From: a virus
DNA: 64,000 bases
Virus record (IMG/VR): IMGVR_UViG_3300044655_000744
Coordinates: 1 to 64,000 of that record
Strand: one strand, 5' to 3'
The notes beneath the pieces were generated by a model. That model saw only the letters and a list, made by a program, of their open reading frames with translations, was not told the DNA's origin and did not search any database. This document shows, one piece after another, positions 1 through 64,000 of the stretch. The first letter of the stretch is position 1, and each line of letters starts with the position of its first letter. Both the position numbers and the translations under genes were made by a program.

Positions 1-222
1 TATATTACCTTGTAATATTGCTACATTACCTTGTAACGCCGAAACATTTGTTGTAATACTAGATGTATTAACTGAAGTAGCGACGCCCCCAACCGTTGTT
101 CCGTTATGAAGATATAAGGTATTAGTATCGGTATTAACTATCAATTCACCAGGGGCACCAACGTAGGTACTAATTGCCGCTGTGTTGCCTCTTCGTAACT
201 GTAATCTTCTTGGTGCCTGCAT
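1..222 (-). CDS. Tail-fibre-type protein, N-terminal fragment
   Basis: The gene starts with ATG at 222 and runs off the left edge, so only about 74 residues are visible. They begin MQAPRRLQLRRGNTAA and continue with a segment of the form GELIVNTDTNTLYLHNGTT. This pattern (basic RRG motif, then a GE-LxVNTDT-xLYxHNG hairpin) is the N-terminal fold seen in major-tropism-determinant and many phage tail-fibre proteins. It is followed by Thr/Ser/Val/Asn-rich sequence with a repeated LQGNVA/LQGNI motif, as in fibre shafts. The start codon overlaps the stop of the upstream gene (TAATG), so the two are translated together. Role: probably a distal tail fibre or baseplate appendage that contacts the host surface. 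Confidence 0.75.
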   Translation of the reverse strand, partial: MQAPRRLQLRRGNTAAISTYVGAPGELIVNTDTNTLYLHNGTTVGGVATSVNTSSITTNVSALQGNVAILQGNI

Positions 223-722
223 TATATTATACCTAGGTCAACGTTGCCACTGTAGTCTGTAGTGCTTGATGTAAATGCGTCTGTTTCAAATGCTGGATTA
301 ATTCTTAGTTCAGCATAGACGCCATAGTTATCATCACTATAAGTAGGTGTTTCATGTACACCATTGTATTTTAGGAACGCAAGTTTGTATCTGCTCTGCG
401 GTAGTGTGTTAATAAAATCACTAGTCAGCATACAATTTGCTGTAGCTGTGCTGACATTACTAACCGTTACACTCACGTTTGATACTACGTTGCCTTTTAA
501 ATAATCAATAATATAACCACTAAAGGTTAGGCCAGCAATATTAGCCGTCTTTTGATCTTGGTTCTTAAATTTGATAACAATAGGGTTATCTGCCCCGCGA
601 TAAATTTCGATTGGTCTTTGATACACGATGTTGTTCCTTCTGTCAGAAATGGCAGGATCGTTATAGTCCAAAATCTGAACAGTGAAAATATTCTGATATA
701 AATAACTTGTGATTACAGGCAC
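222..722 (-). CDS. Putative virion protein upstream of the tail fibre
   Basis: A 166-residue protein with a GTG start at 722; an AAGGATC Shine-Dalgarno lies about 10 bases upstream and a late-type promoter octamer lies just beyond. It is rich in Asn, Thr, Ile and Tyr and reads as beta-strand throughout, with no signal peptide or membrane segment. An EIYRGADNPIVIKF stretch near residue 40 resembles the immunoglobulin-like or capping modules of phage baseplate and fibre proteins. Its stop overlaps the start of the tail-fibre gene (TAATG). I do not recognise a named family; placement and late promoter argue for a structural role. Confidence 0.6.
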   Translation of the reverse strand: MPVITSYLYQNIFTVQILDYNDPAISDRRNNIVYQRPIEIYRGADNPIVIKFKNQDQKTANIAGLTFSGYIIDYLKGNVVSNVSVTVSNVSTATANCMLTSDFINTLPQSRYKLAFLKYNGVHETPTYSDDNYGVYAELRINPAFETDAFTSSTTDYSGNVDLGII

Positions 723-742
723 TTTTGCTTGATCCTTTAGAG

Positions 743-750
743 TATTTATC
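743..750 (-). promoter_or_regulatory. Late-type promoter octamer GATAAATA
   Basis: GATAAATA on the minus strand, one base off the T4 late consensus TATAAATA. It is 20 bases upstream of the GTG of the structural gene at 722, leaving room for the AAGGATC ribosome binding site. Confidence 0.55.
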
Positions 751-759
751 GCGAGATGT

Positions 760-1134
760 ATGGAAGATAGTTACAAGAATTTATTAGATCAATACCCATT
801 TATTAGCTATCTCACCTATGGTGGCAATGAATATATAGGGATTGTACAGAACGCAGACGAATTTATTACTACTATTTACGACTATGCTCTACTCAGAACC
901 TTAGATCAAAAGACTCGCTATTTAGAACTAGCAGATCAATGGTGGTGGGAAAGTAATAGGCTTGTACCTATTAACGTATTTTTAAAACAAGATTGGGTAG
1001 AGTTTAGAGTCTGTTTAAAGACATTCAACAGTAAGGATGTAATTATACAGCACGGTCCTTACATTAGTCTTAGAGAAATCAGTTCAAAGCGATCAAAAAG
1101 AAAATCAATTACGCTTGTTCGTCGAGTAAGTTAA
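760..1134 (+). CDS. Conserved T4-like phage protein, unknown function
   Basis: One of the few plus-strand genes, 124 residues. It opens MEDSYKNLLDQYPFISY and carries a highly ordered core: YGGNEYIGIVQN, a LADQWWWESNRLVPINVFLK segment around residue 60 and a basic tail KRSKRKSITLVRRV. I recognise this as a protein conserved in T4-like phages of aquatic bacteria, without an assigned role. The basic C-terminus could bind nucleic acid. Its 3' end overlaps the 3' end of the convergent gene at 1109 by 26 bases. A GCGAG stretch just upstream is the only candidate ribosome binding site. Confidence 0.75.
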   Translation: MEDSYKNLLDQYPFISYLTYGGNEYIGIVQNADEFITTIYDYALLRTLDQKTRYLELADQWWWESNRLVPINVFLKQDWVEFRVCLKTFNSKDVIIQHGPYISLREISSKRSKRKSITLVRRVS

Positions 1135-1684
1135 GATTTACCACAACCAGTTGTGAATATGCAATGGCATGCGCCTTCTTAAAACTATATTCACCTTCAA
1201 CTTTATCCCAAACAGTAAGACTAACATCTTTCCAAGTACGACCTATTAGGTGACGTTTACCTGGGCGTATAACTGCCAGGAACATAGCCAGTCTGGGAAT
1301 AGTATCCACAGGCTCTGGCATTTTAAGTAAGGTATCATAGTGATTATTAATATGTATTAACTGCTGACAGACAGCAAGATCATATAACTTTGCCCAGTCT
1401 GGCTCTCGCATTAACTCTATTAGATGTTGTTCGCTCTTAACTTGCTTGTATAGATTAACATTAAGTAAGTCTAGTTTCATATAACCACGATCTTCAGCAG
1501 TTTCATAATCTAAACTAGCATACCCTGTAAATGGATCTACCGGTATATCAGTCGCATAAACCCCTGTGTTGTGCTTGATCAATTTACCGTCACGTAGAAT
1601 ACTAGCAGGCGTTGTAGACAATACTGCTAATGCTTGGTCACGGTCAGCAAAGTCAATATCAACGTCTGACTTAAAGTTTTTCAA
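1109..1684 (-). CDS. DNA polymerase III alpha-like (PHP/DnaE palm) fragment protein
   Basis: A 191-residue protein. The only usable start after the in-frame TAG upstream is a TTG at 1684, supported by TAGGAAAA seven bases before it. Several short blocks match, in order, the palm of bacterial replicative polymerase DnaE/PolC: SDVDIDFADR (family PDIDIDF), GYMKLDLL (GLVKFDFL), PRLAMFLAVIRPGKRH (IALYRPG) and FKKAHAIAYSQLV (FNKSHAAAYA). The spacing is greatly compressed compared with a full 1100-residue alpha subunit. It sits with clamp-loader-like and UvsW genes, so a replication role is likely; a catalytic role is uncertain because fingers and much of the palm are missing. Confidence 0.55.
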   Translation of the reverse strand: MKNFKSDVDIDFADRDQALAVLSTTPASILRDGKLIKHNTGVYATDIPVDPFTGYASLDYETAEDRGYMKLDLLNVNLYKQVKSEQHLIELMREPDWAKLYDLAVCQQLIHINNHYDTLLKMPEPVDTIPRLAMFLAVIRPGKRHLIGRTWKDVSLTVWDKVEGEYSFKKAHAIAYSQLVVVNLNLLDEQA

Positions 1685-1844
1685 TGATTTTTCCTAACAT
1701 TGCGTCTGTTTGTTTTTTTGGGTCATTAATTTCAGCAGTTAGTTTAGTTACCTGCGCTTCTAAACGTTCTACTATTCTAATTAAGTATAACACATCACTG
1801 CGTAGGTTAACAACCTCACCGGTTAATTTTTTAATATCTTCCAT
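1671..1844 (-). CDS. Small coiled-coil protein (57 aa)
   Basis: ATG at 1844, 57 codons then TAA at 1671. The sequence starts MEDIKKLTGEVVNLRSD and has a heptad-like run of Leu/Ile/Val (VLYLIRIVERLEAQVTKL) predicting one coiled coil. Its stop overlaps the TTG start of the next gene by 14 bases and its ATG overlaps the stop of the zinc-finger gene upstream by one base (TAATG), so it is embedded in an operon. Function unknown; probably an oligomerising or accessory subunit. Confidence 0.7.
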   Translation of the reverse strand: MEDIKKLTGEVVNLRSDVLYLIRIVERLEAQVTKLTAEINDPKKQTDAMLGKIIEKL

Positions 1845-2590
1845 TATAATCCGGCTTCCTTTAATATCACTTTAACCCATTCAGTATCTGCCATATAATC
1901 TTGGAAGCGACGTTGCCAGTGGTCCGGATCAATCCAAGGTAAAATAATATTAATTTGTTCTTCTGTTAGGGTTTCAAGAAATGCTACACCGGATTGGCAA
2001 TTAAACACAATCCAAGGACTAACTCGACCGTTAGCAATATGATGACAGATTCTATTAGTACCACCGTATCTAAAATAATCTCTAAATCCATTCTTAAGTT
2101 CAAGATGTTCGTCAGCATATTCCTGCATTTCGATTAGAGCACGTTCGAGCGCATCTTGTACTGCTTCTTTCTTGATGTAGGTCTGTAGATATTCTACATA
2201 GACTGCTTCGTGTGTCCAGTGGTCTAGCTTTTTGTTTTGTTTAATGACCCAATCAATGAACATCCGAGGATTAACAGCACGAATACTAACCATGTGGCGA
2301 CCAAACTTAACAAAGGCTGTGTAATATGGACTGCCAACGAAATCAGCATAGGTCTTTAACTTGGCTGATCCTTGGGTCATTTCAAAGAAACGTAGGTATG
2401 CTTGATAGCCGAATTGTACACCTGTTTCTTTTTCCTGTTGCCAGCGTCGCTTGTTTTCACAGAGATGCGCCGTAAGAGTACTTTCCTTACGGAATTCTTT
2501 ATCGCAATATCGACACTTATAACTTGGACTTGATTGTTTTATCGTCTTGTCCGTGTTGTCTTGCCAGGTCTTCAAGATCTCGTTTATCAT
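1844..2590 (-). CDS. C2H2 zinc-finger phage protein, unknown function
   Basis: About 248 residues. A single C2H2-like finger lies near the N-terminus (YKCRYCDKEF, then HLCEN), followed by KRRWQQEKETGVQFG and an alpha-helical body with many aromatic residues ending ADTEWVKVILKEAGL. The same arrangement occurs in T4-like phages of aquatic bacteria; no function is established that I know of. The 74-base overlap with the upstream gene is long, so the true start may lie further in, although no ATG is available before the finger. Nucleic-acid binding in replication or transcription is an inference from the finger and from its neighbours. Confidence 0.65.
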   Translation of the reverse strand: MINEILKTWQDNTDKTIKQSSPSYKCRYCDKEFRKESTLTAHLCENKRRWQQEKETGVQFGYQAYLRFFEMTQGSAKLKTYADFVGSPYYTAFVKFGRHMVSIRAVNPRMFIDWVIKQNKKLDHWTHEAVYVEYLQTYIKKEAVQDALERALIEMQEYADEHLELKNGFRDYFRYGGTNRICHHIANGRVSPWIVFNCQSGVAFLETLTEEQINIILPWIDPDHWQRRFQDYMADTEWVKVILKEAGL

Positions 2591-2990
2591 TAATTTTCGC
2601 TAACAGTTCAATTTCATCTTGTTTCATTGTAGGGAACATTTCTGCTAAGAATTTCTGTGCTTTACTATTGCCTTCTTTCTTTTTAGTACCTTGCCAGTAG
2701 TGGTGTTGCTTGCCCATATTAGGACTAACACTGGTACACAGCAACCATTGTAGTTTTGGGTGTTTGTTTAGATCAAAGAAATTCTTATTTACACGTTCAT
2801 TAGTGGCCATTAGATAGTAGGCCTGTAGATCGCTTGATCCAGCAACACTAGCACCATACCGCAACATTAGATATGTACTAAATGCCTTGCGTTGCTCATC
2901 AGTAAACTTGTCATAGTAAGCACGATCCTTGCGATCAAATGCTGCCATTTCGTTGCCAATGTATAATGGATCGTTATAGTCTGCCGCCAT
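2517..2990 (-). CDS. Clamp-loader small subunit gp62-like
   Basis: 157 residues, ATG at 2990 overlapping the preceding stop (TAATG). The middle has LQAYYLMATNERVNKNFF and HPKLQWLL, comparable to the NYLMAAVPRGKRYGKWAKL region of T4 gp62, and the C-terminus is a Lys-rich helix (EIELLAKINDKRDLEDLARQ) as in gp62. Overall length is similar (T4 gp62 is 187 residues). gp62 works with gp44 to load the sliding clamp gp45. gp44 and gp45 are not in this window, so the call rests on weak sequence similarity and on neighbours (UvsW, polymerase-like gene). Confidence 0.5.
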   Translation of the reverse strand: MAADYNDPLYIGNEMAAFDRKDRAYYDKFTDEQRKAFSTYLMLRYGASVAGSSDLQAYYLMATNERVNKNFFDLNKHPKLQWLLCTSVSPNMGKQHHYWQGTKKKEGNSKAQKFLAEMFPTMKQDEIELLAKINDKRDLEDLARQHGQDDKTIKSKL

Positions 2991-3229
2991 TATTTGCCTT
3001 TGCGTAGGTAGTTTAAAATTTGACTAATACTTTGCTGCATACTTTCGTATTTGATTCGCATTTGATCTAATTGTTCGCTTTGGATTGACAATCGTCTGTA
3101 TAGATCTGTGATAATATCCTGTTGTTCGCGCAGTTTTTTATCTTGACTTAATAAGTTAGGACGAGGCGGTGCGTTAGGGTCTACAGCACGCTTCTTTTTA
3201 GGTCTGAATTGTTCTGGGTTAAATGCCAT
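2990..3229 (-). CDS. Small basic coiled-coil protein
   Basis: 79 residues: a Pro/Lys/Arg-rich N-terminus (FRPKKKRAVDPNAPPRP) followed by one long amphipathic helix with heptads (DIITDLYRRLSIQSEQLDQM). Overlaps the gene upstream by 11 bases and shares TAATG with the gp62-like gene, so it belongs to the same operon. Function not recognised. Confidence 0.65.
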   Translation of the reverse strand: MAFNPEQFRPKKKRAVDPNAPPRPNLLSQDKKLREQQDIITDLYRRLSIQSEQLDQMRIKYESMQQSISQILNYLRKGK

Positions 3230-3443
3230 CTTTGTATTCCTTGCTTAACTTATATATCATTATAGCATGATCTAAGGCTTCTTGTAAAGACTGATTTGTT
3301 TGAGCAGCTCGGCGTATATTACCCCAGAGTTTATCTTCTTTTACTCGATCTAGGGTAGATCGCATCTCCTGTGTGTACTCTTTGGCCCAAGCATCAATCT
3401 CAGCAGTTGGCACAAACGATGCGGTAGGATCGACTTCTACCAT
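3219..3443 (-). CDS. Small conserved hypothetical protein
   Basis: 74 residues, mostly helical and acidic/amphipathic (AEIDAWAKEYTQEMRSTLDRV), no motif that I recognise. Overlaps both neighbours by a few bases within the UvsW operon. A small helical transcription or replication accessory protein would fit, but that is only a guess from context. Confidence 0.6.
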   Translation of the reverse strand: MVEVDPTASFVPTAEIDAWAKEYTQEMRSTLDRVKEDKLWGNIRRAAQTNQSLQEALDHAIMIYKLSKEYKDGI

Positions 3444-3937
3444 ATCTTACTGTAGTCTACAATTTCACTCTGACGGCTAATGTCTTTGACAAAGTATGCG
3501 CACATTGGACTAGCACCTTCTGTAATTGGCACTGCTAACATCTGCCCTGGCTTAAGTTTAGGAAAGTACCATTTAACATCTTGATAGATATCTACGATCT
3601 CAATTGGTTCAAATTTAGGTTTGAAACTATCCAAAGGATTAAATGTATAAGCACTAAATCCACGATCATTGATACTCGTCAGCGGTATGACTTCTAAGTC
3701 ACCGATATCAGCTTCACCGATTAATATCTGCCAGTCAACTGGCATTTTAACTAGGTTGCCACCAATGTTTAATACTAAAGCTGGACTATTAAATGATTCT
3801 AAAAAGATAAGTGGAATAAAGAAGTAGTCAGGATTCTTTGGATCGCTGTTATCTAAGATAGCAAAACGAAGATCATCTACTTCGTCAGGTATTTCGTTCA
3901 TTTCGTACGCTTGATTCTCTAATGTTAATATATGCAT
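3437..3937 (-). CDS. Conserved phage protein downstream of UvsW
   Basis: 166 residues from the ATG at 3937, chosen because it overlaps the uvsW stop (TAATG) and has GGAG eight bases upstream; a GTG nine bases earlier is the alternative. The protein reads as beta-rich (ALVLNIGGNLVKMPVDWQIL, KLKPGQMLAVPITEG) with Asp/Glu patches and no membrane segment. Linked to uvsW as in other T4-like phages of aquatic hosts. No family function known to me. Confidence 0.65.
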   Translation of the reverse strand: MHILTLENQAYEMNEIPDEVDDLRFAILDNSDPKNPDYFFIPLIFLESFNSPALVLNIGGNLVKMPVDWQILIGEADIGDLEVIPLTSINDRGFSAYTFNPLDSFKPKFEPIEIVDIYQDVKWYFPKLKPGQMLAVPITEGASPMCAYFVKDISRQSEIVDYSKIW

Positions 3938-5394
3938 TACTGCCACTCCACCTTTTCTACAGCGAACGGATAGTTCGCATCTTTATAAAATTTCTTACGT
4001 GTTGTAATATGCCGCTTGGCAAACTTACAAGTCGACGTTATGTCCCAGATCTGGACGAAGTCTTTGTCTTCCGCTTTGCGAATGCCACGCCCGATACTCT
4101 GGATGACCCTGACAAACGATTTGCCAGGCTCGATAAGCACAAGATTAAAAATACGAGGAATGTTAATACCAACAGCCGCAACACCATAAGTGGCCACAGC
4201 AACCACGTCATCACTTGTGGCAAACTCATCATAACTTTCTTTTCTATCATCTGCTTTTGTGCCCCCAGACACGAATACAGCACCTTTAATTTTTTCAACT
4301 AATTGTTTACCCGGAGCAATACGATCTACTAGAATTAATGTATTGCCGCTAGCACGAATCGATTCTACTAGACTAGCAATGTAATCCAACCTAGCTTCAG
4401 TTTCTAATAGATAACGCAGTTCGGCTTGATAGTCTTTATATTCTACGTAATCAACCAGTTGTAGAATATTTACATGACAGTTAGCCAAGACTCCTTGCTC
4501 TTGGAGCTCACTAGCACTTAGTCTGCCAATCACATCACCAATACTACATTTAAGGCTAACAAATTCAAAGTCTTCTTTAGGTACAGTACCAGTTAGACCC
4601 CAACGGATAGGTATATGTGACATTACACCAGTTAATAAAGTTTTTAGTGCTTCTGCCTTGGCCATATGTACTTCATCAACCATAACACAGACAACATCCT
4701 CAATGAATTCACTAATAGTGATGTCAGCTTCTCCACCTTTGGTATTCTTAAGTAAGATGTTTAGACTTTGCCAAGTACAAATTGTATGTGTACGCCCAAA
4801 CTCTTTACGATCACCGAAGTATACACCAACATCTAGTCCTAGGTTGATATAGTCTGCTTCTGTTTGTGTTACTAGACTTTTGTTTGGTACAATTACAATA
4901 GTTCGGCCGTGCGGTTCACAGCTATAACTTAATGCCGCAGTCATTAGAGTCTTGCCAGCACCTGTGGCAATTTCTTGTATACACTGCGGATTTTCTAAGA
5001 AGTTGTTGACAATTTCAATTTGATAGTCACGCAGTTTGACTGGTTGTCCTGCCATTGGGTGTTTGTTGGGCCACACTTTATGCGAGAATGTGTCTTCTGT
5101 TACTTCAGTAAAAGCAAATTGTGTGCTATAGTCGCGCAGATCTTGTAGCTCAATGTCATAGCCGCGACTGTCTAGGTAAGGAATAATTTCCGGCAATAGA
5201 TTAACATAGGTACTACCGCCCATTTGAAAGAACGCAATCTTCCCATCCCATCTGCCTAGACGAACTGCCGGCAAATATCTTGCGCCAGGGATTTCATATT
5301 TAAATTTATTGCTGAGAAATTTACGCTCAGACAGATCTAATCCCTCAATCTTTACATTAACTTCATCTTTAATTATCAGTTTTGCTGTAGCCAT
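3937..5394 (-). CDS. uvsW: UvsW-type recombination helicase
   Basis: 485 residues from the ATG at 5394, which overlaps the stop of the radical SAM gene (TAATG); T4 UvsW is about 500. A superfamily 2 helicase: Q-like LRDYQIEIVNNF near residue 115, Walker A ATGAGKT, Ia VIVPNKSLVTQ, a DEVH Walker B (MVDEVHMAK), motif III LTGT, and motifs V/VI with VGINIP and QSIGRGIRK. UvsW unwinds branched DNA and R-loops and drives the switch from origin-dependent to recombination-dependent replication in T4. All helicase motifs are intact, so the protein should be active. Confidence 0.92.
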   Translation of the reverse strand: MATAKLIIKDEVNVKIEGLDLSERKFLSNKFKYEIPGARYLPAVRLGRWDGKIAFFQMGGSTYVNLLPEIIPYLDSRGYDIELQDLRDYSTQFAFTEVTEDTFSHKVWPNKHPMAGQPVKLRDYQIEIVNNFLENPQCIQEIATGAGKTLMTAALSYSCEPHGRTIVIVPNKSLVTQTEADYINLGLDVGVYFGDRKEFGRTHTICTWQSLNILLKNTKGGEADITISEFIEDVVCVMVDEVHMAKAEALKTLLTGVMSHIPIRWGLTGTVPKEDFEFVSLKCSIGDVIGRLSASELQEQGVLANCHVNILQLVDYVEYKDYQAELRYLLETEARLDYIASLVESIRASGNTLILVDRIAPGKQLVEKIKGAVFVSGGTKADDRKESYDEFATSDDVVAVATYGVAAVGINIPRIFNLVLIEPGKSFVRVIQSIGRGIRKAEDKDFVQIWDITSTCKFAKRHITTRKKFYKDANYPFAVEKVEWQ

Positions 5395-7262
5395 TAATTG
5401 TCTTTGTTTGCCCTGTTTATCATTGCTTTCCCCCAACCGTTTCTACGCCAAGTTAGTAACTTGGATAGGAATTCTTTTTCACTAGCATAGTCCCCAGTTA
5501 AGTTTAGTATACACGATTGTATGTCACGTGTATAGTCTTCATTTAAAGTAATTGTCCGATTTATACCAAAATCTAAATCAACGGTATACGGATAACTAAT
5601 GTCTTTAGATGCTACAAAGTGTTTTTGATAGTCAGTCAGGGCAGTGAATAGATTACCATCGAATTTTAATGTTACGAATTCATTAATTAACAATTCAATT
5701 TCACCTTTGTTCTTGTGAAAATATTGTTGAGCATCTCGAAGTATGTCTTGATTAAATCCCATTCTAATAAATTCTGCGTTATTTTTAATATACAGATCCA
5801 ACCACCCTCTATACCGAAAGTATAAGTCGGAAATAATACCCATGTTATTATCAGTAATGTAAGTTGATAGTGTAGAATAGAATTCTTCATATGATATAGT
5901 TGATGTAGCATTAAAAAATCTTGAATATATCTGTGTCCACCCATAACAATGAAAGTTAACTATTACCCAAGAAAACATATACGAGTCAATTATGCTGTCT
6001 GTGGACATAGTATTCGTTTCGCTGATGATTAACATCTTTTCTGCTATGTCGTTGTTAATAGTAAAATTACTGTGCATAAAATTTTCAACTTCGACACCTT
6101 TAATTCCAAATTTATCTTTGTATGCCGGATGATTCATTTCACTATTTTCTAATAGCATGGCATAAAATACATCAATACATTGATGTTGTCCTATTGAAAT
6201 TAAATTAAGTAATCCTCGTCTCCACGACTCAGCAGTCTCCGATGGTAGCCCTATTATTAATTCTGAATAATGGGTTAGTTGTTGTTGGTCTAATAACCTA
6301 AACAGTTCTTCAGCGTTGTTAATATCCATATTATCACGCTTAATATTACTAAGCACAACTTCGTCCATACTTTGAAAACTAATAGTCAACCCTCTACTCA
6401 TATTTGAGTTGTTAAATAATTTAACCATATCCACAATGTGGCTGTTGCTATTTTTAGTAAATGATATATTTAGATTACCAGGATAATTGTATTTGCTTTT
6501 GACTTCACAAATTTTATTTGCAATTTTATAATCACGTTCTTTGAAGATACCGAAATTCGCATCAGCAATTACTACATAATCTATACCGTGTTTTCCAAGC
6601 CATTCTATTTCGTTATATACTCGTTCTTCGTCAAACTTTTTGATCTTACTATAGGTTAGGCTCCCCCAATCACAAAATGTGCACTGGAATGGGCAACCTC
6701 GATTTGTTTCTAACGTGGTATTCCACAGCACCCCAGGATTATCTAAAATTAACTGATCAAATAATCCAGTTAGGTAAGGACTAGGGATAGTTAGATCACT
6801 TAGTCTGGATGACTGATATATTTTTTTCTTTTGACCATTAATGAATTGCTTTAAACATTCAGCAAACGCTACTTCGCCTTCTGCTAAGACCACTGAATCA
6901 ACATATGGATGGTGTTTAAAAAAATCAGTTTCTAATGGTCGATTGGGTACTTGTGGACCACCAAAAATAATCAACACATTTGGAGCATACTGCCTAATAC
7001 GTTTGGCCAAGGCAATACTATATTCCCAGTTCCATAAGTAACAACTAAACGCGACCACAGAGCCATCAATAACAGACCTAGCAACATCGTCAATATCTTC
7101 TCGAATATATATTAGTTTTTCAAGATGATAATTGTTGGCTATCTCCGAGTCTTGAATAGCATAACTCCATACCATTCCTATAGAGTATGGTAACCAATAA
7201 TTAGGTTTACCATTAACCACGGCGTGATAATTTGTTTGTACTAGATATACTGCTACGGTCAT
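5394..7262 (-). CDS. B12-binding radical SAM enzyme
   Basis: 622 residues from the ATG at 7262, chosen because it overlaps the upstream stop (ATGA); an earlier in-frame start would run 66 bases into the upstream gene. The N-terminal 170 residues form a cobalamin-binding Rossmann-like domain (VVAFSCYLWNWEYSIALAKRI, then IIFGGPQVPNRP and LAEGEVAF). A radical SAM domain follows with the [4Fe-4S] motif GCPFQCTFCDWG at about residue 215 and a DYVVIADANFG strand. This is the architecture of class B radical SAM methylases and related enzymes. Substrate unknown. It is translationally coupled to uvsW, an unexpected partner, so it may act on DNA, tRNA or a small molecule. One of six radical SAM genes in the window. 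Confidence 0.88.
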   Translation of the reverse strand: MTVAVYLVQTNYHAVVNGKPNYWLPYSIGMVWSYAIQDSEIANNYHLEKLIYIREDIDDVARSVIDGSVVAFSCYLWNWEYSIALAKRIRQYAPNVLIIFGGPQVPNRPLETDFFKHHPYVDSVVLAEGEVAFAECLKQFINGQKKKIYQSSRLSDLTIPSPYLTGLFDQLILDNPGVLWNTTLETNRGCPFQCTFCDWGSLTYSKIKKFDEERVYNEIEWLGKHGIDYVVIADANFGIFKERDYKIANKICEVKSKYNYPGNLNISFTKNSNSHIVDMVKLFNNSNMSRGLTISFQSMDEVVLSNIKRDNMDINNAEELFRLLDQQQLTHYSELIIGLPSETAESWRRGLLNLISIGQHQCIDVFYAMLLENSEMNHPAYKDKFGIKGVEVENFMHSNFTINNDIAEKMLIISETNTMSTDSIIDSYMFSWVIVNFHCYGWTQIYSRFFNATSTISYEEFYSTLSTYITDNNMGIISDLYFRYRGWLDLYIKNNAEFIRMGFNQDILRDAQQYFHKNKGEIELLINEFVTLKFDGNLFTALTDYQKHFVASKDISYPYTVDLDFGINRTITLNEDYTRDIQSCILNLTGDYASEKEFLSKLLTWRRNGWGKAMINRANKDN

Positions 7263-8386
7263 TGAGTATTTTCTCTCAATAGGTGTTCGCAATAGTACAC
7301 AACTTTTTCTGCTCGATTTAGCCATTCCATACGTTTACCACCGTAGAGCATTTCTACTGTGGATACTAATAAAGGTATATCATAATCCCAATGCGCAGGA
7401 ATCTTGTTAGCATATATTACCTTGATTCCATAGTAATTATAATCGTTAGTCTTTGTTTTACCAGATACATCAAAGCGTACAATTTCATCTTCAGTAAACT
7501 GACTCAGATCCACACCGCGCAGACTTGGATCGTATATACACACCGGATAACGATTGGTTAAATTAGCATATTCAAATACTGTATCAAGTGAATTGGGTAT
7601 ACCGGGAGGCACATGTAAATTACGTTTAATACCGAACAAATCTAATAGCGCAATTCTCGGAATACTATCATCTACTTCATAGCCCAAGACGCTGGCATAG
7701 TCAATTAACTTGATTAGATTATCAGCGGTAATGCCACCCAACTTTGTATTAATGTATTCGAGCATGCTGCTGGGTGCGTTGGTTATAGTTAGCCCGTTTG
7801 GGCCATTAATAAGTTTGATTTTGAATTCAGTTTGCTCAACAGCAATAATCTTATTATAAAGATTGCGTACTTCTTGATCTATTTCGAATTGATGTATTTC
7901 TCCCCAAGCAACTAACCAATTTATATTAGATTCTGTTAGTCCAAAGGCCCAAACCTTATCTTCACTATGCCACGACATGCTTCCTTGACTGGTCTTTTTA
8001 TATTCCTGTACCTGATCAATCAATTGTCGATCATACGGAAAGCGCAATTGTATAAGGTTATCTTCTAACCATACTCGTCGAGTGCGATCTATGTTACGTG
8101 GTGTTATCCGATATTGTGGATTCTCTGCTGGGCTGACATCAATACCCTGACTGGCAAATTGCCTACGATATTTTAAAACAAGTTTAACACACAGCTCAGC
8201 TTGACGATCTGTTAGGGCGCCGCCCCAAACAGTGTGACTACTCATACTATCCACAATGTTTACATCGTACCGAGCCAGACTTATACGAGAGTTAGTCTGC
8301 GGAACAGCAAAAATCTTAGAGCCAGAGCCATAGTCAAATCCAGCTAGGTATTCAAGATAGTCTTCAATATGTGGAAACTGTTTCAT
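7259..8386 (-). CDS. Conserved phage protein with HARP-like segment, UvsW operon
   Basis: 375 residues from the ATG at 8386; a GTG at 8401 is possible but adds little. Near residues 110-160 the segment WLEDNLIQLRFPYDRQLI, then SWHSEDKVWAFGLTESN, resembles the HARP/substrate-recognition module that precedes SNF2-type annealing helicases (pattern: FPYD..LI ... W....W.F.L). No helicase motifs are present in the protein itself. Its stop overlaps the next start (ATGA), and UvsW follows two genes downstream. A DNA-branch recognition partner for UvsW is a plausible inference. Otherwise not recognised. Confidence 0.55.
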   Translation of the reverse strand: MKQFPHIEDYLEYLAGFDYGSGSKIFAVPQTNSRISLARYDVNIVDSMSSHTVWGGALTDRQAELCVKLVLKYRRQFASQGIDVSPAENPQYRITPRNIDRTRRVWLEDNLIQLRFPYDRQLIDQVQEYKKTSQGSMSWHSEDKVWAFGLTESNINWLVAWGEIHQFEIDQEVRNLYNKIIAVEQTEFKIKLINGPNGLTITNAPSSMLEYINTKLGGITADNLIKLIDYASVLGYEVDDSIPRIALLDLFGIKRNLHVPPGIPNSLDTVFEYANLTNRYPVCIYDPSLRGVDLSQFTEDEIVRFDVSGKTKTNDYNYYGIKVIYANKIPAHWDYDIPLLVSTVEMLYGGKRMEWLNRAEKVVYYCEHLLRENTQ

Positions 8387-8424
8387 TGTATTAGTATACA
8401 CTCACTATAAGTTATTTACAACCT

Positions 8425-8457
8425 AAAAAAAAGCCCAATACAGTTAAGTACTGGGCT
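8425..8457 (-). terminator. Rho-independent terminator after formate-THF ligase
   Basis: On the minus strand AGCCCAGTAC-TTAACT-GTATTGGGCT, a 10-bp stem with one G-T pair, runs straight into eight T. It lies about 50 bases after the stop at 8506 and insulates that gene from the operon downstream. Confidence 0.85.
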
Positions 8458-8462
8458 CAAGG

Positions 8463-8498
8463 CTATCACACAAGGAGCTTGACTGAGCAGTGTGATAG
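8463..8498 (-). other. Second 3' hairpin between stop codon and terminator
   Basis: A perfect 9-bp inverted repeat, CTATCACAC (8463-8471) and GTGTGATAG (8490-8498), sits between the stop of the ligase gene and its terminator. With no T-run it is not a terminator itself; it may protect the mRNA 3' end or bind a regulator. Confidence 0.55.
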
Positions 8499-8505
8499 GG
8501 TAAAA

Positions 8506-10116
8506 CTAATCTAATCCTGTAATGTTTCCTTGTCGATCAATGTCAATACGTTCAGCATTTGGTTGTGCTGGTAATCCAGGCATGGTCATAATGTTACCAC
8601 ATACTGCTACAATAAACTCTGCTCCTGTACACAATCTTAACTCACGTACCGTTAACGTATGACGTTGGGTTGCGGCATTTTTATTTGTAGGATCATCACT
8701 AAAACTACTCTGTGTCTTAGCAATACAAATTGGATAATTGCCGTAGTCTTCTTGTAGTTCGGTTAATCGTGCTGTTACTTTAGCATCCATCGCAACACCA
8801 CTTGCGCCATAGATACGTGTGGCTACTTTGTTTAGTTTAGACAATATTGTATCGTCATCTCGATAGGTTAATTCCATTGTCTTAGCACTTCGATCCATGG
8901 CTATGACAACTTCGTGTGCTAGTTCTTCTGCTCCAGCGCCACCTTCGGCAAAGTGTGTACACTCTACTGCTTCGATGTCAAACGTTTCGTTAACATGATC
9001 TATTAATTCGTTAACGTCACTGTCTTTATCATCTTTAAAACGATTAATAGCCACAACACAAGGCAAGTTATAATGCGTCTTGATGTTGGCTATATGCTTG
9101 TCTAAGTTATCATAGCTACCTTGATGTTTAATTGCTCTAATAGTTGCTACAAGCACCACTACGTCAGGTTTAACACCGCTTTTACGGCACTTAATGTTGA
9201 TAAACTTCTCAGCACCTAGGTCAGCACCAAAGCCTGCTTCTGTTACTACGTAGTCAGCTAACTTCATAGCCAGTTTAGTAGCAATAACACTGTTACAACC
9301 GTGTGCTATGTTAGCAAATGGACCACCATGTACTAACGCAGGGGTACCTTCTAGCGTCTGTACTAGGTTAGGTTTAACAGCATCTTTTAATAGGGCTGCC
9401 ATTGCTCCATGTGCTTTAAGATCTTTAGCTGTAACAGGTTTATTACGATTATCATATCCAATGGTAATCTTGCCTAATCTATTCTTAAGGTCTTTAAAGT
9501 CATTAGCCAAACATAGAATAGCCATCACTTCTGACGCTACTACAATGTCAAAGCCTTCTTCACGGGTTACACTGTTATGCTGACCTAAGCCTACCACTGT
9601 ACTACGTAGGCTACGGTCGTTCATTTCACTTACACGCTTCCACGTAATCTTGTTAGTGTCTAATCCTAGTTCATTACCCCAGTGTAGGTGATTGTCAATC
9701 ATACTGCTTAATAGATTGTGTGCGCAGGCAATAGCATGGAAGTCACCTGTAAAGTGTAGGTTAATGTCTTCCATTGGATATACCTGGGCATACCCGCCGC
9801 CAGTTGCTCCTCCCTTCATACCAAACACAGGACCTAATGCGGGTTCACGTAAGCAGACAATGCTGTCATAATTTAACTTACGTAGGCCGTCGGCTAGGCC
9901 GATGGTTGTTGTAGTCTTACCTTCACCTGCGGGGGTTGGAGTTACGGCTGTTACTAAGATTAATTTGGCCTTAGGCTTGCTATCAATTTGACTAAAATCA
10001 ACCTTAGCTTTGTAGCTACCATACAGCTCAACGACATCAATAAGACCTAATTTCTTAGCAATGTCGTTAATGGGTTTGGCTACGTAGCCTTGATTGATTT
10101 TAATGTCTGATTTCAT
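8506..10116 (-). CDS. fhs: Formate-tetrahydrofolate ligase
   Basis: 536 residues, close to the usual 550-560. Catalyses ATP + formate + tetrahydrofolate to 10-formyl-THF, feeding purine, thymidylate and formyl-Met synthesis. Diagnostic features are all present: the unusual P-loop [16 protein letters not shown] near residue 60, [21 protein letters not shown], the HFTGDFHAI block, [30 protein letters not shown], and the C-terminal MTMPGLP. Nothing looks truncated or decayed. It has no Shine-Dalgarno; instead CTTAAATA ends five bases before the ATG, the leaderless late layout described elsewhere in this window. A monocistronic unit with its own terminator. Phage-encoded copies of this enzyme are not part of the T4 core and look like acquired metabolic cargo. 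Confidence 0.95.
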
Positions 10117-10121
10117 ACTAG

Positions 10122-10129
10122 TATTTAAG
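10122..10129 (-). promoter_or_regulatory. Late-type octamer CTTAAATA, 5 bases before ATG
   Basis: CTTAAATA-N5-ATG. By analogy with T4 late promoters transcription would begin at or next to the A of the fhs start codon. No Shine-Dalgarno is available, in keeping with a leaderless mRNA. Confidence 0.45.
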
Positions 10130-10130
10130 A

Positions 10131-10301
10131 TTAGCGAGGACGGAGGATATAATTTATTCCTACAATGAAAGCATCCATTACCGCGCCTGGGTAGTTTTGA
10201 TTTTCAATATCTACAACAAAACACATAACAAATAAACCAATTAAGAACCATGTTAGTTGACGATCATTTTCATACAGCCAAAAACGAATTTTATTCCACA
10301 T
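10131..10301 (-). CDS. Tiny membrane protein (56 aa)
   Basis: ATG at 10301 with AAGGAG nine bases upstream, TAA at 10131. Starts [18 protein letters not shown], then one hydrophobic segment ([12 protein letters not shown]) of membrane-spanning length and a basic C-terminus (YILRPR). First of four adjacent tiny membrane proteins reading left from the AAA+ gene. Not recognised; holin-like, sensor or membrane-remodelling roles are possible. Confidence 0.75.
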
Positions 10302-10304
10302 ATA

Positions 10305-10451
10305 CTACTCCTTGTTAGCTAATTTTTCAGATAATTTTTTTAGTTTATCTACAGCTTCATCGTAACGGACCCAAGATTCATGCGCACGACCAAAACAATA
10401 TCCAATAAACAATAACCAAACTACCAATAGCCAAAATTGCCAATCAAACAT
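10305..10451 (-). CDS. Tiny membrane protein with charged tail (48 aa)
   Basis: ATG at 10451 preceded by GGAGGG, TAG at 10305. N-terminal membrane helix WQFWLLVVWLLFIGYCF followed by a charged helical tail (KLKKLSEKLANKE), so one end likely projects into the cytoplasm. Four bases separate it from the next tiny gene; its last codons AAG GAG double as the ribosome binding site of that gene. Confidence 0.75.
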   Translation of the reverse strand: MFDWQFWLLVVWLLFIGYCFGRAHESWVRYDEAVDKLKKLSEKLANKE

Positions 10452-10452
10452 A

Positions 10453-10614
10453 TTAATTGCCCTCCGGAAACACACTTCCAGCGATGTCCATTAACATCCA
10501 ACCTAGGGCAAACATACCCAAGAAGCGTTGTACTTCTGGCGCCCAAACACCAACTGCTCCCAACACTACCAAACTTACTAACGCAAATATAATTCTTTTT
10601 GTATAAACTGACAT
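10453..10614 (-). CDS. Tiny membrane protein (53 aa)
   Basis: ATG at 10614 with GAAGGAGAAG upstream, TAA at 10453. After MSVYTKR comes IIFALVSLVVLGAVGVW (membrane segment), then a second moderately hydrophobic segment (FLGMFALGWMLMDIAG). Two-helix hairpin possible, which is holin-like in outline. Its 3' end holds the GGAGGG binding site of the next gene. Confidence 0.75.
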   Translation of the reverse strand: MSVYTKRIIFALVSLVVLGAVGVWAPEVQRFLGMFALGWMLMDIAGSVFPEGN

Positions 10615-10627
10615 TTACTTCTCCTTC

Positions 10628-10759
10628 TTAGTCTTTACCGCTAGCTAAAAGTATTACGGTAAGTAGGAACCACCAAGCACTCCAACCCTGCCAACCCACT
10701 AGGTAAACGGTACCTCCTAGTAGGATTAAATTATAAATCATTGCCAACAGCAATTTCAT
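10628..10759 (-). CDS. Tiny membrane protein (43 aa)
   Basis: ATG at 10759 overlaps the stop of the AAA+ gene (TAATG); TAA at 10628. Almost entirely hydrophobic: MKLLLAMIYNLILLGGTVYLV, then GWSAWWFLLTVILLAS, i.e. two closely spaced membrane helices with a short Gly/Trp turn. Translation is coupled to the AAA+ ATPase. Unknown function. Confidence 0.75.
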   Translation of the reverse strand: MKLLLAMIYNLILLGGTVYLVGWQGWSAWWFLLTVILLASGKD

Positions 10760-11781
10760 TATGCTGCCTTCATACAAGTTGTACGTGCCATGCTTTCCCA
10801 AGTGTTAGGAAAACTCTTGTATAGCTGTGCTACTTTAATTGCCATACGCAAACTCATTTCACGCATTTTGTTTTGATTAGCATCTAAGAAGTCAATAATA
10901 ACTTCTTGTCCTACATCGCTAATGCCCAAGTCTTCAAACATAGCACCTTGTTTAGCAATTTGTCTAATACGCAAAATCTTATCACGCATAGTGTCTAAGG
11001 TCAAATCTAAATAGTGACAGCGTGACTGTAGTGCTTCCAAGTGATCTTTCAAACGTTGTGACTTAACTTGATCAAACTTCAAGTTAGTAATAAAAATTAC
11101 ACTGCCCTTAAATTGGAAACTTGTAGGGATGTCTTCTTGTTTCAACACACGTGATTCCGACAACCAGCTAATCTTACGTGACTTGCCGCTGTCTAACGCA
11201 CCTTTTAGCAAGTTCAAACTAACGTCATCAAACAAGATGCTATCACAGTCATCAAACACTAACACGCTGTTCTCGTCGCTGTATTCGTACAATTTCTTGT
11301 ACAAACCAATAGCACTAGCACTACCCTTAACTACTTCGTGTTTGGGTTTTGTGTTGCTAATGTTAGCAAACATATTAGCACGTTCAATTTGTCCTTCTAC
11401 TGTGTAGCTCTTACCTACACCTGGAGGACCTGACACAATTACTGCCCTAATGTCACCATTAAGCACAGCCTTAGTCATGTCGTCTAGCATTTCAAAACGT
11501 GCGCCAATATCAGCAATACGTTCTTCATCTGTCTGCTTGCTAGTTGTGTCTACTGTTTTAGTCTTTACTACACCTGTATACTCGTCAGCATGTACAAACT
11601 CAATGTCTGTAGGACTTTCTACCAATACTCTAATCTTATCTTTACCAAACTGCCCTGTACCATCAACAGTAATAAAACCGCCTTTAGCACCAACAGTGTA
11701 ATGTTTTACAAGTGGAAATACTTCGTTAGCAATCGCTGTATTTCTGTATGTACCATTTTTAATTTTAACAAAACCAGTCAT
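10759..11781 (-). CDS. AAA+ ATPase, conserved in T4-like phages
   Basis: 340 residues; ATG at 11781 with AAGGAGC nine bases upstream. The N-terminal 110 residues are beta-rich (TVGAKGGFITVDGTGQFGKDKI), then an AAA+ module: Walker A SGPPGVGKSYT near residue 118, Walker B VLVFDDCDSIL, sensor-1-like VIFITNL and an arginine-rich SQRLKDHLEALQSRCHYLDL segment. It is not gp44: the clamp-loader RFC boxes and gp44 N-terminus are missing. Related ATPases are common in T4-like phages of aquatic bacteria without known role; a chaperone-like remodeller is a fair guess. It has a perfect sigma70 promoter and so is probably early. Confidence 0.8.
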   Translation of the reverse strand: MTGFVKIKNGTYRNTAIANEVFPLVKHYTVGAKGGFITVDGTGQFGKDKIRVLVESPTDIEFVHADEYTGVVKTKTVDTTSKQTDEERIADIGARFEMLDDMTKAVLNGDIRAVIVSGPPGVGKSYTVEGQIERANMFANISNTKPKHEVVKGSASAIGLYKKLYEYSDENSVLVFDDCDSILFDDVSLNLLKGALDSGKSRKISWLSESRVLKQEDIPTSFQFKGSVIFITNLKFDQVKSQRLKDHLEALQSRCHYLDLTLDTMRDKILRIRQIAKQGAMFEDLGISDVGQEVIIDFLDANQNKMREMSLRMAIKVAQLYKSFPNTWESMARTTCMKAA

Positions 11782-11816
11782 TTATAGCTCCTTTTGTTGT
11801 TTTCTTATTATGTGTA

Positions 11817-11845
11817 ATTATAACACCTCTGCGTGTGTTTGTCAA
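11817..11845 (-). promoter_or_regulatory. Sigma70 promoter of the AAA+ gene
   Basis: Minus strand TTGACA (11845-11840), 17-base spacer, TATAAT (11822-11817): a perfect consensus match in both hexamers with ideal spacing. Transcription would start around 11810, 30 bases before the ATG. Confidence 0.85.
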
Positions 11846-11861
11846 GTACTTTATAAGGAAA

Positions 11862-11935
11862 TTTAGGGTGCTGTTACGACCGGAACAACCCTTAGTAGTA
11901 ACGTTAATAAAATTAAAATGTAACAGCACCCTAAA
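11862..11935 (-). ncRNA. Leader or small RNA with 16-bp inverted repeat
   Basis: Perfect 16-base inverted repeat: arms 11862-11877 (TTTAGGGTGCTGTTAC) and 11920-11935, separated by 42 bases. It lies between two tandem consensus promoters, starting about 25 bases after the expected start of the upstream one. It is too long-looped for a simple terminator and has no T-run. It could be a leader RNA, a small RNA or an operator pair. No convincing protein is encoded here. Confidence 0.45.
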
Positions 11936-11967
11936 ACTGTGAAATCGTTTCCTAACTGTCAAATGCT

Positions 11968-11996
11968 ATTATACTATCATTTGGTTAGGTTGTCAA
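11968..11996 (-). promoter_or_regulatory. Sigma70 promoter upstream of the inverted repeat
   Basis: TTGACA (11996-11991), 17 bases, TATAAT (11973-11968), again perfect. It begins at the 3' end of the lipoprotein gene and reads into the 16-bp inverted repeat and then the AAA+ gene. Confidence 0.85.
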
Positions 11997-11999
11997 CCA

Positions 12000-12350
12000 T
12001 TATTTAGAGCAAGGATAGTCTTTAGCAAACATTATGCGCATTCCACTTTGTAATGGTTTAGTGGCATCATAAACAGTAATATTATCTTTACTAATAAATT
12101 TTTCTGGGTTCATAATCATAGCCATGGAATTTGTTACGATTTTAGCTTGAAATTCACCCATTTCTTGATCATTCATTTTAGGGATACAATAAAACTTACC
12201 GTTATCTTGATCAAATGATTGTACCAATGCTTTACCTATAGGAGTGTTTGCTGTAGGGTCATTTTTAGCAAATTCAGCACCAGTCATTAGTTTAGAGTTA
12301 TCACATGCTGTTAATGTAATTAAACCAACTACTATAAGTAATTTTTTCAT
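12000..12350 (-). CDS. Predicted lipoprotein, Rap1a/Tai-like
   Basis: 116 residues with a clear lipoprotein signal: MKKLLIVVGLITLTAC, lipobox LTAC with Cys16 as the lipidated residue and Asp at +2, which favours retention in the inner membrane. The mature part contains GKFYCIPKMNDQEMG and ends FAKDYPC. The layout of a G-x-x-CIP motif, a helical middle and a terminal -YPC resembles Rap1a/Tai immunity-type periplasmic proteins, presumably with a Cys-Cys bridge. Own sigma70 promoter and AGGAG site. Possible role: early envelope protection, such as superinfection exclusion or neutralising a periplasmic effector (inference). Confidence 0.65.
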   Translation of the reverse strand: MKKLLIVVGLITLTACDNSKLMTGAEFAKNDPTANTPIGKALVQSFDQDNGKFYCIPKMNDQEMGEFQAKIVTNSMAMIMNPEKFISKDNITVYDATKPLQSGMRIMFAKDYPCSK

Positions 12351-12383
12351 TTGTTGCTCCTGTGTTGTTAGTGTATGTGTAGC

Positions 12384-12412
12384 ATTATACAGTCATTTTA
12401 CCAAAATGTCAA
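12384..12412 (-). promoter_or_regulatory. Sigma70 promoter with spacer palindrome
   Basis: TTGACA (12412-12407), 17 bases, TATAAT (12389-12384). Most of the spacer plus the end of the -35 forms a palindrome, CATTTT-GGT-AAAATG, that also occurs in the promoter at 13039. It overlaps the end of the coding region at 12393. Confidence 0.85.
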
Positions 12413-12620
12413 CCAAATTAAACGGACTTTCTTTCATGGGAACTTTAATAAACTTGCGACCGCGTTTGTCAAACTTGGCTTTGTGATCAAAGTAGATAGG
12501 AAGACCTTCGCCCCATTTCTGACAGACAATGACCCGTTCACCACTCATCAGGTAAACATGGTTTGGTTGGCGGTAGTCTACCTTCCACTCAGTTACTTCA
12601 CGAATGACTTCAATGGCCAT
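12393..12620 (-). CDS. Small conserved phage protein
   Basis: 75 residues (MAIEVIREVTEWKVDYRQPN...), mixed beta-strand with a basic patch KFDKRGRKFIKV. I recognise the pattern as a short protein in T4-like phages without assigned role. Its ATG overlaps the stop of the upstream 57-residue gene (TAATG), and its end overlaps the next promoter. Confidence 0.65.
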   Translation of the reverse strand: MAIEVIREVTEWKVDYRQPNHVYLMSGERVIVCQKWGEGLPIYFDHKAKFDKRGRKFIKVPMKESPFNLVDILVK

Positions 12621-12793
12621 TAGTAAGTTTCTTTCGTGATGTAGAACTCTTCTTTAGGATATTTTGCGATAAATTCTTCTGTGCCCACGTACTGGTTTAA
12701 CCCATTCATGTTGAAGAACTGTTTGTGAAATGCTGTGGTGTGTGTTGTTTTAACGCTGACTGTTAGATATACTGAAGTTGCTTTGCCTGCCAT
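12620..12793 (-). CDS. Small protein (57 aa)
   Basis: ATG at 12793 with AGGAGC about 12 bases before it, TAA at 12620. Starts MAGKATSVYLTVSVKTTHTT and ends KEEFYITKETY. Compact beta pattern, no known motif. Sits between two small early genes in one operon. Confidence 0.7.
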   Translation of the reverse strand: MAGKATSVYLTVSVKTTHTTAFHKQFFNMNGLNQYVGTEEFIAKYPKEEFYITKETY

Positions 12794-12806
12794 GATTGTC
12801 GTGCTC

Positions 12807-13007
12807 CTATTGGGCTAACTTTGTGAAAATACTTTGTTGGAGTTCAGCTACTTCATCGTTGGGTACGTAGAAGTCTGTGGTCGGATCGTAATACTCGCCG
12901 GCAGGTGCATCGTAGTATAGGACACGACCATTTGGATAGTGAAAAGGACCTTCTAGGCCCTTGCGAGCACCGTATTCTTTACCGTTTTGGAAAACTACGT
13001 AGGCCAT
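12807..13007 (-). CDS. Small conserved phage protein, Tyr/Gly-rich
   Basis: 66 residues: YGARKGLEGPFHYPNGRVLYYD followed by GEYYDPTTDFYVPNDEV. I recognise this GLEGPF...LYYD...YYDPTTD layout from T4-like phages of cyanobacteria and other aquatic hosts, function unknown. AAGGAAT binding site, and a consensus early promoter at 13039-13067. Confidence 0.7.
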   Translation of the reverse strand: MAYVVFQNGKEYGARKGLEGPFHYPNGRVLYYDAPAGEYYDPTTDFYVPNDEVAELQQSIFTKLAQ

Positions 13008-13038
13008 TTGTCTATTCCTTATTAACTAAACAAATACT

Positions 13039-13067
13039 ATTATACGTTCATTTTACCAAAATGTCAA
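13039..13067 (-). promoter_or_regulatory. Sigma70 promoter with the same spacer palindrome
   Basis: TTGACA (13067-13062), 17 bases, TATAAT (13044-13039). From GG before the -35 through CATTTTGGTAAAATGA it is identical to the promoter at 12384, suggesting a shared operator. Confidence 0.85.
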
Positions 13068-13074
13068 CCGTTTT

Positions 13075-13221
13075 TTAGTCGCAGTCTGAAAATGCCTGAA
13101 CTAAACGTGCTATACATTCTTTGTCGCCAGGTTGGCAAACATTTGGAATTTCTGGTGTAGTTGGTTTGTATGATTCAATCAATGCTTTAGTTGGTAATTC
13201 TGTATCTGTAGTGGTTGACAT
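13075..13221 (-). CDS. Small protein with Cys pair (48 aa)
   Basis: ATG at 13221 with AAAGGAC upstream, TAA at 13075. Starts MSTTTDTELPTKALIESY; the C-terminal half has NVCQPGDKECIARLVQAFSDC with three Cys. No signal peptide. Own promoter and 5' hairpin. Function unknown. Confidence 0.65.
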   Translation of the reverse strand: MSTTTDTELPTKALIESYKPTTPEIPNVCQPGDKECIARLVQAFSDCD

Positions 13222-13238
13222 GGTGTGTCCTTTAAATT

Positions 13239-13265
13239 AGCAACGGCACTTTTGGCACCGTTGCT
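13239..13265 (-). other. 5' leader hairpin
   Basis: AGCAACGG (13239-13246) and CCGTTGCT (13258-13265) form an 8-bp stem at the very start of the mRNA from the promoter at 13283. It may stabilise the transcript. A late-type AATAAATA (13267-13274) abuts it. Confidence 0.5.
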
Positions 13266-13282
13266 GTATTTATTAAAACACT

Positions 13283-13311
13283 AGTATATACTATTTTTGA
13301 CTGACTGTCAA
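13283..13311 (-). promoter_or_regulatory. Sigma70 promoter inside the end of the hydrolase gene
   Basis: TTGACA (13311-13306), 17 bases, TATACT (13288-13283). It overlaps the last codons of the SleB-type gene and serves the 48-residue protein. Confidence 0.75.
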
Positions 13312-13815
13312 TCGTTTTTTCGGTGCCGGATCATCGCTGTAAAAGATGTGGCCACCTATACGGGCAACACGTTCCAATCCCCAATTAGGTCGAACATGAG
13401 TATTGTGGAAATACAGCGCCCCGTCAAGTTCTTCTAACCGTAGATCGTTGTGTACAACATCACGGGCAATATTTAAACTATCTTTCCAACGATCGCTTAC
13501 ATATTTAATTTTGCTCACTGGATTACATACCCAACTAAATTGGCATATGACTCGATTAGCCACTTGAGTTTTTTGATGTACTACCCCGCATATAGTCTTT
13601 GGAAACTTGCTGTCTTCCGTGCGATTAATAGTAACCTGCGCCACAGCAACTTTACCTTCGAAGCTCTCTAGCCCTGCTTCGTAATAGATATTTTTAGCAA
13701 GACACATCACCTGCTGGTTTGTTGCTAGGTCTTCTTTTGCTTCTACACTGCTAATTGATGCTATAATACATAAGGACATTATTGCCCAGGTCATTACTTT
13801 TGAGATCACTCTCAT
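13291..13815 (-). CDS. SleB/CwlJ-type cell wall hydrolase, candidate endolysin
   Basis: 174 residues. An N-terminal signal sequence (MRVISKVMTWAIMSLCIIASISSVEAKE) is followed by a hydrolase_2 domain: LAKNIYYEAGLESFEGKVAVAQVTINR, containing the catalytic Glu of AxNIYxEA...E, then FPKTICGVVHQK, CQFSWVC and ALYFHN. SleB-type enzymes cleave the glycan strand of peptidoglycan as lytic transglycosylases. The signal would export the enzyme through Sec, so host lysis may not need a classic holin; a pinholin or one of the tiny membrane proteins could assist. AAGGAGG binding site upstream. Confidence 0.85.
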   Translation of the reverse strand: MRVISKVMTWAIMSLCIIASISSVEAKEDLATNQQVMCLAKNIYYEAGLESFEGKVAVAQVTINRTEDSKFPKTICGVVHQKTQVANRVICQFSWVCNPVSKIKYVSDRWKDSLNIARDVVHNDLRLEELDGALYFHNTHVRPNWGLERVARIGGHIFYSDDPAPKKRLTVSQK

Positions 13816-13860
13816 ACATAAACCTCCTTGGTTTTTAACGTTTTATTAATTGATACTAGG

Positions 13861-14088
13861 CTATTCGCCTATTTGATTTGCTGTATTGACGTTAACAAAA
13901 AATCTACAACTTCCTTCTGAAAGCATTAAGACATCGTAGTCGTCATATACAGCGTTGGATAATCCACTACTTGCTGTATGTCTATGGCACTTGTCACGTT
14001 TTGCGCAATGACGACCTGCGCAATAATAACCTAACCCGCCACCACTACTATTTAATACCTGTACTTCTGGTTCAATAGATTTTGTCAT
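13861..14088 (-). CDS. Small Cys/His-rich protein
   Basis: 75 residues with GYYCAGRHCAKRDKCHRHT near the middle and GSCRFFVNV towards the end: four Cys and two His in a pattern that could bind one metal ion. AGGATAATGG upstream gives the binding site. I recognise the CxGRxCAKRDxCxRH theme from phage small proteins but know no function. Confidence 0.65.
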   Translation of the reverse strand: MTKSIEPEVQVLNSSGGGLGYYCAGRHCAKRDKCHRHTASSGLSNAVYDDYDVLMLSEGSCRFFVNVNTANQIGE

Positions 14089-14145
14089 CCATTATCCTCC
14101 GAACGTAGTTTATATATTGTTCGAAGTTCTCTCTTTTAGTACACA

Positions 14146-14161
14146 CTTAACTCGCGTTAAG
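14146..14161 (-). other. GNRA-loop hairpin after the glycan island
   Basis: CTTAAC-GCGA-GTTAAG, a perfect 6-bp stem with a GCGA tetraloop ten bases past the stop at 14171. No T-run follows, so an mRNA 3'-end stabiliser is likelier than a terminator. Confidence 0.5.
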
Positions 14162-14170
14162 ATAGGATAA

Positions 14171-15007
14171 CTACTCTAGGCCTAAAATTCCAGGATTATC
14201 TTGGAGGAATTTGTGGCGATAATAGTTCCAAATGCTGTATATTTCGTCACTTTCGTACTGGTTTATCAGTACTTTTAAGTTACTCAGAGCCGATAGATCA
14301 CCCGCATATTTGTGATATTTCTGTGGCAATGTTTCGGCTGTGTACTGATAAGGCAGTGATTTAAATCCTTCTAAATCAATAAATGTAGGTATTAATCGCT
14401 CAATTAAGAATATAAAGTTTGGCAATGATTTGTCGTGAGCGTAGTTACTTAGGCCTTCTCCAAACACTAATTGTTTAAACTCTGGATCCTTTTCTGCTTC
14501 TGTGAATAGTTTACGACTGAATTCCATGAACTTATCCCAGAACGCACGACTACCAACAACATAGTTAGCGTACATAGTCACATTGCGATCAAGAACCATT
14601 TCTTTAACACCAACATCCTCGTAGCCAATTTTCTTTAAGAATGTATTAGCAATTTCACTGATGTTAGGATGATGTAGATCACCTTGTTCCCAACTGTTGA
14701 CAAAACAGGCTTCGTTGATTAGTGCCGGATTAACAAAGTAAACATCATAGCCCGGATTAGCAGCAATAAAGTCTGTGAACTGTTTTGCCATGAGGCTAGT
14801 CTTTTCACCAAATTTCCAACTGACATATCCCCAATAGTCTAACCCCTCACTAACACGTTTGTCATGTTCTTTATCCCATATATACCACTCGCGAAGTTCT
14901 GGACGAGGATTTTTTGTATTATCGTAAGGTGTAAAATACTCAAAATCTATATAGTTGCGTTGTTCGTTTTTAAAGTACAGTTGATATATTTTTATGTTTA
15001 GTGACAT
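14171..15007 (-). CDS. Probable glycosyltransferase-like protein, unassigned
   Basis: 278 residues. Contains DVYFVNPALINEACFVNSWEQG and VVGSRAFWDKFMEFSRKLF, the latter resembling the helix after the acceptor site in sugar-transferase-like proteins that accompany glycan clusters. No DXD motif stands out. It overlaps the 3' end of the upstream gene by 38 bases and is the last gene of the glycan island, next to a glycosyltransferase. I cannot assign a reaction. Confidence 0.5.
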   Translation of the reverse strand: MSLNIKIYQLYFKNEQRNYIDFEYFTPYDNTKNPRPELREWYIWDKEHDKRVSEGLDYWGYVSWKFGEKTSLMAKQFTDFIAANPGYDVYFVNPALINEACFVNSWEQGDLHHPNISEIANTFLKKIGYEDVGVKEMVLDRNVTMYANYVVGSRAFWDKFMEFSRKLFTEAEKDPEFKQLVFGEGLSNYAHDKSLPNFIFLIERLIPTFIDLEGFKSLPYQYTAETLPQKYHKYAGDLSALSNLKVLINQYESDEIYSIWNYYRHKFLQDNPGILGLE

Positions 15008-15725
15008 ACTGTGTTATTTCCTCTGTTAAGTCTCGACATCTAGGCATAAACTCGTTTTCAAGTCTATACTCCAATGTTTCTTTAGTTGTTATATGATGGA
15101 AGCCCCAATTGCGTTGACGATCAATTAAAGGGATCTGAGTTTGGATCTGTAGCTTACGTGCTAGTGTTTCTTCATTAAATGGGCACCAACCGTAGTAAAA
15201 CACAACTAACTTGTCCGTTGTATAGTTGCCATAATGTCTACCCGGAACAGGATATTGTATAGGAACATTATGAATACTACGAGCGCGACGTTCCATAAAG
15301 TCTACGTGTGTATTAAAGCTAAATCCATCTGTCTTTTGCTCGTATAAAGGCTTATCTTGGCTAACTGGTCTTGTTCTGTCACAATCTACAAAAAAGACAC
15401 TAGGTAGTAAGTGTTGCCCCGGCTGTTCGTCTAAGATTGAATAATCTCCAATCAATAGTTCTGTTACATTAAGACAAATGCGCCAACCTTCAATAGACTT
15501 TTCTAAATCCATAACTTCATAATCAATTGTATCTGCTTGGAAGTTAGGATTACGACTCATTACTATGTCCCAGGTTGGACATATTTCTTTGATAATCTCA
15601 CGGCTACGATCAGTGCTGTGATAGTCGATCATAATGCCATGATCAAAAATACCCTTATGGTGATTTAAGAACCACGGCAACATGTATTCTTCGTTATAGA
15701 AGTGACAAAGAATTGTTTTCTTCAT
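14970..15725 (-). CDS. Glycosyltransferase family 2-like
   Basis: 251 residues starting MKKTILCHFYNEEYMLPWFL with HHKGIFDHGIMIDYHSTDRS: the NEE...W...H...G...D..STD pattern of GT-A transferases of the Glyco_tranf_2_4 kind. A later FFVDCD may be the metal-binding DXD equivalent. Transfers a sugar from a nucleotide donor; acceptor unknown. Located in an island with two epimerases and several methyltransferases, consistent with synthesis of a decorated glycan on the host surface or virion. Confidence 0.7.
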   Translation of the reverse strand: MKKTILCHFYNEEYMLPWFLNHHKGIFDHGIMIDYHSTDRSREIIKEICPTWDIVMSRNPNFQADTIDYEVMDLEKSIEGWRICLNVTELLIGDYSILDEQPGQHLLPSVFFVDCDRTRPVSQDKPLYEQKTDGFSFNTHVDFMERRARSIHNVPIQYPVPGRHYGNYTTDKLVVFYYGWCPFNEETLARKLQIQTQIPLIDRQRNWGFHHITTKETLEYRLENEFMPRCRDLTEEITQYVTKHKNISTVL

Positions 15726-15726
15726 G

Positions 15727-16389
15727 TTAAACTGGATCTGGTCCTACACGTTTCATAATATACAAGCCAGGTGCTGACTCATATACCTTTTCAGTGGCCC
15801 ACTGTGGGTTAGCCGCTAAGAATTCTTCAACGGCAGCCATTAGACCTTTATGGTCATCACCTTCACCACGACGACCAAATGTCACTGTGTCATGTAGAAT
15901 GATGTATTTCTTAGCCTTAGGTGCGTGAAGTTCAAACTCACGTGCTAGGCTAGCATAGTGATGGTAAGTGTCGATGAACAGTAAATCAGTGGGCTCGCAG
16001 TTGTAGTAAGGAATTGGTTTACCGGCATTCCATTCACCACGATGTTCTTCATTGTTTAACCAATGACAGTGTGTGTTTAACTCTGCTGTAACTCCGTGAT
16101 TGGTGTCACCTGCCACAAACTCAAAGTCGATACCTAGGTCTTTGGCAACACCACGCACTTCTTCTACTGGACATAAGTGGTCAATGTCTACACTTACCAG
16201 GCGTTTAGGTTTAGCACTTAGCCATGCCCATGTACTACAGACAATTGCCACACCCATCTCGGTGATGTGATCACAGCCCTTGGCATATTCTGCTAGAGGT
16301 TTAATGTATTCACTCATTTGGCTGTTGGCTAATATTTCTTTATTGGCAATCGCTTCTATGCGTGCCTGAACTAATTCTTCTGCGGTCAT
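15727..16389 (-). CDS. SAM-dependent methyltransferase (class I)
   Basis: 220 residues. ITEMGVAIVCSTWAWL is the SAM-binding motif I (variant of E-x-G-x-x-x-G), VSVDIDHLC supplies the acidic residue of motif II, and DLLFIDTYHHYASLAREFE is the strand-4 DxxHxY block typical of the Methyltransf_24/macrocin-OMT and cephalosporin-hydroxylase-like group. Probably an O-methyltransferase on sugar. One base separates it from the GT2-like gene and two from the next methyltransferase, so it is within one operon. Confidence 0.75.
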   Translation of the reverse strand: MTAEELVQARIEAIANKEILANSQMSEYIKPLAEYAKGCDHITEMGVAIVCSTWAWLSAKPKRLVSVDIDHLCPVEEVRGVAKDLGIDFEFVAGDTNHGVTAELNTHCHWLNNEEHRGEWNAGKPIPYYNCEPTDLLFIDTYHHYASLAREFELHAPKAKKYIILHDTVTFGRRGEGDDHKGLMAAVEEFLAANPQWATEKVYESAPGLYIMKRVGPDPV

Positions 16390-16391
16390 TC

Positions 16392-17606
16392 TTATTCTAC
16401 CTTTATAGTTGGGAAATAACGGATAAACACATCGCCTTGTTTATCACGTTTTGTTTTGATCTTTGTACTTATCTCTGTGAAGAAGTTCCATGCTAAAGGA
16501 ACAAATGCTACATTAAGATCCTGACACTCATCTAGTACATCAATTGACTCAACAGGATCATGCGTACCTGGAGTAAACTTACCTTGTTTGAGTGGATTGT
16601 CGTCGATGATAAAGTCTAAGTGTATGTCACCGAAGTTAACTAAGGTCATACCCTTAGCAGCGGCACCATAACCAGCAATAACATAACCTCGGCCACGGTA
16701 TTCTTTAATTGTTTCTTTCAAGTCAACTACCACCTGTTGGGCCTTACGGGCATACTCAATGTAAGTCTGCGGATCTTGTAAACCTTGCGCACGCTCTTCG
16801 GCTAAGACTTGTTCTACCCGGCTAGCATCGCCTGCTACTTTACTAAACACGAATACATAGCTGTTACCATGGATAGGTGTTTTAGTAATATCTATTAGAT
16901 ATAAGCCAGCACGTCGAGCCAGTTCATTCATGCTGTTCGCACAGAAGAAACTTAGGTGTTCGTGATAGATAGTGTCAAACTCGTTGTTCTTAACCATGTC
17001 GGCTTGACTAGTTTGAATAAACAGTACACTACTGTCGTGCATGATTTCTTTACATTGTAGTAAAAAGTCCAACGGATAGCTATTATGAGCAAATACATTC
17101 TGTGCATTAATAATATCAATATGTTTAGCTTTTAATCCCGCTACGTGTTCAGCAGTAAAGTAATCTAAGATAACTTCATGATTCTTACTGCTAATTGGAT
17201 GTAGATTAGTAGCAGGATCAACACCGTAGGTTGTTAGCCCAACCTTCTTAAATGAATCTAATTGTGTACCATCGTTACAGGCAATGTCTAACACCGACTT
17301 TGGTTTCTCTGTAAAAAATTCTAAACTGTAATTAGCAAACCAATCAAAATAATCACGAAGTGTTTGACTAGTACCACTTACATATAGGTAGTTACGGAAT
17401 AGTAAGTCTGGGTTAACCGCATGACTTAATTGTAAGTGACTACATTCTGTACAACGATTTAGAACCAACGGGAAAGTCAATTCAGCTTCATCTTCTGTAT
17501 TAATGAAACTGTTTGCCATCGGTTGAACGCCCAAGTCTAAGGTTAGTTCTAATTGCTTACTGCCGCAACATAAGCATTCAGTGAGCTCTTTTGCGTTATC
17601 GATCAT
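16392..17606 (-). CDS. Sugar C-methyltransferase (TylCIII/NovU type)
   Basis: 404 residues with all three parts of this family: an N-terminal zinc-binding segment (CLCCGSKQLELTLDLG...PLVLNRCTECSHLQL, four Cys), a central SAM fold (VLDIACNDGTQLDSFKKVG near residue 105, EHLSFF), and the C-terminal hinge domain with VIAGYGAAAKGMTLVNF. Homologues C-methylate dTDP-4-keto-6-deoxy sugars, which fits with the 4,6-dehydratase-like gene upstream. Overlaps the epimerase gene by 11 bases. Complete and probably active. Confidence 0.85.
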   Translation of the reverse strand: MIDNAKELTECLCCGSKQLELTLDLGVQPMANSFINTEDEAELTFPLVLNRCTECSHLQLSHAVNPDLLFRNYLYVSGTSQTLRDYFDWFANYSLEFFTEKPKSVLDIACNDGTQLDSFKKVGLTTYGVDPATNLHPISSKNHEVILDYFTAEHVAGLKAKHIDIINAQNVFAHNSYPLDFLLQCKEIMHDSSVLFIQTSQADMVKNNEFDTIYHEHLSFFCANSMNELARRAGLYLIDITKTPIHGNSYVFVFSKVAGDASRVEQVLAEERAQGLQDPQTYIEYARKAQQVVVDLKETIKEYRGRGYVIAGYGAAAKGMTLVNFGDIHLDFIIDDNPLKQGKFTPGTHDPVESIDVLDECQDLNVAFVPLAWNFFTEISTKIKTKRDKQGDVFIRYFPTIKVE

Positions 17607-18522
17607 ATTCTTTTTCCCATTGATATATCATATAGTTGTCGCGACGTTCAACGTGCGACTCACTGTACTTTTTTATTAAGCTGTCTACTATTGTAGCAGG
17701 TGTTTCAGTAAATGTAAAGCCAAACGTTTGTTCAAATAAGGTAGTATCTAGGCCAAAGTCGTAGGCATTAGCGGTTGTGCCTTTGTCAACTACACTCACA
17801 GCCAGTTCCTTAGCTACAGTGTTGGCTATCGATTCAACAGTAGCATTGAAACTAGCCATATTGTAAATACCAGGAGTAGGTCGTTCTATACAATGTGTAA
17901 TGCCGCGGCATAAATCTTCTATACCCAGCAAGGCACGATTGATGTGCTTGTTGGTTACTGTGATCTTACCTTGTGTTCTGGCAGCATCGTACATGGCATT
18001 AATCATAACATCAGCACGTAGGTTGGGTGCCCAACCATTTACTGTACCAAAACGTAGACCCATTACTGTATGTCCGTTACTGATAGCAATCTTAGCTTCT
18101 AGGTCTAAAGTATATTTGGTAATGTCATAGTTGTTTACAGGAATGAACTGACGATTGGCTTCTGTGAACAGTTGCCCTGGCTCACTATTACCATAGACAC
18201 TAGCTGAACTAGCGTAAATTAAAGGAATACCGTTAAAACTTAGTTTGGCTACTAGATCAGTAAAGTTAGTAACGTTGTTTAACCAGGGACCTTGAATAGG
18301 ACCAACACAACTGGCCACACTACTATGTCCTGCTAAGAGTACCACAGCATCAAATTGACCTAGGTATGTTGAATCAAGTTTGTGGTAGTCAAGTCTACGT
18401 GAGTCGTTATCATAATTGTACCAGCAACAGTCTACACTAGCCACAGTGTAGATTGGTGCTAATACTTGTTTAAGTCTAGATCCAACGTAACCATTACCGC
18501 CAATGATTAAGATGTTTTTCAT
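17596..18522 (-). CDS. NAD-dependent sugar epimerase/dehydratase
   Basis: 308 residues, extended SDR fold: GGNGYVGSRL nucleotide-binding motif at residue 8, LLAGHSS, catalytic YASSASVYGNS and the YxxxK pair in NNYDITKYTLD, then RFGTVNG. Acts on a nucleotide sugar. Its start overlaps the upstream stop. Together with the dehydratase-like and C-methyltransferase genes it forms a pathway for a modified deoxy sugar. Confidence 0.85.
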   Translation of the reverse strand: MKNILIIGGNGYVGSRLKQVLAPIYTVASVDCCWYNYDNDSRRLDYHKLDSTYLGQFDAVVLLAGHSSVASCVGPIQGPWLNNVTNFTDLVAKLSFNGIPLIYASSASVYGNSEPGQLFTEANRQFIPVNNYDITKYTLDLEAKIAISNGHTVMGLRFGTVNGWAPNLRADVMINAMYDAARTQGKITVTNKHINRALLGIEDLCRGITHCIERPTPGIYNMASFNATVESIANTVAKELAVSVVDKGTTANAYDFGLDTTLFEQTFGFTFTETPATIVDSLIKKYSESHVERRDNYMIYQWEKEYDR

Positions 18523-19262
18523 TAGTCAATAATCATCATGCCATTTGGAGCAATGTTGCCTTGAAGGCCAACTGACTCAAGTTCAACTAATTGGTCTTTA
18601 GGAATATATTTGCCCATGCTGTGCTCAACATCAATATATTTTTGTTGATTAAATGTAGCAAACATATTGTCAAGAATAGTCTTAAACAAAACTGCTGTGT
18701 CGACTAATAAACTTGGAGTAAATGACCACAAACGTGTTTGTAACAAAATGTTTGTGCCTGTTTCTGCTTGGGGAATCCAAGCCGCTTGTGCTTTCTTAAA
18801 CACATACTTGTCTTTGGTATCTTCGTTGTCAAACTTAGTGATATCAAATTTATCAGTTAATAGATAACGACCACTTAGTTTAAAAATACGTGCTGACTCA
18901 TTGATATCTTTCATGATATCCTCATCAGACTGGATGTATGCTAAGGCCTTGGCCATACCCAAACATTCCATAGCATTTTTACCAATGTCAAAGTTTTGAA
19001 CATTGTTATGGAAGTATTGAATATCTTTATCATCGCTGTTGTCAATATAGTAGTCGACTGTATCTAGTAGTTCATTGAACTCGGGACTATCGTCGTTTTG
19101 TACATCAACTTTGCTGTTGTCAACTAAGATTACTGTTGCGTCCGGTAGATACTTACGTGCGCTACGTGCTGTATCCAATGTTTGTTGTATACGTTGTTCT
19201 GGTGTATAGATACCATAGTTACTGTATACCGCCGATGTAATTAGAACTGTGTGTTTACTCAT
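18522..19262 (-). CDS. Putative GT-A-fold glycosyltransferase
   Basis: 246 residues. The N-terminus reads VLITSAVYSNYGIYTPEQRI followed by SARKYLPDATVILVDNSK, a strand-helix-strand start like a nucleotide-sugar transferase; a DXD equivalent is not obvious. ATGA overlap with the methyltransferase upstream. Assignment depends on fold outline and context. Confidence 0.5.
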   Translation of the reverse strand: MSKHTVLITSAVYSNYGIYTPEQRIQQTLDTARSARKYLPDATVILVDNSKVDVQNDDSPEFNELLDTVDYYIDNSDDKDIQYFHNNVQNFDIGKNAMECLGMAKALAYIQSDEDIMKDINESARIFKLSGRYLLTDKFDITKFDNEDTKDKYVFKKAQAAWIPQAETGTNILLQTRLWSFTPSLLVDTAVLFKTILDNMFATFNQQKYIDVEHSMGKYIPKDQLVELESVGLQGNIAPNGMMIID

Positions 19263-19930
19263 ACTGGTGTACTCAATAGGTTAGTGATTGGTTGTTTGAC
19301 ATTTTTGTCCATTACTACTACGCTGTCATAGAAGTGCATGCCTACTAGATCTTTGTAGAAGTCAGCAAACATCATATTGTCTGGATGCTGGTCCATACCT
19401 TTGTAATAGCTACTATTCATAGTGTCTGATACTAGTTTAGCATACTGTAAGAATGTGCTAGGATTTTTAAGTCCGCCACCATATTCTGGCCAATAGTTAG
19501 TGTGTGTATCTTCACACATATAAACACCACCTTGGCTGATATGTGGCCATACCTTTTGTAAGGTTAGGATCTGATGATCTACACGATGACTACCATCGTC
19601 TAAGAACACATCAATAACGGGGTATTCTTTTAAGAACTCGTCCCAGAACGTAGGATCGCCTTGGTTACCGTTGACCTGAATACAACCCGGAGTTTGGTGC
19701 TCGGGTTTAAACGCATTAGGATCAATGTCAATACCAACAATAGTTGCGCCATCGCCGTAATACTTTTGCCACATTTCAGCACTGCCACCACGACAGATAC
19801 CAACTTCAACTACTACAGGTTTGCGGCCAACATACTTGCTGAAGTGTTGTTCATAGATGTCAAAGTAATGACTCCATTTACCACAGTGTCGCTCTAAATT
19901 ATTAAAAATATCAATTAGCATCGTAACCAT
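19259..19930 (-). CDS. SAM-dependent methyltransferase (macrocin-OMT-like)
   Basis: About 220 residues. VVEVGICRGGSAEMW is SAM motif I, GIDIDPNAF motif II, VIDVFLDDGSHRVDHQ the metal-coordinating/catalytic strand and YMCEDTHTNYW a further conserved block of macrocin O-methyltransferase-like enzymes. Two starts are possible, ATG at 19930 or at 19921; the latter is closest to the stop of the dehydratase gene. Likely methylates a sugar hydroxyl. Confidence 0.78.
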   Translation of the reverse strand: MVTMLIDIFNNLERHCGKWSHYFDIYEQHFSKYVGRKPVVVEVGICRGGSAEMWQKYYGDGATIVGIDIDPNAFKPEHQTPGCIQVNGNQGDPTFWDEFLKEYPVIDVFLDDGSHRVDHQILTLQKVWPHISQGGVYMCEDTHTNYWPEYGGGLKNPSTFLQYAKLVSDTMNSSYYKGMDQHPDNMMFADFYKDLVGMHFYDSVVVMDKNVKQPITNLLSTPV

Positions 19931-20943
19931 CTCTCATTGTCAAGTGTCCATTGTACTACTTCACCGATACGTTCTGTTAGGCTAACCTTAGGTTCCCAAC
20001 CCAATTCACGCATGTAGTCACCGCTTAGTGCGTAACGTAGGTCATGCCCTGGACGACTGCTATGGAAGTCGACCATTTCATACTTAAGTTCTTTGCCCTG
20101 AGCATCAGCGATGATCTGTGCCAACTGTAAGTTGTTGATCTCTTGCTTGCCTACTAGATTGAACTTAGGACATTTAGCATCACCGTAGTCTGGTTTAAGT
20201 TTAGTTGAGTCTAGGCCTAGCAAGAAGAACATAGCATCAGCTACGTCTGCGGCATGGATGTAAAAACGACTGCCTGGAATTGTACGTGTGCTGTCGCTGT
20301 GGATAGTAATAGCATCGCCATCATTTACCTTACGAATACACATTGGAATAAACTTTTCTGGGTGTTGACGTTGACCAAACACATTCATTGTATGTGTAAT
20401 GTAAATAGGCATCTTGTAGGTATTTTCAAACGCTACAGCTAATTCTTCACCGCCGGCTTTGGTTGCTGAGTATGGATTTGAACTATTGTAACGATCACGC
20501 TCACCGTAGTTTACGCCATTTGGTGCTGGACCAAATACTTCATCTGTTGAGAAGTAGATAAAGCGTTCTAGGTTAGGTAGTTTGCGAGCAAACTCTAAGA
20601 TGTGGCCTGTGCCAACCACATTGTCCCAAACAAACTCCATTGGGAACTCAATTGAGCGATCAACGTGCGATCCTGCCGCCAGGTGTAGGATGTAGTTAAC
20701 GTCACCAATGTCGCGAGCAACCATTGGATTTAATTCAGCACGTAGATCATGGAACACAACTTTAACACGTTTGCGTGTTTCTGTATCGAAGTTTGCCATC
20801 ATATCACTTAGGCGATTTAAGTTGCCACTAAAGTCTAGGCGATCTAAACTTACAATATTCCAATCGGTATTTCTTAATAGGTTTTCAATAACGTGGTGCG
20901 CGATAAAGCCTGCGCCGCCAGTTACTAGAACGGTCTTTGACAT
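19915..20943 (-). CDS. dTDP-glucose 4,6-dehydratase-like SDR
   Basis: 342 residues from the ATG at 20943, chosen over an upstream GTG because GGAG lies seven bases before it. Extended SDR with TGGAGFIAHHVIENLL, HLAAGSHVDRSIEFP (as in RmlB), YFSTDEVFG with the catalytic Thr-Asp-Glu, and YSATKAGGEEL with the YxxxK pair. These are hallmarks of NDP-glucose 4,6-dehydratases, which make 4-keto-6-deoxy sugars. A late-type octamer precedes it. Confidence 0.85.
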   Translation of the reverse strand: MSKTVLVTGGAGFIAHHVIENLLRNTDWNIVSLDRLDFSGNLNRLSDMMANFDTETRKRVKVVFHDLRAELNPMVARDIGDVNYILHLAAGSHVDRSIEFPMEFVWDNVVGTGHILEFARKLPNLERFIYFSTDEVFGPAPNGVNYGERDRYNSSNPYSATKAGGEELAVAFENTYKMPIYITHTMNVFGQRQHPEKFIPMCIRKVNDGDAITIHSDSTRTIPGSRFYIHAADVADAMFFLLGLDSTKLKPDYGDAKCPKFNLVGKQEINNLQLAQIIADAQGKELKYEMVDFHSSRPGHDLRYALSGDYMRELGWEPKVSLTERIGEVVQWTLDNERWLRC

Positions 20944-20981
20944 TGATTTCTCCACTTTTCGTTGAATTTCTTGCTATAACG

Positions 20982-20989
20982 TATTTATT
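20982..20989 (-). promoter_or_regulatory. Late-type promoter octamer AATAAATA
   Basis: AATAAATA on the minus strand 38 bases before the ATG of the dehydratase-like gene, with a GGAG ribosome binding site between them. Confidence 0.5.
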
Positions 20990-21011
20990 TTAACACTATT
21001 CAGTGGAAAAA

Positions 21012-21167
21012 TTATGCCGTTTGGGCAACTTTGGCTTCAACGTATTCTTTAATAAATTTAATTGCTTTACGGCTTGTATCAAACACAAACTCTTTTGCTT
21101 CGTCTTCTGTGTTTAGGATAACAATAAAACCGTTAGTTACCTTACGAATTTCAATTGATTCAAACAT
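21012..21167 (-). CDS. Small conserved phage protein (51 aa)
   Basis: ATG at 21167 with AAGGAA nine bases upstream, TAA at 21012. MFESIEIRKVTNGFIVILNT then EDEAKEFVFDTSRKAIKFIK: two strands and a helix. I recognise similar short proteins in T4-like phages. Own sigma70-type promoter at 21207. Confidence 0.7.
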   Translation of the reverse strand: MFESIEIRKVTNGFIVILNTEDEAKEFVFDTSRKAIKFIKEYVEAKVAQTA

Positions 21168-21206
21168 TATATAATTCCTTAATTGATTATAAACTCTTAC
21201 TCTACA

Positions 21207-21235
21207 ATAGTAACACCAATTGAATCAATAGTCAA
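21207..21235 (-). promoter_or_regulatory. Sigma70-type promoter
   Basis: TTGACT (21235-21230), 17 bases, TACTAT (21212-21207). It abuts the terminator of the SAH hydrolase gene and serves the 51-residue gene. Confidence 0.55.
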
Positions 21236-21265
21236 CAAAAAAGGCACCATAAGATGCCTTTTTCT
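21236..21265 (-). terminator. Rho-independent terminator after SAH hydrolase
   Basis: Minus strand AAAAGGCA-TCTTATGG-TGCCTTTTTT: an 8-bp stem followed by a T-run, about 20 bases beyond the stop at 21282. Confidence 0.8.
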
Positions 21266-21281
21266 TTACTTTTTGGCTAGA

Positions 21282-22568
21282 TTAATAGCGATAAGTGTCT
21301 GGTTTGAACGGTCCTTCAACTCTAACGCCAATATAGTTAGCCTGATCCGTTGACAACTCTGTTAGTTGCGCACCAATTTGTGCTAGGTGTAGTTTAGCCA
21401 CTTTTTCATCTAGGTGTTTAGGCAACAAATGAATACTACCAGTATTGTAGTCTTCCCAGTTCTGGAACATTTCAATTTGTGCTAACACTTGATTAGTAAA
21501 GCTGTTTGACATAACAAAGCTAGGATGTCCTGTACCACAACCTAAGTTTACTAGTCGACCTTTGGCTAGAACAATAATCTTACGGCCACTTGGCATGGTC
21601 ACATGATCTACCTGTGGTTTAATCTCATCCCACTCGTAGCCAGCAATACTAGCAATGTCAATCTCGCTGTCAAAGTGACCAATGTTACATACGATAGCAT
21701 TGTTCTTCATAGCCGTCATATGATCGTGAGTGATAACGTTGATGTTACCTGTGGCTGTTACAAAGATGTCTGCTTTGTCTGCGGCATAGTCCATAGTAAC
21801 CACACGATAGCCTTCCATTGCGGCCTGTAGTGCGCAGATTGGATCTACTTCAGTTACCCAAACCTGAGCACTTAAGGCACGTAATGCAGCCGCACTACCT
21901 TTGCCCACATCTCCAAACCCTGCTACCACAGCAATCTTGCCTGCGATCATAACATCAGTAGCACGTTTAATACCATCAACTAAACTTTCACGACATCCGT
22001 ATAAGTTATCAAATTTAGTTTTAGTTACACTATCGTTAACGTTAATAGCACGTAGTTTAAAACTGCCGTTGGCAATAGCTTCGTTGATCTTATGGATACC
22101 TGTTGTGGTTTCTTCTGTAACTCCGCGAATGCCTGCTAGTAAGTTTGGATAGTTTTGATGAATATACCAAGTTAGGTCATGGCCGTCATCTAAGATCATA
22201 TTTGGTGTCCAACCTTCTTTACCACTGATTGTCTGTTCAATACACCACCAGTAATCAGCTTCTGTTTCACCTTTCCACGCATACACAGGAACACCTTGTT
22301 CAGCTAAGGCAGCTGCCGCATGATCCTGTGTACTAAAGATGTTACAGCTTGACCAGCGTACATCAGCACCTAAGGCGATAAGTGTCTGTACTAGCACCGC
22401 AGTTTGAATAGTCATATGTAATGACCCTACGATACGAGCACCCGCAAGTGGTTGCTGTAGTCGGTATTCTTCTCTAACTGCCATTAATCCCGGCATTTCC
22501 GTTTCCGCAATTGCTATTTCTTTATGGCCCCATGCGGCTAGGCCAATGTCTGCGACTTTATAATCCAT
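21282..22568 (-). CDS. ahcY: S-adenosylhomocysteine hydrolase
   Basis: 428 residues from the ATG at 22568, directly after the stop of the upstream gene; the open frame extends further but into that gene. Splits SAH to adenosine and homocysteine, relieving product inhibition of methyltransferases. Present are [11 protein letters not shown] (substrate site), [16 protein letters not shown], the NAD-binding [33 protein letters not shown] and the C-terminal KPDTYRY whose Lys and Tyr complete the NAD site of the partner subunit. Every key block is intact. With at least five methyltransferases and six radical SAM proteins nearby, a role in keeping SAM chemistry running is a reasonable inference. Confidence 0.95.
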
Positions 22569-22569
22569 A

Positions 22570-22764
22570 TTATTCAGCCTTAGGTAATTGCGGAGTATTG
22601 CTAGAACGCAATTCACTAAACTTACGATTTTTGCTGGCCGTAAAACTTGACTGAGCATCAACCATTGCGTTTTTATAAATGCGACGTGCCTCTGGATCTA
22701 ATATCCCACCCAATTGAATCTTGTTCATTTTACCAAATTTAAATGTTGCGTTTGTTTTTGCCAT
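22570..22764 (-). CDS. Small basic conserved phage protein
   Basis: 64 residues, [20 protein letters not shown] then [16 protein letters not shown]. Lys/Arg-rich, helical second half. Similar short proteins beginning MAKTNATFK occur in T4-like phages. GGAGAGCAAC upstream; two bases before ahcY. Confidence 0.7.
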
Positions 22765-22774
22765 GTTGCTCTCC

Positions 22775-23014
22775 TTAGATTGAGTTTACTTTTAGATTTA
22801 ATACAAAATTCTCTACTAACAGTTTAGTTACTGTTGCTAACAATATTGCTTCGCCATCGTCACTTTGCGTGTAATGTTGATATAACTCATACGCTTGACT
22901 GCCAACTAATTGATAGATCCTGTCCTTTTCTAAAGGTAGGCCTTCCCAATCAATTTCATCACTAAGTTCTACTTCTTTAGCAAGTTGTATGATTTCTTCT
23001 TGTGTATATTTCAT
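22775..23014 (-). CDS. Small conserved hypothetical protein
   Basis: 79 residues, MKYTQEEIIQLAKEVELSDEIDWEGLPLEKD..., acidic N-terminus then two amphipathic helices. First gene of an operon with ahcY, driven by the promoter at 23021. Not recognised. Confidence 0.65.
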   Translation of the reverse strand: MKYTQEEIIQLAKEVELSDEIDWEGLPLEKDRIYQLVGSQAYELYQHYTQSDDGEAILLATVTKLLVENFVLNLKVNSI

Positions 23015-23020
23015 ATAATT

Positions 23021-23049
23021 AGTATACCTTATATCTGTGAATAAGTCAA
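23021..23049 (-). promoter_or_regulatory. Sigma70-type promoter for the ahcY operon
   Basis: TTGACT (23049-23044), 17 bases, TATACT (23026-23021), directly in front of the 79-residue gene; it overlaps the 3' end of the preceding nucleotidyltransferase gene. Confidence 0.65.
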
Positions 23050-24068
23050 ATAAAATCTGTTAAATTATCACTATCACGTTTTAAATTAACAGCAATAGCA
23101 CGCGGATACCGATTTGCTTCATTATAATCATTAATAAGGATACGTTTAACATTCTTTAACCCACTGATTAATTCAAAGTCAACAAAGCCCAAGCTCTTAA
23201 GCATGGCGATATCCTCTTTGCGACGGCTTTCGGGCCTAGCTGTGGTAAAGATTAATTGGCCGCCGTTGGCTACTAGTTGTTTAACTCGTTCAATGTTTTT
23301 AGGCAATGGTGTAACTGGATCATCCTTCATACGATTCTGCGCCACAATAATTGTACCGTCTATATCACAGAACACCACTGCTTTGTCATTATACTCAAAC
23401 CAATCTTCAGCGGTGCCCACATCGTCATAGTCAGTGACTAATGATTCTTTAAAAATGTGTTGATCATTTAGGCACTGTTCGATAACGTGGCTAACAAAGA
23501 TTTCTTTTACATTAGCCGCATTAAGGCGATTATATGCGTCAACAAACATACTAGCACTAGCAAACTTATAGCCGCCAACGCAGAATTTATCACTGATCAC
23601 TTGTTTTTCAATAATGCTAGTAATAATACCTTGATCGTTGCTGATAATAAAACTTTTACTGCCTAACTTCTTAAGCACGTCGTGATCTTTAATACTGCTT
23701 ACACAGACATAATTGCCTTCTTGGTATTCGTGGTTAAAGAAACTATCGCAGTCTTTAACTAATATCTCCGTACTTGGGGCAATTTCTGCGGCTTTGATGA
23801 TCTGATATACTGTGTCGGCTGGGCCAGTTGTACGATTAGGTAAAACAATAACAGTAATGTCGTTGGGATATTTGTCTAGAATATAATCTACAACCGAATA
23901 CCGTTGTTCATTTTCTTCTATCAACCCTATTGTGATGTGATGCTTACCCAGGTAAGGAGCAATACTACGTTCAAACATCATGTCACCAGTATAGTCAGCA
24001 AGACTGTACTTAGGGCGCATACCCGGAAAGCGTGTACTTAATCCTGCGGCTGGTACAATTATTTCCAT
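23046..24068 (-). CDS. Nucleotidyltransferase-HAD phosphatase fusion
   Basis: 340 residues in two parts. Residues 1-220: sugar-nucleotidyltransferase-like GT-A fold (IVPAAGLSTRFPGMRPKYSL, a variant of the GxGxR...K signature; VKDCDSFF as the metal site). Residues 225-340: HAD phosphatase-like domain with VVFCDIDGTI (nucleophile Asp and acid Asp), IFTTARPESR and ILINDYN. Such fusions make and trim activated sugars or polyols for surface glycans. It is last in an operon with kinase, transferase and acyltransferase genes. Confidence 0.75.
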   Translation of the reverse strand: MEIIVPAAGLSTRFPGMRPKYSLADYTGDMMFERSIAPYLGKHHITIGLIEENEQRYSVVDYILDKYPNDITVIVLPNRTTGPADTVYQIIKAAEIAPSTEILVKDCDSFFNHEYQEGNYVCVSSIKDHDVLKKLGSKSFIISNDQGIITSIIEKQVISDKFCVGGYKFASASMFVDAYNRLNAANVKEIFVSHVIEQCLNDQHIFKESLVTDYDDVGTAEDWFEYNDKAVVFCDIDGTIIVAQNRMKDDPVTPLPKNIERVKQLVANGGQLIFTTARPESRRKEDIAMLKSLGFVDFELISGLKNVKRILINDYNEANRYPRAIAVNLKRDSDNLTDFI

Positions 24069-24799
24069 AATCGTTTAATTCCTTCTAATAAAAATATATG
24101 CTCAAACGTACCTCGTTGAGCATGTCTATAAACACGTAGTAGCATTAGGATTAACAAGTAATCATTATCTGCTTCTGGATAGCATAACTTAAGTTGCTGA
24201 CTGATGTAATTTGTTTTAACATCTAATACAATATCATCGTTACGAGTAAACCAATGTAAATCCAAGTCTTGACACAATTTAGCAATGTCAAATACGTAAC
24301 TGTCATATTCTATAGTAGCACAGTCAATTAGATAAAATCCACCTTCTGTGTAAATGATATTTTCTAATGTCAGGTCACCTACATAATTGCTATGTGGTAA
24401 GTGTGTGGGCAATCTGGCTATAAGTTCTTCAGCAGTAAATGGTAGTAGAGTAAAGTCTATTTCAGATAGTTTAGATTTATAAACTTCGGTATAGTCTTTA
24501 AGCGATTGATCTCCCATTAGTTGTGCTATAAGTTCAATTAAAAATTGTAGTAGACGATTAGGTTGATGGCTCTTAAGATATGTTTTAATATCTAGGCCGT
24601 GTATGTATTCCATGTCTAGGGTAATATCACTATTCCTAATTATATAAGGCACAGGATATCCACCTAATCTTAAGGCTGTTAGTCGTTCTACGTTTCGGCC
24701 AACTGCCCCAACTTTCCTAACAAACAAGCCCTGCTCGTTTTCCATTAGGAATATTTGATTGCCGCTAAAGCCACGAAATGTTTTTATTAAGTTAGCCAC
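24059..24799 (-). CDS. APH/choline-kinase-like phosphotransferase
   Basis: 246 residues with a degenerate nucleotide-binding N-lobe (GFSGNQIFLMENEQGLFVRKVG), and a C-lobe containing SNYVGDLTLENIIYTEGGFYLIDCATIEYDSYVFDIAKL. That corresponds to the catalytic GDLTLENI (HGDLHxxNI in the family) and metal-binding LIDCA block; the D-F-G equivalent Asp is conserved. Likely phosphorylates a sugar or amino-alcohol in the glycan pathway. Overlaps both neighbours. Confidence 0.65.
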   Translation of the reverse strand: MANLIKTFRGFSGNQIFLMENEQGLFVRKVGAVGRNVERLTALRLGGYPVPYIIRNSDITLDMEYIHGLDIKTYLKSHQPNRLLQFLIELIAQLMGDQSLKDYTEVYKSKLSEIDFTLLPFTAEELIARLPTHLPHSNYVGDLTLENIIYTEGGFYLIDCATIEYDSYVFDIAKLCQDLDLHWFTRNDDIVLDVKTNYISQQLKLCYPEADNDYLLILMLLRVYRHAQRGTFEHIFLLEGIKRLWK

Positions 24800-25865
24800 G
24801 TGATCTCAAATGTGGAGTTAGCCATTCAACTGGTATGCTATTGGTATGATCAAAGTCGGTGCTATAACAATGCATAGGTACACGTGTGCTAGCTATATAG
24901 GCTGCATCACGTGCTTGTTTCATTGCTAGTTGATCATAGTCTTCATTTGTGTCAACCCAAACAATCTTATCCTTCCAAAATAAAGGAATATCTTCTTGAA
25001 CCCAACGATAATCAGTACCTGTGGGTTGGGCAGCATAGAGCCATTGGCTAGTAGGATTAAAATTAGTCCAGGTGTTATCTCTTTCAGTGTAGCCGATACG
25101 TATTTCCATACCAGTACCAAAGAAGCCATCCGGGATAACCAACGGCGGAGCAACGTTAATTATCTGTGGGCTTACGTGACTGTATCCGTCGTAATGTCTG
25201 ACTAGCTCGCGCAATGGTGCGTATACTGGAGCGGTTAGCTCGTAACCTTTGTGCCACAGTGTATCTGTGCGGAATACCACTTCATCGCCGTATTCATTGT
25301 CTGCCCAATACTTCTTAAAGCGTGCTACCTTAAGAATACGTATAGCATCAAAGGTACGCCAAGTATATTTGACATAGTTCCCATCTGCTGTAAGTTCACA
25401 GTTATGGTGCTTACTCAATCGCATCTGTTCAGGCCAATGGCTGTAATAGATTACACTGTAGGGATTAGGGTCTTGTTGTAGATTTTTAATACCAGCACGT
25501 AGCATATCCAAACTACTGTCAATGAAGATATGGTCGTCATTGCCAGCAAAGAAGATTAGTTCATTGTCATCTGTAAACTGTTCGCATAGTGTACGCCAGT
25601 CTCTGGTATGATTGATACGGTGCCAATGTAGCTCTACATCAGGAAACAACGTGTAGATATATTCTTCTAGCTCTTGTTTACGATTAGCAAACTCAGCTTC
25701 AATTTGAATGTAGAAAATACATTTAGAAATTACTGGTAGCATTGCTGCGTAACTAGCCAGGCAATATTTAAATATGTCCATTCGACTATATTTAGGTAAC
25801 CAGTCACTGCGATGATAATAACTTAGTCCTTGGCTGGTAATTTTTACATTGAATAATAATATCAC
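24792..25865 (-). CDS. Putative glycosyltransferase
   Basis: 357 residues. The segment ELIFFAGNDDHIFIDSS near residue 105 contains an NDDH motif at the position of the DXD metal site in GT-A enzymes, preceded by a strand-helix pattern (KQELEEYIYTLFPDVELHWHRINH). Rich in Trp, Tyr and His. Function assigned from this motif and from the acyltransferase and kinase on either side. Confidence 0.55.
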   Translation of the reverse strand: MILLFNVKITSQGLSYYHRSDWLPKYSRMDIFKYCLASYAAMLPVISKCIFYIQIEAEFANRKQELEEYIYTLFPDVELHWHRINHTRDWRTLCEQFTDDNELIFFAGNDDHIFIDSSLDMLRAGIKNLQQDPNPYSVIYYSHWPEQMRLSKHHNCELTADGNYVKYTWRTFDAIRILKVARFKKYWADNEYGDEVVFRTDTLWHKGYELTAPVYAPLRELVRHYDGYSHVSPQIINVAPPLVIPDGFFGTGMEIRIGYTERDNTWTNFNPTSQWLYAAQPTGTDYRWVQEDIPLFWKDKIVWVDTNEDYDQLAMKQARDAAYIASTRVPMHCYSTDFDHTNSIPVEWLTPHLRSRG

Positions 25866-26575
25866 AGATCAGTTCTTTTTAATAATTTTCCATAGGCCGC
25901 AGTAGTTCCAGGCTCCATGTCTTTTGTTACCAGTTCATGTGCGTAAATTTTACAATTGTCGCCAATCGTTACGTTAGGCTGTTTAGCACTATGTCCATTT
26001 AACACTGTGGCCTTAGTACCCACATAAACATTATTGCCCAAGATAACATTGCTCATTAAGTACGCACCAGCACTTAGTATACAGTTGTCACCAACTGTAA
26101 CGTCGTTGGCAAAACCTGAATTGTCCAATAGGTTACAATGTTGGCCTACACGTGCCCCACCTCTGATGTTTACACCTCGGCTAACAAATGTTCCTGGTCC
26201 GAATTCTACATTTTTACTTAAAAGACTGCGTGGATCTATTAAAGTATGTAACGGTAGCTGTAGATCATCTATAAACTTAATTCGTTGTAGGCGTAATTGA
26301 TAGCCACTTAGGACGTCACTGCCTAGGTTACTATTACCATCCCAGAAGTTACCTACAAAGAATTTAGCGTCATTGAATTTTTTAGGATTTGATATTAGAT
26401 CAAGTTCACTACCTAAGCAAGGTAGTCCGTCGACTGACTCAATACGACCAGCATAGTATTGATCTAAGAATCCCAGAACTTCTATATCTAAGGCCGCGCA
26501 GGTGTCGACTATAAAGTCCCACGTTTGTCTACAGCCGATAATTACCAATGGTGATTTTTTGTCAGTGATTGTCAT
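25862..26575 (-). CDS. Sugar O-acyltransferase, left-handed beta-helix (PglD-like)
   Basis: 237 residues. An N-terminal Rossmann-like segment (PLVIIGCRQTWDFIVDTCAALDIEVLGFLDQ) is followed by hexapeptide repeats (VEFGPGTFVSRGVNIRGGAR, VTVGDNCILSAGAYL, VILGNNVYVGTKATV, VTIGDNCKI) ending in a short helix. This is the layout of PglD/NeuD-type acetyltransferases that acetylate a nucleotide amino-sugar. First gene of the operon; promoter at 26600. Confidence 0.82.
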   Translation of the reverse strand: MTITDKKSPLVIIGCRQTWDFIVDTCAALDIEVLGFLDQYYAGRIESVDGLPCLGSELDLISNPKKFNDAKFFVGNFWDGNSNLGSDVLSGYQLRLQRIKFIDDLQLPLHTLIDPRSLLSKNVEFGPGTFVSRGVNIRGGARVGQHCNLLDNSGFANDVTVGDNCILSAGAYLMSNVILGNNVYVGTKATVLNGHSAKQPNVTIGDNCKIYAHELVTKDMEPGTTAAYGKLLKRTDL

Positions 26576-26578
26576 ATA

Positions 26579-26586
26579 AGTAAATA
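26579..26586 (+). promoter_or_regulatory. Late-type octamer AGTAAATA, 5 bases before ATG
   Basis: AGTAAATA-TAATT-ATG on the plus strand: the octamer, five bases, then the desaturase start, with no Shine-Dalgarno. Same geometry as several other genes here. Confidence 0.45.
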
Positions 26587-26591
26587 TAATT

Positions 26592-27386
26592 ATGCTTAAA
26601 TTATACTATCATGTAAAAAACTTGTCAAACTATCAGCAGACTTTGATTGTCCAATCACTGTTATATCTAACGGTATTATTTACATTAGTATTTGTCTTTG
26701 ACTTAGAGTTATTCTTATGGGGATTATTAATAGGTTGGGTATTATTTTGCGTTGGAGTTAGTATTAGTTTACACAAATGGGCAAGTCATCGAACATTTGA
26801 GCCGCGTAATAGATTAATAAAGTTATTCCTATTATGGGCAGGTACGCAAACAACTCTAGGTACTAGTATAGGATTTGCTGCTGGGCATCGTCAACATCAT
26901 AGAGATAGTGACGGTCCGACTGATCCGTTTATATTGACTGATAGTTTATGGCACAATATTAAGTTGTGGTTCTATCATTTCCCTACTAGCACTATTAGTC
27001 CCAGAATAGTTAAAGACCTAACAGCCGATAGCGATTACAAATTCTTTCATAAAAACTATTGGACAATATGGTCAGTGGTTCCTGCTAGTCTATTGTTAGT
27101 TGGTCCAATGTACTTTGTGTATTTCTTTGCTTTACCGGCAGTGTATGTATTTTTAGGGATGAGCTATGTCACTGTTGTAGCGCACAGCCCTCGATGGAAG
27201 AAATTGTTTAATGGCACAAACAGTTACAACGAACTAGACCACAGCTGGGATAGTTTGTTCTTTACAGTATTGTTTGCTGGAGAAGGATATCACCACAGCC
27301 ACCATGTCTATCCCGGAAAATACAATTATCAAGAAGTTAATGAACGCTTTGATCCAGCTGGTTGGATCATCCGTTTTCTTAAGTAG
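26592..27386 (+). CDS. Fatty-acid desaturase (acyl-CoA/lipid delta-9 type)
   Basis: 264 residues, integral membrane di-iron desaturase: hydrophobic segments near residues 20-60 and 155-195, and three histidine boxes, HKWASH (box 1), HRQHH (box 2) and HHSHH (box 3, after GEGYHHSHH). Introduces a double bond into fatty acyl chains, raising membrane fluidity. All His ligands are in place. Transcribed towards the second desaturase; their 3' ends overlap by eight bases. Its first codons overlap the divergent sigma70 promoter of the acyltransferase gene. Confidence 0.9.
   Translation: MLKLYYHVKNLSNYQQTLIVQSLLYLTVLFTLVFVFDLELFLWGLLIGWVLFCVGVSISLHKWASHRTFEPRNRLIKLFLLWAGTQTTLGTSIGFAAGHRQHHRDSDGPTDPFILTDSLWHNIKLWFYHFPTSTISPRIVKDLTADSDYKFFHKNYWTIWSVVPASLLLVGPMYFVYFFALPAVYVFLGMSYVTVVAHSPRWKKLFNGTNSYNELDHSWDSLFFTVLFAGEGYHHSHHVYPGKYNYQEVNERFDPAGWIIRFLK
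26600..26628 (-). promoter_or_regulatory. Sigma70 promoter of the glycan operon
   Basis: TTGACA (26628-26623), 17 bases, TATAAT (26605-26600), perfect consensus, reading left into the acyltransferase gene and lying wholly inside the start of the divergent desaturase coding region. Confidence 0.8.
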
Positions 27387-28197
27387 GAAAGTGTTGGTTG
27401 TACTGAACTCTATTTGGCACACGCCCAATCAATTTGATTAGCCAAAAACCCAAATCCCAATCTTGATCTGTGAACTTATTGCGGGCGGCGCCTGGTCTAG
27501 CATGATGATTATTATGATTGCCGTCGCCTGGCACAAAAACACTAGCCACACGACTGTTAAAACTTAAATCTCGACTATCAAAATTCTTATAGCCAAACCG
27601 AGACAACCAAGTATTGTGTGCTAGCACTGTGATATAACTGATAGCAGTAAATCCGTAAATTACCGGAACAAAGTAAAGGTAACAGGCTAACTTAATATCT
27701 ATTAGAGACAGCAGCAATACATACCCTAGCACAATTTTAAAATAATGATGATGGAAAAATTTATGTGTAGAGTCTGACATCAAGTCTTTAACTGTTCTTG
27801 GGTTAATATGATAGGTAGGGAAATAATAAAACCAAAGTTTAATACTGCGCCAAACTCCACCGCCATGAGTGTTAGGACTGTGTGGGTCTTCTGGTTTATC
27901 ACTGAACTGATGATGTTTACGGTGAGTAGCGGCCCAACTAATATTGCTACCTAGGCTAAGGATAGAACTACAAAATAACATAATCACCTTAAAGGCAGGG
28001 TGTTTACATTCAAAACTTTTATGACTACTGTATTTGTGTAGGCCCATGCTAGCGCCTATTAGGAATAATATCCAGCTAAATGCCAAACTTAATAGCAGAT
28101 ATATTAAATTAAATTGATATGCCATGGTGTAAATAAAACCAACATAGGCAAACGTTTGCAACATTTTTACTTTGGTGTCTAGACTAATTTTTATCAT
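27379..28197 (-). CDS. Second fatty-acid desaturase
   Basis: 272 residues, same architecture as the plus-strand gene but clearly diverged. Histidine boxes HKYSSH, HRKHH and HNNHH (GDGNHNNHHARPG); box 3 is preceded by FVPGDGN. Four hydrophobic segments. Two different desaturases side by side suggest action at different chain positions or on different substrates, rather than a recent duplication. It has both a sigma70-type and a T4-late-like promoter, so it may be expressed through infection. Confidence 0.9.
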   Translation of the reverse strand: MIKISLDTKVKMLQTFAYVGFIYTMAYQFNLIYLLLSLAFSWILFLIGASMGLHKYSSHKSFECKHPAFKVIMLFCSSILSLGSNISWAATHRKHHQFSDKPEDPHSPNTHGGGVWRSIKLWFYYFPTYHINPRTVKDLMSDSTHKFFHHHYFKIVLGYVLLLSLIDIKLACYLYFVPVIYGFTAISYITVLAHNTWLSRFGYKNFDSRDLSFNSRVASVFVPGDGNHNNHHARPGAARNKFTDQDWDLGFWLIKLIGRVPNRVQYNQHFPT

Positions 28198-28203
28198 GAT
28201 ACT

Positions 28204-28232
28204 ATTATATATGCTTTATTATTTATAGTCAA
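28204..28232 (-). promoter_or_regulatory. Overlapping early and late promoters
   Basis: TTGACT (28232-28227), 17 bases, TATAAT (28209-28204) gives a sigma70-type promoter. Inside its spacer is TATAAATA (28227-28220), an exact match to the T4 late consensus. ATG of the desaturase is at 28197. Confidence 0.65.
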
Positions 28233-28260
28233 AAAAAAGCTCACCGAAGTGAGCTTTTTT
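28230..28260 (-). terminator. Rho-independent terminator after the porin gene
   Basis: AGCTCAC-TTCG-GTGAGCT stem with a TTCG tetraloop flanked by A and T runs on both sides, so it can act in both directions. It ends porin transcription 20 bases past the stop. Confidence 0.88.
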
Positions 28261-28278
28261 GGTTAAACTAAATTATTC

Positions 28279-29490
28279 TTAGAAGAATAAGATAGCGCCT
28301 GCCGATACTGAACGTGATTTACCTTCAGCACCGTTTTGTGCTTCTGATTTAACGTCTGAGTATTCAGCTACTAAGTTCACGTGTTTTGTGAGTGGGTGAT
28401 AAGCACCAACAGTCCACATTTCGTTTTTCGAAACCAATGCGGTAGCTGTTTCACCACTGTTACGGCCTAGTTTACTTTGACCCCAGCTTACGCCAAGTTT
28501 AGTTGCTGTAGGCAATGTGTATGTACCTTGAACGTAGCCACCGTTTGAATCACGACGACGACCTGTAGTATCAAACCCGTCTACTAATTGAATAGTACGA
28601 CCAATACCTTTACCATCATAGTAGTAAGCAGTTAAGCCATATGGACCAGCAGCTAAATTAGTACCAACGTCCCAAGCATAAGCGCGGTCATCTGCGGCAG
28701 AGCCAGTTACACCTTCAACTTTTTGTGAAATAGCACTTGACCATACTTTAGCAGCAATAGGACCTTCTAATGAGTAAGATACTTTACCTTCAAATGCTGG
28801 TTGAGCACCACCGCGTCCTGTTGATGTAGCTGAAGCAGCTTGTACGCCAGCAGTTACGGCATTTAGATCAGCTGTTTGAGCGTTCCATGCCTGTGTTACA
28901 CCTACTGTGAATTGGAAGCCGTCAAAGTTTGGTGATGTGTAAGCAACTTGTGATTTCCAGTCAGCATACATAAAGCCACTACCGATACGACCTAATGTAG
29001 TTGTGTTACCAGCTAGTGCGCCAGCACCTGCACCAACACCTAACAATGTCATATCGTTTAAGATAGCATCACTAGCAAAAATACCCAGGTCTTTACCTAG
29101 TTTTACACTACCCCATGATTTATCACCGATAGTTAAAAATGCTTGACGATTTTCTTGATTAGCACCTTGATCGCCACCCTGTGTTGTTGAAGCACCTGGG
29201 TTAATAGCGATTGTAAAACCAATGTCTAAATCATTTTGACGTGATTTACCAGAAATTGATAATACGTTTGGTAACAAGCCTGTTGTAATGTTTGATTCGT
29301 TACGTTGAGCATTGGCATTAGGACCACCTAGACCACCAACCACTGCACTACCTGTGCCGCGTGTGTTTGTATAGTAAGCGTTAACAACGCCACCAATGTC
29401 TAATGTCCAATCACCTGCCGGAACTTGAATACCTGCGTTTGCTGTAGAGTACATACCAGCTAATAATGTTGCTAATAATAATTTCTTCAT
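28279..29490 (-). CDS. Outer-membrane porin, beta-proteobacterial type
   Basis: 403 residues from the ATG at 29490 with AAAGGAG eleven bases upstream. Sec signal peptide MKKLLLATLLAGMYSTANA with an ANA cleavage site, then GIQVPAGDWTLDIGGVVNAYY, typical first strands of a Gram-negative general porin. Repeated GYY/aromatic-girdle strands (KVSYSLEG, YGLTAYYYDG, AEYSDVKS) and a terminal Phe (SAGAILFF), the BAM-recognition signature. Complete, in frame, with late-type promoter and strong terminator. It looks acquired from a host but is set up for phage-timed expression. Possible roles: altering permeability, replacing or masking the phage receptor, or nutrient supply. Which one cannot be told from sequence. 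Confidence 0.9.
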   Translation of the reverse strand: MKKLLLATLLAGMYSTANAGIQVPAGDWTLDIGGVVNAYYTNTRGTGSAVVGGLGGPNANAQRNESNITTGLLPNVLSISGKSRQNDLDIGFTIAINPGASTTQGGDQGANQENRQAFLTIGDKSWGSVKLGKDLGIFASDAILNDMTLLGVGAGAGALAGNTTTLGRIGSGFMYADWKSQVAYTSPNFDGFQFTVGVTQAWNAQTADLNAVTAGVQAASATSTGRGGAQPAFEGKVSYSLEGPIAAKVWSSAISQKVEGVTGSAADDRAYAWDVGTNLAAGPYGLTAYYYDGKGIGRTIQLVDGFDTTGRRRDSNGGYVQGTYTLPTATKLGVSWGQSKLGRNSGETATALVSKNEMWTVGAYHPLTKHVNLVAEYSDVKSEAQNGAEGKSRSVSAGAILFF

Positions 29491-29545
29491 TACTTTACTT
29501 CTCCTTTTAATGGATAACACTAATGTTATACTATCAGTGTATACG

Positions 29546-29553
29546 TATTTATC
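29546..29553 (-). promoter_or_regulatory. Late-type promoter octamer GATAAATA for the porin
   Basis: GATAAATA on the minus strand 55 bases before the porin ATG, leaving a leader with the AAAGGAG site. Confidence 0.5.
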
Positions 29554-29600
29554 GTAGTCGTTAACAGAGTGTTGCCTTTTGACAACATAGTTTGATAAAA

Positions 29601-29618
29601 TGTTGTATTTTTACAACA
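29601..29618 (-). other. Hairpin over the stop codon of a radical SAM gene
   Basis: TGTTGTA-AAAA-TACAACA, a perfect 7-bp stem that includes the TAA at 29611. A weak terminator or an mRNA 3' end marker. Confidence 0.4.
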
Positions 29619-30948
29619 CTTCCTGGTGCGCTTGCGCAAATTGATCTTCTAACCAAGGCCACAAATCTCGCCAGTTAGTGCCCCTGCGACGATCCATTTC
29701 ATTTAAGTAGGTTTCTAGCATAAGAATTTTACTAGGATCACGCGGTGTCTTTTCTATGCTGTTAGCAATACCTGCCATATACTCTTTAAAGTTCCGCTGA
29801 TATTCTGTGACCGTAGGCATGACGTCAATGACTCTCTGCATATCTTCAGTAAATACACCAGGGCCAAACCACAAGGGGTTTAACTGTGTAGGTTGTAAGA
29901 CGTGCATAAAACTAATACAGATATGCTTAGTAGGTGCTCTAAACTTATCTAAAGCATTTAGTTTCTCAATAAGCTCGGGTAGAGTTTTAATACTAAGTGG
30001 AGTAATGGTTAGATTAACATTAAGAATAATCCATTCTTGTTTGGCCATGTACTCAAAGTTCTTTTCCCATTCGCTAAGTTTTAATCCCCAACGAATGTAT
30101 TCTGCCTGCGGACCCCAACAGTCCATGCTAGCACTGATATTAAGATGTTTAATCTTTTTATCGTCAACCATACGTTTAAGTCTATCAATATAGCCAACAA
30201 AACGCTTATGCTCTACTTTAAGATTGGTAACAATAGTAAAGAACAGGTCTGGGTTAGGATAGTTGTCCCAATGATCTAAGACCATGTCAAATTCTTTTTG
30301 GAAGAAGGGTTCGCCACCCAACATACCAAAGTTCCAGATCTTATGCCCGTGAATGCGTAACCACTCAAACAACTTATCACGCATATCATCATAGCGAGTT
30401 TGATCACGTTCCCAACTTGGGTTAACTAAAATGCCATCTTCCACAGCACTAAATTTGCGATTCTCTTCTTCCCACATGGTACTGAAATGCGGACCACAGT
30501 ACAAGCAGGCCATGTTACATACATTGTTAAAGTAGACTTCTACAATAGTAGGAGTAACTTCTATGGCTTCTGGATTTTCGATAAGTTCCGGAGGCAGTAC
30601 GTTGGTGTGGGTTTCAAACACACCTTTAAGATTACGCAGTTGCACTAGGCGATCACTAACTCCGCCTTTGTCTTCCATGTGCTTACAATATGTACAGCCG
30701 TTAAGGCCGAACTTATCTGTTTCACTTTCCTCAGGCCACCCACCAGCAAGCATACGCTTACGGTCATCTAACTTTTTAGGTAGGTTGTGGAAATTATCAA
30801 AGTTTTCTACAGTTAAATCGTTGTGTACTGTGCGATGACAACTAGCAGTAGTAGCACGATTGAGATAGATCGTACTCCATGACCATTTAAGGTAGCATGA
30901 GGTATCTGATTTTATTGGCCATACTTTGCGATTATCGGTCATATTCAT
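29611..30948 (-). CDS. Radical SAM protein (twitch-type, phage family)
   Basis: 445 residues. [4Fe-4S] motif NNVCNMACLYCGPHFS at about residue 160, MLGGEPFFQKEFD (the GGE strand) and a triosephosphate-isomerase-barrel-like order of strands. The N-terminal part has NGCTYCKHMEDKGG, a Cys pair that may bind an auxiliary cluster (half-SPASM or twitch arrangement). A single gene of a family widespread in phages of aquatic bacteria; substrate unknown. It overlaps the oxygenase-like gene upstream by 17 bases, so the two are coexpressed and may modify the same target. Confidence 0.85.
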   Translation of the reverse strand: MNMTDNRKVWPIKSDTSCYLKWSWSTIYLNRATTASCHRTVHNDLTVENFDNFHNLPKKLDDRKRMLAGGWPEESETDKFGLNGCTYCKHMEDKGGVSDRLVQLRNLKGVFETHTNVLPPELIENPEAIEVTPTIVEVYFNNVCNMACLYCGPHFSTMWEEENRKFSAVEDGILVNPSWERDQTRYDDMRDKLFEWLRIHGHKIWNFGMLGGEPFFQKEFDMVLDHWDNYPNPDLFFTIVTNLKVEHKRFVGYIDRLKRMVDDKKIKHLNISASMDCWGPQAEYIRWGLKLSEWEKNFEYMAKQEWIILNVNLTITPLSIKTLPELIEKLNALDKFRAPTKHICISFMHVLQPTQLNPLWFGPGVFTEDMQRVIDVMPTVTEYQRNFKEYMAGIANSIEKTPRDPSKILMLETYLNEMDRRRGTNWRDLWPWLEDQFAQAHQEVL

Positions 30949-31564
30949 CCGGAGTTTTAATTGTTAGGCCTAATAAGACACTATATCTATCGTAGTTGCT
31001 ATTATTAATACCACTGTGGTAATTCTCATAAGCATTTGCCGCAAACCAGCCTGAGCCAAACTCTGTGTTCATTACTACAGGATTAGTTAATTGGCGATCT
31101 TCGTAAAATGTTGTAGCTACATCAGGGTCATTATGTTCTGTAAAATATATCATGCCTGCGCCGACAAGTCTACGATAGTCGTTGTGTGGTTCTAATTTAA
31201 ATCCAGGTTTGTCTAACATAAATTCCATGTGTAGTGTTGCCCACTTGCGCATTTGATCTTTCGATAGGCTCCACATACCTTCGAATCCGGGATTAAAAGA
31301 ATATAGTGCTTCTAATAAAGGTTCGTGCGTGTCGATGCTTTGTAAGAAATCGTGTATTTGTTTTAACAAAGGACTAGTTATATCTTCACGCATTAATCTG
31401 TAGCGTCGACTCCAGTTATAGTTTTCGTGTCCCATAGGAACACTTTCTCCCCAACTAGTCCACTTTTGTTTTTTAAGTTCTTCTATTAACGTTGTGTGAT
31501 CTACACCTGGGTCAAATTTAATCGACGATAGCAAATATCTTGCTTGACTGAATTCTATTTTCAT
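30932..31564 (-). CDS. 2-oxoglutarate/Fe(II) oxygenase-like protein
   Basis: 210 residues. A jelly-roll signature in the second half: EPHNDYRRLVGAGMIYFTE gives the H-x-D iron ligands, YHSGINNSNYDRYSV gives the distal His and the 2-oxoglutarate-binding Arg. The spacing and the RRLVGAGMIYFTE block are repeated in the divergent plus-strand gene, so the two are paralogues. Such enzymes hydroxylate proteins, nucleotides or small molecules. ATG lies five bases after AATAAATA without a Shine-Dalgarno. Confidence 0.75.
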   Translation of the reverse strand: MKIEFSQARYLLSSIKFDPGVDHTTLIEELKKQKWTSWGESVPMGHENYNWSRRYRLMREDITSPLLKQIHDFLQSIDTHEPLLEALYSFNPGFEGMWSLSKDQMRKWATLHMEFMLDKPGFKLEPHNDYRRLVGAGMIYFTEHNDPDVATTFYEDRQLTNPVVMNTEFGSGWFAANAYENYHSGINNSNYDRYSVLLGLTIKTPDEYDR

Positions 31565-31569
31565 GTTGT

Positions 31570-31586
31570 TATTTATTGGGTAAATA
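31570..31586. promoter_or_regulatory. Back-to-back late octamers in a 27-bp divergent spacer
   Basis: AATAAATA on the minus strand (31577-31570) and GGTAAATA on the plus strand (31579-31586) are one base apart. Each ends five bases before the ATG of the gene it faces (31564 minus, 31592 plus). The whole control region of two paralogous oxygenase genes fits in 27 bases. Confidence 0.55.
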
Positions 31587-31591
31587 TTAGT

Positions 31592-32191
31592 ATGGATATT
31601 ATATTTGACAAAAAACGTAATTTTGTATACGAAACATTCTTAACTGAATTCCCTTATAGTTATGAAGAGCTGTTAACTGACCTTAAACAAGAGGATTGGA
31701 TCAGCTCAGAATCTGAGGGTTTATTGGGCAAGTTTCGTGCGCCAACTCTCAAGAGTGAAAAATTAAAATACATCATTGAATGGTTTACACAAGATTCTGC
31801 TTGCCTTAAAATAATTAAAAATATGTATCAAGACGAAGAATACTTCAATGAGTGGAAATTGTCAGCTGAAGAGCTTGATAACATTACGCATTCTAGTGCT
31901 CTTTGGACTTTAGATAAGCCCGGGTATCATGCTGCTACGCATCTAGACAATCGGCGTATAATAGGAAACGGCATGATATTCTTCACTGAGGGAGACGATC
32001 CTAACCAAAGTACTTTCTTCTATTCCGATAAAAACGGAAATAATCCGTTACGTATACCTACAGGTTATGCCCAGGGGTGGTTTGCTGCTAATACAAACGA
32101 TGCGTGGCACGAAGGGTTCAACCGTACAGCAGACAAAGATCGTTACAGCTTGTATTTTCTTATTTTTATGAATACTGCTAAAAAACATTAA
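31592..32191 (+). CDS. 2-oxoglutarate/Fe(II) oxygenase-like paralogue
   Basis: 199 residues from the ATG at 31592; earlier in-frame starts would run into the divergent gene. HLDNRRIIGNGMIFFTEGDD carries the H-x-D pair and AWHEGFNRTADKDRYSLYF the distal His and Arg, in the same order and spacing as the protein at 30932. The N-terminal halves have diverged. GGTAAATA ends five bases before the ATG. Confidence 0.75.
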   Translation: MDIIFDKKRNFVYETFLTEFPYSYEELLTDLKQEDWISSESEGLLGKFRAPTLKSEKLKYIIEWFTQDSACLKIIKNMYQDEEYFNEWKLSAEELDNITHSSALWTLDKPGYHAATHLDNRRIIGNGMIFFTEGDDPNQSTFFYSDKNGNNPLRIPTGYAQGWFAANTNDAWHEGFNRTADKDRYSLYFLIFMNTAKKH

Positions 32192-32475
32192 CCAGCAAAC
32201 GTATCGCCCGAACCAGCAGCTACCGCAGTACACCCAGCGATAGCATCACCTACTCGACCCATACCCTTACCATTAACAAATACAGTAGCACTACCAGCAG
32301 CTATCGGTGCCGAATGGCCGGGGCAAGGTGCTCCTGGTAATAAATGTCCTGTATTTACATCGCCTTGACGGCTAATAGGAATACCATTACAGAACGTATC
32401 CGGACTACCGACGGCACGTGTCATACCCGAACAGTGTGTTACGTCTGCGTCACCAACTCTAGTTACTGCGGGCAC
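32188..32475 (-). CDS. PAAR-repeat spike tip protein
   Basis: 95 residues with the PAAR layout: MPAVTRVGDADVTHCSG, HLLPGAPCPGHSAPIAAGSATVFVNGKGMGRVGDAI. Metal ligands of the PAAR cone (His/Cys residues in THCSG, CPGHS) are present. PAAR proteins sharpen the tip of the membrane-puncturing spike of contractile tails (T4 gp5.4). Overlaps the gene upstream by 17 bases. Its 3' end meets the plus-strand oxygenase gene, overlapping by four bases. Confidence 0.9.
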   Translation of the reverse strand: MPAVTRVGDADVTHCSGMTRAVGSPDTFCNGIPISRQGDVNTGHLLPGAPCPGHSAPIAAGSATVFVNGKGMGRVGDAIAGCTAVAAGSGDTFAG

Positions 32476-32893
32476 GATTCCATCCTCCGTTTGTTTCTCT
32501 AGCTACTAATTCTGGCAATATCTTTTCCCATGGGCTCATGTCATGATGTATCCAGTGTGTGTATTTAATTAATTCATCTTGCCGTTTGAACGTGTAAGTG
32601 AATGTGATGTCGTGTGTGTCATCTGGGGCAAAGTTAATTACATTGTCAATCTCAAACGGTATATCTTCTAAGCGAGTGTATGTTACTAGTTTGCCATTGA
32701 CTAACACAGTAAACTTATGATTAGAGAATATATCTATACCGTAACTACCTTCTATAACATAGCAATCGTCTTGCTTAGTTACTGTAATATCAGTAGGTTG
32801 AAATGGAGTTACTCCTACAAACTCATCTGCTTCAACCTGAGTGTGTACAGGTTTAAATTGCCATAAGCGTTCGTTTGCTTGTTCACGATTCAA
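32459..32893 (-). CDS. Baseplate-associated protein, unassigned
   Basis: 144 residues, beta-rich with many aromatic residues (FTYTFKRQDELIKYTHWIHH). It lies between the spike-like protein and the PAAR tip with overlaps on both sides, so a baseplate or spike role is likely. No family recognised. Confidence 0.6.
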   Translation of the reverse strand: MNREQANERLWQFKPVHTQVEADEFVGVTPFQPTDITVTKQDDCYVIEGSYGIDIFSNHKFTVLVNGKLVTYTRLEDIPFEIDNVINFAPDDTHDITFTYTFKRQDELIKYTHWIHHDMSPWEKILPELVARETNGGWNRARSN

Positions 32894-33129
32894 TTTAAAT
32901 CAATCCTTGGCGCTACTAACCCGATGTGGGTACCTGATGTAATTTGTAGGTTGCCCTTGGCATATAGTTCTAAGTTACTTGGACTTGCTACTAACACAGT
33001 GCCATCTTCTTTAATTTGTATTACTACACCACTACGGTGCGTTATAAGTAGATCGTTGGATGCTACTTTTTGTATTTCATAAGTTTTAGTTGGTACTATT
33101 AATTGTTTGAGTTTTGTTAAGACATTCAT
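32890..33129 (-). CDS. Small spike-like protein
   Basis: 79 residues. The C-terminal half alternates short strands (GVVIQIKEDGTVLVASPSNLELY, GNLQITSGTHIGLVAP), like the repeating beta-helix at the end of phage spike proteins. ATG five bases after AATAAATA, no Shine-Dalgarno. First gene of a three-gene spike cassette. Confidence 0.6.
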   Translation of the reverse strand: MNVLTKLKQLIVPTKTYEIQKVASNDLLITHRSGVVIQIKEDGTVLVASPSNLELYAKGNLQITSGTHIGLVAPRIDLN

Positions 33130-33134
33130 AGCAA

Positions 33135-33142
33135 TATTTATT
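33135..33142 (-). promoter_or_regulatory. Late-type octamer AATAAATA, 5 bases before ATG
   Basis: AATAAATA-TTGCT-ATG on the minus strand in front of the spike cassette, with no Shine-Dalgarno. Confidence 0.5.
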
Positions 33143-33171
33143 TACTACAAAAGGGTGAAAAAAGTAATTGG

Positions 33172-33262
33172 CGGAGAGCGAGGGATTCGAACCCTCGATA
33201 CAGATTTAAGCCCGTATGCTTCCTTAGCAGGGAAGTGCCTTCGACCACTCGGCCAGCTCTCC
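33172..33262 (-). tRNA. tRNA-Ser(GCT)
   Basis: Class II tRNA with acceptor GGAGAGC/GCTCTCC, anticodon loop CTGCTAA, long variable arm and GGTTCGAATCC T-arm. CCA is encoded (33169-33171). Confidence 0.95.
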
Positions 33263-33268
33263 GAAATC

Positions 33269-33450
33269 AAGTGTTAGGTATTTTTGTGTCAGGAACCTAA
33301 CAAACCCCGTGAGCGCAGCCCATCCTCTTTTCGCGTCAGCGGAACCAGAATTGTCTCTTACGAGATTGAGGTCTGGTCTTTATATGGACGGTTTGCCGGT
33401 CTCTCCTAACCTCGAATACATAATGTACCGGCTTTCTTCCAAATTTTAAA
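33269..33450 (-). ncRNA. Structured RNA leader upstream of tRNA-Ser
   Basis: About 180 bases between promoter and tRNA, more GC-rich than the surroundings and full of pairing: GCCGGT...ACCGGC, CCAGA with an inner TCTC-GTAA-GAGA hairpin closing on TCTGG, CCG-CTGA-CGCG...TGCG-CTCA-CGG, and TGTTAGGT...ACCTAACA just before the tRNA. There are only two very short frames (13 and 8 codons). I do not recognise the class. Confidence 0.5.
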
Positions 33451-33462
33451 ACTAATAAAACT

Positions 33463-33492
33463 ATTATAGCATGCCATCGCGACTATCGTCAA
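33463..33492 (-). promoter_or_regulatory. Sigma70 promoter for ncRNA and tRNA-Ser
   Basis: TTGACG (33492-33487), 18 bases, TATAAT (33468-33463). Confidence 0.65.
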
Positions 33493-33617
33493 CCTAAATT
33501 GGTTGTGATTCTTTCCATGCTGTGTCGGCTATTCTCTACAAGGGTTTTTCAACTACTACCGAGTGCCGCTTACCCCAAACTCTACGCGATTAAAGAATTC
33601 TTTACAGTGTGCTATAC

Positions 33618-33625
33618 ACTAAATA
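33618..33625 (+). promoter_or_regulatory. Late-type octamer ACTAAATA, 5 bases before ATG
   Basis: ACTAAATA-TTTTT-ATG on the plus strand, no Shine-Dalgarno. Confidence 0.45.
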
Positions 33626-33630
33626 TTTTT

Positions 33631-34197
33631 ATGAAACCGTACTACGAACTAGAGTATACTAACGTTAACCAAATAAGTCACGAAGTCTATGAATATTTAC
33701 ATTCTAATACTGACTTATTAGAGAAAACGCACGATCAAGAATGGCATTACTTAGATCGCAATAGTGTAATTGCTAGTTGTCCAACTTTATTAGACTTTTT
33801 TAAACTATATCATCTAGTCCCACGCGATATGGCTGTTACTATCTGCTATAACAATTTTGCCGTTCATATCGACAGCCCACCGGTTGTAGCTAAAATAAAC
33901 TTTCCTGTACTTAACACTAAGAATACAGTAAACCGTTGGTACACAATGTCCGACGAAGATTTTCAAAACTTACCTAAGATATCCGATGTTGCCAAGGACG
34001 GATACTTTCACGAAGATATGACCAACTTCCCCAAAGAGAAATTAACATTAGTAGGCGAATATCATAATATGATGAACCCAATTGTGTTTAACAGTCGCAT
34101 ACCACACGAAGTTGTTATGTTAGGTAATAATCTTACTCCTAGAATAGTACTAAGCTGTACCTTTGCCAACGAACCCTTAAGGTATCTAGCGGAGTAA
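33631..34197 (+). CDS. Aspartyl/asparaginyl hydroxylase-like oxygenase
   Basis: 188 residues from the ATG at 33631; an upstream GTG/ATG extension would cover the promoter region and lacks a binding site. AVHIDSPPVVAKINFPVLN gives H-x-D followed by a strand; RIPHEVVMLGNNLTPRIVLSCTF gives the distal His and an Arg on the next strand. This is the H-x-D...H...R order of cupin-type 2-oxoglutarate oxygenases, but it differs from the two paralogues at 30932 and 31592. Converges with and overlaps the radical SAM gene at 34186 by 12 bases. Confidence 0.6.
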   Translation: MKPYYELEYTNVNQISHEVYEYLHSNTDLLEKTHDQEWHYLDRNSVIASCPTLLDFFKLYHLVPRDMAVTICYNNFAVHIDSPPVVAKINFPVLNTKNTVNRWYTMSDEDFQNLPKISDVAKDGYFHEDMTNFPKEKLTLVGEYHNMMNPIVFNSRIPHEVVMLGNNLTPRIVLSCTFANEPLRYLAE

Positions 34198-35292
34198 TTG
34201 ATCTAGTTCGGGCCACAGTTGATTAAATTTTAAATCTTCAGTGCTGCACTCATTTACAAATTTATAAAAATTATCTATTTGATCAGGTACTTCAATTTGG
34301 TCAGCAGCAAAATATTGAACAATTGTATTATGCTCATCCCATTCAGTTTGAATATCTTTGTATACATTTTCTGCTTGTGTTTTAATAGTATTAACTATAT
34401 GCTTAGGAAATTTACGCAGATCCAATTCCGCAGGCTGATCTAAAAATTGAAATACAATTTTAATACGTTTGTCAAAGGCAAAATCAGTCAATACTTTAAA
34501 AGCACTTAGGCTTAATATATTGAGAATAGCATGTATGTCTATAATATGGCCCTGCGTTCTTTCTAAGCCCAATAGCAAATCTAAATTTTTAGTCAACTGT
34601 TCCCAACTTGCTCCTCTACGCACAAATTCAAACTGTTTTCCTACATTTTCAAAACTCACACTCCAGCGCACTTTCTTTCTAGTAGATAGGCGCTGAAATA
34701 CCGGATTGTTTTCTAAGTTTAAACTTAAATTTGAAATTACATGAATATCAACTGTGTCCGGTATATTGTCAAGCAGGTCTGCGCATTGCGGAATTAACAA
34801 AGGCTCACCACCAATTAATGCCACAGTTTTAAGATTTTGTTGATGAGCAGTTATATAATCAATGACATTAGTATAATATTCTTTGCGTTTAGTCTGTAGT
34901 GGGATACTTAACTTTTTGGCCCACATACTACTATCGTTTGGATTACAGTACACGCACATCAAATTACAAGCATTGCTCCAACGTACATCTAATATAGCAG
35001 GAGCATGATAATTAGAACCTAAGTCATTTATATCCAAACTATTATTGTTATGCCAGTTACGTTCGCTAGTAGTGACATCACCTTGCTGTTTACAGCCTAT
35101 ACAATAATTAGGAATATCATTACTGGCAATTTGCTCTCGCAATTCTTGCCAGCTCAATGAATTTAATATTTCTTTAATATTTTGTTCATTGATATTACCA
35201 AATCCGTATGCTCCAGAACAACAAGGTTTAACATCACCTTCGGTTGTAATATGTAAGCCTCTCCACGGAGCTGCGCAATAGACTTTAGTCAT
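34186..35292 (-). CDS. Radical SAM protein with N-terminal SPASM-like cluster
   Basis: 368 residues. The N-terminus has CAAPWRGLHITTEGDVKPCCSG and NYCIGCKQQG, a half-SPASM (twitch) arrangement placed before instead of after the barrel. The radical SAM motif is WSNACNLMCVYCNPND at about residue 110, followed by ALIGGEPLL and WSVSFENV. Clearly paralogous to the protein at 44901 (shared WSN-CN, GGEPLL, RGxxWxxxxxNL). Substrate unknown; similar phage proteins are common in aquatic T4-like phages. Confidence 0.85.
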   Translation of the reverse strand: MTKVYCAAPWRGLHITTEGDVKPCCSGAYGFGNINEQNIKEILNSLSWQELREQIASNDIPNYCIGCKQQGDVTTSERNWHNNNSLDINDLGSNYHAPAILDVRWSNACNLMCVYCNPNDSSMWAKKLSIPLQTKRKEYYTNVIDYITAHQQNLKTVALIGGEPLLIPQCADLLDNIPDTVDIHVISNLSLNLENNPVFQRLSTRKKVRWSVSFENVGKQFEFVRRGASWEQLTKNLDLLLGLERTQGHIIDIHAILNILSLSAFKVLTDFAFDKRIKIVFQFLDQPAELDLRKFPKHIVNTIKTQAENVYKDIQTEWDEHNTIVQYFAADQIEVPDQIDNFYKFVNECSTEDLKFNQLWPELDQLLR

Positions 35293-35306
35293 TTATATTC
35301 CTATGG

Positions 35307-35377
35307 AGCGGGATAAGGGGATCGAACCCTCGCTAAAAGTTTGGAAAACTCTTGTGCTACCATTACACCAATCCCGC
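35307..35377 (-). tRNA. tRNA-Gly(TCC)
   Basis: Acceptor GCGGGAT/ATCCCGC, anticodon loop TTTCCAA, T-arm GAGGGTTCGATCCCCT. CCA encoded at 35304-35306. Confidence 0.93.
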
Positions 35378-35390
35378 ATAAAACTTTTGG

Positions 35391-35463
35391 TGCCGGTTAA
35401 CGGAATCGAACTGTTGACCTTCGCATTACAAGTGCGCTGCTCTACCTGCTGAGCTAAACCGGC
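35391..35463 (-). tRNA. tRNA-Thr(TGT)
   Basis: Acceptor GCCGGTT/AACCGGC, D-arm GCTCAGCAGGTAGAGC, anticodon loop CTTGTAA. CCA encoded. Confidence 0.95.
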
Positions 35464-35474
35464 TTAAAACTTGG

Positions 35475-35547
35475 TACTCCCAACGAGATTCGAACTCGTG
35501 TTACCTGCGTGAAAGGCGGGTGTCCTAGGCCTCTAGACGATGGGAGC
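35475..35547 (-). tRNA. tRNA-Glu(TTC)
   Basis: Acceptor GCTCCCA/TGGGAGT, anticodon loop CTTTCAC, T-arm CGAGTTCGAATCTCG. CCA encoded. Confidence 0.95.
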
Positions 35548-35750
35548 AAGGTGTCTAGCTACCAGCACTACCTGGCCCTAAACTGAGTAGTTACCCTGTC
35601 CGACTGTTTCCATCTGGTACGAAACAATAAAACCCCTACGTATTTCTCAAGTCGCTCGGAAATGGAGCCTTGCAGTAGAACGTATGCACTGTGCCGTTAT
35701 GGTATTGGCAATGACCCACTTTCATAAAGTAAAAGTGTAACCCTAGTGTT
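35548..35750 (-). ncRNA. Structured spacer RNA between two tRNAs
   Basis: About 200 bases between tRNA-Glu and the initiator-like tRNA, with local stems (CACTTT...GAAAGTG, TGCC...GGCA, CCAG-GTAGTG-CTGG). It also holds a 29-codon frame starting MKVGHCQYHNGTVHTFYC (ATG at 35727 region) with no Shine-Dalgarno. Either a structured RNA or a minigene; I do not recognise it. Confidence 0.4.
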
Positions 35751-35752
35751 GG

Positions 35753-35824
35753 TTGCGGTCGCAGGACTCGAACCTGGTCTCGAGCTTATGAGGCTCGCGA
35801 GCTGCCAATTGCTCCACCACCGCG
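35753..35824 (-). tRNA. tRNA-Met(CAT), initiator-like
   Basis: Anticodon loop CTCATAA. The first acceptor pair is a C1-A72 mismatch (5' CGCGGTG, 3' ...CGCA-A-CCA), the hallmark of bacterial initiator tRNA that allows formylation. The three consecutive G-C pairs next to the anticodon loop are only partly kept (stem CGAGC/GCTCG). CCA encoded. Nearest to the promoter at 35838. Confidence 0.85.
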
Positions 35825-35837
35825 TCAGTATAATAAT

Positions 35838-35866
35838 ATTATATAGTCAACACACACTATTGTCAA
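35838..35866 (-). promoter_or_regulatory. Sigma70 promoter of the first tRNA operon
   Basis: TTGACA (35866-35861), 17 bases, TATAAT (35843-35838), transcribing fMet, Glu, Thr and Gly tRNAs in that order. Confidence 0.85.
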
Positions 35867-35871
35867 CCTAT

Positions 35872-36342
35872 TTATGCTGCTAATACGTGATGTAAACGGT
35901 CTGCAGCATAACTAGCGGCCCAGGCGTTGGGTTTAACCATTGGGATAACATTACAAGTACCGCGAATGTAACCAATTGCCTGTGTTACTACACAGCTCGA
36001 ACCGTGCGCTTCGTTTGGATTGATATCCAAGTGAACAGCAACATCGCGCCCTTCTAATACTTCGTGTAATTTCAAATATAATTCTGAAATTTTATATACT
36101 TCGTTCATTAGACGCATACTTGGTCGATTGCGCTTTTGGTCGTAATCTACTTCGGTTGATGTTTCACCAAATATCTTACAACCATGTTTCCCATCAATAT
36201 GAACTACAATAGCCAAAGTATATTCGGCATGCCATTGTCCGTTCTTACGAAAGCGTGTACTATCGCCGCCAATGTATATTTTAGTTTCTGGAGTTTGTGC
36301 GTTAATAAAATCACGCACTTCGTCGAAATTCAGTTTTTTCAT
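35872..36342 (-). CDS. YkuK-like RNase H-fold protein
   Basis: 156 residues. IYIGGDSTRFRKNGQWHAEYTLAIVVHI near residue 22 and VHLDINPNEAHGSSCVVTQAIGYIRGT near residue 100 match the predicted RNase H-like YkuK (DUF458) family, with acidic residues (GGDST, LDINPNE) where RNase H-fold nucleases bind metal. It lies between two tRNA groups; an RNA-processing role would fit the place but is inference. Preceded by AGTAAATA and an AAAGGGCAG binding site. Confidence 0.65.
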   Translation of the reverse strand: MKKLNFDEVRDFINAQTPETKIYIGGDSTRFRKNGQWHAEYTLAIVVHIDGKHGCKIFGETSTEVDYDQKRNRPSMRLMNEVYKISELYLKLHEVLEGRDVAVHLDINPNEAHGSSCVVTQAIGYIRGTCNVIPMVKPNAWAASYAADRLHHVLAA

Positions 36343-36367
36343 ATACTGCCCTTTATTGTATTTACTA

Positions 36368-36787
36368 TTACACTAAATCCAAGTAGTACATTAACTTATG
36401 TTTTACCATAAGGTTTGGTATACGATATTTTTCTGTATCTCTAAACCCAATCATATGCCCAACTTCTGCCACGGCACCACTACGTGCTACCCCCATATGG
36501 CAGTGTACCACTACATTCATACTTTCGTTCCATGCTTCTTTTAATGCTTCGGCAATACCCTTAGCATCAGCGTTGGTAATGGCTGCCGCATAGTAAAACT
36601 TTTCGCTGTCGCTTTCTTCTACATCTAAGAAGTAGAACTGATGTACTCGGCGAAAGTCATATTTAGGCTTTGGAAACTCTACACCAGGATCTACGATCTG
36701 TATTAGCATACTGTTGAAACCTGGGTCGTAATGATAGCCCTTGCGTACATCATCAAGACTGATATTTTCAATCCACGGTTTCATCAT
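36368..36787 (-). CDS. Dual-specificity/tyrosine phosphatase-like protein
   Basis: 139 residues with the phosphatase loop VVVHCHMGVARSGAVAEVG (Cys-x5-Arg-Ser) near residue 95 and a general-acid Asp in FYFLDVEESDS. Related small phosphatases occur in T4-like phages. May act on protein phospho-Tyr/Ser or on an RNA 5' end. GAGGAG binding site; the start overlaps the upstream gene by 20 bases. Confidence 0.8.
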   Translation of the reverse strand: MMKPWIENISLDDVRKGYHYDPGFNSMLIQIVDPGVEFPKPKYDFRRVHQFYFLDVEESDSEKFYYAAAITNADAKGIAEALKEAWNESMNVVVHCHMGVARSGAVAEVGHMIGFRDTEKYRIPNLMVKHKLMYYLDLV

Positions 36788-37028
36788 CGTGCTCTCCTCG
36801 CTTTCTTAGTTCATCTATTAGGCCATTATAGGCCAAGGTTTCTTCTTGCCCCAATGCTTCTAACATATTGACGCAACTTATGATATGTGCCGTTTCCATG
36901 TCTCTAATTAACAATATCTTGCGATCTTTAGTTAACCATGTCATACGATGCTGTCTGCGATAATTCTTAAAGTCCGCATTATTTGGCGTGCTTAGTATAT
37001 CCCAGGCTAATTGTTGTTCTTCGGTCAT
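36768..37028 (-). CDS. Small conserved phage protein
   Basis: 86 residues; MTWLTKDRKILLIRDMETAHIISCVNML matches the W-T-KDGK-I-I-DM-x-x-H-I-x-N-x-I motif shared by many T4-like phage proteins of unknown function. Acidic C-terminal tail. Own consensus promoter at 37035. Confidence 0.7.
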   Translation of the reverse strand: MTEEQQLAWDILSTPNNADFKNYRRQHRMTWLTKDRKILLIRDMETAHIISCVNMLEALGQEETLAYNGLIDELRKRGEHDDETVD

Positions 37029-37034
37029 AAGCGT

Positions 37035-37063
37035 ATTATACAGTCATTTAGTTGACTTGTCAA
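37035..37063 (-). promoter_or_regulatory. Sigma70 promoter
   Basis: TTGACA (37063-37058), 17 bases, TATAAT (37040-37035). The -35 is part of a TTGAC-AA-GTCAA palindrome; TGACTGTATAAT around the -10 recurs at 12384, 38475 and 40062. Confidence 0.85.
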
Positions 37064-37067
37064 ATGG

Positions 37068-37139
37068 GGTGTCTAACGGGGTTCGAACCCGTGATGCAGG
37101 AATCACAATCCTGAGTGTTACCACTACACTATAGACACC
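37068..37139 (-). tRNA. tRNA-His(GTG)
   Basis: Encoded G-1 paired with C73, acceptor GTGTCTA/TAGACAC, anticodon loop ATTGTGATT region, T-arm CGGGTTCGAACCCCG. CCA encoded at 37065-37067. Confidence 0.95.
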
Positions 37140-37229
37140 ATAGAGGTTGCTGTTTTACCATTAAACTACCGTAGGCTGCTATTTCGCTTGACCTACAAGC
37201 TGGACTCGAACCAGCAAAGCAACGTAAAC
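37140..37229 (-). tRNA. Apparent circularly permuted tRNA gene
   Basis: In sense order the 3' half comes first: GTTTAC, GTTGC (anticodon stem 3' strand, 37223-37219), TTT, GCTGG-TTCGAGT-CCAGC (T-arm), TTGTAGG (acceptor 3' strand, 37198-37192) and T73. A 15-base linker (37190-37176) follows, then the 5' half: CCTACGG (acceptor 5' strand, 37175-37169), TA, GTTT-AATGGTA-AAAC (D-arm), A, GCAAC (anticodon stem 5' strand, 37150-37146) and CTCTAT. The two halves pair with each other: CCTAC/GTAGG plus two G-T pairs, and GCAAC/GTTGC perfectly. The unit exactly fills the space between the CCA of tRNA-Gly and G-1 of tRNA-His. The variable loop is short (3 bases), and the anticodon depends on how the loop is joined (CTA, TTT or CTT among options). 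Confidence 0.7.
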
Positions 37230-37232
37230 TGG

Positions 37233-37303
37233 AGCGGGTAGCGAGAATTGAACTCGCAATTCAACTTTGGCAAAGTCGTAGGTTACCATTACATCATACC
37301 CGC
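37233..37303 (-). tRNA. tRNA-Gly(GCC)
   Basis: Acceptor GCGGGTA/TACCCGC, D-arm with AATGG, anticodon loop TTGCCAA, CCA encoded at 37230-37232, directly abutting the permuted unit. Confidence 0.93.
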
Positions 37304-37312
37304 ATTATAATC

Positions 37313-37381
37313 TTACTGAGCAGTAATATTTTCATTGATTTAGTCAGTTTTGACTAGAAATGTTACTGAGCAGTAATATTT
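37313..37381. repeat. 19-bp direct repeats with palindromic core
   Basis: TTACTGAGCAGTAATATTT occurs at 37313-37331 and 37363-37381. Each contains TTACTG-AG-CAGTAA. Between them TAGTCA-GTTT-TGACTA forms another perfect hairpin. The segment spaces tRNA-Gly(GCC) from tRNA-Arg(TCG) and encodes no protein. Confidence 0.8.
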
Positions 37382-37383
37382 GG

Positions 37384-37455
37384 AGCCCTGTGAGGGAATC
37401 GAACCCCCATCCTGAGTTTCGAAGACTCTAATTCTATCCGTTGAACTAACAGGGC
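37384..37455 (-). tRNA. tRNA-Arg(TCG)
   Basis: Acceptor GCCCTGT/ACAGGGC, anticodon loop CTTCGAA, CCA encoded. Confidence 0.93.
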
Positions 37456-37461
37456 ATTTGG

Positions 37462-37535
37462 AGCAACGGGTCGGATTTGAACCGACGTACAAAGGATTTG
37501 CAGTCCCTGCCATTGGGCCACTCTGGTACCGTTGC
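37462..37535 (-). tRNA. tRNA-Cys(GCA)
   Basis: Acceptor GCAACGG/CCGTTGC, anticodon loop CTGCAAA, T-arm GTCGGTTCAAATCCGAC, CCA encoded. Confidence 0.93.
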
Positions 37536-37550
37536 GTAATGTACATAATT

Positions 37551-37586
37551 ATGTATATTAAAGGTTTTTATATGTTTAATATACAT
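37551..37586. repeat. 12-bp inverted repeat between tRNAs
   Basis: ATGTATATTAAA (37551-37562) and TTTAATATACAT (37575-37586), perfect arms around a 12-base loop in an AT-rich spacer between tRNA-Cys and tRNA-Trp. Possibly a processing signal. Confidence 0.6.
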
Positions 37587-37607
37587 CTTTATATACTTTA
37601 TGTTTGG

Positions 37608-37678
37608 CTCCGGTGGAGAGAATCGAACTCCCACTAATGGTTTTGGAGACCATCGCACTGCCATTATACTACACCGGA
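37608..37678 (-). tRNA. tRNA-Trp(CCA)
   Basis: Acceptor TCCGGTG/CACCGGA, anticodon stem ATGGT/ACCAT, loop CTCCAAA, G73, CCA encoded. Confidence 0.93.
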
Positions 37679-37686
37679 ATATTTGG

Positions 37687-37759
37687 CTGGCAAACCTGGG
37701 CTCGAACCAGGGACACGCGGATTAACAGTCCGCTGCTCTACCAACTGAGCTATATGCCA
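37687..37759 (-). tRNA. tRNA-Asn(GTT)
   Basis: D-arm GCTCAGTTGGTAGAGC, anticodon loop CTGTTAA, T-arm CCTGGTTCGAGCCCAGG, CCA encoded. Confidence 0.94.
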
Positions 37760-37787
37760 AAAAAACTACTAAAGGATTTAAAACTGG

Positions 37788-37861
37788 CCTGCCCAGAGAG
37801 ATTCGAACTCCCGACACCAAAGGTAGAAGCTTTGTGCTCTATCCAGCTGAGCTATGGGCAG
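37788..37861 (-). tRNA. tRNA-Arg(TCT)
   Basis: Acceptor CTGCCCA/TGGGCAG, D-arm GCTCAGCTGGATAGAGC, anticodon loop CTTCTAC, CCA encoded. Confidence 0.93.
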
Positions 37862-37872
37862 AGAAACTTTGG

Positions 37873-37946
37873 CGCGGTGTATGGGGCTCGAACCCACGGC
37901 CTCCAACGTGACAGGCTGGCGCTCTAACCAACTGAGCTAACACCGC
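37873..37946 (-). tRNA. tRNA-Asp(GTC)
   Basis: Acceptor GCGGTGT/ACACCGC, anticodon stem CCAGC/GTTGG, loop CTGTCAC, CCA encoded. Confidence 0.94.
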
Positions 37947-37954
37947 ATTACTGG

Positions 37955-38035
37955 TGGAGTGTCCTGGGATCGAACCAGGCGTGCCATAGGCGGCGGATTT
38001 ACAGTCCACTGCATCACCGTTGATGCTTCCACTCC
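37955..38035 (-). tRNA. tRNA-Tyr(GTA)
   Basis: 81 bases, class II with long variable arm, acceptor GGAGTGG/ACACTCC (last pair mismatched), anticodon loop CTGTAAA, CCA encoded. First tRNA of the large group when read from the right. Confidence 0.93.
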
Positions 38036-38057
38036 TCGACGCTCTCATATGAAAGCG

Positions 38058-38129
38058 TATAATAAAATACACTGGTTGACCCTTGAAATCAGAAGACGCT
38101 TTGCTCTTGACGCAGTGTACTTTATTATA
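38058..38129. promoter_or_regulatory. 17-bp inverted repeat with facing -10 boxes
   Basis: Arms 38058-38074 and 38113-38129 pair over 17 bases with one mismatch. The right arm contains TATAAT on the minus strand (38129-38124) in an extended TGTTATAAT context, placed to transcribe the tRNA group. The left arm gives TATAAT on the plus strand (38058-38063), facing it. A near-palindrome CGCTCTCATATGAAAGCG lies at 38040-38057. Confidence 0.5.
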
Positions 38130-38238
38130 ACAAGTATTTTCTGTTCACATAAGAACATGCCATCCACTTGTCCGCCCGTTTACAAACTATCTTTAATGTG
38201 CCTTGTTGGACCTCGTTTCCGAGACACATAAAACAAAA
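38130..38238 (-). ncRNA. Structured intergenic segment right of the tRNA group
   Basis: No protein. Minus strand shows CTCG-GAAA-CGAG (GNRA loop), GTCC...GGAC enclosing GTTTGTAAAC, and TGTTC...TGAACA. Third GC-richer folded spacer next to tRNAs in the window. Function unknown. Confidence 0.35.
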
Positions 38239-38265
38239 AACCCTAAGTCTTTCGATCTTAGGGTT
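38239..38265 (-). terminator. Rho-independent terminator
   Basis: AACCCTAAG-ATCGAAAGA-CTTAGGGTT followed by six T on the minus strand; ends the 43-residue gene unit. Confidence 0.82.
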
Positions 38266-38299
38266 CTTAATTAAAATTAACTTATATTATATATAAACT

Positions 38300-38431
38300 C
38301 TAATTAAGATCCCCATAGATACTATTCGGTGTGCGATCATTGCCTAATGTCTCAATCGCTGACCAATAAGACATCGTGGCAAGTGCGCACACTTGTTTTG
38401 ATATATTAAATTGATGTAGCTGGTTAAACAT
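38300..38431 (-). CDS. Small protein (43 aa) in its own unit
   Basis: ATG at 38431, TAG at 38300: MFNQLHQFNISKQVCALATM then SYWSAIETLGNDRTPNSIYG. Supported by a consensus promoter 44 bases upstream and a terminator 35 bases downstream, so this frame is the only content of one transcript. An AAGGA lies 13 bases before the ATG. Not recognised. Confidence 0.6.
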   Translation of the reverse strand: MFNQLHQFNISKQVCALATMSYWSAIETLGNDRTPNSIYGDLN

Positions 38432-38474
38432 TTTGCTTTCGCATTCCTTTAATTAATTTCTTACTATAACAACT

Positions 38475-38503
38475 ATTATACAGTCTATTTATTAGCCTGT
38501 CAA
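38475..38503 (-). promoter_or_regulatory. Sigma70 promoter of the 43-aa gene
   Basis: TTGACA (38503-38498), 17 bases, TATAAT (38480-38475). Confidence 0.85.
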
Positions 38504-38533
38504 CCTGTTTGTTAATTTATTTATATCTTTTAT

Positions 38534-38707
38534 TTATACTTCTAAATCTGTCCCTGGTATTACTTCAACTTCTTTTGGTTTCTTTTTAGGTGCGCCCCAG
38601 AAGTTAGTTGTTGCTGTTTCACTTTGTACACCGCGAGCGATTTGTTTGATTTCTCCGCCGGTGGCTAAAAACTCTTTCATTGCTTGTTCATATTCTTCGT
38701 TTGTCAT
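38534..38707 (-). CDS. Small conserved phage protein (57 aa)
   Basis: ATG at 38707 with AAAGGAC upstream, TAA at 38534. MTNEEYEQAMKEFLATGGEI, then NFWGAPKKKPKEVEV. A short family of T4-like phages beginning MTNEEYEQA..FL..GG, function unknown. Downstream of tRNA-Met and probably cotranscribed with the omega-like gene. Confidence 0.72.
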   Translation of the reverse strand: MTNEEYEQAMKEFLATGGEIKQIARGVQSETATTNFWGAPKKKPKEVEVIPGTDLEV

Positions 38708-38724
38708 ACTTGTCCTTTATTTGG

Positions 38725-38800
38725 TGGGCCTGGTGAGATTTGAACTCACTGTCTTTCGGTTATGAGCCGAGTGCTTATACCAGGTTTAAGCTTCGGGCCC
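38725..38800 (-). tRNA. tRNA-Met(CAT), second copy
   Basis: GGGCCCG...CAGGCCC-A acceptor with one C-A mismatch at pair 6, D-arm GCTT...AAGC, anticodon loop CTCATAA, T-arm GTGAGTTCAAATCTCAC, CCA encoded. Elongator type, or an Ile tRNA with lysidine; sequence alone does not decide. Confidence 0.9.
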
Positions 38801-38806
38801 AAATTC

Positions 38807-39049
38807 TTATCGTACCTTGTCTAGATACTCTTTACCAATCTTACCTTCAGCAAATTCAATAATTGCAGATACATTGGCACGATTAGCATATTTAACTTTA
38901 GAGCCAGCACGTTCGGCTATAGTACGAGCAGTAGCAATTTCACGAGCACGTATAGCAGCCGCAAGTATTAACTTAAATTGATTATTATCAAATACTGCTA
39001 GCGCATCGTCGATATTATAAACCTCTACTGAACTTTTTGTTGCGGCCAT
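38807..39049 (-). CDS. RNA polymerase omega-like protein
   Basis: 80 residues. VEVYNIDDALAVFDNNQFKL followed by ILAAAIRAREIATART corresponds to the core of bacterial RpoZ (V..[22 protein letters not shown]). The second half has ANVSAIIEFAEGKIGKE, comparable to the ALREIEEG region. Omega wraps the beta-prime C-terminus and helps assemble RNA polymerase. A phage copy could tune the host enzyme together with a late sigma factor. Early consensus promoter. Confidence 0.6.
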   Translation of the reverse strand: MAATKSSVEVYNIDDALAVFDNNQFKLILAAAIRAREIATARTIAERAGSKVKYANRANVSAIIEFAEGKIGKEYLDKVR

Positions 39050-39080
39050 TTTATTGTCCTAAATTATCATTTAAAAAACT

Positions 39081-39109
39081 ATTATAACACCTTTATTGAT
39101 CAGTGTCAA
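39081..39109 (-). promoter_or_regulatory. Sigma70 promoter of the omega-like gene
   Basis: TTGACA (39109-39104), 17 bases, TATAAT (39086-39081); the GGTGTTATAAT context matches the AAA+ promoter at 11817. It begins at the end of the methyltransferase gene upstream. Confidence 0.85.
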
Positions 39110-39114
39110 TCATT

Positions 39115-40056
39115 TTAACAGTGCCAGATGTAAATCTTATCATGTTTCTTTTTACCTGTGGTCAGCAACTCTTTCTTCTGACCCATTTGCTGTAATAGAT
39201 CCTCTTCTTCATCGCAAGGTGTAAGTCCATTCTTTACAGCGTCTTCGTACATCTTAGGACTAATGTTAAAACAAACATGCCCGCCTTGCTTGATATTATC
39301 TACACATTTCTGCCACAAGGGTATAAAGAACTCTTTATAGAACGCAGTGTCACTGTCCCATAATTCCATGTGCTCGTATATCTCTAAGTTGATATACGGC
39401 GGGCTAGTAAGTACAAAGTCATAGTCTAATTTACTAAAGTCTACTGCTAAACAGCTATCCCATATCATTTGACGCAGTCCAGCACGTTCGACTTTAAAGT
39501 TTTTATTCTTAAATCCTGTATACTCATCTAAGAATGTGATCATGCTTTCATAAGCAGGTTTCATTTCTATGTTAGTGTCTATGCCTGTATAGTCGATGCC
39601 CAAACTCCAAGCACCTAACATACGTCCGCCCCATCCTGCTGTAGGATCTAGTACACTCTTTGCTCGATACTTCTTATATAGGTATTTGGCAGTAGTTGCT
39701 TTGAACATAACAATACTGCCTAAGTTAATACGGAAACATTCAAACACATTACCTGCCGCTGTGCGACCGCCACGATTACGTTTGCGTGTGCTGTCTATTA
39801 ACTTAGCCCATTCTGTTGAATCGTTAGCAATGTCGTAGATTGTTTTGCCATCTTGTCTGCGACATTTAAGTAGATTCTTAAATTGAAAGTGGTATAGGAA
39901 CGGATTGCCAGCAAAGTTATTGGCGTTGGTGTCAGCATCAAACTTGTCTAGATTCTTTAGATCTTTATCTAGTTCAGCAGTCGTGATTAATTTGTGAAGT
40001 TCAATATCACTGATGGTAACACTATCTAGATGTGCGTTAACAGGTTTGAGAGTCAT
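39115..40056 (-). CDS. DNA methyltransferase (TSPPY type)
   Basis: 313 residues. VLDPTAGWGGRMLGA near residue 145 is the SAM-binding motif (DPxxGxG class) and FVLTSPPYINLEIYE near residue 200 the catalytic TSPPY, used by amino methyltransferases acting on N4-cytosine or N6-adenine. GRTAAGNVFECFRIN precedes it. No partner restriction enzyme is evident. Likely protects phage DNA or marks it. Promoter at 40062. Confidence 0.85.
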   Translation of the reverse strand: MTLKPVNAHLDSVTISDIELHKLITTAELDKDLKNLDKFDADTNANNFAGNPFLYHFQFKNLLKCRRQDGKTIYDIANDSTEWAKLIDSTRKRNRGGRTAAGNVFECFRINLGSIVMFKATTAKYLYKKYRAKSVLDPTAGWGGRMLGAWSLGIDYTGIDTNIEMKPAYESMITFLDEYTGFKNKNFKVERAGLRQMIWDSCLAVDFSKLDYDFVLTSPPYINLEIYEHMELWDSDTAFYKEFFIPLWQKCVDNIKQGGHVCFNISPKMYEDAVKNGLTPCDEEEDLLQQMGQKKELLTTGKKKHDKIYIWHC

Positions 40057-40061
40057 ACTGT

Positions 40062-40090
40062 ATTATACAGTCAGTTGAATTAAATTACAA
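40062..40090 (-). promoter_or_regulatory. Sigma70-type promoter of the DNA methyltransferase
   Basis: TTGTAA (40090-40085), 17 bases, TATAAT (40067-40062), with the shared TGACTGTATAAT context. Confidence 0.6.
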
Positions 40091-41200
40091 TAGTTCCCAG
40101 CTGATAAACTGTGGATTTTTTAAACTTTGAATACGTACCGTAGGATTACAAGCAAACATACCATTAGCATAGCGCACGTATATGTCCAACTCTGCGTTTT
40201 CTTTACTGTCTGGGCGACCAATCTCAGCAATAAAGCGTTGACTAGTACCATCTGGCTCAGCATAGCGTAAACGTTTGATAGTTAGCTGTGCTACTTGATC
40301 GATAGTTGGAACATAGTACAAATTTTGTGGAGTAAGATAATAGTAAGGTTCTGCCCCAAAACGTAGCATCTGCGTTAATTCACCGCTTTCTCGTAGATGG
40401 TTTTCAATTATTAATTCAAATGCCTTGGCAATCTTAGAATATAATGGAGTAGCGTAGCTTTTCTTTGTTTGCCAGTTTTTTTGGAACCAATCACCAAATA
40501 CACGTTGCCATGTCGAGTTCTTACCGATGTTATTTAAAATAAATTCTTCGCTTACACTGGTTGAAACTAATGATTTTCCTTTTTTGTATACAATCTCAAA
40601 CTCACCGCGTGAGCTATTAAATTTAATACTGTAGCGACTAATAGGAATAATTTCTTGATCTGGGCTTGCTTTGGCTTCAGCAATAACATCAGCAAATACT
40701 GCCTGCTTCATAGTATTGTATTCTTGTTCTGCGTGGAATTTGAATACATCTACGCCCTTAGCAGTAGCAATACCTAATTTCTTAGGTGTTAGATTAGCCA
40801 GCGTAATACCGCCTTCCGCTTTAATACTAATACCTAATGTAGTACTTTGCGCAAAGCTAATATCAGCGACGCCGCCCGCAATGTTGGCGCCGCCTGCCCA
40901 ACCTAGTTTAGTAGGCAGGCCGCCAGATTTGGCTTTAATTTTGGGCATAATTTGTTGCGCAAGGCTTGCCCATTGTGTAAAAATCTTAGGGTCAAAGTTA
41001 GGAATTAAAAGTTTTTTAATATCATTGTAGGTCTGTACAGGATTTGCCAATCTAGCCGCAGGTATACTTGCTTCTGGATTTTGTGGGTCAAATTGACCCT
41101 GTCCTATAAGGCCAAATAGCAGACCAACTTCGCTGTTATAACGAACAGGTCCAGTACCGCCACCCTCTGCTATTTTTTGTACAACTTCAAATATTTTCAT
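40085..41200 (-). CDS. Conserved phage protein, possible nuclease-like core
   Basis: 371 residues from the ATG at 41200. Gly-rich N-terminus (IAEGGGTGPVRYNSEVG), then GGANIAGGVADISFAQSTTLGISIKAEGG: an Asp, a strand and an I-K pair spaced like a PD-(D/E)xK site, but the fit is loose. MKIFEVVQ at the start resembles N-termini of phage virion-packaged proteins. AATAAATA ends seven bases before the ATG with no Shine-Dalgarno, so it is probably late. Not assigned. Confidence 0.55.
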   Translation of the reverse strand: MKIFEVVQKIAEGGGTGPVRYNSEVGLLFGLIGQGQFDPQNPEASIPAARLANPVQTYNDIKKLLIPNFDPKIFTQWASLAQQIMPKIKAKSGGLPTKLGWAGGANIAGGVADISFAQSTTLGISIKAEGGITLANLTPKKLGIATAKGVDVFKFHAEQEYNTMKQAVFADVIAEAKASPDQEIIPISRYSIKFNSSRGEFEIVYKKGKSLVSTSVSEEFILNNIGKNSTWQRVFGDWFQKNWQTKKSYATPLYSKIAKAFELIIENHLRESGELTQMLRFGAEPYYYLTPQNLYYVPTIDQVAQLTIKRLRYAEPDGTSQRFIAEIGRPDSKENAELDIYVRYANGMFACNPTVRIQSLKNPQFISWELL

Positions 41201-41207
41201 AGTATTG

Positions 41208-41215
41208 TATTTATT
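41208..41215 (-). promoter_or_regulatory. Late-type octamer AATAAATA, 7 bases before ATG
   Basis: AATAAATA-CAATACT-ATG on the minus strand. A 5' leader would be only one or two bases long. Confidence 0.45.
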
Positions 41216-41972
41216 CTTTTCGTTCAATGTCATTCTCCGAACAACGTGCGCCATATTGTAGTTCCACTATGCGGCAAGGTTCAGCAAACGGATTGCTTAG
41301 TTGATGCCATGATTCAATAGTTATGTGGACTCGTTGGTGTCTACTAAATTGTTGTTCGATTATCTGCCCCGATACTCTTTCAAATTGACGTACTGCGCAC
41401 TTGCCTTCAGTAACTAACCAATCCTCACTACGAAACATATGACGTTGCATTGATAAGCTCTTACCTGGGTCGATGGTTAATTCCTTCACTTTGGTGCCAG
41501 AAACGTCGTGTAATACACGATAATAGCCCCAAGATCGAATGGTTTTAGGCGCTTTCCACTCCTCTAAAATCCAGCTGCTACTGTTGAGCTTGTTTGCTCC
41601 ACCGATCCCGAAGACAAACTCAACATCTTTACACTTCATTTCCGGAATGTTCTTAGCAGTACGGTCGCCGCCATTGGCAAATACAATGTGACTATTAGGA
41701 TACAGCATCTTAACATTATTAATTGCTTCCACAGCACTGCCGTCGTCATCGTTAAACAATATACAATGATCAACCATCTTTAGGTTCTGTATAATAGCAA
41801 TACGTTCTGTGCCGGGCATAAACGCACGACCTTTCTTACGTTCTAGCCACGCATCGCTATTAATGCCAACAACCAGTATGTTGCCAAGTGCTCGAGCAGC
41901 TTTGAAGTATTCTATGTGCCCGCTGTGAAGTGGGTCAAATCCTCCAGTAACTAGTACAACTCGATTAATCAT
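41211..41972 (-). CDS. Cytidylyltransferase-cupin (mannose isomerase type II) fusion
   Basis: 253 residues from the ATG at 41972, which overlaps the upstream stop. Residues 1-130: RfaE/TagD-like nucleotidyltransferase with VTGGFDPLHSGHIEYF (HxGH motif) and ALGNILVVGINSD. Residues 140-253: a cupin like the C-terminal domain of GDP-mannose pyrophosphorylase/isomerases, with IRSWGYYRVLHD, VKELTIDPGKSLSMQRHMFRSE and DWLVTEGKCAV. I know each half separately but not this order. It suggests a bifunctional sugar-activation enzyme. Confidence 0.78.
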   Translation of the reverse strand: MINRVVLVTGGFDPLHSGHIEYFKAARALGNILVVGINSDAWLERKKGRAFMPGTERIAIIQNLKMVDHCILFNDDDGSAVEAINNVKMLYPNSHIVFANGGDRTAKNIPEMKCKDVEFVFGIGGANKLNSSSWILEEWKAPKTIRSWGYYRVLHDVSGTKVKELTIDPGKSLSMQRHMFRSEDWLVTEGKCAVRQFERVSGQIIEQQFSRHQRVHITIESWHQLSNPFAEPCRIVELQYGARCSENDIERKE

Positions 41973-42867
41973 ATTTTTTCTTTGGAGGGCGCATAACGCC
42001 AATTGGTTTGGCTATTTTAGTGCCGATTGTAGTTTCTTTTGCTTGTTTAATAATTGAGATGTTAGATTCTTCGCTAGTATTAAATACCCCAGTAATTGAC
42101 GGTTCACCTGCTTCTTCAGGAATTTCTGTCCATTGGCTAACATAGTCAACAAAATAGTTTTCGCGATCTAGCCACGGGTACAATATGTCCTCTTGTCTGA
42201 GATGACCGTAACTGTTAATACTGTTAACTAAGGTAGTGTGCAGTAGGCCGCTGTCTACTAGATCATACCATGTGGTTGTTTTTGGATCCATCGGAGCCAC
42301 TGAGGATTTATATACTGCTATGTGTAGCCAAGAATCATTAAATTGTTTTAATAGATAAGCATCACGACAGTCAAATCCATTAACTGCTAACATGTACAAT
42401 AGGTTAACGGGTGTATAATGATAGAAGCACCCGCTGTGCGATCTACTGTAGTACTTGTTGTCAGCAACTCCGCTATGCTGAGGCACACAAATAACCAACA
42501 TACCGTTTACATTTAGCATACTATTCCATAATCGCAATGTGTCTAATGGGTTAGTGGCATACTGTAGGCTATCGTGTGCCCACATAAAATCAACTTTAAT
42601 GGGCAGACATAGCTCTGTAAAATCTTTTTCTCGTTTAACAATGTTTGGAAGGTCGGGCACCTGCGCTAACTTTCCAGGGTCTCGATCCACGGCATAGACT
42701 GTGTAATTATGAGGTTGTGGAGGGTCGTCACGGGTAGTTAAAGTTGCCCACCATAGAGTATCTTCGCCTGAACCACAGCCCATGTCGGCAATCGTATGAA
42801 TACTGTCTAGGAAACTATCGTACTCGTATAGCTGATTTAATATTTTAAGACTGTGTCTTTCGGTCAT
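41965..42867 (-). CDS. SAM-dependent methyltransferase
   Basis: 300 residues. TIADMGCGSGEDTLWWA near residue 27 is motif I, YAVDRDPGKLAQ motif II, DFMWAHDSLQYATNP motif IV/post-I and MLVICVPQHSG motif V. SAM-binding core is complete; the last 100 residues are a separate Tyr/Trp-rich region. Coupled to the nucleotidyltransferase-cupin gene, so a glycan or small-molecule substrate is likely. Confidence 0.75.
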   Translation of the reverse strand: MTERHSLKILNQLYEYDSFLDSIHTIADMGCGSGEDTLWWATLTTRDDPPQPHNYTVYAVDRDPGKLAQVPDLPNIVKREKDFTELCLPIKVDFMWAHDSLQYATNPLDTLRLWNSMLNVNGMLVICVPQHSGVADNKYYSRSHSGCFYHYTPVNLLYMLAVNGFDCRDAYLLKQFNDSWLHIAVYKSSVAPMDPKTTTWYDLVDSGLLHTTLVNSINSYGHLRQEDILYPWLDRENYFVDYVSQWTEIPEEAGEPSITGVFNTSEESNISIIKQAKETTIGTKIAKPIGVMRPPKKKYD

Positions 42868-43114
42868 TTTTTAGGGTCCTAAATAAGAAATCTCTACTAA
42901 AATCACAATAAGCCTCTATAAATTTAGCAGTACTGCGTAGTTCTTTAGATTGATCATTGAGTAATCTGCTATTGCGTATCTCTTGTGCTAGTATATCAAC
43001 TTGATTTTTAGCATGGGCATATCCACTTACATCTATAATATCAACAGCAGTCGGGCAACCTAATTGTTTTATTTGTTCCCACTCTTCTAAGAGTTCGTTA
43101 ATTGATTGAGGCAT
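42845..43114 (-). CDS. Small helical hypothetical protein
   Basis: 89 residues, mostly helical (INELLEEWEQIKQLG, NQVDILAQEIRNSRLL), acidic then basic. Overlaps uvsY upstream by 17 bases and the methyltransferase downstream by 23. Not recognised. Confidence 0.6.
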   Translation of the reverse strand: MPQSINELLEEWEQIKQLGCPTAVDIIDVSGYAHAKNQVDILAQEIRNSRLLNDQSKELRSTAKFIEAYCDFSRDFLFRTLKNDRKTQS

Positions 43115-43553
43115 CTTCCATACCGGCGGTACGCAAACGGGTTACGTGACCTAACATAAAGTTCTTACTTTCTAGGCCTTTCATAATACCTAGCCATTTG
43201 TTACGTAGTAAGGCCACTTCATTGATGATAGTTTCCATATCAATGACTTCATCTTCACCGTCTACATACTTTTCAGCATCACGTGAGGTTAACGCACGTG
43301 CGTATGCTTCTAGGTATTTTTTAAAGTGTTCCTTGCGGATTTTTCTTAAGCGAATGTTAAGAAGATTAAGCACAGCTTCAATCTCTTGTAGTTGATTAAA
43401 GCGTTGCTCAGTAATGCCTGGTAGTGCGGCTAAGTTCTTTTCAATATTACCGTACACTCCAACTTCTTTTTTAGCTACAGCTAATTCATTAGTGTAGTAA
43501 TCTATAAAGTCGGGGAGATTGGCAATATTCTGAACTACTCGGTTATACCACAT
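43098..43553 (-). CDS. uvsY: UvsY-type recombination mediator
   Basis: 151 residues (T4 UvsY 137). KEHFKKYLEAYARALTSRDAEKYVDGED, then DMETIINEVALLRNKWLGIMKGLESKNFMLGH and a final RTAG: matches the helical core and C-terminus of UvsY (LDYYSGRGDGDEF..., WGILLDFCSGALDAIKSRGF). UvsY loads UvsX onto gp32-coated DNA. Next to uvsX with one small gene between, as in related phages. Confidence 0.8.
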   Translation of the reverse strand: MWYNRVVQNIANLPDFIDYYTNELAVAKKEVGVYGNIEKNLAALPGITEQRFNQLQEIEAVLNLLNIRLRKIRKEHFKKYLEAYARALTSRDAEKYVDGEDEVIDMETIINEVALLRNKWLGIMKGLESKNFMLGHVTRLRTAGMEDASIN

Positions 43554-43795
43554 TAATAGTCGTCACTTCCATCGTCGTCATCATATTCAGCTGCGTCATC
43601 TTCACCTAAATATTCTTCAACAGCACGTTTAAGGTATGCATCTGTGCCACCAAACTTTTTAAGGTCTGCTTCTGTGATGCTGTGATCAGCTACTACACTG
43701 ATCACATGGTCTGCGGCTGCTTGACGATCTTTAGAATTAATATACTCTTTTGTCGTTAACCACATTTCGCCTAAGATATCTACTTCTAAGCTCAT
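43553..43795 (-). CDS. Small acidic protein between uvsX and uvsY
   Basis: 80 residues, KDRQAAADHVISVVADHSIT then FGGTDAYLKRAVEEYLG and a very acidic tail (DDAAEYDDDDGSDDY). Conserved at this location in T4-like phages of aquatic hosts, no known function. Acidic tails like this occur on DNA-mimic or SSB-type partners. Confidence 0.75.
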   Translation of the reverse strand: MSLEVDILGEMWLTTKEYINSKDRQAAADHVISVVADHSITEADLKKFGGTDAYLKRAVEEYLGEDDAAEYDDDDGSDDY

Positions 43796-44898
43796 TCTTC
43801 TGTTCCTTGTTCTGGTGCTACGTTTTCACTTAAGTCCTCATCTGAGGCTTCAACAGCTTCAGTACTTAGCAAAGGGTTAACATTAGCTGAAATTTCTGCC
43901 ATTACTTTGTCTAGACACTCATCTTCATTACGTTCCCATGCTTTACGGAACTTTTTAATAACAACACCATCTGATAGTGTATAGACTAAGCTGTTGCCTT
44001 CTTTCTTAAGCAAGTTCTTAGCTTCTAGCATATCTACCATACCTGAGTAAGGACTCATACCAGTTTCATATGGAATTTCTACTTGTACCGACTCAAACGG
44101 TTTAGCATAACGTGTTTTCATAATCTTACAAGCAGCACGGATACCGTTAACAGTTGTAGTCTTATTACCATCAGCGTCTGTTTTAAGTTTAAGTTTACGC
44201 ATAGCAACTACAATACTTGATGCGTAGATAAAACCTTGACCACCTGAAATTTTATCATCTGGGTCAAACATATCTTGTGAAGCGTATGTGTGGTTAGTTG
44301 CTACTAAGCCCAAGTTTAATGTACCAAACATGTTTACACAGTTACGTACAAGTGCTGTAAGTGCTTTAGGTTTACGACCCATGTCACCTTTCATTTCGCC
44401 TGCTTCAAACTGGTTAACATCTGTTGGAGTAAGCATCATACCAAGTGAGTCTAGAACAAACAACACTTTAGGGCGGTCTTCTTCTGGTAGTGTGCGATAT
44501 TCTTTAACAAAGTCACTGATAACTTTAGCCACATCATCAATCATAGCCATGTTCAGTTTTAGCAATTTGTCTTCTGTAGTATCTACGCCTAGTGCGTGTA
44601 ACCATGCTTCGTCAAGTGCGTTTTCTGTATCAATTAAGATAACATAAATGCCTTGCTCTTGTGCGTGGCGCACAATATTACCTGAACAGATAAATGATTT
44701 ACCCGCGCCTGATTCACCAGCAAACACAGTTACCTTACCCATTGGGATGCCTTTGTTAAAGTCTCCGCTGAGTAGGTAGTTTAATGTGTAGTTGCCTGTT
44801 GAGATCCAATCAGTCGGATCATTAAAGCCAATGCCCAGACCTTCAATGCTCTTGGTAATACTCTTTCTAAACTTACTAATATCAAACGGTTTTGCCAT
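43792..44898 (-). CDS. uvsX: UvsX RecA-like recombinase
   Basis: 368 residues. Walker A GESGAGKSFICSG near residue 65, Walker B VLFVLDSLGMML, LATNHTYASQ and GGQGFIYASSIVVAMRK for loop 2/ssDNA contact, and an acidic C-terminal tail. The T4-type N-terminus (STGNYTLNYLLSGD) is present. Polymerises on single-stranded DNA and drives strand exchange for recombination-dependent replication. Confidence 0.95.
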   Translation of the reverse strand: MAKPFDISKFRKSITKSIEGLGIGFNDPTDWISTGNYTLNYLLSGDFNKGIPMGKVTVFAGESGAGKSFICSGNIVRHAQEQGIYVILIDTENALDEAWLHALGVDTTEDKLLKLNMAMIDDVAKVISDFVKEYRTLPEEDRPKVLFVLDSLGMMLTPTDVNQFEAGEMKGDMGRKPKALTALVRNCVNMFGTLNLGLVATNHTYASQDMFDPDDKISGGQGFIYASSIVVAMRKLKLKTDADGNKTTTVNGIRAACKIMKTRYAKPFESVQVEIPYETGMSPYSGMVDMLEAKNLLKKEGNSLVYTLSDGVVIKKFRKAWERNEDECLDKVMAEISANVNPLLSTEAVEASDEDLSENVAPEQGTEE

Positions 44899-44900
44899 GA

Positions 44901-46061
44901 TTATTTGCCTCTCTCTATTAAACTATATAATTCTTTAAATGTATTCCTACTACTTATATTTCTTCTTTGATCTAGTTGAGATAAAAATTGTAAACTAGAA
45001 TCTATATTCTTTACAAATGGTTTATGTATGTATTGTAACATATTCTTTAGCCCATCTTCAAGTAAAAACTTTGGATTTTGGCTAATACGATCTTGTATTG
45101 CTGTTGCTACTACTTTTAATACACTATCGGGTAGATTTCTAACATCTAATTGGGAAGGGCCAGTTAAATTTGATATGACAAAACTATTATTGTGAAACCC
45201 CTGTGCTGATAAAAAGTCAACACAATCAAAAATAGATCGATAGTTTAATACAAAGTGTAACATATTAAATGTTATTTTGTGATCCAAACTACTAATAATT
45301 TTTAGATTATCTAAAAAGGTCTGCCATTCGCCGCCGTAGCGTATATATTCGTATTCGTCCTCAATTGCTTCTACACTTACTATCCAATGTACATTTTTGA
45401 ACTCACAGACTAAATTAAATATTCTAGTATCAACTTTACTTAGGTTAGTATTAACTCTAAGATGTACACCGGGATTAACTTTACGTAATAATGTAAGTAA
45501 TTCAAAGTTTTCCTTCATTAATAGCGGTTCGCCGCCAGCTAGGTACACATGTTTAAGATCGCTAGCATGCTCAAATATATAGGCTTTAAGTTGATCTAAC
45601 TTATCCGCCGAGGGCCTTTCGACGGGCATATCTAATTCTGTAGCCCATTTACTGCTCAACTCTGGCCCGCAATATACACAAGCAAAGTTACATAAGTTAC
45701 TCCAGCGTACATCTATCTTATGTAAATTGTAATTTATTGGGTCGGTGTACAGCGTTCGATCGACTTCTCGCAGTTCTTTAAGATAGAATATACGATCGCT
45801 AATGATTTCAAAACTATTCTTGCCACGTTCTTTGTCATAACAACCGTAGCAGTCCGGACCAGGCTCATCTGCTAACATTAGTTCTTTGATACCTATGTTT
45901 TTCGAACTATGTAATATTTCTTCAATGGTGTTGTCTTTAATATTACCTAGTAAGCCATTACTTCTTGTACAATTTGCCACTGTGCCATCCGGATTATACA
46001 CCAACCCCGACCACGGCAGTGGACAAAAATGTTTATTAGTTAGGTATTCTTTAGCTTCCAT
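44901..46061 (-). CDS. Radical SAM protein with N-terminal SPASM-like cluster (paralogue)
   Basis: 386 residues. N-terminal Cys segment HFCPLPWSGLVYNPDGTVANC, LGNIKDNTIEEILHS and DCYGCYDKERG; radical SAM motif WSNLCNFACVYCGPELS near residue 130; YLAGGEPLLMKEN. Same layout as the protein at 34186. Shares an operon with uvsX (two bases apart), an SDR and another radical SAM gene. Confidence 0.85.
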   Translation of the reverse strand: MEAKEYLTNKHFCPLPWSGLVYNPDGTVANCTRSNGLLGNIKDNTIEEILHSSKNIGIKELMLADEPGPDCYGCYDKERGKNSFEIISDRIFYLKELREVDRTLYTDPINYNLHKIDVRWSNLCNFACVYCGPELSSKWATELDMPVERPSADKLDQLKAYIFEHASDLKHVYLAGGEPLLMKENFELLTLLRKVNPGVHLRVNTNLSKVDTRIFNLVCEFKNVHWIVSVEAIEDEYEYIRYGGEWQTFLDNLKIISSLDHKITFNMLHFVLNYRSIFDCVDFLSAQGFHNNSFVISNLTGPSQLDVRNLPDSVLKVVATAIQDRISQNPKFLLEDGLKNMLQYIHKPFVKNIDSSLQFLSQLDQRRNISSRNTFKELYSLIERGK

Positions 46062-46615
46062 TATCTAGTAGGATCCTTGGATAATAGGGTTATTTCTACA
46101 ATTTCTAAATTAGGTTCAACTAACTCAATACAGTCTACTAACTTAGTTGCCCATTCATTGACATCAGCGGCCGGCCACGGACTAACATCGCCCGGCTGTG
46201 TTGCTACACCACCGGGTTTAACTAATAGAAGTCTAGGACCTATGTTTTGCCAAGCTAACTGCCTGGCAGCTTCTTCTAATGCTACCTTTTGTGTGCGATA
46301 TTCATCCATACCAAGCCCGGGTTGGGGACTAACCGGGCATAATGTTGACGCAGTACTAATTACCATGATGCGTTTATGACGTTGCCCTTGCCACGCCGCT
46401 GCTAGTTTGTACAATAATTCAACTTGAGCAAATCCTGCTTGAGCATTACTGATAAACATATCACAGCTTGCTGCTTGCTCTAAGATCTTAGCAGGTATTT
46501 TAATGTTGTATCCACTACGACGACTTAGCCCTACAATCTCGTGGCCGCGGGCAGCATACACGTTAGCCAATGCTTGTCCTATTCCTGCGGTATGTCCTGT
46601 AATAGCTATTTTCAT
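46061..46615 (-). CDS. Short-chain dehydrogenase/reductase
   Basis: 184 residues. ITGHTAGIGQALANVYAARG (TGxxxGIG cofactor site), SNAQAG in place of NNAG, VISTAS and MDEYRTQKVALEEA with the catalytic Tyr-Lys. Short for the family, missing part of the C-terminus that shapes the substrate pocket. Between two radical SAM genes, with overlaps on both sides, so a common pathway is likely. Confidence 0.78.
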   Translation of the reverse strand: MKIAITGHTAGIGQALANVYAARGHEIVGLSRRSGYNIKIPAKILEQAASCDMFISNAQAGFAQVELLYKLAAAWQGQRHKRIMVISTASTLCPVSPQPGLGMDEYRTQKVALEEAARQLAWQNIGPRLLLVKPGGVATQPGDVSPWPAADVNEWATKLVDCIELVEPNLEIVEITLLSKDPTR

Positions 46616-47496
46616 TCTATTCCTCGTAATTGTTTTTGTTGTTGTATGTATGCCAAGGATTCCGGGGTGTCTTTATTTTTAACATCTAACTCAGATGGAT
46701 GTTTTAAATAAGCATAACTGTGATCTAACTTATGCTCTTTAACGAACGCTAATATGTTAGGTAAATCGTCTATGTTTAATACGCTAACAGTAGTCCATGT
46801 ATTCAACTTTACAGGCATTTCCATATAACGCTGTAGGTTAGCATAGAACTTGGCCCATTTGATGGGATAACGTACAAGATCGTGTACAGGGCCTATGCCG
46901 TCTAAACTAACGGTTACTGTGATGTCAACTCCGCGATCAGCTAACGGTAATAGTTCTTCTAACACTGTGCTACAGTTTGTGTTTAGTCTAACTGACTTAA
47001 TGCTAGTAGGTAAGTTAGCTAGTATATGTTTATAGTTTTTACTATAGCTAGGTTCGCCGCCATTGATGTCTAAATGTACAATTCTATCTAGTGGCAATTC
47101 CCAAAACTTATTTGAATTATCCACTATAGTGTACGTTTTGCTTTTTAATCCGCCAATTAATGTGCTGTGATTTTCATCACAGGTTAGGCAAGCACTGTTA
47201 CATACATTGTCTAGCACCCCGCCTACTATCAAATAGTCAGGTTGCTGTTGTATTCTATCAAATTTAATAGCATTTAGTCTAATACTAGAACTATTAATTG
47301 CTTCTGTTTCTTTGCAACGAACGCATTCTATGGGCCACGTATCATCAGCAAACTCTTGTTTAATATTCTTAAGCCACGTACTACTATCCATAGCAGTTAA
47401 ATTTTCAAACTGCGGTGACTCAATCATGTGACCACAACGGCCTACAGTACCGTTAGGATTAAAGCGTACAAAATGATCAAGTCTAGGGCAGTACAT
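46612..47496 (-). CDS. Radical SAM protein
   Basis: 294 residues, CxxxCxxC motif in DNVCNSACLTCDENHS near residue 95, DINGGEPSYSKNY, SLDGIGPVHDLVRYP. N-terminus MYCPRLDHFVRFNPNGTVGRCG with two Cys and ECVRCKETE, i.e. a short twitch-like cluster domain ahead of the barrel. Overlaps the SDR gene (ATGA) and the sulfotransferase-like gene. Confidence 0.83.
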   Translation of the reverse strand: MYCPRLDHFVRFNPNGTVGRCGHMIESPQFENLTAMDSSTWLKNIKQEFADDTWPIECVRCKETEAINSSSIRLNAIKFDRIQQQPDYLIVGGVLDNVCNSACLTCDENHSTLIGGLKSKTYTIVDNSNKFWELPLDRIVHLDINGGEPSYSKNYKHILANLPTSIKSVRLNTNCSTVLEELLPLADRGVDITVTVSLDGIGPVHDLVRYPIKWAKFYANLQRYMEMPVKLNTWTTVSVLNIDDLPNILAFVKEHKLDHSYAYLKHPSELDVKNKDTPESLAYIQQQKQLRGIE

Positions 47497-48127
47497 TAAC
47501 GATATCTCGACTATGTTTAATTATTTTATTGAATAGCACAGGTTGTGTATTTTGTATATATGTTACAATTTCTATTAAGGTAGTTTCTTTACCTATAAAA
47601 TTATCTATCAGCACACGATCTAAATTATTGTATTTGATAATGTGTTGATTGTTTAGCAGGTGTAATCGTAGGTCTTCATTGACTTCTTGCTGGTTTTCTT
47701 TAGCTGTAGTTAGCTCAGATAATTCAGCAATATCTCTAAGATACAATATTACGTTAGGATCTGCGTATCTTGCTAACTGAATTAGCCAATGGAATTGTGG
47801 TAAAAAATGTCTATCTAAAAATAGATAGTTTTCAGCAAAATATAGTATTGTTTTAGGATCTAGATTGGGTTCTAGGATTAGAGTTTCAGTAATAAAAGTA
47901 TTAACCCCAGAGATAAACCGAACAGACGGCTCTCTGAGGAATACTTCGATCCTACCCAACTTTCGGATCTGCTGATTTAGCAATGGTCGCCAGCCCTGTA
48001 TTATAGCTTCCGTTGCTAAGGAACTGCTACCATTTTTAAAGATGGGGTAGACGTACCGCTGTGACGGTACTATTTCTAATACTTCACAGCGGTTAGGAAA
48101 GATTATTTCATCTAACCTAGATAACAT
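47483..48127 (-). CDS. Sulfotransferase-like protein
   Basis: 214 residues. YVYPIFKNGSSSL near residue 25 matches the 5'-phosphosulfate loop of carbohydrate sulfotransferases (K-x-G-S/T-x-S) and EVFLREPSVRFISGVNTFI near residue 60 the 3'-phosphate-binding block (R-x-P-x-x-R-x-x-S). Sulfotransferases of this type move sulfate from PAPS to sugars. In an operon with radical SAM and SDR genes; the acceptor could be a surface glycan. Confidence 0.65.
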   Translation of the reverse strand: MLSRLDEIIFPNRCEVLEIVPSQRYVYPIFKNGSSSLATEAIIQGWRPLLNQQIRKLGRIEVFLREPSVRFISGVNTFITETLILEPNLDPKTILYFAENYLFLDRHFLPQFHWLIQLARYADPNVILYLRDIAELSELTTAKENQQEVNEDLRLHLLNNQHIIKYNNLDRVLIDNFIGKETTLIEIVTYIQNTQPVLFNKIIKHSRDIVNVLP

Positions 48128-48137
48128 CTATATACTA

Positions 48138-49157
48138 CTAGTTAGTTTTTTGACGGTTACGAATCATCGCTAGGATGTCTTCAGCACGTTGGCCGCCAGC
48201 TGCTGGAGTAGCTATTGGTGCTGTTGGAGCACTAACTGCCACTTCATCTTCCACTACAACAGGATCAGGAGTGAACGGAGGGTTACTTTCTACGTGTTCA
48301 CTTTCTACTGCGCGATCTGCCGTTACTGGAGCTGCTGTAGCTGTTGCTGCCGGAGCTGCTGTTGCTGCCACACCACGTGGGCGATAGTAAGCACCCCAAC
48401 GTTCTGTATCGTATGGTTGACCATCAACTGATGCTTCAAACATCTCTTTGATAACTTTAAGCTCAACATCGCTTGGTTTCTTAGGAAGGAATTCGCTAAG
48501 ATTATACAAACCGTGCTTCTCGATAGATTCAGCTTCTTCTGCTGTTAGCGCAGATTCTTTGCGTGACCATTTTGAAGTTGAGTAGTCAGCATATCCACCT
48601 TTTGATGTTTTGCTAACTGTAAAGTCCAAACCACCTTGGTAGTCTGTTGGTAAGTTTTCTAACTCAGGATCAAGTAACGCTGACTTGATTAAGTTAAAGA
48701 TTTGTGGGCTGATGATAAAGCGACGAATTGGATTCGCAGGTGCTTGGTCATCTGTTAGTGGATTTTCACGAACAAAACCTTGGAACAAGTATGATTTCTT
48801 TTTCCAATATTTACGACCCATCTCTTCTAAACTTGGATCCTTGAACCATGTACGTACTTCTGCTAGTACAGGGCAAGATTCACCATACATTTCTACACAT
48901 GGTACTTGTACTGTTACTGGTTTGCTGTCTGTTTGACCTTTAATGCCTGCGAAAGACAAGTTGATCATTAAACGTTCTTCCCAGAAGAAGTCGTTTTTTG
49001 GATTTGCGTTTGGAAGAAAGCGCACTCTAGCGTTTGAACCCTCTGGAATGTTCCAGTGTGCGTAGATTGCGTTGTCGCCTTGTGATTGACCGTTGCCGCT
49101 GCTACGGTTTTCTTGGGCTTGTAGTTTTGCTCTGATTTCTGCTAATGATGTTGCCAT
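48138..49157 (-). CDS. 32: Single-stranded DNA-binding protein gp32
   Basis: 339 residues from the ATG at 49157 (AAAGGAAA upstream). Basic N-terminus MATSLAEIRAKLQAQENRSS for cooperative binding, an OB core with VQVPCVEMYGESCPVL and FVREN, and an Ala/Pro/Thr/Val-rich tail ending RAEDILAMIRNRQK. The Cys/His zinc ligands of T4 gp32 are only partly visible. Protects replication intermediates and works with UvsX/UvsY. The tail is unusually repetitive (TAAPAATATAAPVT), causing long shadow frames on the other strand. Confidence 0.88.
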   Translation of the reverse strand: MATSLAEIRAKLQAQENRSSGNGQSQGDNAIYAHWNIPEGSNARVRFLPNANPKNDFFWEERLMINLSFAGIKGQTDSKPVTVQVPCVEMYGESCPVLAEVRTWFKDPSLEEMGRKYWKKKSYLFQGFVRENPLTDDQAPANPIRRFIISPQIFNLIKSALLDPELENLPTDYQGGLDFTVSKTSKGGYADYSTSKWSRKESALTAEEAESIEKHGLYNLSEFLPKKPSDVELKVIKEMFEASVDGQPYDTERWGAYYRPRGVAATAAPAATATAAPVTADRAVESEHVESNPPFTPDPVVVEDEVAVSAPTAPIATPAAGGQRAEDILAMIRNRQKTN

Positions 49158-49232
49158 GATAATTTCCTTTATGTTAAGTTGGTCTTTAATATGCCTAAAA
49201 CGTATAAGCATCTATATACTATACGTTATATA

Positions 49233-49240
49233 TATTTATC
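49233..49240 (-). promoter_or_regulatory. Late-type promoter octamer GATAAATA upstream of gp32
   Basis: GATAAATA on the minus strand 75 bases before the gp32 ATG, followed by an AT-rich leader. Just upstream TCTC-TTGC-GAGA forms a small hairpin. Confidence 0.45.
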
Positions 49241-49255
49241 TCGCAAGAGATATTT

Positions 49256-50608
49256 CTAACTATTTTTACCAATCTTACGTTCTACTATGTCGATGATAAT
49301 AGCATCACGCTTGAGTTGCCCTTCTAATTCTTTAATAGCAATAGTATTATCGTATGTCATAGTATATCCCAACGATACTGCTACTTCTTGTAGCTGTTTG
49401 CGTCTGCGCACTCTTTCTTCCGCAGTTAATGTAGGGTTTGACTTATTATACCATATACCTACTTCTTTTGTTAATATCATGTTAGGATCTGCTCGACTAG
49501 TAGTATACAACGGTGTGCCTGGGTGGATACTTAGATTGTAGCCTGCCTGTAACTCTATAATTGTTTTACCTACTAGATGCTTGTAACGTTCTAGCATTGC
49601 TAGGGTTTGATGAAAGTCGTCGAGTGTTTCTGTAGGGTAACCAACAAACATAAGTAAAATGGCACGAAGGCCCAACTTATCCATGTATTCTAAACTATGA
49701 TCTAAATCAGCATTAGTAAAGTTCTTTTTCATTTGCTGCCTAAGATTATCACTGCCTGTTTCTACCCCTATCTCTAAAACAATGTTGCCAGAGGCTGCAA
49801 TTTTGCGCCAGTAATCTTCATTAGACTGACTAGCGTTTCTTATAATAAACTGGCTGCCCCACGAAAATTTAGGGAAACGCTGTTTAATTTCAATCAGATG
49901 ATCTAACAACTCATAAAATGCCGGCAGTGATCCGTTAACTAAACTGTCAGTAAAATGGATATGGGCATGATCAAATGTTGTTAGGATCTGCTCTATTTCA
50001 GCCGCAATAGATTTGGGCGCACGTTGAGAAAACTTCCAATGCTCGTGTATTTCACAGAATGTACATTTACGTACACACCCCCTAGATCCTGATATAGGAA
50101 CCCAGATCGGTTGTTCAACTTTCTCAGCTTCTTGTTTATAAAAGTTAACATCGTAATCACCGTAATACGGTAGATAGGGAGCTGTCATTGGAGTAAAATC
50201 TAATTGTCTATCAATACCAAAGAACTCTGTTAGAAACTTTGGCCACTGCACCTCGCCGTCACCTTCTATACAAACGTCAGCAGTCATTGCCACTTTGCCG
50301 TTTATACTATCTTTAATGCCACTGCCGCCGGCTACTATTGTTATTTTGGGATTTAACTGTTTTAATAACGTTACTAATTCCTGTGCTTTGGGTTTGCTCT
50401 TGTAAGTAAATACACTTAAAGCAACTACTTCTGGATCAAACGCTAATATTTGTTCTGCCCAGAATGACACAGTACCGTTGGGGTCTTTATTGAAATCAAG
50501 AAATGCCGCTGATAGACCTAACCACTTAGTTGCCCCTAATAAGACAGCAGGGGCACCCGGTAAGTTCCAACTTGGCATTGGTGGGAAGTTGCAGACAACT
50601 ACATTCAT
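49256..50608 (-). CDS. B12-binding radical SAM enzyme (second)
   Basis: 450 residues. N-terminal cobalamin-binding domain (MNVVVCNFPPMPSWNLPGA, PEVVALSVFTYKSKPKAQEL, IVAGGSGIKDS, CIEGDGEVQWP), radical SAM motif SRGCVRKCTFCEIHE near residue 178, ILLMFVGYPTETLDDF and HPGTPLY as in methylthiotransferase-like and class B methylase barrels. Shorter than the enzyme at 5394 and only distantly related. GATAAGTA ends five bases before the ATG. Confidence 0.87.
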   Translation of the reverse strand: MNVVVCNFPPMPSWNLPGAPAVLLGATKWLGLSAAFLDFNKDPNGTVSFWAEQILAFDPEVVALSVFTYKSKPKAQELVTLLKQLNPKITIVAGGSGIKDSINGKVAMTADVCIEGDGEVQWPKFLTEFFGIDRQLDFTPMTAPYLPYYGDYDVNFYKQEAEKVEQPIWVPISGSRGCVRKCTFCEIHEHWKFSQRAPKSIAAEIEQILTTFDHAHIHFTDSLVNGSLPAFYELLDHLIEIKQRFPKFSWGSQFIIRNASQSNEDYWRKIAASGNIVLEIGVETGSDNLRQQMKKNFTNADLDHSLEYMDKLGLRAILLMFVGYPTETLDDFHQTLAMLERYKHLVGKTIIELQAGYNLSIHPGTPLYTTSRADPNMILTKEVGIWYNKSNPTLTAEERVRRRKQLQEVAVSLGYTMTYDNTIAIKELEGQLKRDAIIIDIVERKIGKNS

Positions 50609-50613
50609 AATAA

Positions 50614-50621
50614 TACTTATC
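50614..50621 (-). promoter_or_regulatory. Late-type variant GATAAGTA, 5 bases before ATG
   Basis: GATAAGTA-TTATT-ATG on the minus strand; the same octamer and spacing stand in front of the large terminase. Confidence 0.4.
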
Positions 50622-50627
50622 AGCCAA

Positions 50628-50656
50628 CAAAAAAGGCACTATAAAAGTGCCTTTTT
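50628..50656 (-). terminator. Rho-independent terminator
   Basis: AAAAAGGCACT-TTTAT-AGTGCCTTTTT: 11-bp stem and T-run on the minus strand after the large structural gene at 50681. Confidence 0.88.
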
Positions 50657-50680
50657 CTAATTGATATTATAATTGTTATT

Positions 50681-52570
50681 TTACTTTAAACCTGCTATTC
50701 TGCGCATCTGCGCAATATCTTCATCAAACTGTTTGTTATATAATGATACATCGTCTTCTGGTTCATCTTTAGCTATTGCCTTAATACCATGAGGAATAGT
50801 TTTAAGTTTGTCTAAAAAGTTTAAGTCTTTTGCGCCCATACGTTTTAGTTTTTCATCTTTGTTAACGTGGTCTTCGTAACCTTCTGCCAGTGCTGCTTTC
50901 ATTTCTTCTTTAGATTTGCCATATTTTGCCTGGAATTCTTCGTCTGACAGTTCTGTAAGATCCATGTCAACTTCTTTCATTTTGCCTTCTGCTAGTTCGC
51001 CACTGCCTTCTAACTGATCAACAACTTGTTGAACATAAGCACTAACATCGCTAGAACCGATTTCTTCAACATCACCTACCCATTCAGCAACATCTCTAGC
51101 CGCATCCATAATTGCTTGTGGGCCGTGTTGTACTAATAAGTCTTTGTGTTGGTTAATAATACGACGAATAATTGCTGATTGAACAGCTTCACAACAATCA
51201 CTGCTGCTATTATCTTCGTCAACTACTGGGTCATCCATACCACTAGCACCATAAGTATCACCTTCACTGTATTGATCAGGAGTATCTTCGTCGCCAATAG
51301 TAGACATAATTTGCCCGTAAATTTCTGGCATGTTTTCTTCTACCCAGACCATAACTACATCACGAGCATCGGCATCGGGATTTGCTTCTGCCAATTCACC
51401 CAATTGATCAAATAATCTATCATCACCTATAATATTATACAGTGCGTTGGTAGCGTTTTGCGCATCAACTCCAACAATAAGTGGTTCACTTAATAGGTCA
51501 ATTAGTTCCGAAACTTGGTCTTCACCTTCTGGTTTAGCCCAAGTACCTTCAGCTACATTGTTAGCCCAACTTTCAAACTGTTCTGCAAATTTATTTTCTT
51601 TTTTCATTTTATAAGCCTTTTGCACTAGAGGTAGCGCATCTTCCATTTTATCGTTATAAGTACGTTTAACAAAACGTTCACGCATACTGTCTGCGTCGTA
51701 ATCGTCCATCAATGTATGTTCTTCATTGTGGAAATGTTCTTTACACGCAGCATAGCCTTTTCGACCACCAATACGTTTAAGAGCATTATTTAATAAACCG
51801 TGGTATTCAAATGCTGCTTCAACCATCGATTGTGTTTCAGCATCTTCAAATGTTCTACGAACCATTGCTGATTTAAAAGGACGTAGTTTACCACATTCTT
51901 CAGCAATACGTGTAATGTGTTGACCAAAGTCATCCATTAGACTGCCGCCTTCACTAATATGACGTGCCATAGCACGAGCATACTTTAAGTTATTGTGTGG
52001 TAATTTGAATCGTTCGCCGTCGTGTGTTTCAACAAAAATACTATTAATGTGACGAGCACGTGCGCCTCTAACTTCATCTACTACAGGCTGGCTATGACGT
52101 ACTATAATACGCACATTACCGTCATTTTCGTAACTGCTACGACTAGTGCCGTGTAAGCGACTTTCAGATACAACTTCATCTTTGGCGTATGTGCTGTCTG
52201 ACTTACTTACTTGTTGTAGGTCACGATGTTTTAGTGTACTACGTGTAATATCACGTGGCTCAAAGCTCAATAAGTTACGTTTAGCAAACTCACGTAGTTC
52301 ACGTAGGAATCCGTACCATGTGTTTTTTTGTTCTTCGTCTAGATCTGAGCTAATGTTTTTGCTGAAGTAGACTTTAAGGCTATTTTCATCAATTAGACTA
52401 AGTGTGATGTTACCGTAGTCGTGTCCTTCAGATACATAGTCAAAGTTAAAAAACCGCGCTTCTTCTGGTTCTTGTGTAGCTTTGGCGTTTTCGTCACCGA
52501 GCGTGACATCTTCGAAACGATCACGGATCTTTTCAAATAATGATTCGGCTATTTTATTAATTTCTCTCAT
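50681..52570 (-). CDS. Large conserved virion-associated protein
   Basis: 629 residues, strongly charged, mainly helical, no signal or membrane segment. The last residues, DEDIAQMRRIAGLK, carry the I/L-x-x-[LM/I]-AG-[LIM] motif that also occurs in the proteins at 54189 and 55071. Acidic central part (EENMPEIYGQIM, DSSSDCC-like Ser/Asp patch). Directly downstream of the terminase. Probably an internal head or scaffold-type protein; the shared motif may be a protease-processing or assembly signal. GATAAATA ends five bases before the ATG. Confidence 0.65.
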   Translation of the reverse strand: MREINKIAESLFEKIRDRFEDVTLGDENAKATQEPEEARFFNFDYVSEGHDYGNITLSLIDENSLKVYFSKNISSDLDEEQKNTWYGFLRELREFAKRNLLSFEPRDITRSTLKHRDLQQVSKSDSTYAKDEVVSESRLHGTSRSSYENDGNVRIIVRHSQPVVDEVRGARARHINSIFVETHDGERFKLPHNNLKYARAMARHISEGGSLMDDFGQHITRIAEECGKLRPFKSAMVRRTFEDAETQSMVEAAFEYHGLLNNALKRIGGRKGYAACKEHFHNEEHTLMDDYDADSMRERFVKRTYNDKMEDALPLVQKAYKMKKENKFAEQFESWANNVAEGTWAKPEGEDQVSELIDLLSEPLIVGVDAQNATNALYNIIGDDRLFDQLGELAEANPDADARDVVMVWVEENMPEIYGQIMSTIGDEDTPDQYSEGDTYGASGMDDPVVDEDNSSSDCCEAVQSAIIRRIINQHKDLLVQHGPQAIMDAARDVAEWVGDVEEIGSSDVSAYVQQVVDQLEGSGELAEGKMKEVDMDLTELSDEEFQAKYGKSKEEMKAALAEGYEDHVNKDEKLKRMGAKDLNFLDKLKTIPHGIKAIAKDEPEDDVSLYNKQFDEDIAQMRRIAGLK

Positions 52571-52575
52571 AGTAT

Positions 52576-52583
52576 TATTTATC
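52576..52583 (-). promoter_or_regulatory. Late-type octamer GATAAATA, 5 bases before ATG
   Basis: GATAAATA-ATACT-ATG on the minus strand, no Shine-Dalgarno. Confidence 0.5.
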
Positions 52584-54152
52584 TTAAAACATTATAAAGG
52601 GCATTGGCTCAATCACATCATCCATTGTGTCGCGCATTGCATTGTCTAACTGACTGTCGAATGATTGAAGCATCATTGCCATACGTACTACTAGTAGCAA
52701 GCTCATTACTAGATCGTCGGTTTCGCCCGGTTTAGCAGCATAACTAGGGCCATTGGCTACAAACGTTTTAAGTTCTGAAATTAAGTTTTTACTACAAATA
52801 GTCATGCGTTTACTTTCAATTAAATTTTTTAATTTAGCGCAGGCACTTAGTTTTGACTTGTTAGTAGTGTTAAATCCTTTACGATATCTTCTTCCAGAAC
52901 TAGACTGCTTAGGTTCACTTAAGAATGTACCTTTAATGTTTTCTTCACCAAGTTCACTTACACTAATAAGTGCTGCCTCACCTAAGGTATTGTTTTCCAT
53001 TGAGTAGTAAATGCTATTCACTGGTACTGTTTCTGCTAGATACTTAGTAATTTCGCTGAGGATACCGATTTGACGTTGTACCATAGTGCGATTATGTTGC
53101 CACTCACCGACTTGCTGGAAACTAGGTAATTCAAATATCTGTATAGCTGCAGGATCACCGCCTGTACCTAGACTAGGATCCAACGCTATCATATAAGTCA
53201 TGCTAGGATTTGGTTTTTTATACCAACGCACTTGCCCTTGTCGTTCTATTGGCTCTATTCCTGCCATTTCAACTAAGTGGCCAGGATTAATCAGTGTTTC
53301 GTCCCAAATAATAAACTCACAGTCCATTTCTCGGCGGAAACGCTCATCGCCTAATTGCGCACGTTGCTCGCTGGCCCATTTTTCATCTCGATCTGGATGT
53401 TCTCTCCAATAACTACGAAATGCTCTAAATCCGTTTACACCTAGTTCTGTAGTATTACCAAACTCATCAAGTGTTTTATTAGCACCTTTCCATAGGGTAG
53501 CAAACTGGTCTTCATCGCTGTTGGGAGTTGAAGTAATAATACATTTACCACCAGTGGCTAGTGTGGGACTAATAGAAGTCCAAAATTCTCGTCCTATGGT
53601 AGGGCGAACGAACGCAAACTCATCGCAATACAGTAGTGATATAGACATACCACGACCGGTGTTTTCAGTAGTTGTAGCACTTACAATACGACTTCCATTA
53701 TCAAAGTCTATACTACCTTTGTTATAACTTACCGCTCCAGCACGTATGTGGTCCGGTACACTTTCATAAGCGTAGCGTATACGCTGCATGATTTCTTGCG
53801 AACCTGTAAACTTATGTGCGGCAATAAGAATAGTACTATCTGACACAAACATTGCGTACCATAACAAATAACCCGCGGCACTTGTTGACTTACCGGTTTG
53901 ACGTGGCATCAATGATATACTATAACGATAGTTGTGATAGGCGTCAATTAAACGCTTTTGATAAGTAAACGGTTGATATAGCATGCGCCCTTTAGTGGGA
54001 TGCTGGATATAAAAGTAATTACTCATAAAGTACTCGGGTCCTGTTATAGGATCTGCGCACCTTGCAAATTCTTGTAGTTGTTCGTGTGTAAACGAATCCT
54101 GCTGATGAGGTTTCTTTACTAGAACATTATCTGTACCTTTTGCTGTTGCCAT
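52584..54152 (-). CDS. 17: Terminase large subunit gp17
   Basis: 522 residues. ATPase: Walker A-like LMPRQTGKSTSAAGYLLW near residue 85 and Walker B SLLYCDEFAFV, then the coupling motif CIITSTPNSDEDQF. C-terminal nuclease: MIALDPSLGTGGDPAAIQIFEL (first catalytic Asp), YSMENNTLGEAA and ETDDLVMSLLLV (last Asp). Pumps DNA into proheads and cuts it by a headful mechanism. GATAAGTA lies five bases before the ATG. Confidence 0.95.
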   Translation of the reverse strand: MATAKGTDNVLVKKPHQQDSFTHEQLQEFARCADPITGPEYFMSNYFYIQHPTKGRMLYQPFTYQKRLIDAYHNYRYSISLMPRQTGKSTSAAGYLLWYAMFVSDSTILIAAHKFTGSQEIMQRIRYAYESVPDHIRAGAVSYNKGSIDFDNGSRIVSATTTENTGRGMSISLLYCDEFAFVRPTIGREFWTSISPTLATGGKCIITSTPNSDEDQFATLWKGANKTLDEFGNTTELGVNGFRAFRSYWREHPDRDEKWASEQRAQLGDERFRREMDCEFIIWDETLINPGHLVEMAGIEPIERQGQVRWYKKPNPSMTYMIALDPSLGTGGDPAAIQIFELPSFQQVGEWQHNRTMVQRQIGILSEITKYLAETVPVNSIYYSMENNTLGEAALISVSELGEENIKGTFLSEPKQSSSGRRYRKGFNTTNKSKLSACAKLKNLIESKRMTICSKNLISELKTFVANGPSYAAKPGETDDLVMSLLLVVRMAMMLQSFDSQLDNAMRDTMDDVIEPMPFIMF

Positions 54153-54157
54153 ATAGT

Positions 54158-54165
54158 TACTTATC
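54158..54165 (-). promoter_or_regulatory. Late-type variant GATAAGTA, 5 bases before ATG
   Basis: GATAAGTA-ACTAT-ATG in front of the large terminase; identical octamer to 50614. Confidence 0.4.
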
Positions 54166-54188
54166 CTGGCTTGGTTTAGAGAGTTAAA

Positions 54189-54416
54189 TTACCAGGGCTT
54201 TTCGCCTGTTAGATGAGGCATACTAAACCAAAGTTTAAACCACTCTGGTGTGCCTGGTTGGATGTTATTGTTGTTTTGGTATTGAATTTTTTCGTTAGCT
54301 GTAATGCTAGGATTACTGCCTTCTGTTTTTGCTACACTACCATAGCCACTATATTCTTGAAGATCAGCTTTATTACCGATGCCAGCCATCACTCTAAGTT
54401 GTTCTAATTCGTCCAT
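54189..54416 (-). CDS. Small conserved protein upstream of the terminase
   Basis: 75 residues. MDELEQLRVMAGIGNKADLQ contains the L-x-x-MAG motif; the C-terminus IQPGTPEWFKLWFSMPHLTGEKPW is the most conserved part and is typical for small proteins next to gene 17 in T4-like phages of aquatic hosts. Its ATG overlaps the stop of the gene upstream (TAATG). Role unknown, probably packaging or head assembly. Confidence 0.7.
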   Translation of the reverse strand: MDELEQLRVMAGIGNKADLQEYSGYGSVAKTEGSNPSITANEKIQYQNNNNIQPGTPEWFKLWFSMPHLTGEKPW

Positions 54417-54769
54417 TATACGCCGTATTTGTTTTTCTTAGGTTTAGCTACAGGACTAACTTTGTTTGCTTTGTTAGATTCAACACTACCTTTGCCGCCA
54501 TGTGTTTTGCGTTTAAGGCCAAACTTCTTACTAGCATGATCAATTATTTCTTGATCGGCAGCACTGTAGCCTATTGTTACAAAGTCACTGCCTGTGCCGG
54601 CACGTTGATCAGCATCTACATCAGGAGCGCCTGCTAGCTCAATACCAAAGCGGTATGCTAGGTACGGATTAGCGTTATTATCTAAATGAGGAAAAGACTG
54701 AAGATTAGGAAGAGCATTTTTAGAACCCTTCCTAATATCACCTTCAGTAACTATTTCATTAATTTTCAT
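54416..54769 (-). CDS. Conserved phage protein in the packaging operon
   Basis: 117 residues, MKINEIVTEGDIRKGSKNAL then LDNNANPYLAYRFGIELAGAPD and YSAADQEIIDHASKKFG; basic Lys-rich tail. TAATG overlap at both ends. Recognisable in T4-like phages of aquatic bacteria, no known function. Confidence 0.7.
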   Translation of the reverse strand: MKINEIVTEGDIRKGSKNALPNLQSFPHLDNNANPYLAYRFGIELAGAPDVDADQRAGTGSDFVTIGYSAADQEIIDHASKKFGLKRKTHGGKGSVESNKANKVSPVAKPKKNKYGV

Positions 54770-55074
54770 TAATATTCGTCTTCTTCTTCTAGTCTACCAC
54801 GTAGATCAGTTACAGAACCTGTTTGACTATTACTACGCAAAAATGCTTCAAGCCACGGGCGAGTGTATGCACCAACAACATTACCTACTTCTTTAGTAGA
54901 TTCAAGTTGATTCGCAATTCTAACCGCTTCCGATAATGCTTCCTCGAGTTGATCTATTAGATCAGCCGCGTGGCTAGTGCCTTCATCATCCCAAAGTGCT
55001 TCTTGGACTGGCTGTTCTAATGAACTACCGTTTTCAACAATCATCGCATATTTTTTTAATAAGTCTGAACTCAT
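54769..55074 (-). CDS. Conserved phage protein in the packaging operon
   Basis: 101 residues from the ATG at 55074, which overlaps the upstream stop (ATGA). MSSDLLKKYAMIVENGS followed by an acidic helical middle (LIDQLEEALSEAVRIANQLES) and RPWLEAFLRS; acidic C-terminus. The LLKKYAxIV theme recurs at the N-terminus of several phage head-related proteins. Function unknown. Confidence 0.7.
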   Translation of the reverse strand: MSSDLLKKYAMIVENGSSLEQPVQEALWDDEGTSHAADLIDQLEEALSEAVRIANQLESTKEVGNVVGAYTRPWLEAFLRSNSQTGSVTDLRGRLEEEDEY

Positions 55075-57155
55075 TTTAATAATCCTTTTAACATGCCTGT
55101 GTATTTTTTCCATAAGTTGCTGTCTTCTCTAACAGCCATCGGATTGTCACCTGGGTATTCTTTGCGGAATTGTTCCTTGCTACGATGTAAATCATCACCG
55201 CTAGGAATAGCAGCACTTACTGGGCCAATTTTTTCGTTTGGTGTATTAGTATATTCAATATCACGTTCTTCATCAACTTCTACTTCAACAGGTTCAACAA
55301 TGCCTTGTGCGATCGCTGTTTCTGCGTCATGCGGCAATTCAACCGCAAGTGCTGTTGGAGCTTCTACTTCTTCCATGCCTGCTAACTTACGGAATAAGTT
55401 AAGCGCATCTTCTTGACCATTAGCAGTAATGCTAACGTTGATATCTTCTTTAACTGTGTAACGTTTACCGTCAACTTCAAACTCTTTAGCACCGCTGGCT
55501 TTAGCAGCCGCTAATGCGCCTGAAAATTCGTTGCCTTCTGCCATATCAGCTTCATTAACAACATCTGCGGCAGCATAGAATTTATCATGGCTGAAGCGTG
55601 GGTTTTGTTGTTTAAATATATCAGCGTGATGTTGTGCTAACTCTTTACGTTTAGCCTCATCTGGAATATTTTTAATTAAATCTGCTACCATACGGAAGTC
55701 TTTACGGCTTGCGGCCTCTTCAATGGTACTAGTGTCAGTAAACTCCTTGGTGCCTAGCTCAAACTTTTCGCCCTGTGGTGTGGCAGCTAGTTTACCAGTA
55801 AACGCATTACCTTCATCCATCACGTCATCTGATTGTTCTAATCCTGTAGATTGCTCTACTGTGGGAGCAGTTAAGCCCGCTAGTTTAGCAATCTCATCTA
55901 ACTCTTCTACACCGCCTAAATGACTATTCATTGGAGCACCACACTCTGCTACATCTTTACAATAGTGACCGTATGATGTTGCTACGTCACCTAAGAAATC
56001 TTCGTCCATTAATAGAATGTTTCTAGCTTTATTAGGAGCAATACCTTGTGCTACCATTTCTTTACGTACGGCATCAACAAACTCAGGACCTGCTGTGTCT
56101 AAATGTGGATTTACACCAGCCAATGCTTTAGCAATTTGTTCGTAGAAGTAATCGGTTTCTTCCATAACACGTGCTTCTTTAAGTTTAGCTAGTTTAGATT
56201 TTTTCATCTTAGGAGCAGAGTTTTCAATGGTGTCACCAAATTTACAGCCTTCTTCTACATGTCCGGCTTTTTTAGCTTTCCACGCGGTAGCATAAGCAAT
56301 GCCTTTTTCTTTCTTAGATAGATTACCGTCTTTAGCATAACCTTTCTTAATGTGTTTAACCATACGTTCGGCTTTCTTGCCCGGAGGTGCCACTTCATCT
56401 AAATCACTAACATCATCTTTTTGTGCAGCGCCACCGTAGGCTTTACCAGCAACTTTACGGATTGGGGTGTTTGTATTGCTACCACCACGCTCAGCACGTT
56501 CGTCTTCTTGACGGTCTTTTAGTGCTTGTAGACGTTTACGTTTAGCAATGGCATCAGCATTTGGCGCTTCTGGTTCATCGTAGGCCGCTTCGCTAAGATT
56601 TTTTTCTTTCTTCTTCATAGCCGCAACAAAGTCTGCCAGTTTACAGTCAGGGTTGGATTTTTTAAATTTTTCGTAGTTTGCTTTGAACTTAGGGTGCTTA
56701 GGATCATCAAGTGTATATGGACCTTGACCTTCTTTAATTTTTAGTTTGCTGGTTAGATCTTTTGCGTCACCGCCAAACATATCTTTAAACGCACCTTTGG
56801 CATTGTTTTTATCTTTAACTGCTTTCTTAGGTGGTTGATTAAAAGATGAGGAGTGACGTACACCGTATTCATCGTAGTCGTCGCTACTAAACGGTTTAGC
56901 TTTTTTTTCCTTAGCGGCTTTCTTCATTGGCTCTTTCTTGTCGCCGTCTTTGTCCATATCTAAGAAGTCTGGTTTAGCAGATTCTTTAAAAGTTTGAAAT
57001 TTAGATTCCAGGCTTCGAACAGCCTCCATAATATCGCCTTTGGCTTCTACACTCTCATAGATTTTTTCTACCGGTGTTTCTGGTGTTAAGGCCGCAGTAT
57101 CAGTGATACCTTTTAATTTGCCTAAGATGTTATAGATGTTGTTACTGTTGCTCAT
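55071..57155 (-). CDS. Large low-complexity virion/scaffold-like protein
   Basis: 694 residues, Lys/Glu/Ala-rich. Segments in order: FLDMDKDGDKKEPMKKA (EF-hand-like, residues about 60-80), a long charged region, PPGKKAERMVKHIKKGYAKD followed by LSKKEKGIAYATAWKAKKAG (residues about 265-310), then two copies of the motif IAKLAGL / LFRKLAGM. I recognise the KHIKKGYAKDG...KEK-IAYATAWK block and the DMDKDGDKKEPM block as widespread in phages of aquatic bacteria; both are of unknown function. Likely head scaffold or an internal protein. Confidence 0.65.
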   Translation of the reverse strand: MSNSNNIYNILGKLKGITDTAALTPETPVEKIYESVEAKGDIMEAVRSLESKFQTFKESAKPDFLDMDKDGDKKEPMKKAAKEKKAKPFSSDDYDEYGVRHSSSFNQPPKKAVKDKNNAKGAFKDMFGGDAKDLTSKLKIKEGQGPYTLDDPKHPKFKANYEKFKKSNPDCKLADFVAAMKKKEKNLSEAAYDEPEAPNADAIAKRKRLQALKDRQEDERAERGGSNTNTPIRKVAGKAYGGAAQKDDVSDLDEVAPPGKKAERMVKHIKKGYAKDGNLSKKEKGIAYATAWKAKKAGHVEEGCKFGDTIENSAPKMKKSKLAKLKEARVMEETDYFYEQIAKALAGVNPHLDTAGPEFVDAVRKEMVAQGIAPNKARNILLMDEDFLGDVATSYGHYCKDVAECGAPMNSHLGGVEELDEIAKLAGLTAPTVEQSTGLEQSDDVMDEGNAFTGKLAATPQGEKFELGTKEFTDTSTIEEAASRKDFRMVADLIKNIPDEAKRKELAQHHADIFKQQNPRFSHDKFYAAADVVNEADMAEGNEFSGALAAAKASGAKEFEVDGKRYTVKEDINVSITANGQEDALNLFRKLAGMEEVEAPTALAVELPHDAETAIAQGIVEPVEVEVDEERDIEYTNTPNEKIGPVSAAIPSGDDLHRSKEQFRKEYPGDNPMAVREDSNLWKKYTGMLKGLLK

Positions 57156-57156
57156 T

Positions 57157-57753
57157 TTATTGTCCTTTTACCGCTGATGGGATTTTATTTTTTGTGCTGC
57201 CAACTGGGCTTGTGTTGCCTGTTGGAATATCATTTAAGGTTTGTGACTTAGTTTCATCGTTGCCGGCTATATCAAATGTTACTTTGCTTAGTTCTTTTAA
57301 CAAGGTACCTGCTTCTGCGTATGATTTACCAGCACCATTAGAAGTTTCCTCAAGAGGTTTATCTAATACTGCTTCGCCTTTTTTAAATTCACGAAGTTCA
57401 TTACCCTCTAAGTTCCAGCGCCAGGCTTCTTCCGGATGGTTAGTAGGAACTACAACTATATTAGCTGACGGGTATCCGGCACGTTCTGCAATTATAGCAC
57501 GTAATTGTTGATCAGTTACTGGATATGTTAACACCGCATCCATTAGATAAATTTGACAATTTTTCATGCTAGGGAAATCGATATCACTTTCCATTATTGG
57601 TAAGCGTTTAGCTTCACTAAGACTTTCTAAACCATACGAATCTAACGCAGTTTTTAAACGATCTACTGTTTCTGCTGGATCGATATTGGCTAGTTTAATA
57701 CGAAATTCGTATGTTTTTTGTGATTGAGTTAAATGTTCTAAAAAGTTTTTCAT
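57157..57753 (-). CDS. Conserved phage head/packaging-region protein
   Basis: 198 residues. First half folded: TYEFRIKLANIDPAETVDRLKTAL and YLMDAVLTYPVTDQQLRAIIAERAG; the C-terminal 60 residues are Ser/Thr/Asn/Lys-rich and probably disordered. A conserved neighbour of terminase genes in T4-like aquatic phages; no known role. Late octamer CATAAATA and AGGACC binding site upstream. Confidence 0.68.
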   Translation of the reverse strand: MKNFLEHLTQSQKTYEFRIKLANIDPAETVDRLKTALDSYGLESLSEAKRLPIMESDIDFPSMKNCQIYLMDAVLTYPVTDQQLRAIIAERAGYPSANIVVVPTNHPEEAWRWNLEGNELREFKKGEAVLDKPLEETSNGAGKSYAEAGTLLKELSKVTFDIAGNDETKSQTLNDIPTGNTSPVGSTKNKIPSAVKGQ

Positions 57754-57775
57754 ACCTATAGGTCCTGTATAGTGT

Positions 57776-57783
57776 TATTTATG
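57776..57783 (-). promoter_or_regulatory. Late-type promoter octamer CATAAATA
   Basis: CATAAATA on the minus strand 22 bases before the ATG at 57753; an AGGACC site fits between. Confidence 0.45.
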
Positions 57784-57797
57784 CTAATTTGACAACT

Positions 57798-58301
57798 TTA
57801 CTTCTTAGTGTTGTTTAATAATATTTGCTTCAGTAGTTCATTTCGGTCAATGACTACGCCTTGCCCATCTTCTGCATCTAGCAACTTATCACCGTCATTT
57901 TTGTTAGCATCCTTGGCGGCCTGCTGATCTAAACGCATTTTTTTAAGTTGTAGATCAATAGTACGCATCTTGCGATCTAGTTTAGCTTGTTTAGCTGTAA
58001 TAGCATGGCCTAGTAATGTGCCAGCAGTGGCTAATATGTGCCCACTAAAGCGTGCCTCTACATTCATACCCAAGTCAATTAAGTCTTGGAACTTTTCTTT
58101 AGCTAAGTCGCTTAGTTCATCAAGCTCTTTATCACCGACGTCCAAATCATGAACAAACGGTAAAGCAGCATCAATTTTATCAATAGCAGTATCCACAGCT
58201 TCGATCATCTCACGATTTTCTTCAATGGTTGTTTCTGCTTCTTCTACTGTAGTTTCTTCCTCAGTAGGAAGGTTAAAAAGTTCGGATAGTTTTTGTGTCA
58301 T
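57798..58301 (-). CDS. 16: Terminase small subunit gp16
   Basis: 167 residues (T4 gp16 is 164). Acidic N-terminus, then the coiled-coil core LIDLGMNVEARFSGHILATAGTLLGHAITAKQAKLDRKMRTIDLQLKKMRLDQ, in which an EARxxG...AGTxLxHAITAK pattern followed by a long helix is typical of gp16 of T4-like phages of aquatic hosts. Short tail. Forms an oligomeric ring that recognises DNA and regulates gp17. TGTAAATA lies eight bases before the ATG. Confidence 0.75.
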   Translation of the reverse strand: MTQKLSELFNLPTEEETTVEEAETTIEENREMIEAVDTAIDKIDAALPFVHDLDVGDKELDELSDLAKEKFQDLIDLGMNVEARFSGHILATAGTLLGHAITAKQAKLDRKMRTIDLQLKKMRLDQQAAKDANKNDGDKLLDAEDGQGVVIDRNELLKQILLNNTKK

Positions 58302-58309
58302 AGTAATAC

Positions 58310-58317
58310 TATTTACA
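58310..58317 (-). promoter_or_regulatory. Late-type octamer TGTAAATA, 8 bases before ATG
   Basis: TGTAAATA-GTATTACT-ATG on the minus strand, no Shine-Dalgarno; weaker match. Confidence 0.35.
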
Positions 58318-58327
58318 CTATTATAGA

Positions 58328-58759
58328 TTATCGTTTAAGATTTTTAAAGATATCGTATTCTGTGATTACACGAAATCGTATATTGTTAGCACGACACCAG
58401 GCATCAGCAGCGGCCCACTTGGCCATATTAATAGCTACGCTTAGTTTATCGCGATAGCTTTTAGCTGATTCCATTGTAGTTTGTGTACTTGGTTTGATTT
58501 CTACTAGTTCTGTATGCTTACGTTGATTTTTGTCTACGTATACTACCAAAAAGTCAGGCACATAGATTGTTTGTTTACCGCTAACTGGATTAAAGTATGG
58601 GATCTGAATAGCTTCACTAGCCCAGCTAACTACAGCAGGATTATTATCACAGAAATTACAAAAAGTAAATTCCCAACTACTACGATACGTGGGTGACCTT
58701 TTACCTATGTACTTTTCTATGTTCTTTATTTGATATTTGCCGTTGGCGTATTTGCTCAT
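58328..58759 (-). CDS. 4: Head completion nuclease-like protein gp4
   Basis: 143 residues (T4 gp4 is 150). YRSSWEFTFCNFCDNNPAVVSWASEAIQIPYFNPVSGKQ, YVPDFLVVY and LVEIKPS: a TnsA-like PD-(D/E)xK site with Glu in the WE block, Asp in PDF and the E-I-K pair. gp4 completes filled heads before tails are joined. Overlaps the gene upstream by one base. Confidence 0.88.
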   Translation of the reverse strand: MSKYANGKYQIKNIEKYIGKRSPTYRSSWEFTFCNFCDNNPAVVSWASEAIQIPYFNPVSGKQTIYVPDFLVVYVDKNQRKHTELVEIKPSTQTTMESAKSYRDKLSVAINMAKWAAADAWCRANNIRFRVITEYDIFKNLKR

Positions 58760-59388
58760 TATGGTAAGATGGCACGTTGAATGTATTTGTTAGTTTTTGG
58801 GCTGTTGTTAATTCCTAATAGGCTAGTATTAACACGATCTAAATTCAAAAACATACATAGGTAAGCATTAAGTTCATTTTCTTCAAAATTGTATTGAACT
58901 TCATAATAATTGTATATAGGGTCTTCTATTTGAGGACCAGTAACTAACTCTGCCTTATATTTTGTAGAGGCTATTAGTCTATAGTTTTCAGTTAATTCAT
59001 AAAACACATTTAATAGAGGGATATAAAACAACTGGCCTGCTGTATAGTTAGTTCTATCAGCATTAGCAGTTTGGTAAGAAGTATAACTACTAATAAACAT
59101 TTCTGAATCAACAGGGGTTTTAACTTCAGTCTTTCTACCTGTTTTTAGGCGGCGCAATTCATCGATGATTGACATAGGATCTACACCCCGTGTAGATGCT
59201 GTATAGACTACAGATGCTGCGAGCAATTTGCCTGTTTCTTTATCGCCAGTAAATGCCTGAAAGAATCCGATTACAGCTTCGTTAGCATTAGGATCAATAC
59301 TCACTTCTGATTTGAAAAAATTAGTAAAATAGTCATCTGTAACGTTGTTTACAGTAACAACGGGTAAATTTCCAACAACTGCGGCCAT
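58759..59388 (-). CDS. Tail/neck structural protein (gp3-like candidate)
   Basis: 209 residues. FFKSEVSIDPNANEAVIGFFQAFTGDKETGKLLAASVVYTASTRGVDPMSIIDELRRL is a distinctive helical region shared with structural proteins of T4-like aquatic phages; the rest is beta-rich with many Tyr/Asn. Adjacent to gene 4, and in T4 gene 3 (tail completion) also neighbours gene 4. The identification is from location and weak likeness. Confidence 0.5.
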   Translation of the reverse strand: MAAVVGNLPVVTVNNVTDDYFTNFFKSEVSIDPNANEAVIGFFQAFTGDKETGKLLAASVVYTASTRGVDPMSIIDELRRLKTGRKTEVKTPVDSEMFISSYTSYQTANADRTNYTAGQLFYIPLLNVFYELTENYRLIASTKYKAELVTGPQIEDPIYNYYEVQYNFEENELNAYLCMFLNLDRVNTSLLGINNSPKTNKYIQRAILP

Positions 59389-59397
59389 ATTTGATCC

Positions 59398-60498
59398 TTA
59401 TAAATCTATTCTACCTAACCCAATCGACGGTATTAATGAATCCGCTGAATTCATATTAAGTACTTTATTGGCACTAGCGGCCTTGGGTATACCATAAATT
59501 GATGTAGATCTACCGTTTTGCGCTGATGCTTGAGTTGGTACAAATATTGTACTTTGTGTATTTTGCCCACGGATAACATCTTTTGCTAATTGATTAAATT
59601 CTTGGGTAGCAATAGTTTTAAGATTTGCTCCTTTAAAATTTGTACCCATTCTAGCCGCTGTTACTGCTGCTGTAGCAAAATTACCACTTTGTAAATTAGT
59701 AAGAATGCCGCCCACCCCTTCAACCAGGCCGCCGGGACCTAGTATACTTTGTGTACCCCCACCCAAAGCAGTCAGTGGACTAGGACTATTGTCATAGTGA
59801 CCCATATTAAAGCCTCTAACTGTGCCATCAGTTACTGGACCGTACTCGTACTGTACAGCTTCGTACGCCAATGACATCGAATGTTCTAGGGTATTATATT
59901 CACCTTGTTGGTGTTGCCCATGTTGAAAACTTGTAATAGTAGGATTTATCAATATATATGAACTAAAACTTTTTTGATGTAGGCTGTAAATTCTAATACT
60001 GTTTATATAATTTGGCGCATCCGTACCCAACGGAGTGTATCCCCACGAGGTTGCCTGACGTGTTGTGTATTTGTGAGCTTGATGATATAATTCCTCTGAG
60101 TGGTCAGAGTCTCTATAGTAATACGAATAATAGCCGTACCAAAAATTACGAACGATATCACTACTATCATCATGAAACGTTAATGTTATTGGATCGTATG
60201 TAATTCTTTCTTGTATTATATTTTTTCTATTGTAGGCATTTAGTACTTTATTCTGTACTGTAAATTTCGGCAAGGTTGCTGTTTTTGCTAGTAGTCCTAT
60301 TTCATACAATGTACTAGGATTGGCATTGTCTTGTTGGTAAATTTGAGGGTTAACATCAATGAACACATGGAACATTGCCCCAGATTTTGGGCCCAAACGA
60401 TACAAACCATCAACAAAGGTACGGGCTGCATGCTGATAATCTTTTAGATCAGTCCCGGTGCTTACCCCTTGAAAGAATTGGTTTAAAAAACCAGCCAT
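59398..60498 (-). CDS. Tail-tube-like structural protein
   Basis: 366 residues. A first domain similar in outline to the tail tube (FHVFIDVNPQIY, ATLPKFTVQNKVLNAYNRKNI, ITLTFHDDSSDIVRNFWYGYYSYYYRD), and a second with SYILINPTITSFQHGQHQQGEYN, then a Gly-rich tail with signs of disorder (GGLVEGVGGILTNL). In T4-like phages several baseplate proteins (gp48, gp54) share the tube fold. Adjacent to gp19. Late octamer GATAAATA upstream. Confidence 0.65.
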   Translation of the reverse strand: MAGFLNQFFQGVSTGTDLKDYQHAARTFVDGLYRLGPKSGAMFHVFIDVNPQIYQQDNANPSTLYEIGLLAKTATLPKFTVQNKVLNAYNRKNIIQERITYDPITLTFHDDSSDIVRNFWYGYYSYYYRDSDHSEELYHQAHKYTTRQATSWGYTPLGTDAPNYINSIRIYSLHQKSFSSYILINPTITSFQHGQHQQGEYNTLEHSMSLAYEAVQYEYGPVTDGTVRGFNMGHYDNSPSPLTALGGGTQSILGPGGLVEGVGGILTNLQSGNFATAAVTAARMGTNFKGANLKTIATQEFNQLAKDVIRGQNTQSTIFVPTQASAQNGRSTSIYGIPKAASANKVLNMNSADSLIPSIGLGRIDL

Positions 60499-60517
60499 AT
60501 ATTAATCCTGTTTATAT

Positions 60518-60525
60518 TATTTATC
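60518..60525 (-). promoter_or_regulatory. Late-type promoter octamer GATAAATA
   Basis: GATAAATA on the minus strand 20 bases before the ATG at 60498, with an AGGAT site between. Confidence 0.55.
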
Positions 60526-60527
60526 GA

Positions 60528-60558
60528 GATAAAAAAGCCCGGGTTTTAACCGGGCTTT
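60528..60558 (-). terminator. Rho-independent terminator after the tail tube gene
   Basis: AAAGCCCGG-TTAAAAC-CCGGGCTTT and six T on the minus strand, 25 bases past the gp19 stop. Confidence 0.9.
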
Positions 60559-60583
60559 ACTATTATTATATTTTTCGTCTGGA

Positions 60584-61225
60584 TTAACCAGTAATAGAAC
60601 CTACGCCTTTGACTGATTTCACAGCTTCTTGACCTATCGCAAAGCCAACGCCATCTACTTTGCCTTCTTTGTACTGGATTGCGTTATCATAACGAATAGT
60701 TAGTTGGATTGTCATAGGGTCGTTTGAACTATATTCAGCATTAGCATAATCAACACTAGTCAAGAAACAACCGTACATTTCCCACGTTTCTAATGTTAAT
60801 GGAGTATCTGCTCCGTTGCCGCCGTCTAATACTTCAAACCGTGTTAAGAATTTATAGTCAACACCAGTAGCGGCGCTAGATTGTTCCATAAAGTCAAATT
60901 GTTTTTGTAGTTGCTCGCCAACACGACGAGTAACTTCGCCACCTGCATCATCGCGTAGTTGACAAGTAACTGTTTCCCAAGTTGGTTTACCAGCATAGTA
61001 AACTCTGCTGTTGTAAATTGGGATCTCGATAGGATCAAATGTTAGTGTTGGACGTTTAAAATCCATAACTTGTTTTGTTAGTTCAGTACTCGGTGAACTA
61101 ACGCCAAAGCTCTCAAATGTCACGCGGAAGCGGAATTTAAGTTTAGGCATCAACAAACCTTGTGCGCTTGCGCTTTGGTTTGTACTCAACGGTACTGTAA
61201 ATTTATTTAATGACGCTGTTGCCAT
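60584..61225 (-). CDS. 19: Tail tube protein gp19
   Basis: 213 residues, slightly longer than T4 gp19 (163). KLKFRFRVTFESFG, VMDFKRPTLTFDPIEIPIYNSRVYYAGKPTWETVTCQLRDD and WEMYGCFLTSVDYANAEYSSNDPMTIQLTIRYDNAI follow the tube fold and its inter-subunit loop. Forms the inner tube that delivers DNA. AAAGGAA binding site and GCTAAATA upstream. Confidence 0.92.
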   Translation of the reverse strand: MATASLNKFTVPLSTNQSASAQGLLMPKLKFRFRVTFESFGVSSPSTELTKQVMDFKRPTLTFDPIEIPIYNSRVYYAGKPTWETVTCQLRDDAGGEVTRRVGEQLQKQFDFMEQSSAATGVDYKFLTRFEVLDGGNGADTPLTLETWEMYGCFLTSVDYANAEYSSNDPMTIQLTIRYDNAIQYKEGKVDGVGFAIGQEAVKSVKGVGSITG

Positions 61226-61243
61226 TTTGTTATTCCTTTTATA

Positions 61244-61251
61244 TATTTAGC
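61244..61251 (-). promoter_or_regulatory. Late-type promoter octamer GCTAAATA
   Basis: GCTAAATA on the minus strand 18 bases before the gp19 ATG, leaving room for the AAAGGAA binding site. Confidence 0.4.
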
Positions 61252-61297
61252 CATTTTAGCAGATAATGGCGTGGCCATTATCTGCGTACTTAATTGA

Positions 61298-64000
61298 TTA
61301 TAGTCCAGCAGCTATCTCGCCAGTACCTTTAATGCGAACTGGGATATAGATGAATTCGATTGCTTTAACTGGTTCAATAGCAATATCAACATACAACTCA
61401 TTACGATCGATACGATCTGGTGTGTTGTTTGTTTCATCACATTGCACTACGTAGTCGTAGATACCACGTTTAGCAACTAAGTCATTTAACACTGCTTCGA
61501 ATGATGATTTAACTTGATTACGTGTAATCGTGTCATTTGGTTCAAATATATACGGACGAGCAGTTTTATCAAGCACTAGACGTAAATAACAAACTAAACG
61601 GGCTACGTTAATACGATCTAACGCAGTAGTTGAACTAGCACGTGTTTTTTGACCGTATGCCACTAAACCAACACCTGGTAATACTGTTAACGGGTTAACA
61701 TTGTTTTCATACAATGTATCACGCAGGCCTACTGTTACGCCAATGCTCTTAAATGTAAAGTTATCAAGAACATCTACATAACCAATAGCTGTAATATTAT
61801 CCAATACGCCACGACGCACACCTGCTGGAGCAAACCACGGATAGCTTTGATTGTCGCTACGGATAATAGCACGTAACATTGCGTGGCTTGGAGGAACAAC
61901 TACGCTGTTGCCGTCTAAGTTAGTAGCTAAACCACTTGGGTAGTAAACACCCAAGTATTCGCTACGACTTACAAGACCAAATAAACCATTTTCAGCAGCT
62001 AAGCCGGCATTAGTGGCCCAATTAGTGATTTCTGTCGAGTTACTTTGTAACGTCATTGGACTATCACCAATAACAAATGCTGTTTGTTTACGATCGTTAT
62101 TTAAAGTAATCATGTTTTGAATTAGTTCTGGGTAACCCGGAGCACAAATTAAGTTAAATTCGACACGCTCTTCACGTACATTTGTACTTGATTCAACTGA
62201 CGCTTTTAATGCTTCGACTACTGTATTACGTTGAGCAAATCCGCCAAAGTACGGAACACCTGTAGTAGTATTAACACCACTATGAGTTACCCAAGTAGCC
62301 GCTACAAAATTAGCGCCAACACTTGCGTGGTCTGTTAAGTAATTACCCTCGAAACGTTTAACATTGAAACCGCTACGACGTGTATTAAACAATAGGCCGC
62401 CACGTGGTGATAATGCGTAATCAGGAGCATCACTGTCGATGTAAGATGAATTTAGTAAATCTGAAATTAGTGGTAAAGTATCAACGATCGGATCTTCTGT
62501 TCCATCAACACCCCAACGAACATCAGCAAATGTAATTCCGTTTGAACTAATTTGATCTGTGTTATCAACTAGATTCCATTCCGCGCCATCATAGCGATAA
62601 ATTACAGGGAAAGCAAATAGGTTACTTGTATCAATCCACAAGTCACCAGCAACAATCGGATTACCATTACTTTGTACTGTAGGAGCAGAAGTACTAATAA
62701 TAGGACCTGCTGAGTCAGTAGCAGTTAGATCATAACCACGAGCATCGTTATTTACTGTGCTATATCCTTTCCATCCTGCGCCATCATTAATCATAATATC
62801 TACTTCTGTAGCATCATTATAATACCATAATGTACCATTGTTTGGGTCGCTATATGGAGCAGATGAAGAGAATGTGTAGGTTAGTGGAATAAATGGGCTT
62901 GCCAAATATTCTTTAGTGCCAACTAGTGTAACATTACTGTCATTATTCCAACCAGCAGTAGCTACGGTAGTTCCTGAGCCAACATCAGTAAGTCGAATAG
63001 TACCACCAGCTAGGTGTGTTAAACTAATTGCGCCAGTCGACTCTACGTTAGCTACTAGATTAGGCAAATTAGCGGCTAAAATATCTGCCACTAAACTCTG
63101 TGCTGTAGTACCGCTTAAATTGATAGTAGCACTTGATGTTGATACTGTACCCGGAACCGAAACTTCAATAGTAAGATCATGACTAGCGTTAAATGTTGGG
63201 CTAGTAGCTGTACCTGTAATTTTTAGTAAACCGGCCACGTCTTTTACATAGGCTGTAAATTTAGCTGTGTTGTTCTCTGCTGTGTCGTATCTTACATACA
63301 CAGCACCTACTGAAATTTGTGTGCCGCCACCTGTTGGATCTAGTCCTAATATAGCAGCGTTATCATTTGCGTATAGCGGAGCACTAACTGAACCGAACGC
63401 AGAAGCAGAAGAATTGTATTGTTTAAATGCCCAATTGGCGCCGTTGCCAATTGCCGTTGTTTTAAACCATACACTACCAGTTGGTCTTGGTAAAGCATCT
63501 GTAGCTAACCATGCTGGTGTATCGCGATAATCGCCATATTGGATTGTTGGTGTTGCTATAGTTTTACCTGATATGTGAATATTAGCAGTAACTTCAGCAG
63601 TAGTAAACAATCCCAATTTAACAGCACAATCGGAAGTTAAATCTGATTTAATACGAACATTACCATCAGGTGTAGCTGAAACGTTACCTGTAGTAATAGC
63701 AGCCGCATTAGCACGAATTTCTAAGTAACCAGCAGCATCAACTGTAGCAATAACACCTTTAATGTGTGCGGCTGTAATATCTGCGGCTACATCTGCTACT
63801 GTTGTACCTGAAATAGCAACCTGAGCATTATTAATCCACAAAGCGTCACCAATTTGTAACGCAGTACCACCACTAGGGATACTAGTACCTGTAATTGTTG
63901 ATTGAGACAACTGCCATGGAGCAGAACCAACTAGTGTCCATGTATTGTCGTATCGTTTATAGTATAAAGGATTTGTTCCGTCTGTACTATTAATAGCGTA
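61298..64000 (-). CDS. 18: Tail sheath protein gp18 (5' end beyond window)
   Basis: 900 residues are visible and the frame is still open at the right edge; a TTG at 63910 is not needed as start. The C-terminal third is the conserved sheath core: VRWGVDGTEDP, RGGLLFNTRRSGFNVKRFEGN, ALKASVESSTNVREERVEFNLICAPGYPELIQ, VPPSHAMLRAIIRSD, YPWFAPAGVRRGVL, TLYENNVNPLTVLPGVGLVAYGQKTR and NVARLVCYLRLVLDKTARPYIFEPND. The N-terminal part holds repeated Thr/Ser/Ala-rich beta modules (TATSPTFNASHDLTI, SGTTAQSLVADILAANLP, SGTTVADVAADITAAHI) and is much longer than in T4 (659 residues total). Contracts to drive the tube through the envelope. Confidence 0.93.
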   Translation of the reverse strand, partial: YAINSTDGTNPLYYKRYDNTWTLVGSAPWQLSQSTITGTSIPSGGTALQIGDALWINNAQVAISGTTVADVAADITAAHIKGVIATVDAAGYLEIRANAAAITTGNVSATPDGNVRIKSDLTSDCAVKLGLFTTAEVTANIHISGKTIATPTIQYGDYRDTPAWLATDALPRPTGSVWFKTTAIGNGANWAFKQYNSSASAFGSVSAPLYANDNAAILGLDPTGGGTQISVGAVYVRYDTAENNTAKFTAYVKDVAGLLKITGTATSPTFNASHDLTIEVSVPGTVSTSSATINLSGTTAQSLVADILAANLPNLVANVESTGAISLTHLAGGTIRLTDVGSGTTVATAGWNNDSNVTLVGTKEYLASPFIPLTYTFSSSAPYSDPNNGTLWYYNDATEVDIMINDGAGWKGYSTVNNDARGYDLTATDSAGPIISTSAPTVQSNGNPIVAGDLWIDTSNLFAFPVIYRYDGAEWNLVDNTDQISSNGITFADVRWGVDGTEDPIVDTLPLISDLLNSSYIDSDAPDYALSPRGGLLFNTRRSGFNVKRFEGNYLTDHASVGANFVAATWVTHSGVNTTTGVPYFGGFAQRNTVVEALKASVESSTNVREERVEFNLICAPGYPELIQNMITLNNDRKQTAFVIGDSPMTLQSNSTEITNWATNAGLAAENGLFGLVSRSEYLGVYYPSGLATNLDGNSVVVPPSHAMLRAIIRSDNQSYPWFAPAGVRRGVLDNITAIGYVDVLDNFTFKSIGVTVGLRDTLYENNVNPLTVLPGVGLVAYGQKTRASSTTALDRINVARLVCYLRLVLDKTARPYIFEPNDTITRNQVKSSFEAVLNDLVAKRGIYDYVVQCDETNNTPDRIDRNELYVDIAIEPVKAIEFIYIPVRIKGTGEIAAGL

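Follow-up and report, generated by a model that had tools for sequence, protein, structure and literature searches.

The window examined here, i.e., the whole stretch of 64,000 nucleotides, carries two membrane fatty-acid desaturase genes, D1 and D2, which probably encode functional, paralogous and phage-specific FADS enzymes that act on host acyl chains, as judged from their sequences and predicted structures. D1 (26592..27386, plus strand) encodes 264 aa and is the derived paralogue; D2 (27379..28197, minus strand) encodes 272 aa and is the more canonical one. The original prediction had described two clearly different desaturases, each with all three His boxes, in convergent orientation and overlapping by eight bases at their 3' ends, and all of this was borne out. 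The stop codons (D1, TAG at 27384-27386; D2, TAA at 27381-27379) place the overlap at 27379..27386 (TTAAGTAG), and the two products are 36% identical. Their His boxes read HKWASH, HRQHH and HHSHH plus VAH in D1, and HKYSSH, HRKHH and HNNHH plus LAH in D2. Both score above the 29.7-bit cut-off of the Pfam FA_desaturase model (PF00487; 57.6 bits for D1 and 44.6 for D2) and they are the sole FA_desaturase genes of the 99,582-base virus record that contains the window. With the nearest curated model, NCBIfam NF049918 (DesA_fam_desat), D2 scores 70.1 and D1 23.1 bits against a cut-off of 400. D1 and D2 are confirmed as intact FADS-type membrane desaturases of predicted activity.

The surrounding genes are viral. 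A T4-superfamily terminase and a tail sheath have their best named relatives among jumbo phages like Pseudomonas phage PA5oct (54% and 40% identity) and, together with a UvsX-like recombinase in the window, make it most likely that the genome comes, as a fragment, from a jumbo myophage with PA5oct as a distant relative. Both desaturase genes are under purifying selection, as dN lies far below dS in pairs of close relatives (dN/dS ~0.03-0.19; Nei-Gojobori, less saturated pairs), and with these viral neighbours they have the attributes of phage auxiliary metabolic genes. The window also encodes an adenosylhomocysteinase (21282-22661; ahcY equivalog, 597 bits), likewise present at the contig end of relative L008, three radical SAM proteins (29611-30948, 34186-35292 and 44901-46061), one of them of the twitch-domain type (NF033640), and thirteen tRNA genes (33169-37946). 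A tRNA gene directly precedes D2 in relatives L004, L008 and L011.

Conservation of the pair was surveyed by IMG/VR scans and ORF mapping of the matching contigs. Sixteen distinct D2 sequences, that of the window included, have D1 beside them. The arrangement is convergent in 14 distinct viruses (again counting the window), with 3' overlaps of 4-41 nt in the relatives in which both ends are visible, and L016 has one extra 187-aa gene between D1 and D2; for L019 and L025 the contig breaks off within D1. The two remaining viruses, L049 and L050, have a tandem arrangement in which D2 precedes D1 and overlaps it by 1 nt, so function does not depend on convergence. Every contig with D1 also has D2, and two contigs without D1 (L005 and L029) carry a D2-like gene and further desaturases in tandem. 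Near the tandem pairs lie CHASE2-guanylate cyclase, Hsp70 and CsgF-like genes (L050, 2584-4602; L049, 2067-3983 and 8656-9153).

Each of the eight related records that were searched whole holds between two and four desaturases, and viruses with five copies have been reported (PMC7300359). Such numbers could speak for plain dosage, i.e., two copies of one activity that are useful because more enzyme is made late in infection, with no division of labour; we regard this as unlikely, since D1 and D2 have stayed in distinct clades throughout the radiation and D1 shows an invariant change of its own, the DPH that follows box 2 being DPF (as in the window) or DPY in 15 of 15 sequences. We lean instead towards different jobs for D1 and D2, a division of labour conjectured from their divergence.

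Predicted structures place both proteins in the fold of stearoyl-CoA desaturase (SCD). The AlphaFold2 models (mean pLDDT 92.5 for D2 and 95.9 for D1) match human SCD (PDB 4zyo) at Z 22.7 each (rmsd 3.3/2.9 Å over 245/238 residues), and human and mouse SCD taken together at Z 22.4-22.7 over 238-246 residues; among diiron enzymes the next match is the alkane monooxygenase AlkB (Z ~8). In a viral structure library the nearest entries, an OLE1-like phage protein and a fragment from an Emiliania huxleyi virus, are both distant. Compared with SCD1 (PDB 4zyo, 4ymk and 6wf2), the likeness extends to the fold (Z ~22.5) and to the set and order of the nine His ligands, whereas D1 and D2 are shorter, only 19-22% identical, and differ at residues next to the irons and in the substrate contacts. 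The water-holding Asn of SCD1 we take to be the residue four positions before the His of the fourth box, placed through the NSAAH motif. At this second-sphere position (Asn265 in human SCD), the alignment gives Thr in all 31 D1 and D2 sequences, a call made from sequence in a column next to an invariant His, and Gly, Val or Thr in five other members of the phage clade described below; Asn is therefore found in none of the 36 clade members, as against 153 of 155 bacterial homologues from phyla other than that of L165, a contig of a metagenome-assembled bacterial genome. Replacement of catalytic residues in relatives had been named beforehand as an outcome that would refute the prediction. The nine metal-binding His, i.e., those of the three boxes and the fourth His, never change in D1, D2 or any of the 36 clade members, whereas the second-sphere Asn is replaced clade-wide, and desaturation chemistry is for this reason not assured.

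We consider it unlikely that the chemistry departs from plain desaturation. The form of such a departure that we weighed has the phage clade hydroxylating or otherwise oxidizing acyl chains, instead of or besides desaturating them, with the Asn-to-Thr change as the cause. In its favor, beyond the clade-wide loss of Asn, are reports that the iron-site water of SCD1 is bonded to an Asn (PMC9131029) and that the same spatial place is taken by a Glu in AlkB, an extra His in Scs7p and water in SCD1, differences that the AlkB authors suggest may influence the reaction (PMC10110569). However, Thr can also hold a water, the fold and all of the His ligands are those of SCD, and AlkB, a hydroxylase, is much farther away in structure, so we give this account a small share of the probability. 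Hardly better placed is a broader proposal, that of a phage-only branch of diiron membrane oxidases, marked by the Asn-to-Thr change, whose paralogues would act in sequence to yield acyl chains that the host cannot make; if true, this would give a virus-specific membrane chemistry, with unusual double-bond positions or hydroxylated lipids.

As regards substrate, human SCD1 uses Trp262 to bond the acyl carbonyl and Arg155/Asp156 to contact CoA (PMC9825965). These SCD contacts are not conserved in D1 and D2, in which the Arg155, Asp156 and Trp262 columns hold A/C, T/G and S/G, respectively. Their loss argues against an acyl-CoA substrate; as equivalents of Arg155/Asp156 are missing from most bacterial homologues too, this part of the loss is not special to phages.

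The pair is flanked by a NeuD/PglB-like hexapeptide acyltransferase gene (25862..26575, minus strand), the divergent neighbor of D1, and by a gene for a Gram-negative porin (Porin_4; 28279..29520, minus strand), which lies upstream of D2 and has its own late box. The NeuD-like gene also adjoins D1 in L004, L008, L011 and L049. Elsewhere, D2 directly follows nrdB at the end of an nrdA-nrdB run (L010, L015, L016, L018 and L020), and in L026 one more desaturase lies between nrdB and D2. In these five viruses (e.g., L020, 2519-6804) D2 overlaps or abuts the nrdB end, which puts two diiron O2-using enzymes in one operon. The L005 contig (294-9444) has, in a single run, nrdA, nrdB, a desaturase, a FabH-type synthase, a hexapeptide protein, three desaturases and a TauD-like oxygenase.

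The porin had been joined with the desaturases into an envelope-remodelling block, a grouping that the relatives do not uphold. Such a block, serving for example outer-membrane receptivity or superinfection exclusion, would fit with the porin and D2 being on the same strand with late boxes on both, with another outer-membrane barrel at the same place in L007, and with a porin ~6 kb away in the genome of L049. The adjacency is not conserved, though: in no relative is a porin next to the pair, only two of nine records have the porin at all (one related record, G004, has another porin at 48648-49772), and in the window the porin, upstream of D2, has a late box to itself. We therefore hold this reading to be improbable. 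In the nine phage records, which are fragments, there was neither a FabH nor a match to Fer2 ferredoxin, and other parts of these genomes could hold the gene for an electron donor; the FabH-type synthase between the desaturases of L005 lies outside this set.

Late promoters appear to be in general use in this genome. The exact octamer TATAAATA shows no enrichment in the window (4 observed versus ~9 expected), but its core ATAAATA has 16 copies on the minus strand, where nearly all genes lie, versus one on the plus strand; of the 16, 15 fall outside the listed ORFs and 10 sit 5-26 nt before a start codon. This is the pattern of a T4-type late box placed close to starts and apparently used genome-wide. 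D2 has a putative late box of the exact form TATAAATA at 28220..28227 (minus strand), 22 nt before its start. For D1, the candidate late-type, near-leaderless promoter occupies 26575..26591 (plus strand), with TATAAGTAAATATAATT followed by ATG. Its box GTAAATATAATTATG has one mismatch, as does the TATAAGTA that had been proposed beforehand. In the other convergent relatives, (T/G)TAAATATAgttATG precedes D1 at a fixed spacing, as TATAAATATAGTTATG or GTAAATATAGTTATG and close variants, and this conservation lends good support to D1 having a late, near-leaderless start.

A sigma70-type promoter is predicted for D2 at 28204..28232 (minus strand; TTGACT-17-TATAAT, 11/12), overlapping the late box. 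Within the window, sites scoring at least 11/12 number 15 versus 3.5 expected, and perfect 12/12 sites (TTGACA-17-TATAAT) number 9 versus 0.08 expected, all on the minus strand, at 11845, 11996, 12412, 13067, 26628, 35866, 37063, 38503 and 39109, the tRNA region included. This over-representation indicates that the phage does make use of sigma70 promoters, the perfect sites being strong ones, whereas a single 11/12 site such as that of D2 is weaker evidence. The promoters forecast for the pair, i.e., a near-leaderless late start for D1 and a sigma70/late overlap for D2, are upheld. One of the perfect sites is the putative promoter of the NeuD-like gene (26600..26628, minus strand), within the first D1 codons on the opposite strand, and an 11-12/12 site occupies the same place in L004 (6037-6009), L008 (7551-7579) and L011 (7515-7543). 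The divergent promoters are interlocked, the D1 late box lying in the 5' leader of the NeuD-like gene. Between the porin and D2, a hairpin followed by a T run (AGCTCAC-TTCG-GTGAGCT; 28231..28257, minus strand), seen by eye and unlisted by the scan, may be an intrinsic terminator; Rfam gave no match in 21000-32500.

The origin of the pair was addressed with a 99-row tree (PMSF mixture model; ultrafast bootstrap/SH-aLRT). In it, D1, D2 and five further phage desaturases form one clade of 36 rows with support of 100/98 and no bacterial row inside, and D1 forms a clade of its own, also at 100/98; an earlier 148-row tree agrees on the phage-only clade. The bacterial rows were drawn from Pseudomonadota, from the phylum of L165 and from pattern matches; they are biased at box 2, since part of the set was fetched by a THRKHH...DPH pattern. 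The nearest bacterial enzymes are short desaturases of the phylum of L165, at most ~34% identical to D2, and a genome-contig scan with query A1 found no bacterial relative. Bacterial DesA/DesC-like FADS resemble the phage enzymes in their boxes, in core size class and, for D2, in THRKHH...DPHSP; they differ by a best identity of ~34% and by the Asn that is missing from the phage clade. Distances among D1 sequences correlate with those among D2 sequences (Mantel r 0.84; 0 of 5000 permutations). Together with the single phage-only clade, this points, within the limits of the sampling, to an old duplication inside the phage lineage that gave rise to D1 and D2 as paralogues, and not to two donors. 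A phylogeny had been proposed as a check on whether the donors differ; they do not, and two independent acquisitions from different donors, for which the differences at 64% of aligned D1/D2 positions could be adduced, are very improbable in view of the well-supported clade without bacterial members. An Acinetobacter 'phage' match was rejected as a phage desaturase, as it clusters with bacterial enzymes and its neighbouring genes (btuB, ydiU and baeRS) look bacterial. In L165 (1777-7756), two desaturases are interleaved with genes resembling the 2-oxoglutarate-oxygenase type.

Phages with desaturases, including several at a time, are not new. The closest parallel lies in Arctic cryopeg brine viruses (Zhong et al. 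2020, PMC7300359), which have several desaturases per virus (five FAD copies in each of two viruses), virus-only clades and three His boxes. The comparison is by description alone, and the text consulted does not describe a conserved convergent two-gene set, co-divergence or a second-sphere change. Cyanophage lipid desaturases (Roitman et al. 2018, as described by citing papers) are likewise membrane desaturases carried by phages as auxiliary metabolic genes; they belong to cyanophages, and the likeness is one of description and not of sequence. Pelagibacter phage Mosig EXVC030M (MT647606) has an FA_desaturase gene in a T4-type phage, but with 27-28% identity, one match in the record and another gene context. 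Desaturases are also known in a Nitrospira phage (PMC7678222) and in freshwater pelagimyophages (PMC7029224). In the open-paper literature, we found no description of a stable, co-diverging two-gene set with a usual convergent overlap and a clade-wide second-sphere change.

For two phage-specific desaturases acting on host lipids, our proposed sequence of events is as follows, with the reaction, substrate and electron donor being what we infer. D1 and D2 would insert into the host inner membrane, bind two irons, and use O2 with electrons supplied by the host, given that the nine phage records have no Fer2 ferredoxin. Their substrates for dehydrogenation would be acyl chains in membrane lipid or on acyl-ACP, and not acyl-CoA, as they lack the residues with which SCD contacts CoA and the acyl carbonyl. 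The first double bond is probably put in by D2, as the more canonical of the two, while D1, found only with D2, probably targets another position, another acyl pool or the product of D2. The pair would thereby remake the host membrane in mid to late infection, a timing suggested by the promoter motifs. The convergent overlap looks like the result of tight packing once D1 had been inverted with respect to D2, with D1 having its own late promoter.

Ultimately, the recurrence of the pair in at least 16 distinct related viruses suggests that these viruses carry a two-enzyme kit of their own, dedicated to reworking the membrane lipids of the host. Most reports on phage desaturases treat them as auxiliary genes taken from hosts; in this large-phage lineage, the two genes would have arisen by duplication and diversified, and as a pair they stay linked, co-diverge and depart from the cellular enzymes next to the irons. 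The natural series Asn, Thr, Gly and Val at the second-sphere position lets one ask what role this residue plays in FADS enzymes, and the question of whether phages remodel host lipids becomes a two-gene test.

Follow-up and report, generated by a model that had tools for sequence, protein, structure and literature searches.

We identified a complete general porin gene of bacterial descent in a T4-like phage whose hosts, judging by gene kinship, are probably Methylophilaceae. The gene lies in a stretch of 64,000 nucleotides, here called the window, which is part of a linear virus record of 99,582 bases (IMG/VR record IMGVR_UViG_3300044655_000744, positions 1 to 64,000). Leader alignments and porin trees show a conserved expression unit of phage-type promoter, leader and signal peptide, behind which stand mature barrels that derive from at least three Methylophilaceae porin lineages. 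In our best explanation, which we hold with moderate confidence, this late-expressed, bacterium-derived general porin with its swapped barrels sustains solute uptake late in the infection of Methylophilaceae by T4-like phages.

A complete porin gene in a T4-like phage

The initial annotation, made from the letters alone, had described a complete porin with signal peptide, C-terminal phenylalanine, ribosome site, late-type octamer and terminator. All of these were borne out, and the coordinates and strand of the open reading frame proved exact. The features of the locus are:

28279..29490 (-), porin gene, 403 aa, ATG start, with a mature barrel akin to Methylophilaceae general porins
29434..29490 (-), signal peptide MKKLLLATLLAGMYSTANA, codons 1-19, of phage type
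29500..29505 (-), ribosome-binding site AGGAGA, 9 nt before the ATG and conserved in the leader alignment
29524..29541 (-), conserved leader element TACACTGATAGTATAACA of the leader alignment, which with downstream bases could fold a hairpin at the mRNA 5' end
29546..29553 (-), T4-type late promoter octamer GATAAATA, conserved before the porins of relatives as TATAAATA or CTAAATA
29571..29586 (-), porin-leader inverted repeat GTTGTCAAAAGGCAAC, kept in leaders of the same class including that of contig L183, whose porin is from another host lineage
29601..29618 (-), inverted repeat TGTTGTAAAAATACAACA, which may terminate the radical-SAM gene upstream
28231..28260 (-), Rho-independent porin terminator, a 12-pair hairpin (-15.2 kcal/mol, z -5.0) followed by a T-run

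The encoded protein matched the Pfam family Porin_4 (PF13609) at full length, with an E-value of 5e-20 over residues 9-383 and 72.9 bits against a cut-off of 27, covering positions 4-308 of the 310 in the profile. With 15.7 bits against a cut-off of 20.9 it fell outside the phosphate-selective porin O/P family (PF07396). An AlphaFold2 model built on a 52-row alignment (pLDDT 77, pTM 0.79) was interpreted as a barrel of 16 strands whose third loop is long, the strand count being a reading of DSSP output and the constriction loop L3 (residues 136-177) lying at low pLDDT. Taken with the matches to solved structures, the model places in one protein the predicted 16-strand barrel, an inward L3, the signal peptide and a C-terminal phenylalanine (ILFF). 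The best Foldseek matches among solved structures were Burkholderia Omp38, Comamonas Omp32 and Neisseria PorB, which have the general porin fold in common with the window porin at a structural-alignment identity of just 12-16%; a sequence search of the PDB gave no sequence-level match. All three are beta-proteobacterial porins, the look that had been noted at the outset. Entries named 'OmpC porin' from uncultured Caudovirales phages (BFVD, for example A0A6J5L4P1) have a porin-like fold too, at 14% identity to the window porin. The general porins of Methylophilaceae (PF13609) resemble it in mature barrel, constriction loop and C-terminus at 62-71% identity, but the phage porin differs from them in its phage-type signal peptide and leader, its T4-type late promoter and its location in a phage genome.

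The motif [GT]ATAAATA occurs in nine copies in the window, seven of which lie at most 70 nt upstream of an open reading frame on the same strand (P 4e-9 against chance position); the reading frames behind these octamers include a virion structural gene and a gp32-like SSB. Judged by this placement, the octamers are a real promoter class in the window phage. Folds of the 5' leader hairpin were weak (z -1.7 to -2.4), and such a hairpin in the porin mRNA is suggestive only. Upstream of the porin promoter, in the window (29571-29618) and in porin leaders of relatives, the short inverted repeats GTTGYCAAAAGGCAAC and TGTGGCAGAAATGCCACA/TGTTGTAAAAATACAACA may be operators or terminators.

The record encodes a major capsid protein of the gp23 family (PF07068, E 6e-98, at 89310-90296 of the 99,582 bases) on the same contig as a T4-type terminase, which identifies the phage as T4-like. 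TerL (by PHROG matches) lies in the window, and the phage also has a tail sheath; the Pfam tail sheath family (PF04984) was insensitive in the phage records examined. The closest cultured terminases, about 54% identical, belong to large Pseudomonas phages such as PA5oct. The porin recurs on about 15 other viral contigs (13 IMG/VR contigs at 86-100% identity and three more at 45-57%); IMG/VR contigs bearing related names may share their lakes of origin, and the contigs count as separate assemblies, not all as separate places. Seven records (G000, G003, G004, G007, G008, G024 and G025) carry TerL and the porin on one contig, and G001 has a partial TerL. An assembly chimera had been named at the outset as what would overturn the finding. 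A one-off chimera is ruled out because the gene recurs in a phage setting on many viral contigs that were assembled separately, seven of which also carry TerL; the 187 Methylophilaceae genomes, moreover, lack the phage-type leader element. Nothing was found in favour of chimerism or bacterial contamination, and the chance that either explains the porin is vanishingly small.

The view that porins lie outside the T4-like core fits what was found: the gene is accessory, being present in 4 of 47 TerL-related records, most of which are fragments, and it was not found in the TerL-related records of 118, 91, 114 and 202 kb. Two of the porin types had no match among the cultured phages of INPHARED, and a literature search found no paper joining phage porins with Methylophilaceae hosts.

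Donor lineage and exchange of barrels

All 53 relatives found in genome contigs came from Methylophilaceae or proteobacterial bins, those included in the tree grouped with Methylophilaceae, and 141 of 187 Methylophilaceae genomes had a porin match. By this kinship the donor family is the Methylophilaceae, which answers the proposal that a phylogeny against bacterial porins be used to name the donor. Three phage porin types were distinguished. The window type has 62-71% identity to its nearest host porins; the type of contigs L180 and L182 is nearest to small-genome members of the family (64-68%), and that of L183 to another host group (59-63%). In a 103-row tree the three types fell in three separate host clades, so that phage genes are nested among host genes at three separate positions, as in host-derived auxiliary genes. 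In a careful 34-row tree, none of 200 bootstrap trees joined the three types, and the AU test rejected a single phage clade (p-AU 1.8e-64). A single capture followed by divergence is ruled out by the tree and this test. The second type is represented by two contigs and the third by one 25 kb contig (L183) on a long branch, and for the L183 porin the separation from the window type is firmer than the choice of an exact sister.

Porin identity between phages was set beside that of two other genes of the window:

21282..22661 (-), S-adenosylhomocysteine hydrolase (SAHase; Pfam and NCBIfam ahcY)
19915..20955 (-), NAD-dependent epimerase/GDP-mannose dehydratase-type gene (Pfam PF16363/PF01370)

Between phages with different porin types the porins are 52-57% identical, against 80-88% for SAHase and 92-93% for the epimerase where held; between phages the epimerase is 92-97% identical, including where the porins are 57% identical. 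The 150-nt leaders of the window and L183 share 85% identity over 129 nt, while their porins are 52% identical. The leader of L005, which has a window-type porin, resembles the L180 and L182 leaders instead, more weakly. Upstream regions of host porins differ from the phage leaders. A host-type promoter carried along with the gene was rejected: the best local score between a host and a phage leader was 31, against 73-235 among window-class leaders, and the 18-nt leader element (TACACTGA(N)TAGTATAACA) was found in none of the 187 Methylophilaceae genomes. Within a collection of 2.9 million, this element occurs in exactly 11 viral contigs, all of them porin-bearing.

Alignment scores of the signal peptides were 67-83 among the phage types, and no host signal peptide in the comparison scored above 43 with a phage one. 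At the DNA level, the signal peptide of the window type is 72-75% identical to those of the two other phage types, as compared to 46-56% between phages and hosts; for the mature parts, leaving aside L3 and the first strand, identity between the window and these two types is about 46-63%. Against hosts L016 and L019 the pattern of signal-peptide and mature identity is reversed. By these comparisons the signal peptides track the leader and not the barrel. Because leader and signal peptide are phage-type while the barrels nest in three host clades, the phage has kept its expression unit and barrels were taken from hosts repeatedly. Homologous recombination between phage and host porin genes, beyond the signal peptide, would be the simplest mechanism for the swap. 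The phage-type signal peptide may alternatively stem from a host lineage that has escaped sampling. The idea of a host gene under phage control is thereby supported and sharpened, with a Methylophilaceae donor and with promoter, leader and signal peptide of phage and not host type; the related phages, whose examination had been advised, yielded the three porin types and the repeated exchange of barrels behind the phage-type unit.

Gene neighbourhood of the porin

The porin occupies at least two gene contexts among phages. SAHase lies directly upstream of it in eight related contigs, and in the window the two are 5.6 kb apart with other genes between them; the epimerase gene marks the downstream side of the porin slot in L010 and L180. 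L008, L009 and L014 have other flanking genes with a CsgF/CsgG block, and T4-type replication genes are present in the record of L009. In L009 (about 5177-9813; also in L008 and L014) CsgF, CsgG, FecR-like and curlin-repeat genes lie upstream of the porin, a block that resembles the one in pelagimyophages and Melnitz but has in addition a possible gene for a secreted substrate. In a curli-carrying phage (record G006), the N-terminus encoded at L252:8163-9767 has the look of a flavoenzyme of tryptophan-halogenase type.

Next to the porin, the window has two convergent fatty-acid desaturase genes (26592-27386, +, and 27379-28197, -); the second carries a TATAAATA and a TTGACT-N17-TATAAT of its own, and desaturase-like genes are also near the porin in L005 and L008. 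A long block at window positions 13291-25865 includes sugar-nucleotide, methyltransferase and hexapeptide-transferase genes of the surface-polysaccharide-synthesis type. The 95-aa protein encoded at 32188-32475 (-) has, by eye, the look of a PAAR-type spike tip.

In relatives, the neighbours of the porin include an OprP-like porin (PF07396), PstS (TIGR02136), a phosphoesterase and a PQQ methanol/ethanol dehydrogenase. This second porin, unlike the window porin, matches PF07396, and the phosphoesterase is calcineurin-like and weakly like LpxH. A phosphate module adjoins the porin in L003 (11622-14889) and also in L005, L008, L009 and L012; its members are PstS (family assignment tested in L003), an OprP-like porin and a calcineurin-like phosphoesterase. 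In L005 and L009 the OprP-like reading frame opens with an N-terminus that elsewhere belongs to PstS, as though a deletion of PstS had joined its signal region to the porin. A PstS-like gene paired with an OprP-like porin was also seen in L154 (record G055, 1426-3957), a T4-like record (TerL 71%) without a general porin. Directly downstream of the phage porin in L008 (11459-13324) lies a PQQ-dependent dehydrogenase of the methanol/ethanol family (TIGR03075, 613 bits). The T4-like Methylophilaceae viruses VP_139 and VP_266 from Lake Baikal encode methanol dehydrogenase and SAHase (PMC7678222). They share inferred host family and phage type with the porin phages, in which both genes also occur in or near porin loci, but a porin is unmentioned in the main text of that paper.

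Candidate functions of the phage porin

Among eight distinct window-type phage copies dN/dS was 0.06-0.17, and the porin gene is by this measure subject to purifying selection. Of its parts, the constriction loop L3 had the lowest dN/dS (0.07) and the external loops about 0.20. Identity of L3 was 0.90 between phage and host as compared to 0.91 between hosts, and that of the external loops 0.47 as compared to 0.49. In this comparison of loop identity and dN/dS, neither positive selection nor loop-specific change was found in the external loops. Loops reshaped for receptor escape were not seen, phage and host differing in the external loops no more than hosts do among themselves. The conserved constriction loop speaks for a functioning channel whose selectivity is host-like; the phage porin may still differ from the porin of its own host strain.

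Sustained late uptake is the best reading of the conserved constriction loop, the uptake neighbours and the methanol dehydrogenase and SAHase of the Baikal viruses taken together. The porin would be transcribed late from the T4-type promoter with phage leader and signal peptide, exported and assembled by the host Bam machinery, and act as an ordinary small-solute channel in the outer membrane. This channel would keep or raise nutrient flow across the outer membrane once host transcription has stopped, and would act alongside the OprP-like porin, PstS, phosphoesterase and methanol dehydrogenase neighbouring it in relatives. Some points count against feeding alone. The window phage is without a neighbouring OprP-like porin, late timing fits receptor removal or progeny release equally, and selection on surface identity would likewise be expected to bring about barrel swapping. 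Among the three functions that the initial annotation proposed, a change in permeability or uptake would fit better, given L3 conservation and the uptake neighbours; receptor replacement and a block to superinfection, which together form the main rival, are possible and found no specific support.

According to this rival, a late phage porin displaces or dilutes the host receptor porin, rivals or sibling virions then fail to bind the dying cell or its debris, and barrels are swapped since a porin unlike that of the current host is useful. We regard it as possible but short of probable. Porins are common phage receptors, and the temperate lambdoid phage PA-2 carries a porin (Lc) that alters receptor display. 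Lc and NmpC of prophage DLP12 are phage-borne porins as here, but PA-2 and DLP12 are temperate lambdoid phages of Enterobacteria whereas the porin phages are T4-like. The late promoter and the exchange of barrels under one expression unit agree with receptor replacement as well, and an S-layer protein has been proposed to serve methylophage Melnitz in this way (PMC9004378). It is opposed by the external loops, which are under purifying selection and show the host-host level of difference given above, and by the uptake genes that neighbour the porin in relatives.

A role in envelope maintenance or release is unlikely. Together with phage desaturases, sugar genes and the CsgGF pores of other relatives, the porin would keep the outer membrane intact until lysis or weaken it at lysis, its channel activity being incidental. 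Such a role could account for the two desaturases adjoining the porin in the window and for the CsgG/CsgF block upstream of it in L008, L009 and L014, and a lysis-timing role has been proposed for CsgGF of Melnitz (PMC9004378). However, the strong conservation of L3 points to a working channel, and in L003, L010 and L180 the porin has no desaturase next to it. It is very improbable that the porin is a passenger, that is, a highly expressed host gene captured repeatedly by accident and of no benefit to the phage: Methylophilaceae porin genes are reported to be highly expressed (PMC5723320) and the phage porin is accessory, but purifying selection over the eight distinct copies, a dedicated late promoter and leader, and recurrence in one slot speak against it.

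It is also possible, though not probable, that the locus is a surface cassette, in which promoter, leader and signal peptide are fixed by the phage and barrels from different bacterial lineages are exchanged by recombination, the phage thereby setting the porin identity of the infected cell and hence its reinfection or uptake. If this were true, the phage would decide who can reinfect the infected cell or what the cell takes up. Known phage genes for feeding the infected cell mostly serve photosynthesis, phosphate binding and nucleotide synthesis. An outer-membrane porin that is complete and has been renewed from different bacterial lineages at least three times, behind one phage-type expression unit, would extend such cell-feeding genes to the outer membrane, and feeding and receptor masking would make opposite, testable predictions for these phages of abundant freshwater methanol users.
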